From Brachyhypopomus gauderio (taxonomy: Eukaryota; Chordata; Actinopteri; Gymnotiformes; Hypopomidae): a stretch of 64,000 nucleotides of DNA. Under the pieces are notes generated by a model. That model was not told the origin of the DNA. It worked only from the letters and a program-made list of their open reading frames with translations, and did no database searches. Numbering within the stretch: position 1 is the first letter of the stretch; each line of letters begins with the position of its first letter. This document shows, piece after piece, positions 1 to 64,000 of this stretch. Position numbers and translations under genes: made by a program. The stretch is taken from positions 310,001 through 374,000 of the forward strand of contig NW_027506913.1 in the NCBI RefSeq assembly GCF_052324685.1, in the 5' to 3' direction.

Positions 1-189
1 AATTCTGTACTCAAATTAAGCTCAATGGCTAAAATATATATGTTGTTTACCTATCTGCATATTTTCCATTAAGTGCATACACTCCTGCCTCCCACTGAAA
101 AATGGTTTGATCCAGCACCGACCGTAACCGGCTGGTACCCGCCCAACAGCGGGAAATACAGTGGTGGATAGTTAAAGTAAACAGAAATC

Positions 190-730
190 TGGAGCGCAGA
201 AAAGAAAGGAAAAACATTTACCTGACAAATTTTAATGTTGCATTGTGTTCCAGGTTTGAAAAGTTCTGGAATTTAGGCTAAAGTACTTGAAAATGCTTGA
301 AATTGTAACTACTTCGTTTCACAACAAATATCTATCTGACTGAACAGTTCTCTTATGTTACGTTAACAAATATGAGTAATTCCAGGACGAAACAGGAGAG
401 AATGTGAAGACGTTAAAATTGGGCGTTTTGAAAATAAACCACCATTAAATAATGTGATAAAAAGCTAATTATTTTGAATCATTTCGAGTATATGTATAAA
501 TATTTAACTTTATTAAGTTTAACGTGCTGGAAAATATTGAAATGGACCTTGAAAGTGATGTACAAGTGCTTTAATTCCACCTTGTTTAGGTGTAGGCGCG
601 CGAAGTTACAAAATTCGAGAGGTGCACAACCTCGCGAATCGACAGCGTGCGACGCCCTCGCGCATGGGCGGTGCCACTGCGATTACGTCATTTTCGCCGC
701 CCCAACCCTCGTGCCGCGTCAAGTATAAAC
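190..730 (+). repeat. Interspersed repeat family A, copy 1
   Basis: This block recurs at 34410-34745, 36363-36487 and, inverted, inside the hAT element at 42345-43523. Shared stretches include ACATTTACCTGACGAATTTT-like and TAAGTTTAACGTGCTG sequence. It ends in a GC-rich part closing with GCGTCAAGTATAAAC. Other copies start with the inverse, GTTTATACTTG(G/C)CGCG, so the family appears to have terminal inverted repeats and to be a non-autonomous DNA element. Its superfamily is not determined. No coding capacity is seen. Confidence 0.5.
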
Positions 731-887
731 CAGTCAGCTGTCAGAGACAGCTTTGATGTGTGGCTATATTATATACTATATGACCTAACAGAAGGATTGT
801 CTGCTACAAAGGAAATTCAAATGACGTAAGCCGGGGGGGCACATGAAACTTTCTTGTCCCGGGCCCCAGTAAGACTGTCAACGGGCC

Positions 888-1268
888 TGCGTAGACCGAC
901 CCAGACCACTGCTCTTTATTTTATCTTTATTTCTGTAAGTAACGCATTCAATGAGCTTTGGACAACTCACCAGTTAATGTATGAACAGTCAAGTAATGAT
1001 GGAGCCCAGGTTTATTTTGGTCAACCAGCAAATAAATGGACTAAGTGGAATACCACCAGCGCGAGTACGAGTCAATGATTCACCTCTCCTCTGTGTGCTT
1101 CGTATTTCACTCGCCTGTTAACTGTCCAAGTATTCTGTCCGTGTCGGAGTGGATATTTAAGGTTGAACTAACTCCGAAAAGCGTTACAAGCATAGAATTA
1201 GACTGAATAGATCTGTTTTTATGGATTGGTCACATTGTCACCGATACCCGATCTAGAATTTATTATTT
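888..1268 (+). repeat. Interspersed repeat family B, copy 1 (hAT-like fragment)
   Basis: About 380 bp are repeated at 3208-3597 (shared CCACTGCTCTTTATTTTA, AATGAGCTTTGGA and CAGCAAATAAA). Copy 2 runs further, to a TGCATCCCTA end, the inverse of the TAGGGATGCA start seen in some hAT-type elements. Copy 1 diverges after about 1268 and is truncated. Confidence 0.45.
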
Positions 1269-2103
1269 CAAACATGAAAATAATAAACTGCAAGAAACCT
1301 TTGAAATGGTTCAAGAATTCTAAATATCATTTAAAATAAATAAGGAGATGAAATAAGAGAAACAGCAATACCTATGCGGCTAGTTTGCTAGCGCAGACAT
1401 AACGCAGAGCACAAAGCATGTAACGGCCAGAAATATGTGTACTGTCTTTTTAACTGTGCGTTCATAATGGACGGTACGTCACCGTTGACTCCCATTGTGA
1501 GTTTTTGAAGCTACCAAGATGGCCGCACAGACGCTGCCATCTTGAAAATTGGAGCCAGAGCATGCACATTAGAACCGGTAGGCAAGACAGTATCTCTGCC
1601 AGAGACTGTATCTCCGCCCCGACATTCGTTAGGATACGCCCACCAGTATAGAAACTTTTGACATTTTGCAAAATAAACAAAGGTAAAAGGCTTTAATACT
1701 GCTCTCGAGAGTTTTGCTGTCGAGAGTTTTGATGTTGAGCGCGTTCACGTTTGAGCGTCTGGTATTAGATGTCAACCAACGCATCTATTAACTGTCAATC
1801 ACCTTATCGCCACACCCCTTTAAATAACTCTTAATAACTTCTATAAAATCTGTTTATCGTAGAGAAAAACACTGGGAGAGATACTAACGCAATGGGGTGT
1901 TATAGAATTGACTAAATATAATTGCTCAAAAAACTTATTTTACGTGTAATAAAAATTCAAAGTTTCTCGTCCGGCCCGTTCACTTACATGGGAATGGGTG
2001 GGGTTAAAATTTGTACTGCAGCCAGCCACTAGAGGGCAGCTGACTCACGGAGGCTTCACTTTTCACTCGTGTCGTCCAGTCCACTTATATATACGGTCTC
2101 TGG
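1269..2103. other. Unannotated intergenic stretch
   Basis: No supported gene, RNA or complete mobile element is seen. The short open frames here have no recognisable domain. The sequence is AT-rich apart from a CCAAGATGGCCGC segment near 1515 (a YY1-like AAGATGGC core), and no transcript structure around it could be identified. Confidence 0.4.
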
Positions 2104-3143
2104 TTCACACCAAAAGCGACGAGAGCGACAATGGCGACCGGAAGTCATTCATTTTCAATGAGAGTGAGCGACATCCAGCGACGCGACGCGAATTGAGCGA
2201 ATCGAGTGACGCGAACAAGTTTATGCAAATGAGCAATGACGTGCGGCGGCGACTACCAATCAGAAAGTATATTTGCACCCTCCTCCGAAACCGCACCTCT
2301 GACTTTGGTTCCTACTGATTATTTGTTCCGATTGCAAAATGGAGGAGAGATTGATAGTGGCTGTCTCTGGATGTCCCGCACTTTACGATGTGTCCCTGTT
2401 TATTTAAAGTACAAAATGTTTATTTTTGGAGGGAATACTGTTCATTTGTTAAAAAACATCTGCAATAAATTAGCATAAACCCTATTATTTGTTATGATTT
2501 TTTTTATTCCTGTTTGATCTTCGGGTCTGGGGTAAAAAGTAAAAAAATTACATAAACATTTTAGGTTTATATACTATATGTGTTTTATACACACACAGGG
2601 CTCTCAAGTTTTGGATTCATGTCAGAGTGTGAGAGTTGTTGACAGGGGGTGGTGAACGTTAACTGTTGAGCGGGGGGGATGGCGAACGTAAGTTGTTGAG
2701 CGGAGGGGGGGTGGCGAACGTGAGTTGTTGAGCGGGGGGTGGCGAACGTAAGTTGTTGAGCGGGGTGGGGGTTTGTATATCGCAATCGATCGCCAGTGAA
2801 GGGCGACATAGATATGGATCGGAGGTAAATAAACTAGATTTTTTTTCTCGCCGTGTGAAATCGGAAGTGTGGCGTGTGAAGACGGTCAAACGCGTGTGTC
2901 ACACGCTCAATGCGTGAGACTTGAGAGCCCTGTACACACACTATGTTTTATACACGCACTCCTTTATAATCGTGTGTCCTGTCATCAATAGATTAAAATA
3001 AATAAATACTGTGTCCTGCTTTAAAAAACGTGATTTGAATATCTGTCACGTGCTGCATGCCGGCGTGATGTTGGACACGCCCCCACGCGATGCGATGCTA
3101 GGGACTCGGCGACGGAGAGCGATTTCATCGCTTTCGGTGTGAA
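2104..3143. mobile_element. Non-autonomous DNA element with 16-bp inverted ends, host to a nested hAT
   Basis: The left end TTCACACCAAAAGCGA (2104-2119) and the inverse of the right end, TTCACACCGAAAGCGA (3128-3143), differ at one base. No convincing target duplication is visible, so the superfamily is unassigned. A complete hAT MITE (2596-2932) is inserted inside, which makes this the older element. Confidence 0.45.
2596..2932. mobile_element. hAT-type MITE with 8-bp target duplication
   Basis: The ends are inverted (CAGGGCTCTCAAGT and ACTTGAGAGCCCTG) and flanked on both sides by TACACACA (2588-2595 and 2933-2940). An 8-bp duplication is the hAT hallmark. Inside are four to five copies of a 25-30 bp G-rich unit with the core GGCGAACGTAAGTTGTTGAG, which recurs in unrelated elements of this window. 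A 5'-truncated relative lies at 37415-37657. Confidence 0.85.
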
Positions 3144-3207
3144 TGCACAGTAAGGGAGCGAGTTGAGCACGCGTATGGAATATTGTTGTTTTTTTAGCTT
3201 TCTGCCG

Positions 3208-3597
3208 TAGACCGACTCAGACCACTGCTCTTTATTTTATTTCAGTAAGTAACGCATTCAATGAGCTTTGGATAACTCACCAGTTCATGTATGAACAGTC
3301 AAGTAGTGCTGGACCCCAGGTTTATTTTGGTCAACCAGCAAATAAACGGACTAAGTGAAATAGCACCAGCGCGAGTATGAGTCAGTGATTCACCTCTCCT
3401 CTGCGTGCTCCGTGTTTCGCTCGTCTGTTAACTGTCCAAGTTCACTTCTATCCGGGACAGAGTGGATATTTAAGGTTAAACTAACTCCAAAAAGCGTCAC
3501 AAGCATAGAAATCTGTTTTTATGAATCGGTCACATTGTCACCGATACCCGATCTAGAATTTTTTCAGATATTAATATCGGAATCGGTGCATCCCTAA
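3208..3597 (+). repeat. Interspersed repeat family B, copy 2
   Basis: This is a paralogue of 888-1268 with many point differences. It ends at AATCGGTGCATCCCTA, resembling a hAT-type terminus. No open frame is present. The following 3600-3700 segment is GC-rich and closes with TTTGGGAACCACTG, the inverse of another common hAT-like end. Confidence 0.45.
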
Positions 3598-3700
3598 TAT
3601 TGACATATGTGCACGTTTTACTTCCAAGCTCCGCGCCCCCCCTGCAATAGCTCCGCGCCCCACCCAGGGGGCGCGCCCCCCACTTTGGGAACCACTGATT

Positions 3701-4590
3701 TACACTATACTGAAATAAACTAATGAAAGCAAAGCTTTCAATGCTATTTATCTCGCTTAGTACCAGGTTCTACCTCGACACAGACTGACTGTTTATTAGC
3801 TGAAAGATGCGAGCTAAAAAAGGCTCGGCTAATAGCGTTAGCTGAGCTAACCATTAGCACTAGAAGACTGGCTGCTGGTGTATGTGCATAAATAAAAAAC
3901 TGATTTTCATCGCTGGTTTATATATTTAGTTATACAGCGAACTACACAGCATGTATCAGCTATGAAGGATATAAAGACATTATCCTCTGTCTGTGTGGAT
4001 GTTGCCTACCATTAGCAAAAGTGAATTTCTGTTTAAATTGCTGAAAAAATCCCGCTTGAAATTACTGTATTATGATTCACAGGAAAATTATATTTACTAT
4101 AGAATTCACCCGCCACTGAATTTTGACCATGATGCTTTGCAGATATACAGTAACATGCTGTATACAGGTTCTACAGTAAGAATTTGATCATTTTATAGCA
4201 ATAATGCTGTGAAAACTACAGAAATTGATTACAGTGCAGAGAATCCCAAGGGGGAAAAGCAGGCTGATGGCCATAGACACAATGAATAGGTCACAATTCG
4301 ATAGACTGAGTGAGGGAATTATGTGTAAATTCTGCCCATGTAAGGTACTTTGCAAGTCGGATTGGGATATGCAGGACTGTCCAAAGAATAACCCTTCCTT
4401 TTAGTTCATTCTGTCTGCCTCACCATTAGACCAGGGATGATGGCTGGACGACATGCAACATGAATTGAAAGCCTTGGATACTCCGTAGATGCAAAACACT
4501 TGGGAGAAAGATGCTTTGGCACTGTCCATGTCTGTGACCAGGCTGGAGAAAGGAATGAGACGACACATCTTTGAGAATCCACATACACTC
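3701..4590. other. Intergenic stretch without recognised features
   Basis: Only a short weak open frame (3993-4187, plus) is present, with no recognisable domain. No tRNA, complete repeat or splice-consistent exon chain was found. Confidence 0.4.
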
Positions 4591-4595
4591 ACCAG

Positions 4596-4900
4596 CCACT
4601 TTATTAGGTACACCTTGCTATTACCAGGTTGGACCCCCTTTTGCCTCCAGAACTGCCCTAATCCTTCGTGGCATAGATTCAACAAGGTACTGGAAACATT
4701 CCTCAGAGAGTCTGGTCCAAATTGACATGATAGCATCACACAGTTGCTGCAGATTTGTTGGCTGCACATCCATGATGGGAATCTCCCGTTCTACCACATC
4801 CCGAAGGTCCACTATTGGATTGAGATCTGGTCACTGTGGAGGCCTTGCAAGTACAGTGAACTCAGTGTCGTGTTCAAGAAACCCAAATGGGCCCAAAGTG
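4596..4900 (-). pseudogene. Tc1/mariner-type transposase, C-terminal remnant
   Basis: On the minus strand the frame reads PPQ-stop-PDLNPIVDLRDVVEREI, then the typical C-terminal segment with QPTNLQQL, LSEECFQYLVESMPRR and AKGGPTW. The PDLNPIE-like motif normally holds the last acidic residue of the DDE triad. Here the E is replaced by V, and a serine codon just before PDLNPI has become TGA. The outer end, CACTTTATTAGGTACACC at about 4597-4614, also occurs at 52950, where it flanks a hAT insertion. The copy is dead. Confidence 0.75.
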
Positions 4901-5019
4901 TGCCAGGAAAACACCATTGCACCTGGGCTGGGGATGGACTCCCAAGGCAGCACCAGCCAATGGTGCCGGGCCTTCAGGTATTTGTCTTTGATCACCACCA
5001 CCTCCTCTTCCTTTTAGGG

Positions 5020-5290
5020 GGCAGTCATGGTCCTGTAGTAGGGAACTGGTCTTGTGACCGGAGGGTCATGGGTTCGATTCCCAGGCCTGAGGCCATGATT
5101 GAGGTGCCCTTGTGCAAGGCACCTAACCCCAATTGCTCCCCCGGCATGTGTGCACCACAACTCCCTCGTAATCACTAGTGTGTGTGTTCTAATTGCACAG
5201 ATGAGTAAATGCGGAGGACAAATTTTGATTGTGGTGAAAATTCACAATCAACATATATGGCACATGTCATTTCACATTTTTTTGTACATC
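5020..5290 (+). repeat. tRNA-derived SINE
   Basis: The segment contains a B-box-like GGGTTCGATTCCC stretch, followed by the body typical of fish tRNA-SINEs (GGTGCCCTTGTGCAAGGCAC, CCTAACCCCAATTGCTCCCC). An A/T-rich tail follows. The 5' (A-box) part is weak. Family not assigned. Confidence 0.6.
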
Positions 5291-5984
5291 TAACGATGAT
5301 GTCAGACACGAGGCAAAACAATGTTGATGCTGATGATGATGTTGATGTCATGGTGGGAGTTCATGCTTTTAGATCATAGCTGTGAAGATGCTGGATTGAG
5401 AACTGAACTCTGTCTATTACAGCAGAAGTTTGCAAATCAGTGGTTGAGTACCCGCAAGCCACTAGTCTGGTTCTTAAACCTGGTACTCAAACCGAAAGAT
5501 TACCCAACTTCCAAGTGTTGGGAGCTGGAAAAGAATGATAACATGAGTGTTCCTCAGTGATGCTGGGAGCCACACTAGGCAATAAACGTGTGCTGCTCAG
5601 ATTCTGTTGGCCTCTATAATTCTTCACCAGCTGAACTCAATTCATTCCTTCTGAATTAGTAACATTAAAGCAAGTCATACCTGCAGTTTTGGATCCTGCA
5701 TTGACACTTTGAGACCCTGACTCCAGTGGCCAATGGTTTCCTGCAGAAAACACAATGTCTACTGGCATGATGCAATATTACATCCCCTAAACCAGCGTTT
5801 CTCAAAGTGTAGGGCACATGGGTATTGCAGGTGGGGCACAAGCAATTGGAAGAAATGAACCTTTTTAAGCCTGTCGTTTTAATGCCTGTTCAGTTTTCAT
5901 AAGCCCCGGATGTTAAAAATGTCTGCGGAACAGTGTGAACCAGGGCTAGATTCTGCCCTTTAATAAATTTGTACTGACCCCCCC
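5291..5984. other. Intergenic stretch with a hAT-like end
   Basis: No gene is seen. CAGCGTTTCTCAAAGTGTAGGGC at about 5791 resembles the start of a hAT-type repeat; no matching end was located. Confidence 0.35.
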
Positions 5985-6125
5985 AGTCAACAAATTACGT
6001 TCGCCGCCACCCCCTGTCAACAAATCACGATCGCCTCCACCCCCCCACCCCCCCCTCAACAAATTACGTTCGCCACTCACCACCAACCCCAACCCCGTCA
6101 ACAAATTACGTTCGCCACCCCTATT
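5985..6125 (-). repeat. Copy of the GGCGAACGTAAGTTGTTGA minisatellite
   Basis: The plus strand shows CAACAAATTACGTTCGCC-like units repeated about four times with C-rich spacers. This is the inverse of the G-rich unit in the hAT elements at 2596, 33587, 37415 and 43723. Confidence 0.65.
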
Positions 6126-6718
6126 GAAAATTATATAAAAATTATATAAAATTTTAAACTAGCATTTGTACCACTGCCCTAAACAAACTATTTAGTACAT
6201 AGTAGAAGTATGTAGTACATAGTACTGTTCTACTATTTTATATTCTATATAATTTTTTTTCCAACTTTAGCTCTCATGCCAATTCTCACCCACAATTAAT
6301 TCCTCTGGATATAAGAAGCCAAACACCGTATCCTCCAGCTACTGCCAATGGGTAGCTGCACACGTTTGGAGGAGAGCGCTAACTGCCTTCACCAGTGAGC
6401 ACGAATCCACAGACATCGGATTGACAGGGGGACAGATATTCTAATCTAAAATGTCTTGAATAACTTTGAAAGTTGATTACTGCTTTGTGAAAAAAAAATC
6501 TCAACTGCACTGAGAGATTATTTTGTAATTAAGTAATTTGTAATTTGCATTATTTTGTGAGTAAGTAATGTAAGTAATGTAATGCTATTTTGATGTTGTC
6601 TGAGTATTATGACACTAAAAATATAAAAATGGATAGTAATTGATTACATGTATTTTGCTTTATTAAATACGTTAAATAACACGTTATTTCAGTGAAGATA
6701 AAGAAGAAAATGCCATAT

Positions 6719-6790
6719 AGGTTCCACCGAGATTTGAACTCGGATCGCTGGATTCAGAGTCCAGAGTGCTAACCATTACACCATGGAACC
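6719..6790 (-). tRNA. tRNA-Gln (anticodon CUG)
   Basis: Read on the minus strand, the gene folds as a complete 72-nt tRNA: acceptor GGTTCCA paired with TGGAACC, D arm, anticodon stem CTGGA/TCCAG around loop CTCTGAA (anticodon CUG), and T arm GGTTCAAATCTC-like with TTCAAAT. The discriminator base is T. A run of four T on the transcribed strand (plus-strand AAAA at 6707-6710) lies just downstream and fits a Pol III terminator. The gene is identical to the one at 17567-17638. Confidence 0.93.
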
Positions 6791-6934
6791 TACATAGAGT
6801 GTCTTCTACTAGTCAGAATCCATCTCGGCAATCTTAAAAAAATAACATAATAGTAACAACAGGGTTATTAACACAATAATACCAATTGTATCTGTGGAAG
6901 TTCATTTATTTTGTTCCTAAAATTTCCTTTTCTT

Positions 6935-7007
6935 TGCCGAAACCCGGGATCGAACCAGGGACCTTTAGATCTTCAGTCTAACGCTCTCCCAACTCCGCCA
7001 AAGCTGG
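6935..7007 (-). pseudogene. tRNA-Phe (GAA) pseudogene
   Basis: The 3' two thirds match a normal tRNA-Phe: anticodon loop ACTGAAGATC (GAA), T arm GGTTCGATCC and 3' acceptor TTTCGGCA. The 5' acceptor strand and the 5' half of the D stem are replaced by CCAGCTTTGGCGG, which cannot pair with TTTCGGC or GAGC. The gene is therefore unlikely to make a working tRNA. Confidence 0.75.
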
Positions 7008-7077
7008 GGAACAATCGTCTGTATGAGGGGGGGAAGAAGGGGAAGAAAAAGGAAGAAAAAGGAAAAAAAAGTTGAGA

Positions 7078-7112
7078 AAAGATCGGGAGGTCGCAGGTTC
7101 GAATCCAGCCTG
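7078..7112 (+). repeat. tRNA-like T-arm scrap
   Basis: GGAGGTCGCAGGTTCGAATCC is a T-arm/B-box-like sequence with no anticodon arm upstream (the 5' side is a purine-rich GGAAGAAAAAGG tract). It is probably a truncated tRNA or SINE head. Confidence 0.4.
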
Positions 7113-7673
7113 GATATAAATATTTGTAACTGAGAATCTTGCCGTGGATATTTTGTGTAATAATATTCTAAGAAATATATTGCAAAATTTTATTTTATGG
7201 CTGTCAGCAGTGCCTACAATTACAGGGCACCCGTGTCACAATTTATATATTGTAATATATATGTGCATTTCATACACATACATATGAGTTGTTTCATCAT
7301 ATTAGGCTTATTGCTTGATTTAATAAATTGACACTCTGTATTTGTATTCACACTTTATATATTTATTCACACTTTATATACTTTATACACTTTATGTATA
7401 TATATATATATATAATAAACATGAATAAAATTAACAAAATGATATTCTAATACAATTAACAAAATTATACTACAATTTACATAAAAATAAAATATTAAAT
7501 CTACACTAATACATATATACACATATTAATGCCACAGCAGCTGAACTATAAAAAATTCCAATAAACTACAGCAAAACATTTACAACATTTTAAACCATTA
7601 AAGATAATAATAATTATATTTTTGTAATATAAAAATACAATAGTAATGTATGAAAATAAAGTATACACATTAA
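7113..7673. other. AT-rich 3' flank of the DUF6729/DDE-like gene
   Basis: This is AT-rich sequence with a short TA microsatellite near 7396-7412. It would hold the 3' UTR and poly(A) site of the minus-strand gene ending at 7674; several plus-strand TTTATT (AATAAA on minus) occur, but I cannot choose among them. Nothing else is seen. Confidence 0.4.
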
Positions 7674-10600
7674 TCACAGTTTTCTCATCTTTTCCAGCCA
7701 CTGTTCCTTGGTAAGAGTCTCTGTCATAGGACAGAAGATCTTCCCCTTGTACTGGCTATGGCCAGTTGCTGTTTTGCGTGACTGTCCACACTTCCTACAG
7801 GTATTATATGGGACTGTCCGCTTGTAATGTCGCTCAGTGGGGGTAGCAGGCTGAGGGACAGAACTGGGCAACAACACCTGAGGCATGACAGACACAGCTG
7901 GTCCTTCGGGTAACATCATCAGTACAGGTGAAGGTCTTGGCTGTATCATCCTCAAAGAGGCCTCCTGTGAACCAGACTCCATGGAAGCAACGGGAGGCTG
8001 AATGGAAGTGTCCTGATGTCGTTGACTAGGGGCTAATGGTGGTGTGGCACTGGGCAGAATTTTTCTAAACTTAGTTTTAGCCTGACCTGCTGTGTTTGGC
8101 GGCATGTGGTAAATATGAACCTGATGAGGGTACTGTGGAGGCTCATCAGGTTGTACATTTGCTGGCAGTAGAGGTTGAGCTGCCACTGGCCGTGCATCAG
8201 GGAGGCGCACCCCTTGAAGTAGCACAGAGACCTCCTGAGATTTGAGGCGCTCTTTGTACCACTGCATAAGAGTTTTCTGGTTCACCTCTACCAGCTGAAG
8301 GGTGGTCTGCTCCATCACTGTCCCATTGTTCAAAACAAGCTGCCTGATTTTCCTGTAGTCCTCCAACATCAGTGCCCACCTTGACACACTTACTTTGCCC
8401 AGAGTTTTGGGGCTTCTGTGGATGTTGGCCAGTCTTATAAAGATGGATTCAATCAGCCGACAGCAGTCAGGCCACTGAGCAGGGGAGCCACTTGATCCCA
8501 GAACACACCTTTTTGTGCTCTCAACACCAGGGGTGAAAACTGCCTTCTTTTTGGGGGATCGAAAGCGGCCAGTCAGCAGCCTATCCTGATGCCGAGCTGC
8601 ATACACCAGTCTGTTTTTATCAAACTGGTTTAGGTTTTGCCACAAACTAACAATCGTGGTGGTCTGCTGGTTTGTCAGGGTCAGGCTTGTTTGAGTGCGA
8701 AGCTCAACCAGATACTCTGATAATTCATCCACTCTTTCCATTCCAGGAATGTTATGGACATCCACAGCCTAGAAATAAAAAATAATAATATGAAACGTTA
8801 TAATGTCTGTATAAATGTGCATTTTCTATTTACAATAAAGGTTTAATTACAATAAAGCATGAGAAAATAAAGCATTTGTGTGTCGCGTTCTTATTTGTGT
8901 GCTGTTTATTAGAGAATTTAACAATGAAGATGTTTAACAATGAAAGTAAGGTACTATCACTTACCATTTGTTGAGCTGAAGGCTCTGATGGAGACTGACT
9001 AGGCACTGGTGGAGGCTGGGCCGAGGGCACTGGTGGAGGCTGGGCCGAGGGCACTGGTGGAGGCTGGGCCGAGGTCACTGGTGGAGGCTGGGCCGAGGTC
9101 ACTGGTGGAGGCTGGGCCGAGGTCACTGGTGGAGGCTGGGCCGAGGGCACTGGTGGAGGCTGGGCCGAGGTCACTGGTGGAGGCTGGGCCGAGGTCACTG
9201 GTGGAGGCTGGGCCGAGGGCACTGGTGGAGGCTGGGCCGAGGTCACTGGTGGAGGCTGGGCCGAGGGCACTGGTGGAGACTGGGCCGAGGGCACTGGTGG
9301 AGACTGGGCCGAGGGCACTGGTGGAGGCTGCTGAAGGAGTATAGGTGTAGTTTGGATTAGTGGTTTTAACAGATAAATTTTACTATAAAAAGACAAAGTA
9401 AGACTCTATCATTTACCATTTGTTGAACTGAAGGTAATGACGATGAAGGCTGGACCAAGGGCATTGGTGAAGGGTGGAGAGGTGGGTGAGGGAACACAAA
9501 TTCTAATGTCTCATCAGCAACCACCAGGTCTGCCACCATTGCTTCATCCTGCAGACTGGATTCGTTGAACCCCTCATCATCTTCATCTTGGTCATGCACT
9601 TCTAAGTCCTCCAGCAGCTGGGTGGTTCTGTCAGAATTTGGGTGCATATCCTCCAGTGGCTCATTATTCTGCCTTAGCAGGTACTGCACACCAATGAGCT
9701 CCCCTGAAAATGCATTAAATAAAAAAAGAAAAATAAACATTTTTGTGACGTATAAAGTATTCTAAAATATTAAATGCCGTATCACAATATGCTTACCAGT
9801 GTATTTTGCAGGTGGTGTAAATGCCGGCATCAATTTCCTTTTAAAAACCTTCTGGTAGTTGTCGTTGACAAAGTGAACCAACTCCCCAGTGTAACTGCGC
9901 AGGGTTGTAGGTTCCTTTGCAAGAGCAGAAGCAGCACGGTCTTTGTTCCAGCGATTCAGCCCTTCCAGTAGATATATCTGAAAGTTCAGACTATTGGCAC
10001 TGTTTCCTGAAAGAATGTGTACCACAATTAATACAAGAACCATCTGTTACAAACAAAGCAAAGCAAGCTAAATTCATTGATAGTTATGTGATTTTTAATA
10101 TAATCAAACATGATATATTGCAGAAAATATTTACTAAAGTTAACAGTTATCACATACCTGGAATGAAGCGATTCAAATGGCAGTGAAACGATTCCAGGGA
10201 TGTGGAGCCTCTTGCACACCGGTATGTTTTTAAAACTACTCCTCCCTTGGTGATGTCTCCGGTCTCCGTGTACAATGCCACACCAGGAGGGTCTTGAATG
10301 CATGCCACATGCCGCTTCTGTACACGCCAGATGTGCTGCATTCGCACAGTGTCAAGAAGAGGAACACCAAGGGCATCGTTCCCCTTGCCACTCATTAGCT
10401 CTGTGAGTAGCTGATCGAGCAGGTGGATGGTTGTCTCTTGTCCTCGTGTTCTCCTCCTGCAGTGCAGTGCCAGCTCATCTTTTGTGATGTGTCGATCAAC
10501 ATCTTTGTCGGTCAACACTGGCCAGTCTTGCTTCCTCAGCTGCTCCCTTTTGGCCCTCCTCAGCAGACTAACGTCACCTGCATCCCACTCAAATATACAG

Positions 10601-13530
10601 GCCGACAAACGTGACATGAACGTTGGATAAAGCTAATGGGCATCGGTGGTGCACCCTGTTGCCAGTCGTCGCATAAAATGCCAGATGTCTAGACGCACAA
10701 TCACATCTGGCCACCCACTGAATCTGGTCTTCAGCTTTGTCTCTCCCACTTCCTTACAACAGCCACAGTCCACATAAAGGGCAACAGGGGGAGCAACACC
10801 AGCCTTGCAGTACCGGTCTACTAGACCTGCTATCATGAGGTCCAACCCAGCACCTTCATTTGTTGTAAGTACACTCATCAACACCTGGCCCTTTTCATTC
10901 CCCACAGATGTGAGCCATTGTGCAGTGCCCTTGGCAGGTCCAGTCAACTTCTTGGTGATCTGGCAATAAGAGAGGAACAATGTAAGAAACAAACCCAATG
11001 GCTTACCCATCATACCTAGCTTATCATAACAAAGGATCCAAACGAGGATGTCTCCTTCAGGACAAACAGACTATATGACTTATTTAGCATATACAAAAAC
11101 AAACCATCATGGGCCATAATGGTTCTTCTTGCCAGACAAAGAGAGGTGACTTAAAGGGGATTTTGAAAGTAAGTGATCAATGGCCTTCTATCAACAAAAC
11201 AAAATAAGTGGCCTAGACATTCATTCCTTCATTAAAGTACATTCAAACTGAGTGTTAACTGCAATAACCATAATCACACACAACAGATCAGATCCTTCCT
11301 GAGAGAATAGCTGGGTGGCGGTGTTTTAAAATTTATATATAGTGTGTATATAGTTGAGAAATAACCTGAGAAAAAAGTTTGCCAAATGATAACTAATATA
11401 ATAAATAACATCTAACCTTTTTGGTAGAATCCATTTTTAAAATGGCTCCATAGGTTGAAGTGATTCCAGCCTTGATTTCCTCCAGTCTGTTGAGGATGTC
11501 TTGGCTGTACACAGTGAGGAGCCACTTGTAGTTGGGCACTGTGGCAGGTTCTGGGGGTTCCTGAAACTGTGGTGGAAGCACACTTGCATTTTCCATGAAG
11601 GCAGCACACTCCGATACATATCGTGCGGCCCTCTGGAGCCACTGCTCGCTGTGGTTCTCCTTCAGCTGGCCGATGATCCGGACAGGGCCGTTTCCCAGTC
11701 CTCGCTCACGCAGCAGGCGGATCACCCGAATGTCACAGGCATATCTTGGGGGAAAAAAATCTTTATTATTCTGTTATTTAGGGAAATAAGTGTCAGATTT
11801 GCAAAAAGATATGTCCATGATGGCAAAGTAATTTAGTGTTTCATTCACCTGCGAGTAAGGATCACTCTAAACTCAGAGCGATGTGCTAGGTCCAGTTGGT
11901 GAAGGATTGTCTGGCTCCACGATACGTAGCTGGATCTACATCTGCTGCAAATCAGTGTCTCCGTCACCAGGTTGTAGTACCTATCGATGTCGAGGACCTG
12001 CCGAACCCTCCTGTGCAGACCACCTCCACTCAGCCGATGTTTACAGTCAGGATTCGTACAGTAAAGCCGCACCTTCCACAACCTGTAAGGCATCCACAAC
12101 AACAGAGACTGCGAGAAGAAACGATCAGGAGTGGGAGACTGGTGATACAAAAGAGCTGGAGGTGGTGCATGATACCATAGTTGCAGGTTGTCGCGTAGCT
12201 CCAGCTTTCCCTTCGGCCCAAGTCTGAAGAGAGCTTCAGACACCCATTTCTGGTCCTGCCGTGGCAATGTCTGCGGCCACAATAGTGGGAGCTCTGCTGT
12301 ATTTTCTGGCTGATGGATTGGCTATGATGAAAAAATAGCACAAGTATACACAGATGTTATGTGTAATCATGAATGACTTGTGAATGAATCATGAATGTAC
12401 TTGTGATTTATTAATGACACATTACCGTACCATGCTCATCACAACAGAAGACTCTGCAGAATGTTGCCCTTGTTCTGCAGGTTGTGGTTGTGGTGGTGGT
12501 GGTGGAGCAAGAAAACATGGGGACTGTAGGAGAGGCCTGTGAGGATGGAAGGATGTTGAAGGCTGAGGACCAGGAGACTGGCAAGACGTTGAACCTGCTC
12601 CTAGGATCTCCTGTGGCTGTGGAATTAATAGTTTGTTATTCAGTTAGAATAGAACAAATAGAAGAAAAAACATTAATATATAGTATTTTTTTTACCTGTA
12701 CATGCTTCCTTGTGACATTCAGGTTTGGTTTTGCTGTAGCCACATGGGTTCCACCATACCTTGATCGTTCAAACTAGTACAAAAAGAAGATCACAATATT
12801 TGTTGGAAACCATGAAGAATATTCAGCACAGCAACATCACATAATGTTCATATCTTTATAGTACAGTGTATGTTACCATGGATAAAGTCAATTTAGGCCT
12901 CTTTGCAGGACTGGTGGAGGGAGAAGTGCTCAGGCTGGCAGTACTTGTTGATGGTTGAGGAGCCAGTGGATTCTTGGAACGTTCCTGAAAATGTAGCAGA
13001 AATACATTTATATATAGGGAGAAAATATATATAGTTACTAAAACTCATCATAAACAGTCAACCTTAGTAATACATTATTCTGTATTTGCAGATTGCAGGT
13101 TTAATTAATTTAAGTTACCTTATGAAAGCTACAAACACACTTGGGCAATCCTCCCACAAGGGTTGACTGTCCCTTCAGATGCTGGGGGCATTTTTCAATC
13201 TGCAAAAAAAAATCCACATTCAGGCAAGATGTCTTCTCTTTTGTAATTGTAATTTTCTGCAATTCTCACCTGTCCTTCACAACTCCAATTAGAACTATTT
13301 AAAGAGTCAAGCAACAATAAATAAATATGGAATAATAAGGCTTAAGTTATTTTAAAATGAGAGAAATCATATTATTTTACCTTATTATAGAGTTCGTGCC
13401 ACTTTTTCTGTCTTGGAGCAGGCCTGTTGCCCTCGCTCGATGGCCAAACCCCTGTGTTGGCAAATGCTTGCAGCCGGGCAAGCCAGTCTGTGTCAGCCAT
13501 GGCCTTGTGAGATTTTTTTGATGCTGACAT
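7674..13530 (-). CDS. Multi-exon DUF6729 / DDE-transposase-like gene with one in-frame stop
   Basis: I reassembled 12 coding exons on the minus strand, all with GT-AG introns and matching phases: 13381-13530, 13119-13199, 12877-12984, 12696-12773, 12431-12616, 11849-12321, 11417-11744, 10158-10959, 9797-10006, 9417-9703, 8965-9330 and 7674-8768. They total 4,164 nt (1,387 codons plus stop). Order of parts: a Ser/Pro-rich N-terminus; a cysteine-rich region with C289-x4-C294 and C326-x2-C329, which I recognise as DUF6729-like; a DDE/RNase H-like core with candidate acidic residues D464 (KMDSTKK), D532 (YVDCGCC) and E724 (LESFHCH), plus RLDIWHFMRR; an acidic linker; a PPPVPSAQ repeat exon; and a C-terminal zinc motif (CRKCGQ...GHSQYKGKIFCP). 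Codon 577 is TAG, so this allele gives a truncated product unless read through. Function is unknown; a transposon-derived gene is the best guess. Confidence 0.75.
8965..9330 (-). repeat. Coding 24-bp minisatellite exon (PPPVPSAQ repeat)
   Basis: Exon 11 of the DUF6729/DDE-like gene is almost wholly a 24-bp tandem repeat encoding PPPV(P/T)SAQ, with 13 full units and a partial one. Because 24 is a multiple of 3, the array stays in frame and is also open on the opposite strand. Exons 10 and 11 both end in a QQM-encoding sequence at an identical donor (CAACAAATG before GTAA), so exon 11 looks like a duplicate of the 3' end of exon 10 that later expanded. The acceptor is a CAGCAG tandem, allowing plus or minus one codon. 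Confidence 0.8.
10633..10635 (-). other. In-frame nonsense codon (TAG) in exon 8
   Basis: The reading frame runs ...GCC CAT TAG CTT TAT CCA..., with clear homologous coding on both sides (TTDAH before, LYPTFMSRL after) and no splice site between. A C-to-T change in a CAG codon would explain it. It cuts the protein between the second acidic residue and the proposed catalytic E. Confidence 0.85.
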
Positions 13531-14177
13531 GATCTGAAACAAGACATTGTAAATAACGAAAGTGTATGATATACTTTATAATTAAAACAAACATAAATTA
13601 ACAAATAAGTAAATCCATGGCAACTAAGAATGAATGTGAGCAGTTGGTACCAACTCACTAGTTACTAATGTGTTTTTAACCTTTTTAATACTACAAGGAT
13701 TCGTATTACTCACTTAACCATATACTTTATAATGTTCGTTTCTACGTAGATACTTAGTAATAACAAAATAATAACGTGTTAGGCAGGGGCACGTATTTTC
13801 TAAGACGTTTAAAAACAGTTAAATAAAGCGTTTATATACCGTTAAATTACCTCACAATTTCGGCGATTGTCCGTTGAAAATCGAAAAACAGGATAGATGG
13901 CTAACACAGAGAAACATTAATTAGATTATTCGTCATGATTAGAATTACATAAATTATTCCTCCAATTTAGGCTAGTTAGAAGTTATCCGATAGCTTGCTA
14001 ACGAACTACGTCCATGAGCGTCACCACAGGAGATAATGTATATACAGTATTTCTTAGCTGACTACCTTTCCAATGATCGCAAAATATATCTACAGCATTT
14101 ATTTATTGGTTCCTTATACAAACAGGCATAAAACAACCCTGCGTATAAATAAATATGCTAGCAAAAATAAGGCATAC

Positions 14178-14247
14178 CTGTGTCTTGTTGAGAAATCCCA
14201 AATCCGAGACGGTGTTTCTTTCTTCTACGCGGTGTAAAGTTTATATA
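14178..14247 (-). promoter_or_regulatory. TATA box and noncoding exon 1 of the DUF6729/DDE-like gene
   Basis: On the minus strand GTATATAAAC (TATA box, about 14239-14247) is followed roughly 30 bp later by a likely start near 14212, and by a short leader ending ACACAG before a GTATGC donor (exon end 14178). The next exon begins at 13533 (TTTCAG acceptor), three bases before the ATG. Transcription start is inferred, not observed. Confidence 0.55.
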
Positions 14248-14285
14248 CTTTGAAGTGACCGGGGCAAGATCGCCTTCGTCGTGTC

Positions 14286-14596
14286 ATTGGCCGAGGAAAA
14301 ATGGAATGGTGGGCAGGCATTGGCCGAGGAAAAATGGAATGGTGGGCAGACATTGGCCGAGGAAAAATGGAATGGTGGGCAGGCATTGGCCGAGGAAAAA
14401 TGGAATGGTGGGCAGACATTGGCCGAGGAAAAATGGAATGGTGGGCAGGCATTGGCCGAGGAAAAATGGAATGGTGGCCAGGCATTGGCCGAGGAAAAAT
14501 GGAATGGTGGCCAGGCATTGGCCGAGAAAAACGAAGAAAATGGAATGGTTCGCGCGCCATTGGCCGAGGAAAAATGGAATGGGGCTCAGGCATTGG
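14286..14596 (-). repeat. 33-bp minisatellite with ten CCAAT boxes, upstream of the TATA box
   Basis: The 33-bp unit (plus strand ATTGGCCGAGGAAAAATGGA...) starts at 14286, 14319, 14352, 14385, 14418, 14451, 14484, 14517, 14559 and 14592; the eighth unit is 42 bp. Each start supplies ATTGG, a CCAAT box on the gene's strand. The array sits about 40 bp upstream of the TATA box of the minus-strand gene. A 33-bp unit without stops leaves several frames open on both strands, so the long open frames here are not genes. Confidence 0.8.
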
Positions 14597-14599
14597 ATG

Positions 14600-15375
14600 T
14601 TTTTTACAGACGGGTGGCTTGCAGGTACCGCCATTTCGGCATATTTGCACTATGCATTACACAATCATTATCAATATAATGATTATGATTATAATTCTTT
14701 TCTTTGTTCTTTTTATTGTGTTATGCAGTGATTGTGTTATGCAGTATTTCTAGATAGCTACTGTTTTGGAGTCTCTGTTTTCACAAAATATTTTTGCAAT
14801 TTGTATACTGCTTATACCCATTTGACACTCTAGATGGCAGCATTACCCCACCCATTAGCTGCTCTTGAATTGATAAACAAAACGTCGTTTTACATGCTGC
14901 TCTGCTTTGATGATTTGATGATTGATGATGCATATTAGTGAATAATGCGGTTGATTTCAGAGGCTGAGTGATTGAACGAAACTTGAATGAATGAAACAGG
15001 AGAGGAGGCACAGTAGGCAATCTAGGGATAGTAGAAAAATACAGGGAGAGCGAGAGAGAAAGAGAAACGGGGAGAAGGAGAGAAGTATACTTAACTGTAT
15101 ACTTTTATTGCAGTTTATGACTTGAATGTATGTGTTTGAAAACATGCACATTTGTTCTTTTTATTACTTTATATTTCTGTTAATGCCAGTGTCCTTAGCT
15201 CTGCAGTCAACGTTTACCATCAGGGTTACCTAAACAGTTCTCGTCTTTGTGATGCAGCTGACCAAATAAATTTTTATTGGCCTATTTTAAAAATTTGTAT
15301 TTAATTAATTATTAAGACAATACACTAACATTATAGATACAGATTTTTAATCTTTAATCAGATTTTTTTATCAAG
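14600..15375. other. Intergenic stretch, no supported feature
   Basis: AT-rich sequence with a purine-rich GAGAGAGAAAGAG tract near 15045. No exon, RNA gene or complete mobile element could be supported. Confidence 0.4.
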
Positions 15376-15378
15376 ACT

Positions 15379-16737
15379 CCCAGCAAACAGTGAACGTCCC
15401 GGGGACGTTCGCGGACGTTCTTATTAGAGGTTTTTTATAACGTTCGCGATAGGACGTTCCTAGGCCATAACGGACGTTCCCAGCAGGTCCCCTCGAAGTC
15501 CTGGCGGAACGTTCCCAAAGATACATTCACAGGACGTTCGGTGACGTCCCCGTATAGTCGTTGAAATAACGTTATTTTTGATACATTTAGAGAACGTTTG
15601 AGAACGTCCGGACGTGGTCCCGCGACCGTTGTCATGGTGCGTGTGTGAAAGGCAGTCAGCTGATTTAGAGTTTTACTCACTAGAGGATTAGCAAGCGGGA
15701 ACATAAACGCACGAGCCGTCTTCTCGCGACGTAGGAACGTTAGCTAACATGAATATTCTGACAGAAGCCGTTATTTTAAATTCAAGGTGAGTCACCTACA
15801 TTTGATTAAAATATGGTTAGCTAGTAAATACATATCTTAGTAAATTTATCTTCTGAGCTAATGTATGAGGTGATTTTAATAAACCCTCAGCTAACCCCTC
15901 TGGATAATCATAAAACCCGATCAGCAAAATCAAACAGTTGTACCAAAAACAGATGCCCATCTGTGGCTGGACATTATTTCTATATGGTCATGGCTAGAGC
16001 TAAATTATCACTACGCTACGCTACCAAATGATAAAGTTATATGAATCACTGCATTAAGACTTCAATAGTAAGTAACGTTAACTGATGTTGATGGTCTCAG
16101 CCACAGATAACAGCCGACGATAGCATTCGCTATAAGTAGCTAGCCACATTAACAAGTTAATGCCAACTATAGCTACCTAGCTGGGTTAGCATTGATTTGA
16201 GTAGCTGATGTTCTTCAAGCAAAACGTTCAAATTACTTCATTTATCGAACGCTTTAATATAACTAGAGGTCACAAAATTAAATGTTAACAAACGTGTATC
16301 TTTGTCTATTTTAGGCTTCACCCCAAGAAACGTGTGAAAAGGAGGCTTGAAACGGCATTCAAAATGCGCACATCAGACACTTTTTTCGCATTTCAAATAA
16401 AAAATAATAAACTTGTTTACAGCCTATCACTTCTTGTGTGTTCATTTTTATTCCATATGCAATACCCGGATTTACTAAATCAATAAAATCTAAGTTGTTT
16501 TAGAAGTAACATAAGAAGTAGACCTAAACAATTTAACACATAAGAGACGTTTAAAGGACGTTCCTTAAACGTCCGCTCATTGTCCTCTGGATGTTTCCAG
16601 GTGGTCCTACAAACGTCCTTTGTAACGTCCACTGAACGTCCCCTGAAACATTTTGGCGACCCTACAAAAAAACGTCCAGAGGACGTTCGCAGTGTTGGTT
16701 CGCGGGACGTCCTCGGGACGTTTTTTTGTTAGCTGGG
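15379..16737. mobile_element. DNA transposon with GGACGTTC subterminal repeats
   Basis: The ends are CCCAGCAAACA and the inverse of TGTTAGCTGGG, flanked by ACT on both sides (possible 3-bp duplication). Both subterminal zones are packed with inverted GGACGTTC/GAACGTCC motifs. No transposase is present. The interior has an exon-like ATG (15749-15786) with a GTGAGT donor and a phase-compatible TTTTAG acceptor at 16315, then AATAAA at 16396-16401. Superfamily is not assigned. Confidence 0.6.
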
Positions 16738-16795
16738 ACTCCGCTTGTTAATGGTGGTTATTGTTTTTCGTTTTGAAGAATTCCTTATATGCCCC

Positions 16796-17318
16796 GGGTT
16801 TCCATCCAAACCTTTCGAAAAAATAATGCGCAATTTCCAAGTTTCGGCAGAAAAAATGCGAATTAAGCCTTGTTTCTATTCATTACAGTTATGCGAATAA
16901 ACTTTAGATCACGTGAGAGGACGCCAAACAATAGTGGTTTTTACATCCATCTGGCACTTACGCATTTTTGCACGTTGAGGTTTTGAAACATTTTTTTCTT
17001 TTTCTTTTCTATACATGGAGAAGTTAAATTCAATTAATTTTTGCTCTCTCCAGAATTGTTTTTGTATGCATTTGCCGTCTTTACATCGCGATCATGTACA
17101 GAACCACATGACTTGAGGCATGATACGTCATCGTTTATGCGAAAAACCCTTTTCCATCCAGTTTTTCCGAATTTTGGGGATGCGAAATTTTCCACCTCCT
17201 CCTAGCGTAAAAATCTTTTTGCGATATTTGGGACTTTTTTCGAATTTTGGTCTTTTTCCATCCAGCTTTTTTCATGCGCATTTTCAAAATGCGCAAAAAC
17301 TCGGTGGATGGAAAACCC
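16796..17318. mobile_element. MITE with GGGTTTCCATCCA ends
   Basis: The left end GGGTTTCCATCCAAA and the inverse of the right end (TGGATGGAAAACCC) match. The interior carries repeated TTTTTGCGC / GCGCAAAAA and TTCCATCCAG segments in both orientations. No coding capacity. The target duplication is unclear, so the superfamily is not assigned. Confidence 0.65.
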
Positions 17319-17566
17319 GTGGCCAGAGAAAAATCACATAATCCATCCAAAGGGGATGTAAAGGGAAATGAGTGTTCCCCATGCTTGTTTTTAACTGAGG
17401 GGGTAGCATTTTCTCACACCCCCTCAAATCAAGCCCTGAATATAGTTCTGGCTTTTAAAATATAACTAAACATGTGCTCATACACACAGCACACAAGCCA
17501 TATCCGTCTAGAACCGGTCCAGAAGTTTTATGCACTTGTTAAATTAAGTCAGAAACAGAAACGAGA

Positions 17567-17638
17567 AGGTTCCACCGAGATTTGAACTCGGATCGCTGGA
17601 TTCAGAGTCCAGAGTGCTAACCATTACACCATGGAACC
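17567..17638 (-). tRNA. tRNA-Gln (anticodon CUG), second copy
   Basis: All 72 bases match the gene at 6719-6790, including the CUG anticodon loop and T discriminator. Downstream on the transcribed strand there are only runs of three T (plus-strand AAA at 17551 and 17556), so the Pol III terminator looks weaker than in the other copy. Confidence 0.92.
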
Positions 17639-17949
17639 TACAAGTTAAACATTCAAAAATACATGTAATAGACAACAACCATCTGATCTTTATGTCAAAG
17701 TGCTTATCTACCAGCGTTTTCATATTTAATAAAGAATTAATGACAACATTGAATAGGATATATATGTTAACCTATGTCTAATCATTATATGGAATTACAT
17801 GATTTAGATATAGAAAAAAAATAGGTCACATTGTACATGAATAGGACATATAAATTTATAGATCATACCTTTCTCTGCGTTATTCTGCAGTTTACTTTGA
17901 GTGCACTGAGAATTAAAGTATTACAAACGGACATTGAAACACCCCCTTT

Positions 17950-18106
17950 CCCCTTAAACAAGTTTCCTTCAGTCGCCCTATGCACAACCCTGGCTGACAG
18001 CAGAACTCGGTGGACGGTGCTGTCCGTGGCGTCGCGCGCAGAGTCGCGCTTCACCTCGCGCGAGCACCAGCTCCACTTCCTTCCTCCGAGGGGGATTGTG
18101 AGACAG
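17950..18106 (+). promoter_or_regulatory. Probable osbp promoter / noncoding first exon
   Basis: This is a CpG-rich patch (GTCGCGCGCAGAGTCGCGC, CTCGCGCGAGCACC) containing CTTCC (ETS-type) sites. It ends GTGAGACAG before GTAGGC, a good donor at 18107. A matching acceptor (TTAACAG) precedes 18688, 37 bp before the osbp ATG. The 5' end is not defined by sequence. Confidence 0.45.
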
Positions 18107-18724
18107 GTAGGCTTGTCTGGAAGATACACGACATTTACCTTTAGCCAAACGAGGTTGTGTCGTTTTAACTATAACAGGTACACGTCCCACGTCACTTATT
18201 ATCAATGTCTCTATAAATGGATACCTGTTTACTGTCAACGAAACGACCACGGCGTAATTTAGCAGTTAGCTTAGCGTCGCCAGCTAGCGCAGTCTTAGCT
18301 CTTTTAGCTGTCTACCTGTGTAGCTAGCCAAGATAATAACAACGGGAAGGGTCGGAAACACAGGTTATGTCCCAATCACAAGCTTCATTGGCTAGCTATA
18401 TATAACTATATGTATATATATAATTATAGTTACATGTCATATGTTCCAGGTTTACTTGCTGAATGTAGCTGGTTAGCCTGTTAGCTAACCTAGCTGGTTT
18501 GTTATGTACACGTAGGCGAAACCAGCTAAACCAGATAACACGTTACGTAGCGCCTTGCGCCTGGTGAACCGTAAATACTTCATCGTGTGCTCTTTTGTGG
18601 TGTTTTGTTGTGACTCCCCTTTGGTGAGTTACTGGATTAACTGTGTTTAGGTTTGGTCACCAACATGGCTTTATTGGTTGTTAACAGGCCCCTGTGAGAC
18701 ACTGTGAAGCCTCGGGCTGTCGTG

Positions 18725-30347
<11,623 letters not shown>

Positions 30348-32184
30348 TCCAAACATTCATGCACATCTCCATCGGCGAACTACCCTCACCTCACCCCTCC
30401 TGAGAAAAAACAAAACAAAATACACAAATGCAGAGAACTGCCACACCTACTCCCCCCCCCCACACCCTGGCTGCTCGGCCGTTCGCTTCCTGTCTTGCCC
30501 TCTGTCGAGTTCCTCTACCCTCCATAAGCAGATGAAAGGCGGCAAGCAGCAGGTGGGCATCGTAGACCAAAGCACGCCCCACCCCTCTCCCTCTCACCAC
30601 CCTCTTCCCCTCCCTCGTTCTCTTGACTCCTTGCAGTCATCTTTTTCTTTTTGGTTTTATTTCATTTTTTTGTCCCATAAGGGAAATGGTGCACTTTCGC
30701 TCTTGTGTTCTTCAGCGGTGGACGGGTAGAGGTGCCGCACCCTTTGCCATTTTGCGCCTATGCTAAACCCCACACCCATTCCAAATCTGCCCCGCCCCCT
30801 CCCGCCTCAGCCTTGCACCCAACACGTCTTCCACAGGGTGCGGACTTCACCCAGGTCTCTCGTGCTTCTTTCAGTCACAGACAGAGTGCTGTGTTCATAT
30901 TTTGACTTCTTGCCAATGCATGGGCAGTGCCCAGAAGCACTGACTGTCTTGTCCACACTGGTCTCAGATCAGGGCAAAGGCAGGCCAACCCCATGAATCT
31001 TAGCTCCCAAGGCTTGGCTAGTGCAAAACTGCAAGTCCCAGACCTGCACTTGTTGTCCACGGTGGCCTGGAAAAGCATATTAAAAAAATAAATAATGTGT
31101 GTGTAATTTAGCCAGAAGGACAATGAAGGATATTACCAGAAAATACTTTGAAGACATCTGAATAATGACATTATAAGAAATTTTTTTTTTTTGGAGTTCG
31201 GAGTAATGGGTGTATGATTTCTGCACTTCAGGAATAGTAATGTCGTATCACCCATTAACTTTCCATGAGCAGTACTAGTGTAGGAGTGCAATTTGCACTA
31301 ATGGTGTAATCCACAGTTCTGAAAATAAATAGTGCCTGTCTGTGACGGTGTCCCTCACAGCGGAGACGCCCATGTCCCGCAGTCCCGTCATCTATATAGA
31401 ACACTATGGGGCGTTCCCTTGACCCGATGACCTCCTGGCTCCTGGCCAGGAGGAGGCCGTTGGAATCCTGATCTGGCGGAAGTGCGAACACGCAAAAGGC
31501 CATGCGAGGCCGAGAGGGGACTCTTGAATTAAAAAAAGAATAATAATTACAAATGTGTGTGCAAGTGTATGTGTGTATGTGTTCACGAGTGACGTTTGAG
31601 ACTTTTATTGTACATCCTCTCAGAAGGGGGAAGAAAAATTACATTTTATTTTCAAGTGTACTTATTGGGGGAGAAAAGAATCAAGCGTAATAAAGCAACA
31701 CACACAAAATGCAAACAGCAAATATTTGTGTATATATCAAATAATGATGTAATATTAATAACTATCATTCTGGTGGGAAGTATTCAGTAAGCACTCACAG
31801 TGATGTTACATGTAATGAATTTTGAGAGATAGTGTGATTAGTAATTTTTGATTTTCTCATGTTTAAGGGGAATCCATCAATATTTTCCACACTCATTCAG
31901 TTAAAGTTTAATTATTTTTATTCCCCATCTAAAAATAAAGCAAAAAAAATGAATTAACATGGATACATACTAATGGAATATTATTTTTTTGTTTATGTAA
32001 CCCTCAACATTTGTCTCTTATTTCATTACCTTATAATTTTGTCTTTGTCTTGCTATCCTGTGAGAGTTCTTCACCTGCATTTTAGTTTTTCATTTAAGTT
32101 TTTTTTTTTTTTTTGTTCGGTCTTGGTCTTTGTGTCACAGAACAGGCGGAGTGCAGTGACGCTGCAGGATGATGTCATAATAAA
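30348..32184 (+). other. osbp 3' UTR region and flank
   Basis: Sequence after the TGA is C- and T-rich (CTCCCCCCCC, CCCTCTCCCTCTC) as in long vertebrate 3' UTRs. Candidate poly(A) signals AATAAA are at 31088-31093 and 32179-32184; I cannot choose between them. No further gene is supported. Confidence 0.4.
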
Positions 32185-33578
32185 ATTGGATTGGAAAAGA
32201 ACACAACTCCACTCACCGCTGTCCTGAATCCATTGCTCCGCCCCGCTTGGATAACGCCAAAGCTTACCTTTAAATCATTGCGACTGTTTTTGGTGTGCTC
32301 TGTTTCCTTTGGCTTCTTGATTTGTCTTCATGAAATGGCCAAGCTTATTTTGTCCTGGAAAACTTTGTACTTGGCATGCCGTTAAAACGGTGAGGCCTTT
32401 GTTGTCAATGCCAGTAGCTCTGCCAACCAACATCTGGAAAATAGATAGGTTCACGTATCCTGGCCTTCACACATTTCCACGGGATCTCTGCATCCTGTCC
32501 AACAGGACAAGGCTCCACCCAACCTGTTTGTCTGTTTTCCTTGTCATGTAATGTCAGCTCTCAACAGCATGAAAATTAAAATAGAGGAATATGGTCACCT
32601 GGAAAACCAATCAATAAGAAAATAAACAAAAATAGATAAAAAACAGCACAACTGTGAGTGCTTGTGGCCAGCACCTCAATTGTTCTGCCTTAATTAAACT
32701 TTGTATTTCAAGGGCTTGCTATTGCAGAGATTAGATTAGGGGTTTGCAGCATTTTCCATACATACATTAGATCGCCTTCACTCTCTTCAAACTAACTCAC
32801 TTTCGGCCATGCTGCACTAGGTTATTCTGAGCGTAGCTTACATGCGTTTACCAGCATGAGAGGTGTTTAGGGGACATATGTAAATTGTAGCTGCAGAAAA
32901 TATCCTGGGTTACTCTCCTTCAAGCTTCACAGATTACCTGCTAAACTGTGGTCTCACACTCCTCCTTTGCATGAATAAACACTATTGAGGGCACCAGTGC
33001 ACAAGAATTTTAACACCATGGCCATGCCTCCCACTCCTCATAATTGCCCCTTGGGGACACCTTGGATGTGATGAGGCCTGACTTGTTCATGCTGTCCATT
33101 TTTCTTTCTCGCCATCTTTCTACCGCTTGGTTCTCATTTTCACATGTTCATGTTCTCGTATCAAACGTGTGGGGGAAATACTCTTCATTAAACTAAAAAA
33201 TTAAAATCTTACATTTTCATGTGTTCAGTTGCATCACAACAAAGCTTTACAGAGAAAGTGTAACAGGACCTGACAATCAGTCTGTAAACAGATCATCTAA
33301 CCATTTGTTTAATAAACTTCAAATAAGCTATGTAGGACAGTAATGGAGGTGCAACAGGTGGCTCGCAACACCAATCAGTAGCCACCAGAGGGAGGCCAAG
33401 AGTCGAGCTAATCAGGGTTCATTAGCTTGAGCTTCTTCGGGTGGACTCACCCAAGGTAATTTTTGAGAAGTCTTGGTGTGCGCTAACAACAGATCTGTAA
33501 CAACAGATACAACACAAAATAAGAAGCTATAGGCAGGGCCAGTGCTGAGGAGGCTGCCCCCCCAAATTGTGTCTTTGT
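32185..33578. other. Intergenic stretch between osbp and the repeat block
   Basis: No supported gene, RNA or complete mobile element. The open frames are short and lack domains. Confidence 0.4.
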
Positions 33579-33586
33579 CCCCCCAA

Positions 33587-33917
33587 TAGGGTAGGTGACC
33601 ATATTTTTGTTTGGGAAAACCAGGACACGGGGGGTGGTGGCGAATGTAAGTTGTCGGGGGGGGGGGGGGGGGGGGGGGGGGTGGAGGTTGGCGAACGTAA
33701 GTTGTTGGTTCTCCGCCAGTTGTCCTAGTGCCTGTAGAATTAATGGCCCGATTAACGTAATTTAAAAACCAGGACATTTCCACAGTTTTAAAAAATATCC
33801 CGGATTTTAAGTGTGCAGAAACAATCTAACCTAGTGAAAACCAGGACATTAAATGAATTTTTTTTTGCTGGGACCGAATATTAAAAAGAAGGAAAACCGG
33901 GACAGGTGGCAACCCTA
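33587..33917. mobile_element. hAT-type MITE with 8-bp target duplication CCCCCCAA
   Basis: The element starts TAGGGTAGGTGACC and ends GGCAACCCTA, with CCCCCCAA on both sides (33579-33586 and 33918-33925). Its interior has AACCAGGACA repeats and one to two copies of the GGCGAACGTAAGTTGT unit around a run of about 25 G (33657-33681). Confidence 0.75.
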
Positions 33918-35587
33918 CCCCCCAACCACAATGCAGGCAACGGCTATCTTTAAAATAATCTCTGAACCAATCACAAAAATGCATTTTGCTTTACAGCGTG
34001 AAGATGTTTCCTTGCTTATTCCTGATTGGCTCTTTGAGTCATATAAAAATTGGCAGACTGCCCCAAACAGTTCAGTTCCGTAGTATAGGTTCAGTTAGTG
34101 TGAGCGAAAGGCATGTATATTGGTAAACACTCTTCTGAGTTTAAACTGACTTCAACATGGTAATATTTGCCTAACTGTGGTTTTTCGTTGCTTTAGTGGT
34201 ACTTACCTCTTACATGGGTGTTGCTTGGGCTAAATTATTTTATTAGCCGTTAGCGGTTAGGCTAACTTGGTTCTCCTAAAACTGCGCGAACGGTGGAAGC
34301 GTTTATACTTGCCGCGTCACATTCTTTGCTGTGTTGTCCGAAGCAGAGACCGTATACCGTCACTGGTCTGAAGTGATATGTGGTAGTATAAATAAACACC
34401 CCTCAAAAACAGGGGAAGGAACATTTACCTGACGAATTTTAATTTGCTTTGTGTTTCAGATTTGAAAAGTGCTGGAATTTAGACTAATACTTGAAATTGT
34501 AACTACTTAGTTTCACAACAAATAGCTGTCTGACTGAACAGTTCTCTTGTATTACGTTAACAAATACATGAGAGACGAAACATGAGAGAACGTGAAGACG
34601 TTAAAAATATGAAAATTAAAATCACGTTGAAAATGTGATAAAAAAGCGAATTATTTTAAATCATTTTGAGTATTTGTATAAATATTTACCTAAATTAAGT
34701 TTAACGTGCTGAGAAATATTGAAATGGACACAAGTGCTTTAATTCCCCTATGAACCCTGCAGGGGCAGACTGGCATACATTACTACCGGTCATTTCCCCG
34801 GTGGGCCGATGGGTTAGTGGGCCGCCGGTGATTTAACTCAGCCTGTGGAAGAGCCATTGCCGCGCACTGCGGCCCTGGCCCGTAGTCACGCTGCTGTTTA
34901 AAGACTAGATTATACTTTTGCAAGTGACCGTAGTGCACACCTCGCACGAACCTCCGCGAACGGCGGAGGCGTTTATACTTGGCGCGTCACATTCTTTACA
35001 GTGTTCTCCGAAATGATATGTGGTAGTATAAAGAAACACCCCTCAAAAACGGGAAGGAACATTTACCTGACGAATTTTAAAGTTGCATTGTGTTTCAGGT
35101 TTGAAAAGTGCTGGAATTTAGGCTAAAGTACTTGAAAAATTCCAGCGCGTGGTGTGCGGAGTCGCGCGCTACGATCACTCGTGACAGTATAATCCAGTCA
35201 ACGGTGTCTATTACCTCTCCCCCGCTGCAGTCAGGCAAACCTGCTTAGCGCGCGGCCGCAGACTGGGCTTGTAAACACATGAACGAGCATGCCGGCCAGC
35301 TGATGCGGGCTGACGGCATGCAGCGGAGATCAGAAAAAAAAAACAACTTGTCCCAGAAAATCCAGGCCGGACTACGAAAACATACAGCAGCTGTGTCACT
35401 TATTAATACAAGTAGTCACAAACTGGCCACATTCATTATATCTCCCTGTTTGTATTCCACGAGTGACAAATCAAGAGACACCAGTTGCACATTGACACTG
35501 CTGAGGGTCTTAACTCATCATGTGATTCCTCTGCGACATGGTTGACACTACTGAAACGTGAAAAAATAAGTCCGCATTGCCATAAAG

Positions 35588-35689
35588 ATGGAGCAGTCTA
35601 AGCCAGGGTCTAAACAAACTACGAAACGTAAAGGTGGCACTGAAAAGCTGAGAGAGAAAAAAAGAAAAGCTGCAGAGGTTACTCACTGA
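35588..35689 (+). pseudogene. hAT transposase N-terminal remnant
   Basis: A 33-codon frame begins MEQSKPGSKQTTKRKGG and continues KLREKKRKAAE before a stop. Short Lys/Arg-rich starts of this kind open many fish hAT (TTF-type zinc finger) transposases. Nothing downstream continues the protein. Confidence 0.4.
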
Positions 35690-35889
35690 GTGAACAATGT
35701 AGGTTTCAGTAGCTTTCCAGTTGTTTTTCCCCTGTATTTTGTCAGGGTCAAGTTGTTAAGTTTGTTAGTTATTTTGTTATGCCACTATGTGGCTTTGTAA
35801 TCATATTATTGCTGGAAGTAATATTGTCCACATGACAATGAAAGCTGTCATATACACTATGTGCCATGTATAGATTCATATACAGTATA

Positions 35890-36362
35890 TACACTACTCA
35901 AAAAAATAAAGGGAACACTTAAACAACACAATGTAACTCCAAGTCAACCACACGTCTGTGAAACCAACCTGTTCAGTTAGGAAGCAACACTGATTGTGAA
36001 TCAATTTCACCTGCTGTTGTGCAAATGGAATAGACAACAGGTAGAAATGAGAGGCAATTAGCAAGACCCCCCCTATAAAGGAGCGGTTCTGCAGGTGGGG
36101 ACCACAGACCACTTCTCAGTACCTATGCTTTCTGGCTGATGTTTTGGTCACTTTTGAATGTTGGTGGTCCTTTCACACTCGTGGTAGCATGAGACGGACT
36201 CTACAACCCACACAAGTAGCTCAGGTAGTGCAGCTCATCCAGGATGGCACATCAATGCGAGCTGTGGCAAGAAGGTTTGCTGTGTCTGTCAGCGTAGTGT
36301 CCAGAGGCTGGAGGCGCTACCAGGAGACATGGATGAGGCCGTAGGAGGGCAACAACCCAGCA
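35890..36362 (+). mobile_element. Truncated Tc1-like element with transposase N-terminus
   Basis: The block starts CACTACTCAAAAAAATAAAG after TA and keeps the 5' non-coding region. At 36189 it opens the transposase frame [20 protein letters not shown], then [11 protein letters not shown] (first helix-turn-helix). The frame ends at 36344 after a small deletion (YQETWMRP), and the element breaks off at about 36362. The catalytic domain is absent. Confidence 0.8.
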
Positions 36363-36487
36363 GTTACAAAATTCGAGAGGTGCACGCCGCGAATCGACAG
36401 TGCGCGAGGCACTCGCGCGCGGGCGGATCCACCACGATTACGTCATTTTCGCCACACGGCCCCTCGCAACGCGTCAAGTATAAATCA

Positions 36488-37162
36488 GGCTGTAAACCTA
36501 GCTTTAGCTGACTGTGCTCTTTCCCCCACGCAATCCGTCGCGGCTCATGGTTTTAACGATTCCTCGCCATCACAGCCAGTATTGTTATACTGTGCATAAA
36601 TACTGCATTGTACCAGTACGTTTCATAACATCAATAAAAACTTGAATACTTTACCTGATTTTTTACCATTAAAGTGCAGTAGATAAGAAAATTCCTTTTT
36701 TTATGTACTTTTTCTTTTCCAAAATAGAAATGTGACGAATACCCCCCCCTTTTTTTTACAGAATTTGTATTCTTTTGTTTTCTTTATATTTTAATTTCCC
36801 AATAATATAAATATTCTCACTCATTCCTATTTCCACGTTTGAATATTATCAGTCTGTGTGTAGGTACATTTGTCAGCTTTGACTTAAATTTGTATTAAAG
36901 CCTTTCAAGAAATAGAGTTGTTCTATTAGTAATGGCAATTTAATTAAGGGGGCGTATTGAAATGAAATACAATTAGATCATTTTTTTATCCATTTACATA
37001 ATCAACATGTATTTTTTAATCATTGGGTTTTAAGTTTAATTTCGAAAACATGCCTTTTTATTTCTTTACGTAATACATCTAATTTGTCACAATACACGCA
37101 GACTAATAAACAATAGATTACTGCACAATTAACAAATTAGAAACTACCATTGTATCCGTAGG
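36488..37162. other. AT-rich intergenic stretch
   Basis: No gene, RNA gene or complete mobile element could be supported. Confidence 0.4.
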
Positions 37163-37398
37163 TACAGAAAAAGCATTTGACTGGGTAAACTGGAAATATT
37201 TATTATCAGTTCTGCACAAATTTGGATTTGACTTATCCTTCATAAACTGGATCAAAACCTTACATAGCTCTCCTAATGCACGCTTTAGGACATCACTTCA
37301 CAAAGCTTCACTCTGTAGAGGGGCACCAGGCAGGGCTGCCCACTATCACCCTCCCTTTTCGTTATCTTCATTGAGCCATTAGCAGCAGCAATTCGACA
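37163..37398 (+). pseudogene. L1-like LINE reverse transcriptase fragment
   Basis: The frames read TEKAFDWVNWKYL, then FGFDLSFINWIK, and, after a shift, [12 protein letters not shown] and [12 protein letters not shown]. These are the conserved RT blocks around the polymerase domain of L1-type ORF2. Only about 80 codons remain, with a frame shift and no YADD box. Confidence 0.75.
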
Positions 37399-37414
37399 AA
37401 ATGCGAATATTATG

Positions 37415-37657
37415 GGAATTTGGCGAACGAACGTTAATTGTTGAGCGCGGGGGGGGGCGAACGTGAGTTGTTGAGCGGAGGGGTGGGGGGTTGTATATCG
37501 CGATCGATCGCCAGTGGAGGGCGACATAGATATGGATCGGAGGTAAATAAACTAGATTTTTTTTCTCGCTGTGTGAAATCGGAAGTGTGGCGTGTGAGCG
37601 TGTGAAGACGGTCAAATGCGTGTGTCACACGCTCAATGCGTGAGACTTGAGAGCCCT
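37415..37657. mobile_element. 5'-truncated copy of the CAGGGCTCTCAAGT hAT MITE
   Basis: From the GGCGAACG minisatellite to the ACTTGAGAGCCCTG end, the sequence follows the complete element at 2596-2932. The left terminus is missing because the block joins directly to the LINE fragment. Confidence 0.75.
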
Positions 37658-38094
37658 GGTTTACTTACTAACGTTAACTAATGCATTAGTTAATATGAAC
37701 AACATATGAGTAACACAATAACAATAATTAACTAATGTTAAGTAAACATGTAACAGTTGCATTAGTTAATGCTGTGTTTTTATAAAGTGCAGACTAAGTG
37801 ACGTTGACTAACTAACATGCATTACACGCCCAAAAGGGAGGGGCCGGGGTCCTCAACGTGACAGACGCCCCCTCCAAGGGCACTACCCGTCCCGGGGTGC
37901 CAACAGGATCGAGTGCCCCGAACCCACGTCGATGGGCGGATCCGACGCGCTCAGTCCTGCGTCTGGGAGGTGACCGCTCTCGGCGAAACGTCCGCCACGA
38001 ACCGCCTAGAACACCCTCCCTGGGAAGACCGGGGAGAAGACGTTAGACAAACACAACGGAACGTTCACAAATACACAAACAGGTACACTTACAC

Positions 38095-38198
38095 ACAGGG
38101 CCGGCCCTTCCATTAGGCGACATAGGCAAATGCTAGGGGCGCCGTCTGTCCAGGGGGCGCTCGCGTGCATGCGTTTTTTTTTTTTTTAAACAAATGAA
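38095..38198 (+). mobile_element. Left end (104 bp) of the CAGGGCCGGCCC hAT family at the outer edge of the left arm
   Basis: CAGGGCCGGCCCTTCCATTA through AAACAAATGAAC equals the first part of the full element at 51633-52941, then switches abruptly to retroelement minisatellite sequence (CACCGCACTGACGTC). The T run is longer (15 T) than in the other copies. Confidence 0.85.
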
Positions 38199-38862
38199 CC
38201 ACCGCACTGACGTCATCGGGGGGCGTGACCACCGCACTGACGTCATCGGGGGGCGTGTCCGCCACACTGACGTCATCCCGGGTCCGAGCTGGCCACTCCT
38301 GTGGTGAGTGGCTACTGCGTCCCCCCAAAAAATTCTTGGGGGGCCTTCGGGGAGTGGCTTCCGGGATGCAGTCATCGGGGGTCGTGGAGGTCCTGAGCCT
38401 GTTACTGACCCACAGGTCGGCGGTTATTCCCCATTGAGGCTGAGGGGTAGACTCATAAGTACCCCCCCCAAACCTTTCACACAGCGAACGACAAAACCCT
38501 GCCATGGTCCAGGCGTCCGTCGCCCGGTGTTTTAGGATAATGTCAGCCCACTCCAGGGCTCTTCCCTTCAACAGAGACCGCAAAAACATCACCAGTATGT
38601 TCTCGGGTGGTCTAGGAACAGTGAGGTGTCGTATGTATGCTTCACTCTGAAGAAGAAAGAGTCTGACCAATCCGTTCTCGCCATCGTATTCCTCGGGGCA
38701 GGGACACAGAGAGGGCAGCGCCACAGGCTTACCCCCAGCGTCTTTAGCCAGTAAAGCTTGGATAGAGTCCAGTTGTTTAGTAAAGGCATCCCTATCAAAC
38801 GGTTGTATAGGAACAACCACTGTTTTAACATTCTGCTGCGTCATATCTTTCTGGTCGGTCAT
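38199..38862 (-). pseudogene. Truncated gag-like ORF of an LTR retroelement (left-arm copy)
   Basis: This is the inverted copy of 47753-48416. It encodes the same gag-like segment, with LLKGRALEWADIIL, and is cut off after two units of the DDVSAVVTPP repeat. The matching LTR part is 38865-39094. Confidence 0.75.
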
Positions 38863-40211
38863 TATGTTACGTTTGGGGCGGACAGGCATGACGCAAATGC
38901 AGAATTCAGGGGGTTTTAATAAGGAAAGTAACAAACACAAACATAACACAGAGGGCAGAGGGACTATACTAAACAATAGGGAGAGGACACCAACTAAACA
39001 GGTAAGCTAAACAACAGGGAAACGTGAATGTATAGACCATAACAAACCGAGAACTATGTAAGCATACGGAGGGGAAGAACATATGATACAGGGATAACAC
39101 AACAGTAAACTTTAACTAAGCAAACAACGAGACACGGAAGTACAAAAGATTACAGAAGACTAGGGGTATGCACAAGGAAAACATACGCGCTGAACATGGG
39201 AAAACAAAACAAACGAAGGCTAAGAACGAAGCAGAGAGGGAGAACAAGAACTATAACATAACCAGACTATGAAGCAGGGCAAAGGAAAAACGAGGGACTT
39301 ACACACAAGGACAATAGCATGAACGGACCATAGGCAAAACAGAGGAACAGCGAGGGACTCACGTACAGGGACCCGACAACGGAGAACAACACTAGGGGGT
39401 TTTATACACAAAGACAAGACGGTGAAACAAGACTCAGGTGTGCGAGACTAACGACGAGGGCGTGACAGACAGACGGAGGGACGAATGGGAGCGGGAGCTA
39501 GGCGGGACCAGGGAGGAGGGAGGGGCTGGACGTGACGTATACATACATACATACTTGTCACGCCCGTGATACCTACCTGTCCTGTTATATCTGTGCCTGC
39601 CACATCGGACAAACTCATAACACCATGTCCAACATCTGCGAGTGTCTGCTATTCTGTCTGATTGTGACAATACTCACAAAAAAGCTTTGGACTGGCTCAG
39701 ATTAAAATGTGTATTCATTGTGTATTGTCTTTGTAAATTGAAAATTAAAAAGTTTGAGAAACACGAGCTTCATGTTTGCAAGAACTGAGTTGTCTGCAAC
39801 AAAATGAATTTAAAAATCAAATAAGAGACTTTCAGAACAATTATTTGATTGGCTGTTAAAATATTGCATTTAATGTGATTTGATTAAAATTCTATAGAAA
39901 TAATTTCATTGAAAGTATGTCTAAAAGCATGTTAAGTAAAATACATTATGATTAAACATTGATTTAAACACCATTTATCCTTTGCAAGTATGCACTTTTA
40001 CATAAGTTTATCCACACCACTAAAACTTATACCATATAGCAATTTTCTATTAGCTAAATAGATAAACAATTATGAACAATTTAACAGAAACCACCCTAAT
40101 AAATATCAACAGTTTCATTTCATTCAATCTAAAAATGGCCTCCTGAACATTTTAACATTTCCTCTGATTGTTTTTCTCTCCTCTGGGTTTTAATCTATTC
40201 ATAAAGCCTGT

Positions 40212-40754
40212 TTAAAGAATTATACACCAGGAGTTGTTCTCTGGTGGACTCTCAGTTGGTTTCATCTTTTTGAGGAAATCTTCTCTCTGCAGATTCCGGA
40301 TTATCTTGAGGAGGCCCTGGCTGACTCGATAGGTGCGACTACGGCTGAAATTCGTCTGAGTTGTGTGTTCAGCTATGTACACCCTCTCAAGATAACCACT
40401 GTCATTAAGACACACGATGATGCGATCCATGTTACTGTTCTGAAGATCCCTCGAGTAGTTCTCTCTGACGTACCAGGGCAATTTGTCTGCTCCTGGGGCA
40501 CTGAGGTTGCCCACCTCATACTTTGGGATGTTCTGATTAGGCAAGGGTGTTTCTTCATCATCAATTCTATTGTGGAATCGGTGAAATCCATAAACTCCAT
40601 GTGTAAGGTTGAACTTTGGAACCAAACGACCAAATGTATCAATGTCAATGCATTCATTTGCAAACCAATACAAAAGATTTAGTCCATGTCTAGGATATGG
40701 CTTGCCAAACCCTTTGTCTTTGAGCTGGGCCAGTTCATTTAGAGTCATTCCCAT
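40212..40754 (-). CDS. GIG2 family protein (left-arm copy)
   Basis: GIG2 proteins are known as interferon- and virus-induced proteins of non-amniote vertebrates, with distant similarity to PARP catalytic domains and antiviral roles. This 180-aa protein carries the family marks YPRHGLNLLYWFAN (about 20-33), YEVGNL, SNMDRIIV and TYRVSQGLLKIIRNL. It ends CIIL, a CaaX-type prenylation motif with Leu at X. The coding part lies in one exon starting at 40786; a short noncoding exon is inferred near 41110-41135. It is identical to the protein at 45861-46403. No signal peptide or membrane segment is seen. Exact biochemical activity is not known from sequence. Confidence 0.85.
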   Translation of the reverse strand: MGMTLNELAQLKDKGFGKPYPRHGLNLLYWFANECIDIDTFGRLVPKFNLTHGVYGFHRFHNRIDDEETPLPNQNIPKYEVGNLSAPGADKLPWYVRENYSRDLQNSNMDRIIVCLNDSGYLERVYIAEHTTQTNFSRSRTYRVSQGLLKIIRNLQREDFLKKMKPTESPPENNSWCIIL

Positions 40755-41149
40755 GATTGATATCCAAGAAAGACCTATACAGATCTCTGGATGAGGACAA
40801 AAACATTAGGTAAATGGACTTTGAACTACATCAAATAGCTGTGTTCCGTAATACAACATTGTCAGGATTTAGTAAAGCATATTCGAAGTACATGCAAAAA
40901 GCCAACGTTAGTTAACAATGGGAATTTACCGTCTACATTTAGAAAGTACTCACTACGGTCAGAAATATTAAAACAAGCCTGTGAATTACAATGTAAGTTG
41001 TACACACCACCACTGTCTCCTGTAGCTTGTGCGTAGACTAATTGCAGTAGTCTCCAGACTTCTCCACTTGCTGTCTCAAGACTGAACATGAGTAACACGC
41101 TGCACTTACTTTAATCCTGTATAGGAGGCAGGCTTCATCAGGCTGCACT

Positions 41150-41163
41150 AGGAAACCAAAACT
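41150..41163 (-). promoter_or_regulatory. ISRE-like element, left-arm GIG2
   Basis: AGTTTTGGTTTCCT on the minus strand differs at one base from AGTTTCNNTTTCNY and lies just upstream of the inferred first exon. Mirror of 45452-45465. Confidence 0.45.
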
Positions 41164-41346
41164 TAAAGCAGCATTTCTGCACAATGAATGGGAATGTGAA
41201 ACTTATCACACCCACGGGCTATCATGTTACCATTTATACACTCAGATAACAAATATGCTCAGATTTATATGCTCAGATAACAAAGTGGGTTATATAGATA
41301 ATTGAACACGTTTTGAGGGCAGGCCTGGCCTTTTGAAGCGAGACGG

Positions 41347-41529
41347 CAGGGCCGGCCCTTTCATTAGGCGACATAGGCAAATGCTAGGGGCGCCGTCTGT
41401 CCAGGGGGGCGCTCGCGTGCATGCGTTTTTTTTTTAAACAAATGAACAATTAATAAATGTGAAAACAAGCAAAGTCCACATAATCATAATTTCATTGTTT
41501 AATAATATTTGTCAAATTAATAATTTTTG
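41347..41529 (+). mobile_element. Left end of the CAGGGCCGGCCC hAT family, inner edge of left arm
   Basis: 183 bp equal the terminal part of the hAT element that ends at 45268. The match stops at 41529, where unrelated sequence (GTGCTTTGCTCAACGG) begins. Confidence 0.85.
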
Positions 41530-42336
41530 TGCTTTGCTCAACGGAGAGCACTCCGGAGAGCGAGTTTGGGGAGGAGGATTGGCGCTACCTGCTGGTGGTT
41601 TTCTTTTTCATTTTCCACTTTTCATTTTCATTTCCCACTTTTCTTTTTCGTTTTCAACTTCACCAGCATGCAAATACCAGGCTTGGCGATATCCAAGCTT
41701 TCACCAACATGCAGCTTAATACTGTTGTATGTCGGAATATATGTGAAATGGTAGAACGCTTAAGGTCTGGATCGTGGACCATGGAAAACCGCCCAGTGCG
41801 AGGTCGACCTAGGTTGGACGTTGCCGAAAAGACGACGCTGAAGTTGGTTACTTATTCGCAGTTTCAGATTTGTTACTTACTCGCAGCTCCTTATTCGGCA
41901 GCTGAAGTTGGTTCCTTATTCAAAAAGGGTGTGTTCACGATGCGTGTTTGCTGCGCACTTTGTTTAAAAGAGATAGATTAAACAAACGAGCATAGGAGCA
42001 TACATTAAGAGGTTATTGTTTCCCATACTGATTTTGTGAATGTAGAAAAAAATATTAAAATATAATGAAAGCATTCCTTTTTGTAAAATGGTTTCTATTT
42101 CAAGTCGTTACAATTGTATGCAATTTGTACATGATTATTGAATTTGTCAGCATTTCTAACGTAAGGAAACATATTCTTAAATTTGGAAACTAAAAACACA
42201 GAAATGCTGTTCTAGAACACACATGAATCGGAAGAAGAAATACCAGCACACAACATGGCATATTGAGCAGTGGGCATATAGGTGAACGGATTTAAAGGGG
42301 CAGTTACAGAAGCTTATTGAACAGACCCTCCAGAAA
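41530..42336. other. Spacer of the inverted duplication, left part
   Basis: Non-duplicated sequence. A weak open frame at 41529-41981 (plus) includes TMENRPVRGRPRL but has no convincing domain; it may be a repeat-derived scrap. Nothing else is recognised. Confidence 0.35.
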
Positions 42337-42344
42337 GTTGCGAT

Positions 42345-43523
42345 TAGTGATGTGTCGTTGGCGAACGATCCGGTTCTAAGAGCCGGCTCTTTGAAGTGAA
42401 CGATGGAACTGGCTCTGCAATGGGAGCCGTTTTAGGATCCTACTATCCTATTTCCTTCAGTATTGCGCTTGTGCTCTGCAAGTGTCACAGTTTTTTCCAA
42501 CATCGTTTTTATTTGTCCTTCGGTGCCTCACTGTCTCTCCCTCTCCTTGCGCCTATTGCTCTGCTTCTGCCAGTGGTAGAGAGCGGAGAGTTTATTTCCT
42601 CAGTTTGTGCCAGTTTATACCTGGCGCGTCGCGACCAGCGCGAGGGTCCGTGCGCCGAAAATGACGCAATCGCGGTGGCTCCGCCCCTGCGTGAGGACCC
42701 CAGTGCGAAGCAAGGTCGTGCACCTCTTCAGCGCAATGAACAAAGTTATTTATGCCGGGTTCATACACCTTTACAAGGTGGAATTCAAGCACTTGAACGT
42801 CACTTTCAGGGTCCATTTTCAATATTTCCCAGCAAACTTAAGTTAAATATTTATACATATACTCGAAATGATTCGAAACAATTGGGCTTTTCATATCACA
42901 TCGATTCAGTCAGACAGCTATTTTTGTGAAACAAAATACAGTTACATTTTCAAGCATTTTCAAGTACTTTAGCCTACTTTAGCACTTTTCAAACCTGGAA
43001 CACAATGCAACATTCGTCAGGTAAATGTTCCTTCCCCTGTGTTTGAGGGGTGTTTCTTTATACTACCACATATCGTTTCGGACAACACTGCAAAGAATGT
43101 CTCCACTGCCCGCATGTCAAGCGTGTGCTCAACACATCTGACCAATCACACGCAGATTTCAGTTAATAATGTGGTGGGAAAACACTGAAAAAAAGTTATC
43201 TCCACTTTTTTTGTGGAAACGGCAGGCAATTGACCAAGCTGTATTGCGTTCTATTTTGGTACTATTTTGTGATCATTTAATAATTGGTTATAATAAAAGT
43301 TTTATTTATAAAGCATTGTTATGCAGCATTTTTACTCATCACAAGTGCTTAACAATGTCAATAATGAAACAAAATGTTATAAAATTAGTATTAAGCTATT
43401 AATTAATTAATAATGTAAAAAATATATATGGGGAGCCGTTTGGGAGCCGAAAGAGCCGGCTCTCCACAGTAAGAAGAGCCATTAGAGCCGCATCTCAAAA
43501 TAGAGCCGAAAATCCCATCACTA
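42345..43523. mobile_element. Non-autonomous hAT element with 8-bp target duplication GTTGCGAT
   Basis: The ends are TAGTGATG and CATCACTA, with GTTGCGAT at 42337-42344 and 43524-43531. Subterminal AGAGCCGGCTCTT-like repeats occur at both ends. The interior (about 42609-43090) holds an inverted copy of repeat family A, either nested or a shared module. No transposase frame. Confidence 0.85.
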
Positions 43524-43722
43524 GTTGCGATGTTGCGATTTGCAACTTCAACGCAACTTCAAGCAAACCCCGCGAATTCAGGGCGGTGTTGCAACTTCAG
43601 CCAATCACCGCAACTTTCCCGCAAATTTGACCAATCACTGATGTCGTCTTGATGTGACGTCGACTTGATGCTCCCTACTTCCGTATATACGTTCAAGAGG
43701 AGCAGACTGAAAGCAGCATGAG

Positions 43723-45268
43723 CAGAACCGGCCCTGACCAATGTGGTGCCCTAGGCGAGATTTTGGTTGGTGCCCCCTGTATCATCAATCATTGGGTTGA
43801 TTGTGTCACTATTAAAGAAACAATCAAAAAGCAAATGACTTAAATATTACCATATAACAGGCGTACTCAACTAAATTTGTCCGTGGTCCAATTTTGGCAG
43901 ATACCGGTGGCGAACGTAAGTTGTTGACGGGGGGGGGGGGGGTCGAGCGGCGCGTGGCGAACGTAAGTTTTTTCAATAGCCCTGAAATAAATGATCCGGT
44001 TTTGTTTTGGTCCGTATCCAGTTAATCAAGAATGAGATTGGGTCCGGACAGGACTGCGTTCAAAAAGCAAATTACTTAAATATTACCATATAACAAGCAA
44101 TAAATATAAAGGTGTTGCACAAAAAATATTTTAAAACTATTTTACATAATGTAGTGCTGAGAACAACTTTTAAATATTAATAATACATTTAAAAAAAATA
44201 AAAAACAACAACTACCACCAATGCAAATCAGGGCAATTTGCCTACTGCAACATTATTATTTCAAAAGTGCATCCGCAATGAACAGAGGAGCATATGTGTG
44301 TTTTAATATATATTTATTTTAAAACTTGCTGATCTAAGCTAACCATTGCACCTACTAGGATTGGGCAGTATGATGACAGTGGCGGTTTTCACTAAGATCA
44401 TACAGAGGGGATAAAGCCACAATGACAATTGAGTGTTAGTTGTGAGTCAAGCGAGCTGGTTTCAAAGAAAAACACAACAGCTACAGATTGGCAACATTTT
44501 GGATTTGTTTCAAATAAAAATGAGAGACCATTGGAGCACGCCCCCACAATTCTAATTCGATAATATGATTGGTTGATAAAACTGCCAATCTATAATAAAA
44601 GCTCTCAATGTAAACGGTATTTTCTCTTTTTTACCTAGAAACAACGGTGTGAAATATTCTGATTGGTTGATTTTTTATTTCACCGCTGAAGTTTTTTTCC
44701 ACCACAAGTACGAAAAGTGAATTTAAAAGCCGATTTATAGGAAAAATACAAATTATTGGTAAAGCGTTATTAACATATATTACATATAATAGATAAAGCA
44801 TCCTTTTTAAGATCAATTAACCTTCAGAGAAGGCGTTGAAGTCCCTGACGGTTCGCCACTGGTATAGTGTTAATTCACCACATATTACCATTATATTACC
44901 TGTTTTTTGCCGCCTTTCTTCCTCCATTTTTCTCCTTTTTCTACCCTGGGCACCAGAGGATTTCTCCCTTTTTGACGTCTTTTCGAGGAGATGTCACTCA
45001 CTCTGTGGTGTCTTTTCCCCCCACAGAGAAACAGTAACGAGGTGCGCAGAGCGCGCGCGGGTGATAGGTGTCGTGTGTTGTTATTATAAAAATTATTAAT
45101 TTGACAAATAATATTAAACAATGAAATTATGATTATGTGGACTTTGCTTGTTTTCACATTTATTAATTGTTCATTTGTTTAAAAAAAAACGCATGCACGC
45201 GAGCGCCCCCCTGGACAGACGGCGCCCCTAGCATTTGCCTATGTCGCCTAATGAAAGGGCCGGCCCTG
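43723..45268 (-). mobile_element. CAGGGCCGGCCC hAT element, full length with an inner insertion
   Basis: This is an inverted near-copy of 51633-52941. The ends are CAGAACCGGCCCTG and CAGGGCCGGCCC. About 235 bp (roughly 43863-44092) are additional: the insert carries GGCGAACGTAAGTTGTTGA units around a G run and is bordered by a repeated AAATATTACCATATAACA. No matching target duplication flanks the element, consistent with later rearrangement. Confidence 0.8.
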
Positions 45269-45451
45269 CCGTCTCGCTTCAAAAGGCCAGGCCTGCCCTC
45301 AAAACGTGTTCAATTATCTATATAACCCACTTTGTTATCTGAGCATATAAATCTGAGCATATTTGTTATCTGAGTGTATAAATGGTAACATGATAGCCCG
45401 TGGGTGTGATAAGTTTCACATTCCCATTCATTGTGCAGAAATGCTGCTTTA

Positions 45452-45465
45452 AGTTTTGGTTTCCT
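45452..45465 (+). promoter_or_regulatory. ISRE-like element, right-arm GIG2
   Basis: AGTTTTGGTTTCCT has one mismatch to AGTTTCNNTTTCNY. It lies about 30-40 bp upstream of an inferred noncoding exon ending at 45505 (GATTAAA before GTAAGT). The coding exon begins at 45829 after TCATCCAG. Confidence 0.45.
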
Positions 45466-45860
45466 AGTGCAGCCTGATGAAGCCTGCCTCCTATACAGGA
45501 TTAAAGTAAGTGCAGCGTGTTACTCATGTTCAGTCTTGAGACAGCAAGTGGAGAAGTCTGGAGACTACTGCAATTAGTCTACGCACAAGCTACAGGAGAC
45601 AGTGGTGGTGTGTACAACTTACATTGTAATTCACAGGCTTGTTTTAATATTTCTGACCGTAGTGAGTACTTTCTAAATGTAGACGGTAAATTCCCATTGT
45701 TAACTAACGTTGGCTTTTTGCATGTACTTCGAATATGCTTTACTAAATCCTGACAATGTTGTATTACGGAACACAGCTATTTGATGTAGTTCAAAGTCCA
45801 TTTACCTAATGTTTTTGTCCTCATCCAGAGATCTGTATAGGTCTTTCTTGGATATCAATC

Positions 45861-46403
45861 ATGGGAATGACTCTAAATGAACTGGCCCAGCTCAAAGACA
45901 AAGGGTTTGGCAAGCCATATCCTAGACATGGACTAAATCTTTTGTATTGGTTTGCAAATGAATGCATTGACATTGATACATTTGGTCGTTTGGTTCCAAA
46001 GTTCAACCTTACACATGGAGTTTATGGATTTCACCGATTCCACAATAGAATTGATGATGAAGAAACACCCTTGCCTAATCAGAACATCCCAAAGTATGAG
46101 GTGGGCAACCTCAGTGCCCCAGGAGCAGACAAATTGCCCTGGTACGTCAGAGAGAACTACTCGAGGGATCTTCAGAACAGTAACATGGATCGCATCATCG
46201 TGTGTCTTAATGACAGTGGTTATCTTGAGAGGGTGTACATAGCTGAACACACAACTCAGACGAATTTCAGCCGTAGTCGCACCTATCGAGTCAGCCAGGG
46301 CCTCCTCAAGATAATCCGGAATCTGCAGAGAGAAGATTTCCTCAAAAAGATGAAACCAACTGAGAGTCCACCAGAGAACAACTCCTGGTGTATAATTCTT
46401 TAA
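45861..46403 (+). CDS. GIG2 family protein (right-arm copy)
   Basis: This 180-aa protein is identical to the left-arm copy. Family marks are YPRHGLNLLYWFAN, YEVGNL, SNMDRIIV and the C-terminal TYRVSQGLLKIIRNL segment. The last four residues CIIL form a CaaX box predicted to favour geranylgeranylation. The start ATG follows TATCAATC in an exon opened by a good acceptor (TCATCCAG at 45828). The three tandem paralogues lie 8-14 kb downstream in the same orientation. The protein is only moderately similar to them, so this is a separate GIG2 subgroup. Confidence 0.87.
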   Translation: MGMTLNELAQLKDKGFGKPYPRHGLNLLYWFANECIDIDTFGRLVPKFNLTHGVYGFHRFHNRIDDEETPLPNQNIPKYEVGNLSAPGADKLPWYVRENYSRDLQNSNMDRIIVCLNDSGYLERVYIAEHTTQTNFSRSRTYRVSQGLLKIIRNLQREDFLKKMKPTESPPENNSWCIIL

Positions 46404-47078
46404 ACAGGCTTTATGAATAGATTAAAACCCAGAGGAGAGAAAAACAATCAGAGGAAATGTTAAAATGTTCAGGAGGCCATTTTTAGATTGAATGAAATGA
46501 AACTGTTGATATTTATTAGGGTGGTTTCTGTTAAATTGTTCATAATTGTTTATCTATTTAGCTAATAGAAAATTGCTATATGGTATAAGTTTTAGTGGTG
46601 TGGATAAACTTATGTAAAAGTGCATACTTGCAAAGGATAAATGGTGTTTAAATCAATGTTTAATCATAATGTATTTTACTTAACATGCTTTTAGACATAC
46701 TTTCAATGAAATTATTTCTATAGAATTTTAATCAAATCACATTAAATGCAATATTTTAACAGCCAATCAAATAATTGTTCTGAAAGTCTCTTATTTGATT
46801 TTTAAATTCATTTTGTTGCAGACAACTCAGTTCTTGCAAACATGAAGCTCGTGTTTCTCAAACTTTTTAATTTTCAATTTACAAAGACAATACACAATGA
46901 ATACACATTTTAATCTGAGCCAGTCCAAAGCTTTTTTGTGAGTATTGTCACAATCAGACAGAATAGCAGACACTCGCAGATGTTGGACATGGTGTTATGA
47001 GTTTGTCCGATGTGGCAGGCACAGATATAACAGGACAGGTAGGTATCACGGGCGTGACAAGTATGTATGTATGTATAC
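46404..47078. other. 3' flank of GIG2 in the right arm
   Basis: AT-rich sequence shared with the left arm, probably the GIG2 3' UTR. It is followed by CTCGTGTTTCTCAAACTTT (hAT-end-like) at about 46847. No gene. Confidence 0.4.
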
Positions 47079-47750
47079 GTCACGTCCAGCCCCTCCCTCC
47101 TCCCTGGTCCCGCCTAGCTCCCGCTCCCATTCGTCCCTCCGTCTGTCTGTCACGCCCTCGTCGTTAGTCTCGCACACCTGAGTCTTGTTTCACCGTCTTG
47201 TCTTTGTGTATAAAACCCCCTAGTGTTGTTCTCCGTTGTCGGGTCCCTGTACGTGAGTCCCTCGCTGTTCCTCTGTTTTGCCTATGGTCCGTTCATGCTA
47301 TTGTCCTTGTGTGTAAGTCCCTCGTTTTTCCTTTGCCCTGCTTCATAGTCTGGTTATGTTATAGTTCTTGTTCTCCCTCTCTGCTTCGTTCTTAGCCTTC
47401 GTTTGTTTTGTTTTCCCATGTTCAGCGCGTATGTTTTCCTTGTGCATACCCCTAGTCTTCTGTAATCTTTTGTACTTCCGTGTCTCGTTGTTTGCTTAGT
47501 TAAAGTTTACTGTTGTGTTATCCCTGTATCATATGTTCTTCCCCTCCGTATGCTTACATAGTTCTCGGTTTGTTATGGTCTATACATTCACGTTTCCCTG
47601 TTGTTTAGCTTACCTGTTTAGTTGGTGTCCTCTCCCTATTGTTTAGTATAGTCCCTCTGCCCTCTGTGTTATGTTTGTGTTTGTTACTTTCCTTATTAAA
47701 ACCCCCTGAATTCTGCATTTGCGTCATGCCTGTCCGCCCCAAACGTAACA
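47079..47750 (+). mobile_element. 5' LTR of a gag-bearing retroelement (5' limit uncertain)
   Basis: The last 230 bp (47521-47750, ending AAACGTAACA) recur at 50103-50332 with one noticed difference, as expected for paired LTRs. A TATA box (TATAAAA, 47209-47215) lies inside. Because the second LTR is truncated, the left boundary cannot be fixed. The sequence after the LTR does not show a clear tRNA primer site. Confidence 0.65.
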
Positions 47751-47752
47751 TA

Positions 47753-48850
47753 ATGACCGACCAGAAAGATATGACGCAGCAGAATGTTAAAACAGTGGTT
47801 GTTCCTATACAACCGTTTGATAGGGATGCCTTTACTAAACAACTGGACTCTATCCAAGCTTTACTGGCTAAAGACGCTGGGGGTAAGCCTGTGGCGCTGC
47901 CCTCTCTGTGTCCCTGCCCCGAGGAATACGATGGCGAGAACGGATTGGTCAGACTCTTTCTTCTTCAGAGTGAAGCATACATACGACACCTCACTGTTCC
48001 TAGACCACCCGAGAACATACTGGTGATGTTTTTGCGGTCTCTGTTGAAGGGAAGAGCCCTGGAGTGGGCTGACATTATCCTAAAACACCGGGCGACGGAC
48101 GCCTGGACCATGGCAGGGTTTTGTCGTTCGCTGTGTGAAAGGTTTGGGGGGGGTACTTATGAGTCTACCCCTCAGCCTCAATGGGGAATAACCGCCGACC
48201 TGTGGGTCAGTAACAGGCTCAGGACCTCCACGACCCCCGATGACTGCATCCCGGAAGCCACTCCCCGAAGGCCCCCCAAGAATTTTTTGGGGGGACGCAG
48301 TAGCCACTCACCACAGGAGTGGCCAGCTCGGACCCGGGATGACGTCAGTGTGGCGGACACGCCCCCCGATGACGTCAGTGCGGTGGTCACGCCCCCCGAT
48401 GACGTCAGTGCGGTGGTCACGCCCCCCAATGACATCAGTGTGGCGGATACGCCCCCCGATGACGTCAGCCCGGTGGTCACGCCCGCCGATGACGTCGCTC
48501 TGGCTGCCACGCCCGCCGATGACGTCGCTCTGGCTGCCACGCCCCACGATGATGTCGGCCCGGCTGCCACGCCCCCGATGACGCCGGCCCGAGGAACACG
48601 CCCCCCGATGACGCCGGCCCGAGGAACACGCCCCCCGATGACGTCAGTGCGGTGGTCACGCCCCCCGATGACGTCAGTGCGGTGGTCACGCCCCCCAATG
48701 ACATCAGTGTGGCGGATACGCCCCCCGATGACGTCAGCCCGGTGGTCACGCCCGCCGATGACGTCGCTCTGGCTGCCACGCCCGCCGATGACGTCGCTCT
48801 GGCTGCCACGCCCCACGATGATGTCGGCCCGGCTGCCACGCCCCCGATGA
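47753..48850 (+). pseudogene. gag-like ORF running into a minisatellite
   Basis: From MTDQKDMTQQ the frame encodes a gag-like region: a Phe/Arg-rich part (GLVRLFLLQSEAYIRHL), LLKGRALEWADIILK and FCRSLCERFGG resemble the capsid part of Ty3/gypsy-type elements common in fish. After about 200 codons it becomes a 10-aa repeat (PPDDVSAVVT) and then shifts frame where a 29-bp unit occurs. No protease, reverse transcriptase or integrase follows before the 3' LTR, so the element is internally deleted and non-autonomous. Confidence 0.6.
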
Positions 48851-49340
48851 CGCCGGCCCGAGGAACACGCCCCCCGATGACGCCGGCCCGAGGAACACGC
48901 CCCCCGATGACGCCGGCCCGAGGAACACGCCCCCCGATGACGTCAGTGCGGTGGTCACGCCCCCCGATGACGGCAGTGCGGTGGTCACACCCCCCGATGA
49001 CATCAGTGTGGCGGATACGCCCGCCGATGACGTCAGCCCGGTGGTCACGCCCGCCGATGACGTCGCTCTGGCTGCCACGCCCGCCGATGACGTCGCTCTG
49101 GCTGCCACGCCCGCCGATGACGTCGCTCTGGCTGCCACGCCCCACGATGATGTCGGCCCGGCTGCCACACCCCCGATGACGCCGGCCCGAGGAACACGCC
49201 CCCCGATGACGCCGGCCCGAGGAACACGCCCCCCGATGACGTCTGCACGGCGACCTCGCCCTCCGATGACGTCTGCACGGCGACCTCGCGCTCCGATGAC
49301 GTCTGCACGGCGACCTCGCCCTCCGATGATGTCTGCACGG
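48344..49340 (+). repeat. 30-bp minisatellite with TGACGTCA cores
   Basis: About 33 units of roughly 30 bp (GATGACGTCAGTGCGGTGGT and variants) are arranged in higher-order blocks of 269 and 299 bp. Many units contain TGACGTCA, the CRE/ATF consensus. The 29-bp variant unit shifts the reading frame, and several frames stay open on both strands, which explains overlapping open frames here. Confidence 0.85.
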
Positions 49341-50102
49341 CGACGCCGCCTGTTCCCGCTGCCCGCCAGCGGGCCCCGCCGGTTCCCGCTACCCGCCAGC
49401 GACCCCCGCCGGTTCCCGCGCCCCGCCAGCGGCCCCCGCCTGTTCCCGCTGCCCGTCCGCGGACCCCGCCAGTCCCTGCGGCCCCTCCGCCGGCCTCCCC
49501 GGTCTCCGCTGTCCCTCAGCCGGACCTGCCCGTACCCATGGACCCCTCCCCGGCTCCCCTGGACCCTCCTCCGGCTCTGCCGGTTTCCCAGGACACTCCT
49601 CAGCTCACGCCAGCCCCCACAGTGACTGCCTTGCCCGCCTGTGGGCCTGGGGCTGGCTCCATGCTGAACTGTCCGGACATTGACACTCTTGTTAGTCCTG
49701 TTTTACATCTACCTATGTTCCCTTTTTTGCCCTGTTCCCTCCCTGGTTTCCTGTTAGTCCCTGTTCGTGTGTGTGTTTCTGTCCGCGTCCACGTCCCTGT
49801 CCCTGTGTCCATCCGTGGTGGTGTCCTCCATATCACTGTGCCTGTGTCTGTTCCGCAGATCGTCACCCACTTTGTTCCCGTCCCTGTCTCCGTCGTCCTC
49901 CGCTTGTTTGCCTCCGCGTCTCAGTCCTCCCTGGTGTCCAGTCCTGTGCCCTTGACCCCGTCTTGTCCGGCCTCGCCCCCTGTGTCGACCCCTTGTCCTG
50001 TCTCGTCTGTCCCCGTTCCCACGTCGCCACCCGTTCCTTGTCCTGGTCCTCCCATGCGTCCGGTGTCCGGGCCATTGTGTCTGTCCTACCCCGTGTCTGT
50101 TG
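49341..50102 (+). other. Pro-rich C-terminal remainder of the retroelement internal region
   Basis: GC-rich sequence with degenerate CCCGCCAGCGG(C/G)CCCCGCC units, then CCTGTCCCTGT-rich sequence. It is open in some frames but has no enzyme motif. It joins the truncated 3' LTR directly at 50103. Confidence 0.45.
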
Positions 50103-50332
50103 TCCCTGTATCATATGTTCTTCCCCTCCGTATGCTTACATAGTTCTCGGTTTGTTATGGTCTATACATTCACGTTTCCCTGTTGTTTAGCTTACCTGTT
50201 TAGTTGGTGTCCTCTCCCTATTGTTTAGTATAGTCCCTCTGCCCTCTGTGTTATATTTGTGTTTGTTACTTTCCTTATTAAAACCCCCTGAATTCTGCAT
50301 TTGCGTCATGCCTGTCCGCCCCAAACGTAACA
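50103..50332 (+). mobile_element. Truncated 3' LTR
   Basis: 230 bp repeat the end of the 5' LTR (TCCCTGTATCATATGTTC to AAACGTAACA), with GTTATATTTG in place of GTTATGTTTG. Its 5' part is deleted. Confidence 0.8.
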
Positions 50333-50785
50333 GTATATATATAAATAAAAAATAATTATTTATAATAAATATAAATATAAAAAAATAATTAATTGCACCA
50401 TAAACTATAACAAAGTAATTGGATCAGCTTACTTTATTGAGTTTCTTGTTAAAAGTTGATCTGAGCTTACAACCTGCATTGTCAAAATATACAAATTGTA
50501 GTTGAACCCTAGTTAAGGCCAGGCCAACTCCTCTGTACATGCTCAATTTGACTCCTTAGTTGAGAACGGGGCGGGGTTTGCGATTTCTGCCAGAATTGGA
50601 CTCCGGACATCTTGAAATGGATTTCACCTGCGGCAAGCAGCGACCTACGCTACTCTGAACTGAATATTAACGTCCAAATGTGTTTTGTCATTTGTCTTAT
50701 ATGACCCAACTTCAGTTAGCTACCGTATTCTTAGTACTGAATTTAGATATTTATGTACATGTGAAATATACATTATCTGAACTAG
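50333..50785. other. Intergenic stretch
   Basis: AT-rich sequence without recognised features. Confidence 0.4.
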
Positions 50786-50789
50786 ATAT

Positions 50790-51174
50790 TGTAGCGTCTG
50801 ACCAATGGGGGGGTGCCAGATGGTGACGTCATTACCCATGAGCCCTTGCGGCTCCGGCCCTGTTATGTGTATTATGTGGTGTTTATGTCTGTATAGTGTT
50901 ATTAATGATTATTAATTGTGTGTTATTAGTTAAGTCACCTGGTCCATTTTTTATGTACATGTGCATTATCCGAGTTCCCCCTCCATGTATGTGTAAAGTT
51001 GCCATCTTCATGACCTCCCCCTGTGTTTCATGTGCAATGTCAAGCTGTTTGTAGGCTTTGAGTTTGATCAGATTGTGCCTGTGAGTGCCAATTTTCTTGC
51101 AAGGTGAGAATAAAACCTGTGTTCTTGATAAGAATGTACTTGTCTGCGGCCTCTTTCTCCCACACTACGCCACA
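50790..51174 (+). mobile_element. Solo LTR with ATAT target duplication
   Basis: The block starts TGTAGCGTCTG and ends CTACGCCACA (TG...CA), with ATAT on both sides (50786-50789 and 51175-51178). AATAAA at 51109-51114 lies about 60 bp before the end. No internal region remains, as expected after LTR-LTR recombination. Family not determined. Confidence 0.65.
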
Positions 51175-51178
51175 ATAT

Positions 51179-51624
51179 ATTAAGTTGGCACAACTAAAAA
51201 AAAATTGGAACTCTTGGTATGTAACACTTACATTTTGAGGTTCATATACATGGGCAGGATAAATTATCTGAACAAGATATAATAAGTTAGCATAACATTT
51301 GGAATTATTTGTAGGCAATACTTAAAATCTGAAGTTTATATACCTGTGAAAAATAAATAATTGGAACAAGAAATAATAAATTGGCTCAACTGTGAGTGAA
51401 TTTCTTAAAAACTTAAGAGTTTGAGTTGGGATCAAAACTCAAAAATCGAGTGCAGTAAGTTACCTTAAAATTTTGAGTTTTCTCAACTTTTTCTTTTTTA
51501 CAGTGTGGCAGGTGTCAGTACACGGGTGATTGAGATGAGATGGGAGTGTCAGGGAATGAGAGGGTGTGTACTGTGATGAGGATATATGTATGTATATATG
51601 TATGCATGTGCACACACACAAACA
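51179..51624. other. Intergenic stretch
   Basis: AT-rich sequence with short TGTATATATG repeats near 51585. No gene or complete element is supported. Confidence 0.4.
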
Positions 51625-51632
51625 CACCGGCC

Positions 51633-52941
51633 CAGGGCCGGCCCTTCCATTAGGCGACATAGGCAAATGCTAGGGGCGCCGTCTGTCCAGGGGGCGCTCG
51701 CGTGCATGCGTTTTTTTTTTTAAACAAATGAACAATTAATAAATGTGAAAACAAGCAAAGTCCACATAATCATAATTTCATTGTTTAATAATATTTGTCA
51801 AATTAATAATTTTTATAATAACAACACACGACACCTATCACCCGCGCGCGCTCTGCGCACCTCGTTACTGTTTCTCTGTGGGGGAAAAAGATACCACAGA
51901 GTGAGTGACATCTCCTCGAAAAGACGTCAAAAAGGGAGAAATCCTCTGGTGCCCAGGGTAGAAAAAGGAGAAAAATGGAGGAAGAAAGGCGGCAAAAAAC
52001 AGGTAATATAATGGTAATATGTGGTGAATTAACACTATACCATTGGCGAACCGTCCGGGACTTCAACGCCTTCTCTGAAGGTTAATTGATCTTAAAAAGG
52101 ATGCTTTATCTATTATATGTAATATATGTTAATAACGCTTTACCAATAATTTGTATTTTTCCTATAAATCGGCTTTTAAATCCACTTTTCGTACTTGTGG
52201 TGGAAAAAAACTTCAGCGGTGAAATAAAAAATCAACCAATCAGAATATTTCACACCGTTGTTTCTAGGTAAAAAAGAGAAAGGACCTTTTACATTGAGAG
52301 CTTTTATTATAGATTGGCAGTTTTATCAACCAATCATATTATCGAATTAGAATTGTGGGGGCGTGCTCCAATGGTCTCTCATTTTTATTTGAAACAAATC
52401 CAAAATGTTGCCAATCTGTAGCTGTTGTGTTTTTCTTTTAAACCAGCTCGCTTGACTCACAACTAACACTCAATTGTCATTGTGGCTTTATCCCCTCTGT
52501 ATGATCTTAGTGAAAACCGCCACTGTCATCATACTGCCCAATCCTAGTAGGTGCAATGGTTAGCTTAGATCAGCAAGTTTTAAAATAAATATATATTAAA
52601 ACACACATATGCTCCTCTGTTCATTGCGGATGCACTTTTGAAATAATAATGTTGCAGTAGGCAAATTGCCCTAATTTGCATTGGTGGTAGTTGTTGTTTT
52701 TTATTTTTTTAATGTATTATTAATATTTAAAAGTTGTTCTCAGCACTACATTATGTAAAATAGTTTTAAAATATTTTTTGTGCAACACCTTTATATTTAT
52801 TGCTTGTTATATGGTAATATTTAAGTCATTTGCTTTTTGATTGTTTCTTTAATAGTGACACAATCAACCCAATGATTGATGATACAGGGGGCACCAACCA
52901 AAATCTCGCCTAGGGCACCACATTGGTCAGGGCCGGCTCTG
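51633..52941 (+). mobile_element. Complete non-autonomous hAT element, target duplication CACCGGCC
   Basis: The ends CAGGGCCGGCCC and GGGCCGGCTCTG are flanked by CACCGGCC at 51625-51632 and 52942-52949. An exon-like stretch (SDISSKRRQKGRNPLVP..., about 51898-52000) ends AAACAG before GTAATA, resembling a retained first exon of a hAT transposase. No catalytic domain is present. It inserted into the end of a Tc1-like repeat (CACTTTATTAGGTACACC follows). Confidence 0.88.
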
Positions 52942-52949
52942 CACCGGCC

Positions 52950-53100
52950 ACTTTATTAGGTACACCTTGCGAGTATCGGGTTGGATATTTTCTCTTTTTC
53001 TGACCATTCTCTGTAAACCCTCGAGATGATTGTGCATGAAAATCCCAGTAGATCAGCAGTTTCTGAAATACTGACCAGATTGTCAGGGCAGCAGGCTTTT
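52950..53100 (+). repeat. Tc1-like terminal fragment
   Basis: CACTTTATTAGGTACACCTTG matches the end seen at about 4597. The following ATGATTGTGCATGAAAATCCC and CAGTTTCTGAAATACTGACC are typical of a dispersed fish repeat. Truncated where the GIG2 unit begins. Confidence 0.5.
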
Positions 53101-53127
53101 CCTCACAGGCACAGAGCTCATTTCTGA

Positions 53128-53141
53128 GGAAAGAGAAACTG
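53128..53141 (+). promoter_or_regulatory. ISRE upstream of GIG2 tandem copy 1
   Basis: GGAAAGAGAAACTG fits the GAAANNGAAACT consensus. It is followed by a conserved GTGGGGGTGTGGCTGTAGTG block shared by all tandem units. Confidence 0.65.
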
Positions 53142-53200
53142 ACCCAACCTGTGGGGGTGTGGCTGTAGTGAGATAAAAAAAAATACAAATGTTTCTGGAG

Positions 53201-54166
53201 ACCTCTCCTTTGATGTATTTATTTTGAGGTCTGTATGTAGATTAAGCAGTTAAGTTTATACTCACATTCTACCAGTGAGTCCTGAATGTCTTGTTCAACT
53301 TGCACTTCCTGGTAGGTATATTTGTGGCTTTTATGACAACAATCACAGCCATACCTGTGACTCTGAGGTGGCTGTAGTGAGATAAAACGGTGCTGAAACA
53401 TTTTTTACATTCATTTAATGTTCTGTATGTAGATTAAGTAATTAAGCTTTCTATCAATTATTCCTGAATGTCTTGTTCAACTTGTACGATCGCATTTCCT
53501 GGTAGGTAAATCTGTGGCTTTTATGACAACAAACACAGCTGTACCTATGACGCTGAGAGGGAGGGAGTGTGGCATGTGTTCACCAGAGGAGTGTCTTTAT
53601 TCTCCATAGTGGAAATAAAGTAAATAAAGAGTGCAGCATCGAGCTGGCTAAAAGGCACAAAGACGAAAACACACTGGGAGAAAACACTCAAAATACTGAG
53701 ACACAGAAGAGCTGAACTAAACTCAGGACATTTTCCTTGGTGTGGCACAGGTAAGCAACACACAGCACTGGACCTGTCAGAGGGAAATAGGGAAGAAAAT
53801 TAAAGAGGATAACAGAAGACACAAGGACTCAGTATTGACTGGGAGTGTGGAACAAGTGCTCTGTGTGCGTGTGTGTGTGTGTTCAGCAGTGTGTTATATA
53901 CGTTTGGCAGGAGACCTGGTGTAACTTTACAGTAGTTTGTCATATTTAAGCCATTTTATGCAAGGTCTGAACTAGCCTGATTTTTAGTGTATGAAGATGT
54001 TTTATAGTTAATGAAGCTAACACATCATCAACAACCAACAGCGTAGATGTGAATAATGAAGTTCAAATGGACTAAAGGAGACTCTCATAGCTGTAATAAT
54101 GTTTTTTTTTTTTTTTATTGTTGTTGTTTAGATCCTTCTGAAACCACCTCCATTTAAAAGTGGACC
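53201..54166 (+). other. 5' region and intron of GIG2 tandem copy 1
   Basis: A noncoding exon probably ends at 53750 (GTGTGGCACAG before GTAAGC). The coding exon starts at 54132 after TTGTTTAG, 35 bp before the ATG. The same layout recurs at 56343/56700 and 58754/59568. Distance from the ISRE to this exon is about 0.5 kb, so an earlier start site is also possible. Confidence 0.5.
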
Positions 54167-54679
54167 ATGGCCAATGTAGAGACATTGAATGAAATAGCCC
54201 ATCTGGAGTCGTCTGAATTTGGTCGACCCTCACCAAGACATGGACTCAAATTGCTTTACTGGTTTGCAAATGATTGTGTAACTTTTGATGAACACAATAA
54301 TATGGTCACAGAGTATGACCTAGAGAATAAGGCATATGGTTTCCGCTCCTTTAAGAACAGATATCAGAGTGATGGCACAAAACTACTGCCTGAAGTGAAC
54401 CTCCCTTACTATGAGGTGGGCGATCTAAAATCAGCAGGAGCACAGAGCCTGCCCAGATATGTCTCTGAAGACTATATTGGCCACAAACACGACAGTAACG
54501 TGGACCGTATAATTGTTAGTCTTGATGATGAATTGGTTGATAAAGTTTACATCACCAGACACATCAACAACTCAAACTTCGACTCAGATAACACCTATCG
54601 CATCAGCAAGGGCCTACTTATGATTATTAGTCGGTTGAGTTTGGAAAAGTTTCTGGATGACACAGGGTATTATAACTGA
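54167..54679 (+). CDS. GIG2 family protein, tandem copy 1
   Basis: The 170-aa protein has the GIG2 marks RPSPRHGLKLLYWFAND, YYEVGDLKSAGA, SNVDRIIVSLDD, VYITRHINNSNF and TYRISKGLLMII. It ends GYYN, without the CaaX tail of the inverted copies. The single coding exon is opened by a standard acceptor at 54131. The ATG lies in GGACCATGGCC, a good Kozak context. The 3' flank has AATGGGAATAAATG, a poly(A) signal shared with copy 2. Interferon-inducible expression is expected from the ISRE upstream. It is closest to tandem copy 2. Confidence 0.87.
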   Translation: MANVETLNEIAHLESSEFGRPSPRHGLKLLYWFANDCVTFDEHNNMVTEYDLENKAYGFRSFKNRYQSDGTKLLPEVNLPYYEVGDLKSAGAQSLPRYVSEDYIGHKHDSNVDRIIVSLDDELVDKVYITRHINNSNFDSDNTYRISKGLLMIISRLSLEKFLDDTGYYN

Positions 54680-55369
54680 TTTAACATTTTTCCATTTACT
54701 AAACTAAAAACGCCAACAAGGATAGAGAAAAGTTCCTTATTGTTTATCCCCTTTGGATTTAATGGGAATAAATGTCCAGTATGCAGATTTGAATACTGGT
54801 AAAGTGACAGGGAAATAAATATTTCTGGATAGCTCAGCTAAAGTACGATAACTATATGGGAACGGAAATTGCTTATACTTCAAATAGGTGAATTACTTAG
54901 TGACATTCACTCTTGTCTTTTTGTATTGGAACAACAACATACAATTCAATTTATGTAACCTGGATTTATGATTTCATAATTCTGTTTATCTTGATTCTGA
55001 CTTTCTGTAATTCAGTTAAATTAGTGAATCTGACTAAAGGGATCTAATTAATTACAGGTTGAGAATGACTGTCCCAATCAGTATTGGTTGTATTAGTGTG
55101 TGTTTTTTGTACACTATATACCCATACTAATATATCAAATATTGTGAAATCCGAGTAAACATGGTGTTTGTTTTCCATACAATGCTAATGTACCAAAGAT
55201 TACTTAATTTGATGAAACAAGAATAAAAATGATGGACAAATGATCAATAAATTATATCTTTAGACTTGCTTTCTCTAAATGGACAGAGTTGTCGCCAACT
55301 TTTCAAAAGATGCTGTGGTTTCTTTGATTTCCTTTTTCTATCTCGCTCTTTAACTTATTGTTGTTGTCA
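54680..55369. other. 3' UTR and spacer after GIG2 tandem copy 1
   Basis: AT-rich, homologous to the flank of copy 2 (57248-57960). Contains AATAAA near 54767. No other feature. Confidence 0.5.
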
Positions 55370-55590
55370 TGGTGACCGGCGTCGGCCAGAGGAGGATGGG
55401 TTCCCCCCCTGAGTCTTGGTTCCTCTTAAGATTTCTTCTTCATGCCCTTAGGGAGTTTTTCCTTGCCACTGTCGCCCTTGGCTTGCTCACTGGGGGCTTG
55501 GACTTGGACACTTGTAAAGCTGCTTTGTAACAACAACTGTTGTAAAAAGCGCTATATAAATAAATTTTGATTGATTGATTGAGTGATTGA
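55370..55590 (+). repeat. LINE (L2/CR1-like) 3' end
   Basis: GGGAGTTTTTCCTTGCCACTG, then GTAAAGCTGCTTTGTAACAA, GCGCTATATAAATAAA and a TTGATTGATTGA tail form the usual 3' end of a common fish LINE. Confidence 0.6.
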
Positions 55591-55830
55591 TTTTAAGTGA
55601 AATCACTCATGTAATGTATATATACATCTTACATTGCAACAACATGGTTAGAAGCATATAATATTGGGAGTAGTGGCAGAAAGGCCAACGCACATGCGGG
55701 GCTGTAGGTCTACTGCTCTGTCCAGCTTTTGAAGTCATGCACCTTCTGACGTTCCTCTCCACGTTCTTTCTGCTAGGTGCAGATTGCCAGGGCAGCAGGC
55801 TTTTCCTCACAGGCTCAGAGCTAATTTCTG

Positions 55831-55844
55831 AAGAAACAGAAACT
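55831..55844 (+). promoter_or_regulatory. ISRE upstream of GIG2 tandem copy 2 (distal)
   Basis: AAGAAACAGAAACT matches GAAANNGAAACT exactly. Confidence 0.65.
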
Positions 55845-55929
55845 GATCCAGCCTGTGGGGGTGTGGCTGTAGTGAGATAAAAAAAAATAAAAAGCAGGCT
55901 TTCCTCACAGGCACAGAGCTAATTTCTCA

Positions 55930-55943
55930 GGAAACAGAAAGTG
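55930..55943 (+). promoter_or_regulatory. ISRE-like element upstream of GIG2 tandem copy 2 (proximal)
   Basis: GGAAACAGAAAGTG has one change from the consensus. It lies in a local duplication of the distal block, so copy 2 has two such elements where copies 1 and 3 have one. Confidence 0.5.
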
Positions 55944-56434
55944 ATCCAGCCGGTGGGGAGGTGGCTGTAGTGAGATAAAACGGTGCTGAAACATTTTTTA
56001 CATTCATTTAATGTTCTGTATGTAGATTAAGTAATTAAGCTTTCTATCAATTATTCCTGAATGTCTTGTTCAACTTGTACGATCGCATTTCCTGGTAGGT
56101 AAATCTGTGGCTTTTATGACAACAAACACAGCTGTACCTATGACGCTGAGAGGGAGGGAGTGTGGCATGTGTTCACCAGAGGAGTGTCTTTATTCTCCAT
56201 AGTGGAAATAAAGTAAATAAAGAGTGCAGCTTCGAGCTGGCTAAAAAAGACAAAGACGAAAACACACTGGGAGAAAACACTCGAAACATTGAGACACAGA
56301 AGAGCTAAATCAAACTCAGGACATCTTCCTTGGTGTGGCACAGGTAAGCAATGCACAGCACTGAACCTGTCGGAGGGAAATAGGGCAGAAAATTAAAGAG
56401 GATAGCAAGGACAAGGACTCATGACTGGCAGAGG

Positions 56435-56436
<2 letters not shown>

Positions 56437-56530
<94 letters not shown>
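56437..56530 (+). repeat. (GT)n microsatellite
   Basis: About 47 GT units in the first intron of tandem copy 2. The same position in copies 1 and 3 has only short GT runs. Confidence 0.9.
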
Positions 56531-56533
<3 letters not shown>

Positions 56534-56734
56534 GTAGTGTGTTATATCCCTTGGGCAGGGTGCCTGGTATACCTTAACACAAGCTTGTTGTATTTAAGGC
56601 ATTTGTCGTATTGCAAGGTCTGAACCAGCCTGATTTCAGTGTATGAAGGTTTTATAAACTGAAGGAGACATAGCTGTAATAATGTTTTTTATTGTTTAGA
56701 TCCTTTTGAAACCACCTCTATTTAAAAGTGGACC

Positions 56735-57247
56735 ATGGCCGATGTAGAGACACTAAATGAAATAGCCCATTTGGAGTCGTCTGGATTTGGTCAACCCTCA
56801 CCAAGACATGGACTCAAACTTCTATACTGGTTTGCAAACAAATGTGTAACTATTGATGAAAACAACGATATGGTCATAAATTGTTACCCAGAGAATAGGG
56901 AATATGGTTTCCGTTACTTTAAGAACAGATATCAGAGTGATGGCATGAAACTCCTGCCTGAAGTCGACTTCCACTACTATGAGGTGGGCGATCTAAAATC
57001 AGCAGGAGCACAGAGCCTGCCCAGATATGTCTCTGAAGACTATACTGGCCACAAAGACCACAGTAACATGGACCGTATAATTGTTAGTCTTGACGATGAT
57101 TGGGTCGATAAAGTTTACATCACCACACACATCAACAAGTCAAACTTCGACCCAGATAACACCTATCGCATTAGCAAGGGCCTACTTATGATTATTAGAC
57201 GGCGTAAATTGGGTAAGTTTCTTTACAACACAGGGTATTATAACTGA
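56735..57247 (+). CDS. GIG2 family protein, tandem copy 2
   Basis: This 170-aa protein is very similar to copy 1 (QPSPRHGLKLLYWFANK, YYEVGDLKSAGA, SNMDRIIVSLDDD, VYITTHINKSNF, TYRISKGLLMII), with scattered substitutions such as a charged RRRKLGK segment near the C-terminus. It ends GYYN and has no CaaX motif. The coding exon begins at 56700. The unit from ISRE to 3' UTR is a tandem duplicate of the copy 1 unit, about 2.6 kb long. Confidence 0.87.
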   Translation: MADVETLNEIAHLESSGFGQPSPRHGLKLLYWFANKCVTIDENNDMVINCYPENREYGFRYFKNRYQSDGMKLLPEVDFHYYEVGDLKSAGAQSLPRYVSEDYTGHKDHSNMDRIIVSLDDDWVDKVYITTHINKSNFDPDNTYRISKGLLMIIRRRKLGKFLYNTGYYN

Positions 57248-58070
57248 TTTAACATTTTTGTTTTCATTTGCTAAACTAAAAAAATCCAAAAAGGCTAGAA
57301 AAATGTCCTTTAATGTTTTCCCCCTTTTGAATTAATGGGAATGAATGTCCAGTATGCAGATCTGAATGCTGGTAAAGTGACAGGGAAATAAATATTTCTG
57401 GTTAGCTCAGCTAAAGTAAGATAACTATATGGAAACAGGAATTGCTTAGTAGAAATAAAATACTTCAAATAGATGAAATGAGAAACCTCAAATAAGTCAC
57501 TATTCAGTGACTTGTCACTCTTGTTATGTTGCTTTGGAACAAAACAGACAGTTCCATTTCTTTAACCTGCATTTATGATTCCGTAATTCTGTTTATCGTG
57601 CTTCTGACTATTTCTGTAATTCAATAAAATGGATGAATCTGACTAAAGACATCAAATTGATTACATGTTGAGGATTACTATTTCAATCGGTACTGGTTGT
57701 GTTAACGTGGTTTATATGTACACTATATACCATACACACACTAATATTTAATATAAGATATATATATAATAAAATATTGTAATATCAGAGTAAACTTGGT
57801 ATTTGTTTTCCATACAATGCTAATGTAACCAAAGATTACTTATTTAGATAAAATGAGAAAAACATTATTAATGAATGATCATTGAGTTATATAGTCAATG
57901 AATAACACACCTGTATATAATATATATAATATATACATTGTAACAACATGATTAGAATCATATCATATTGGGAGTAGTGGCAGAAAGGCCAATACAGACA
58001 CAGGGCTGTGGGTCTACTGCTCGGTCCAGCTTATGAAGTCATGCACCCTCAGGTTTATCCTCACAAGCAC
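57248..58070. other. 3' UTR and spacer after GIG2 tandem copy 2
   Basis: Homologous to the flank of copy 1, with AATGGGAATGAATG in place of the poly(A) signal. Contains short TATATA stretches near 57760 and 57920. No other gene. Confidence 0.5.
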
Positions 58071-58085
58071 AGAGCTCATTTCTGA

Positions 58086-58099
58086 GGAAAGAGAAACTG
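58086..58099 (+). promoter_or_regulatory. ISRE upstream of GIG2 tandem copy 3
   Basis: GGAAAGAGAAACTG is identical to the element of copy 1 and is followed by the same GTGGGGGCGTGGCTGTAGTG block. Confidence 0.65.
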
Positions 58100-59226
58100 A
58101 TCCAGCCTGTGGGGGCGTGGCTGTAGTGAGATAACTCGTGGAGTTTCTGTGTTTAGTAAAAAGAGTGTTTCTGGAGAACTCCTCATACTTTCTCTGTAGA
58201 GCCTTTAGATAAAGTAGAGCGAGTGTGGTGTAAGATGATACATCTTACAATTATTTTTTGGTATTTTAGCTTCTAAAGTTTAGAGAGATACACCTGTTTC
58301 TAAGTTTAGTTCCTGTGTATCCTAGCAATACTACTGGCTATATATTTGGCAGACACTTTATGTACTAGCCTATCTTTCTTTCTCAGTGGTGCTGAAAACA
58401 TTTTTTACATTCATTTAGTGGTCTGTATGTAGAGTAATTAATTAGAGTAAGTAATTAAACTTTTTCTCAAATTTTACAAATGAGTCCTGAATGTCTTATT
58501 CAACTTGTATGATTGCACTTCCTGGTAGGTACATTTTTGCATGGTTTATGACAACAAACACAGCTGTACCTGTGACACTGAGAGGGAGGGAGTGTGGCAT
58601 GTGTTCACCAAAGGAGTGTCTTTATTCTCCATAGTGGAAATAAAGAGTGCAGCATTGAGCTGGCTAAAAAGAATAAAGTCGAAAACTCACTGGGAAAAAC
58701 ACTCAAAACATTGAGACGCCGGAGAGCTGAACCAAACTCAGGACATCTTCCTTGGTAAGCAACACACAGCACTGGATCTGTCGGAGGCAAATAGGGAAGA
58801 AAGGTTGATAACAAGACACAAGGGCACATGATTTAGTAACCAGGTGATTAGGAGAGCGAGCAGTGTGTGTATGTGTGTGCATGTGTGTGTGTGTGTGAGG
58901 GGGTGTTTTGCAGTGCGCTTTGTCTCTTGGGCAGGATGCCTGGTACACCATGACAGTAGCTTGTTGTTTTTAAGGCATTTGATACAAGGTTTGAACCAGC
59001 CTGAATTTCAGTTTATGATGATAAAATATAATTAAGCTAAAGCTTCATTGCTGACTGAACAACCAGTGGGTGTGAATATTGGTGGGGTTCAGGAGGTTTC
59101 TGTATTCTTTCAGAAAGATACAACCAACAATGTGATGTGCATTGCTTCGGTAAGATGTACCAGAGCAGAACGCAAGCTCAAGTGTCATTTACGTTGCTCA
59201 TTCAGTTAATACTAGGGCAAATTCCA

Positions 59227-59279
59227 AGTTGCTCTGGATAAGAGTGTCTGCTAAATGCCATAAATGTAAATGTAAATGT
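59227..59279 (+). mobile_element. 53-bp SINE/LINE-tail insertion with 16-bp target duplication
   Basis: GTTGCTCTGGATAAGAGTGT, TCTGCTAAATG and TAAATG repeats form the tail of common fish retroposons. It is flanked by ACTAGGGCAAATTCCA at 59211-59226 and 59280-59295. The inverted paralogue at 62546-62733 has the site once, without insert. A second similar tail is at about 59464-59506. Confidence 0.85.
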
Positions 59280-59602
59280 ACTAGGGCAAATTCCAGAAGG
59301 AAGAAGTTTGCCTTTTCCTTCACCATCAATGCAAGTTGCAAAACACTAGGTAATGACAGTGACTCCTGTAGTTTAGTAATAGTCTGACTCAAGGGTATCT
59401 TGAATTCTGGCCTATCCGTACTATTACCAAGGATTAATTCTGTGATCAGATGCAAAGCACTTTGTAAGTCGCTCTGGATAAGAACGTCTGCTAAATGCCA
59501 ATGTAAGTTCAAAAGGACTAAAGGAGACTCTCGCAGTTGTCTAATAATAGTTTTTTTTATTGATTAGATCCTTCTGAAACCACCTCCATTTAAAAGTGGA
59601 TC

Positions 59603-60340
59603 ATGGCCAATGTCAAGACCCTGAAAGACATATCCGATCTGAAGCGATCTAGATTTGGTCGGCCCTCACCAAGACATGGACTCAAACTGCTGTACTGGTT
59701 TGCAAATGATTATGTGTCTTTTGATGGAAACAATATGGTGTCATGGTGTGATCCAAGAAATGAGAAGTATGGTTTTCACAAGTTTGAGAACAGATGTCAG
59801 AGAAACGGCATGAAACTTCTGCCCGAAGTGGACCTCCCCTACTATGTGGCGGGCAATCTATTTTTAGACGGTTCGAATGACTTTCCGGATTATGTCACTA
59901 AAGAGAAAACTGGCCTTCAAGACTACAGTAACACAGACCGCATAATTGTTCGCCTTGATGACAATTACTATGACTATGGCTATGACTATGACAATGACAA
60001 TGACAATGAAGTTTGCTTTGATGAAGTTTATATCACCACACACATGGACAAGTCAAACTTCGACCCATATAACACCTACCGCATCAGTGAGGACCTACTT
60101 ATGAAGATAAGTAAGTTAGACTTGGACATGTTTCTATATGTTACAGGGTATTCTAACAAGCAGCCCGCCAGCCCAAGTACCAACTCGGTTGGCGTGGCTC
60201 CAAATGTCATACGTGAAAACTATCCAGTTCCTCCAGTTGCTGAGTGTAAGATTAAGATCGAAGATCTTTCTCCACTGAGTAATAATAATACAAAAAGACA
60301 GTCAAAGGGATTCTGGGACAATTTTTGTACTATACTTTAA
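59603..60340 (+). CDS. GIG2 family protein, tandem copy 3 (long form, CaaX)
   Basis: 245 aa. The core has the family marks RPSPRHGLKLLYWFAND, LPYYVAGNL, SNTDRIIVRLDD, VYITTHMDKSNF and TYRISEDLLMKI. Two features differ from copies 1 and 2. An acidic, Tyr/Asn-rich insertion (DYGYDYDNDNDNEV) sits in the loop after RIIVRLDD. A C-terminal extension of about 60 residues is rich in Ser/Pro/Asn and ends CTIL, a CaaX box. Copies 1 and 2 have a TGA right after GYYN where this gene reads on. The coding exon begins at 59568. A cytosolic, possibly membrane-tethered protein is inferred. Confidence 0.86.
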   Translation: MANVKTLKDISDLKRSRFGRPSPRHGLKLLYWFANDYVSFDGNNMVSWCDPRNEKYGFHKFENRCQRNGMKLLPEVDLPYYVAGNLFLDGSNDFPDYVTKEKTGLQDYSNTDRIIVRLDDNYYDYGYDYDNDNDNEVCFDEVYITTHMDKSNFDPYNTYRISEDLLMKISKLDLDMFLYVTGYSNKQPASPSTNSVGVAPNVIRENYPVPPVAECKIKIEDLSPLSNNNTKRQSKGFWDNFCTIL

Positions 60341-61240
60341 CCTTTTTCCTCATGTCATATAGATCTAGGGGCTGGGCAGTGACTTAGCAGCTTCCTGAAA
60401 ACTGCTGGAATTTTTGTAGATCAAAGAGATAGTTCAGAAAGTTCAGCTCTGTTCCTCATAATTCATGTCTACCATGTAGTCATACTGAATGATTCAACAA
60501 ACCAATACAACACAGGCTAGTAGATTAAGATTTAGCTTTTTTGAAAACTTGCTAAACTAACAAAGCTTATAAGGCTAGAGACATTTCCTTTCTGTTAAAT
60601 CCCTTTGGATTTAATGGGAATAAATTTCAATTTATTGGAGTGCTAGTAAGTGACAAGTGGAAAGTTTCTGCTTAGGTTAACTAAATATTAGGAATTGCTT
60701 AGCAGAAATAAAATGCTTCAAAACTACTAAATTGACCCTTGAATCAGGTCAAAGCAAAAAAACACAGGACCACAGATGAAGGTACAAAAGAGCCAGTGCA
60801 AAAAACAAAGCAGAGAGAAGGTAGGGACAAAACCACAGACGGAACAGGCACAGCCAATCTTCTAAGCATTATATCACAAAGAAGCTATAGCAGACACCGA
60901 TTTGAGAAAACGTGCACATGTTCAGTGCTCTAGGGATGATTAGGAAAAAGTAGCTGATTGGTAGATGGTGGTGCATTTCCCACCATTTTCCAGTAAAAGT
61001 GTCACATCTCTGGCCACAGAGGACTACAATACCCATAATGCCACAACGAGACACTATAGACCTAGATCACCTGAATATTAATGGTCATTCCCATGTGTAT
61101 AGAAACCCAGTTCAACTCACAGACTTTGCAACTTATTGCCAGCTTTCCGTGACTTTCCGTATTTGTGCACCAAGCATTTATTCTTTTCTTGCCTGTCTGG
61201 ATTCTTACCTGCATTGTTTCTCTGGGTATAATCTCTGCCC
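60341..61240. other. 3' flank of GIG2 tandem copy 3
   Basis: The early part is homologous to the other 3' UTRs (GATTTAATGGGAATAAAT at about 60610). At 61022-61040 GACTACAATACCCATAATGC resembles the ZNF143/Staf motif. No further gene is supported. Confidence 0.4.
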
Positions 61241-61392
61241 CACAATCTTTCCCTGCTCCAGTATCCTGTCTATGATCCTTCCCTGCTCCAGTATCCTGTT
61301 GAACGATCTTTCCCTGCTCCAGTATCCTGTATACAATCTTTTCCTGCTGCAGTATTCTGTCTATGATCTTTCCTTGCTCCAGTATCCTGTTT
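61241..61392 (+). repeat. About 30-bp minisatellite (CCCTGCTCCAGTATCCTGT)
   Basis: Five imperfect units with the core CCTGCTCCAGTATCCTGT in tandem. Confidence 0.75.
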
Positions 61393-62027
61393 CAGTTAGA
61401 AAAGCATCATGTATTTCTAACTCAGGTTAAGTAAAAAAAAATGCTCTGGTTTCCAATTAATTCATGTTGCCTTTAAAAGGGACCTGTGTATGATTTAGTG
61501 TTATCTAGTGATGAGATTGCAGATTGCAACTAATTGAAGATGAAGATATTGAATATTACTGTTGGTAGTGTTTTATTGTTAAATGTATCTAGCTGATTTG
61601 CATGAAAATATGAGAGAGATATTAATGGTAAAATGTTTTTTATGTGTTTCAAAGTTTCTAGTTTTGCCACATAAATGTAAAATTACAATCCTTGTTGTAA
61701 TTACATATTTTTTAACAGTGACCTGGGGGGAAAGGTTACTTGGATCTGTAACTATTCTGATAACCGTGTTCCAGTTAAAGTCATCAAACAATAAATTCCA
61801 TTTAGATTGGTAAAATAATTTACTTGGTAAAAGTCATTCACTTCCTCACTAGACACCATGTGCTTTTGGTTTTGACTCACAGTTTGCTTATTTTCTTTTG
61901 TTCACTCACTTGAATTAATAAATGCCTTTTTCAACCCTCACACTTTGGCTCTTTCTCTGCAAAGAAAAATATTGCATTTGACTCTTGTTTTCCATTTAGG
62001 GATCAGGGATTTGGTGAAAAAACACCC
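61393..62027. other. Intergenic stretch
   Basis: AT-rich, no supported feature. Confidence 0.4.
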
Positions 62028-62530
62028 TGAATGCCCTGTCTGAGCCTAGAGCAGGGGTCACCAAAGTGGTGCCCGTGGGCACCATGTCGCCCGCATGGAC
62101 GTAACGAGTCGCCCGCGGGCTTGTTTTAAAAATAGCTCACTATAGTGCCATGCACCAAAGCGCTGCATCGTTTATGTTTTTGCTACTATTATAGATTGTC
62201 CGCGGTTGCTAGCGGTCTTCCCGCTTAGCAATTGACACTTGCACACGCACACCACCCCCCTCCACCCCCCCCCCCCCCCCCCCCCCCCCGCTCTACAACT
62301 TTTCGTTAGATGGATGCGAATTCATCTGGTAGCCCTCCGCAATAATTGGTCTCCACGAAGTAGCTCCCAGTTTCAAAAAGGTTGGTGACCCCTGGCCTAG
62401 AGTATCTGGGTTTGCACAGCCATACCCTAGGCATAGTTTCAAACTCATGCACTGGTTTAAATATCATGGTATCATTTCCAACAACCAAATGACTGCGTGT
62501 CACAATCATAATGGGGAATTTTGGCTTTGA
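62028..62530 (+). pseudogene. GIG2 pseudogene fragment split by a hAT MITE
   Basis: After 62395 the frame reads FAQPYPRHSFKLMHWFKYH, clearly the GIG2 PRHGLKLLYWFAN region, and ends at a TGA after GEFWL. The short segment before 62052 (about 62028-62051) aligns with the preceding GIG2 codons. The MITE at 62052-62394 sits between. No ATG or C-terminal half remains. Confidence 0.7.
62052..62394. mobile_element. hAT-type MITE with 8-bp target duplication GCCTAGAG
   Basis: The ends CAGGGGTCACCAA and TTGGTGACCCCTG are inverted repeats. GCCTAGAG flanks both sides (62044-62051 and 62395-62402). The interior contains a C run of about 25. Non-coding. Confidence 0.9.
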
Positions 62531-62545
62531 CTGAACCACAGCATT

Positions 62546-62733
62546 GATGGTGAAGGAAAAGGCAAACTTCTTCCTTCTGGAATTTGCCCTAGTATTAACT
62601 GAATGAGCAACGTAAATGACACTTGAGCTTGCGTTCTGCTCTGGTACATCTTACAGAAGCAATGCACATCACATTGTTGGTTGTATCTTTCTGAAAGAAT
62701 ACAGAAACCTCCTGAACCCCACCAATATTTTCA
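62546..62733 (-). repeat. Inverted copy of GIG2 copy 3 intron sequence
   Basis: This matches 59078-59340 in reverse (TTGTTGGTTGTATCTTTCTG, GCAATGCACATCACATTG), lacking the 53-bp retroposon tail present there. It directly follows the GIG2 pseudogene, indicating a rearranged GIG2 unit. Confidence 0.8.
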
Positions 62734-62759
62734 GTTGAGACTGAAAAGTCTTTAAAATG

Positions 62760-63086
62760 CTACTTACCATTAAACATCAACAACAACAACAAACTACCAA
62801 ACTGGCCAATGTCCAGATTCAGGATCACAAATCGACTTCGCTGATCCAAAATTTTGTATGAAGGAGAATCACCACCAATCCAATGAAACAATGAAAGATG
62901 CTCCTGTCTCAGTGCAAAGCAAACATTATGAGAAGGATAGGTACACTGCTGTTTGTAATCAAAGAAGATGGTCCTCCCTCTTCGAGGGTGTCCAAAAAGC
63001 CTGAGAAGCTCCAGAAGCCAAGAACAAATGGGGATAAAGAGTGAGTAACACCTTTCTGTGAAAGGAGTAAGGTCATGTCTTTGCAT
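62760..63086 (-). other. Exon-like open frame, unrecognised
   Basis: On the minus strand a 108-codon frame contains a possible acceptor (CCTTTCACAG) and ends TTTAATG before GTAAGTAG, a strong donor. The sequence between (CYSLFIPICSWLLELLRLFG, then HWIGGDSPSYKILDQRSRF) has no family I recognise. It may be a pseudo-exon of a neighbouring gene. No partner exon was found in the window. Confidence 0.3.
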
Positions 63087-63223
63087 GGTTTATTTTTTAC
63101 TGTAGATTTCAGCCTAATAACAAGTATGTATTAATTAGTATGATGAATTAGTATGATTAGTATGATTAATTAGTATGATGAAAACTACATGTGTAAGTCA
63201 ACTTCACAAAGAAAAAAAAATGA

Positions 63224-63225
<2 letters not shown>

Positions 63226-63294
<69 letters not shown>
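63226..63294 (+). repeat. (TA)n microsatellite
   Basis: About 34 TA units, directly followed by the Tc1 remnant. Confidence 0.9.
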
Positions 63295-63296
<2 letters not shown>

Positions 63297-64000
63297 GTCA
63301 TGTTCCCAGAGTGCTGCATCAAGACATCTCAGTGGGAAGTCTGTGGGAAGGAAAAAGTGTGGCAGAAAACGCTGCACAACGAGAAGAAGTGAGCGGACCC
63401 TGAAGAAGATTGCGGAGATGGGCCGATTCCAGACCTTGGGGGACCTGCGGAAGCAGTGAACTGAGTCTAGAGTAGAAACATCCAGAGCCACCGTGCACAG
63501 GCGTGTGCAGGAAATGGGCTGCAGGAAATGGGCTGCACGTGCTGCATTCCCCAGGTCAAGCCACTTTTGAACCAGAAACAGCGGTAGAAGCGCCCGACCT
63601 GGGCTACAGAGAAGCAGCACTGCAAATTTTGCATGTAATTGGGAAATCAAGGTGCCAGAGTCTGGAGGAAGACTGGGGAGAAGGAAATGCCAAAATGCCT
63701 GAAGTCCAGTGTCAAGTACCCACAGTCAGTGATGGTCTGGGGTGCCATGTCAGCTGCTGGTTTTTGTCCACTGTGTTTTATCAAGGGCAGGGTAAATGCA
63801 GCTAGCTATCAGGAGATTTTGGAGCGCTTTATGCTTCCATCTGCTGAAAAGCTTTAAGGAGATGAAGATTTCATTTTCAGCAAGACCTGGCACCTGCTCA
63901 CAGTCCCAAAACTACTGGTAAATGGTTTACTGACCATGGTATTACTGTGCTCAATTGGCCTGCCAACTCTCCTGACCTCAAACTCATAGAGAATCTGTGG
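63297..64000 (+). pseudogene. Tc1-like transposase remnant, runs off the window
   Basis: Pieces of the transposase appear in shifting frames: the DNA-binding part (RTLKKIAEMGRFQTLGDLRK), then a break, SVMVWGAMSAAGFCPLCFIK, VNAASYQEILERFMLPSAEKL, and after a stop the catalytic motifs FQQDLAPAHS and NWPANSPDL...IENLW. A TGA, a TAA and internal deletions make it inactive. The element continues beyond position 64000. Confidence 0.85.

Follow-up and report, generated by a model that had tools for sequence, protein, structure and literature searches.

Two identical copies of an immune-type gene lie in opposite orientation in the genome of Brachyhypopomus gauderio, raising the question of whether they record a recent duplication, a palindrome of greater age with homogenized arms, or an error of assembly. 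We addressed this question in a 64,000-nucleotide stretch of DNA, hereafter the window (positions 310001–374000 of the 1.03-Mb contig C69, from an assembly of 796.5 Mb and 840 contigs). Our analysis favors, with a probability of roughly 70%, a genuine and very young inverted segmental duplication in which about 3.3 kb of the right-hand locus would have been copied in reversed orientation into a site some 3.6 kb further left as a broken DNA end was repaired or restarted.

An inverted repeat with a 3.2-kb stretch of perfect identity

Base-by-base comparison of positions 38198–41434 with the reverse complement of 45181–48417 revealed a match at 3237 of 3237 bases with a coordinate sum of 86615, across a span that takes in intron, flanks and LTR. 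At the inner end of the arms a poly-T tract measures 10 bases on the left and 9 on the right and shifts the coordinate sum from 86615 to 86616, and the innermost 93 paired bases beyond it carry a single substitution (A at 41505, paired with 45111) before the paired ends at 41528 and 45088. The mirroring of the arms at a sum of 86615 with almost no substitutions, described in the initial annotation, holds over all 3237 bases, and the arm alignment it had proposed as a check confirms the inverted repeat; its statement that indels are lacking fails at the one poly-T base near the inner end. The left arm spans 38198–41528 (3331 bases, minus strand) as the reverse complement of the right arm at 45088–48417 (3330 bases, plus strand), with a spacer of 3559 bases at 41529–45087 that is mostly repeat-derived. 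Ungapped identity falls abruptly to chance level past the outer end of the arms and likewise past the inner end, and an exact 3.2-kb match cannot be attributed to chance. In a control scan of positions 1–36000 and 50500–64000 (seed 20, arms of at least 100 bases) we recovered one inverted pair, of 152 bases, and the further inverted pairs found by BLAST of the whole window are dispersed repeat copies. Rfam and tRNA scans returned only tRNA matches, at 6.7–17.6 kb.

Intact twin genes in a clustered GIG2-like family

Both arms encode the same intact 180-aa protein, as initially annotated, from open reading frames at 40212–40754 on the minus strand (left) and 45861–46403 on the plus strand (right, with the ATG at 45861), and the two genes point outward from a head-to-head, divergently transcribed arrangement. 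The 180-aa frame forms one exon with a GT/AG pair upstream of the ATG, a putative structure read from sequence alone in which a candidate non-coding exon 1 of the right copy ends at 45505, followed by a donor GT at 45506 and an acceptor AG ending at 45828. The available text of one study describes Gig2 genes as encoding a small single-unit protein in one coding exon that follows a small non-coding exon, and gives the full-length flounder and halibut proteins as 147 aa, compared with 180 aa here (PMC9122973).

Three GIG2-like genes stand in tandem on the plus strand of the window at 54167–54679, 56735–57247 and 59603–60340, sharing 47, 46 and 40% identity, respectively, with the palindromic pair, and the whole assembly contains 14 GIG2-like matches: 5 on C69, 8 on C1 (42.55–42.73 Mb) and 1 on C13. 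Gene structure, size, clustering and same-assembly relatives support a putative assignment to what we take to be the GIG2 family, for which antiviral function is known from the literature. The 14 matches fit the picture of a clustered multigene family with lineage-specific duplicates that the available text of PMC3617106 gives for Gig2, in which multi-gene clusters derive from lineage-specific duplication and relatives occupy more than one chromosomal site; in contrast to that description, the two members studied here are identical, inverted and head-to-head, and yielded no PARP match with the libraries used. Gig2 proteins carry an N-terminal stretch with a weak resemblance to the PARP signature. 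Searches with the 180-aa protein gave no Pfam match up to E 10, under filters that drop most weak matches, and nothing among PDB sequences in a profile search to E 10. An AlphaFold model computed from five window sequences, two of them identical, is of low confidence (mean pLDDT 51), and Foldseek searches with this model returned no match at E ≤ 0.001. A PARP fold for the protein was considered but gained no support from the poor model, the Foldseek search or the Pfam and PDB searches.

Host elements of the right arm point to the direction of copying

Two transposon-derived elements extend beyond the ends of the right arm. At the outer end lies a non-autonomous Ty3/gypsy-like element (47079–50335, plus strand, start approximate) composed of a 5′ LTR reaching to about 47753, a gag-like ORF with a DUF4939 match below the cut-off, a minisatellite, and a truncated 3′ LTR (50098–50335) that shares 235 bases with the 5′ LTR at 99% identity. 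The minisatellite, with a 30-bp unit, occupies 48338–49333 on the plus strand within the gag-like region, and the outer break of the duplicated tract falls inside it at 48417. Only about 2.7 units are present in the left arm, at 38198–38277, in agreement with the earlier observation that this arm stops within a minisatellite that continues on the right, where the array reaches 49333.

At the inner end lies the hAT-like element A2 (43723–45268, minus strand), about 1.3 kb in length plus a 197-base insertion at 43863–44059 and bounded by two 8-bp flanks that do not match each other. The right arm ends at A2 element position 182, from which A2 runs on to its other terminus at 43723, and the left arm ends with the corresponding first 182 bases of element A (41347–41528, plus strand), which carry the T that A2 has at position 15. 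Across an alignment of 28 other copies of element A, in which L049 looks misoriented and L058 starts at position 183, position 15 is occupied by 25 C, 1 A, 1 G and 1 gap with 0 T, and the site of the inner substitution by 26 A, 1 T and 1 gap, such that the left arm has the common A at the latter site and A2 the rare T. An intact reference copy, A1, lies at 51633–52941 on the plus strand within a perfect 8-bp target-site duplication (CACCGGCC) and is 98.5% identical to A2. Copies elsewhere in the assembly reach 94% identity at full length and 97% as partial copies among the best 40 of 941 candidates, and the partial copies weaken the idea that A1 and A2 form a special local pair.

Because the minisatellite, the gypsy-like element and A2 continue beyond the right arm but not beyond the left, and because the left copy contains A2's T, copying from right to left is well supported, with the right arm as the source, as the initial annotation had proposed from the minisatellite, and the left arm as the derived copy.

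Two different joins bound the left arm

The outer end of the left arm abuts the first 104 bases of another A element (38096–38199, plus strand), a fragment that lacks A2's T and shares two bases, AC, with the minisatellite, a 2-bp microhomology. This fragment is set into repeat C, a piece of which occupies 37824–38095 on the plus strand at the outer side of the arm. The inner join is blunt and places element A position 182 against a 43-base piece of repeat C in the opposite orientation (41529–41571, minus strand), for which the match runs to 41578–41583; repeat B begins at about 41572, and the C piece and B have GGAGGATT in common at the passage. Repeat C is an LTR-bearing element of about 2.1 kb, with direct repeats of 340–371 bases in loci L012 and L060–L063 and none in the examined stretch of L015. 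In comparisons of genomic stretches reaching 1.5 kb past each match, the outer C piece is present in 8 of 8 loci and the inner piece in 5 of 8, namely the four loci picked by the inner piece (L060–L063) and a single locus, L015, from the set of four chosen with the outer piece.

A search of the 796.5-Mb assembly that tolerated up to 3 mismatches located the inner join at a single place; the outer join is likewise single at up to 2 mismatches, and one further 3-mismatch site for it lies on C8. Matches to the left flank elsewhere cover its repeat part only, at about positions 390–700 of 800 (best 40 of 4477 candidates), and no empty site or second haplotype was found elsewhere, the matches to left flank and left spacer being repeats (best 40 of 4477 and of 1369 candidates, respectively).

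Age and proposed mechanism of the probable duplication

The 0 differences in 3237 bases set a 95% upper limit of about 0.09% on the divergence of the arms, which at an assumed rate of 5e-9 changes per site per year, a round figure, corresponds to an age below about 0.1 million years. Arm identity by itself would look the same after recent gene conversion and cannot separate the two; together with host elements that run on only at the right, it supports the recent inverted duplication originally proposed.

In the favored reading, the copied tract would comprise part of A2, the GIG2-like promoter and gene, the 5′ LTR and the start of the gypsy-like element, ending in the minisatellite, and the target, some 3.6 kb further left, would be a site rich in repeats and built of transposon fragments. 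We infer that copying proceeded by template switching or by one-sided strand invasion; the A element of the left site may have served as primer, and microhomology would have joined the other end. A template-switching fork or polymerase would leave the A element at position 104, copy the right locus in reverse, starting in the minisatellite and ending at A2 position 182, and then move on, perhaps via the C and B fragments. Alternatively, a break in the left-site A element would allow its distal part to invade A2, copying would extend through the gene into the minisatellite, and microhomology would link the new strand to the second broken end, a sequence of events that presumes an A element already cut at position 182 beside repeat C.

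We consider these two versions about equally probable. Inverted duplications made by template switching of the MMBIR/FoSTeS type are known to carry microhomology of a few bases and short foreign fragments at their joins. The present locus resembles them in having microhomology at its outer join (AC) and, at its inner join, a short foreign fragment (43 bases of C); it differs in that the mechanism is read from the scars, with which homology-primed repair through A is equally compatible. Microhomology and insert scars are not exclusive to template switching, and the joins of C and B may predate the event. Priming by A would account for the A-element sequence at either end of the left arm. It would also account for the confinement of the substitution and the poly-T difference to the last 103 bases, inside element A, where an A copy already present at the left site could have served as the source of sequence. 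The position of the lone substitution, in the last 93 bases or 2.8% of the length, lends weak support to such priming, and A2 may simply have mutated later.

Weighing of alternative explanations

An assembly error, in which the left arm would stem from a wrongly placed second haplotype, a fold-back read or an error in the assembly graph, is less likely than a genuine duplication, and we consider it unlikely. Contig C69 is small and looks unplaced, the region is rich in repeats, the arms contain repeats able to confuse assemblers, and the absence of substitutions over 3237 bases would suit such an error. However, the two joins differ and lead into specific repeat fragments, a 3.6-kb spacer separates arms that are not identical at their inner end, the window contains 0 Ns, and among the matches listed, perfect copies of the searched arm stretch and of the gene occur on C69 only. 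The unlike flanks at each arm end would also be unexpected for a fold-back read, and heterozygous differences together with flanks of allelic type would normally be expected of a misplaced haplotype.

Alternative transposition between element ends, known for maize Ac/Ds, offers a way in which hAT transposase could have made the rearrangement directly. The presence of A pieces at both ends of the left arm and the lack of matching 8-bp flanks around A2 are compatible with this route, but breaks produced in this manner would fall exactly at element termini and those observed lie at positions 104 and 182; direct transposase action is disfavored because both breaks are inside elements, and we regard it as highly improbable. 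An older palindrome, homogenized by gene conversion between its arms in the manner of sex-chromosome palindromes, would account for perfect identity over 3237 coding and non-coding bases with differences only at the very inner end. The locus nonetheless bears no sign of age, with identity at chance level right past the outer and inner ends, and we judge this history improbable. Mammalian X palindromes, whose inverted arms are >99% identical according to the available text of PMC8981503, share near-identical inverted arms with the present locus, where the identity may reflect youth and not conversion.

Relation to known systems

We found no description of an inverted, identical Gig2 pair in the titles and abstract openings of the papers listed, and the main text on the flounder and halibut Gig2 loci, as far as available, does not use the word ‘inverted’ (PMC9122973). 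The locus is probably a genuine young inverted duplication within a known kind of expanding immune-type cluster and not a new principle; its notable features are legible joins and intact twin genes in an otherwise ordinary kind of gene duplication, and it gives no sign of a new kind of system. A genuine duplication would show such a cluster in the act of growing, captured very close to the event itself while joins remain legible and reading frames intact, and would permit a direct test of the way in which transposon fragments guide the inverted duplication of genes.

A shared promoter and its bearing on gene dosage

The right arm contains two ISRE-like motifs on the minus strand (45412–45424 and 45452–45464), each with one mismatch to what we take to be the ISRE consensus, and their mirror images stand in the left arm at 41191–41203 and 41151–41163, in line with the initial annotation of the same ISRE-like promoter in both arms. 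The pair lies 41–94 bases upstream of the donor GT, just before putative exon 1, and of 2000 dinucleotide shuffles of the 592-base promoter stretch, 4 contained at least two such motifs. The perfectly identical part of the arms includes the gene, the exon signals and the motifs, and the two copies therefore have the same nearby regulatory sequence. A head-to-head identical pair of this kind likely increases dosage in a cluster of interferon-response type, and a genuine duplication would allow testing of whether extra GIG2-like dosage is polymorphic in the species. It is conceivable, if doubtful, that the pair represents a segregating copy-number allele, newly arisen or maintained by conversion, that arose in one episode of repair, when a transposon fragment lying at the target site acted as primer for the copying of an inverted, homologous element together with the gene next to it; such an allele would exemplify a transposon-guided route to doubling an innate-immunity gene with its whole promoter. 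The window as a whole contains 14 ISRE-like sites, compared with an average of 5.35 over 20 simple shuffles. Four of the 14 are the arm motifs and their mirror images, some lie outside any promoter considered, and two, at 53128 and 58086, match perfectly and lie toward the tandem relatives.

GIG2-like relatives elsewhere in the assembly

Another contig of the same assembly, C1, carries eight GIG2-like matches at 42.55–42.73 Mb, which sit in open frames of 300–542 aa. In the four of these loci that we fetched (L064–L067), the frames span 498–542 aa and each encodes a single GIG2-like unit followed by a long C-terminal part, with an N-terminal start that, judged by eye, resembles a signal peptide in all four proteins. 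The C1 frames possibly represent secreted GIG2-like fusion proteins. Scanning of one of the four proteins returned SKICH as the sole match, which was weak and below the cut-off (E 0.019).

Additional features of the window

A second inverted pair, 152 bp in length and 99% identical (59075–59226 versus 62578–62729), is located at the tandem GIG2-like genes. A 197-base insertion (43863–44059) interrupts the hAT-like element A2. On its two sides, 39 bp of element sequence are duplicated, an unusually long tract for a target-site duplication. The gypsy-like element contains the minisatellite (48338–49333) in its gag-like region, and the 30-bp unit of this array keeps long frames open on either strand and in multiple reading frames. 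A 76-bp stretch occurs twice with 100% identity (6719–6794 and 17567–17642), and each copy contains a minus-strand tRNA-Gln gene. Also on the minus strand, a DUF6729 match (11845–12321; E 1.6e-61) may belong to a large KDZ-type transposon.
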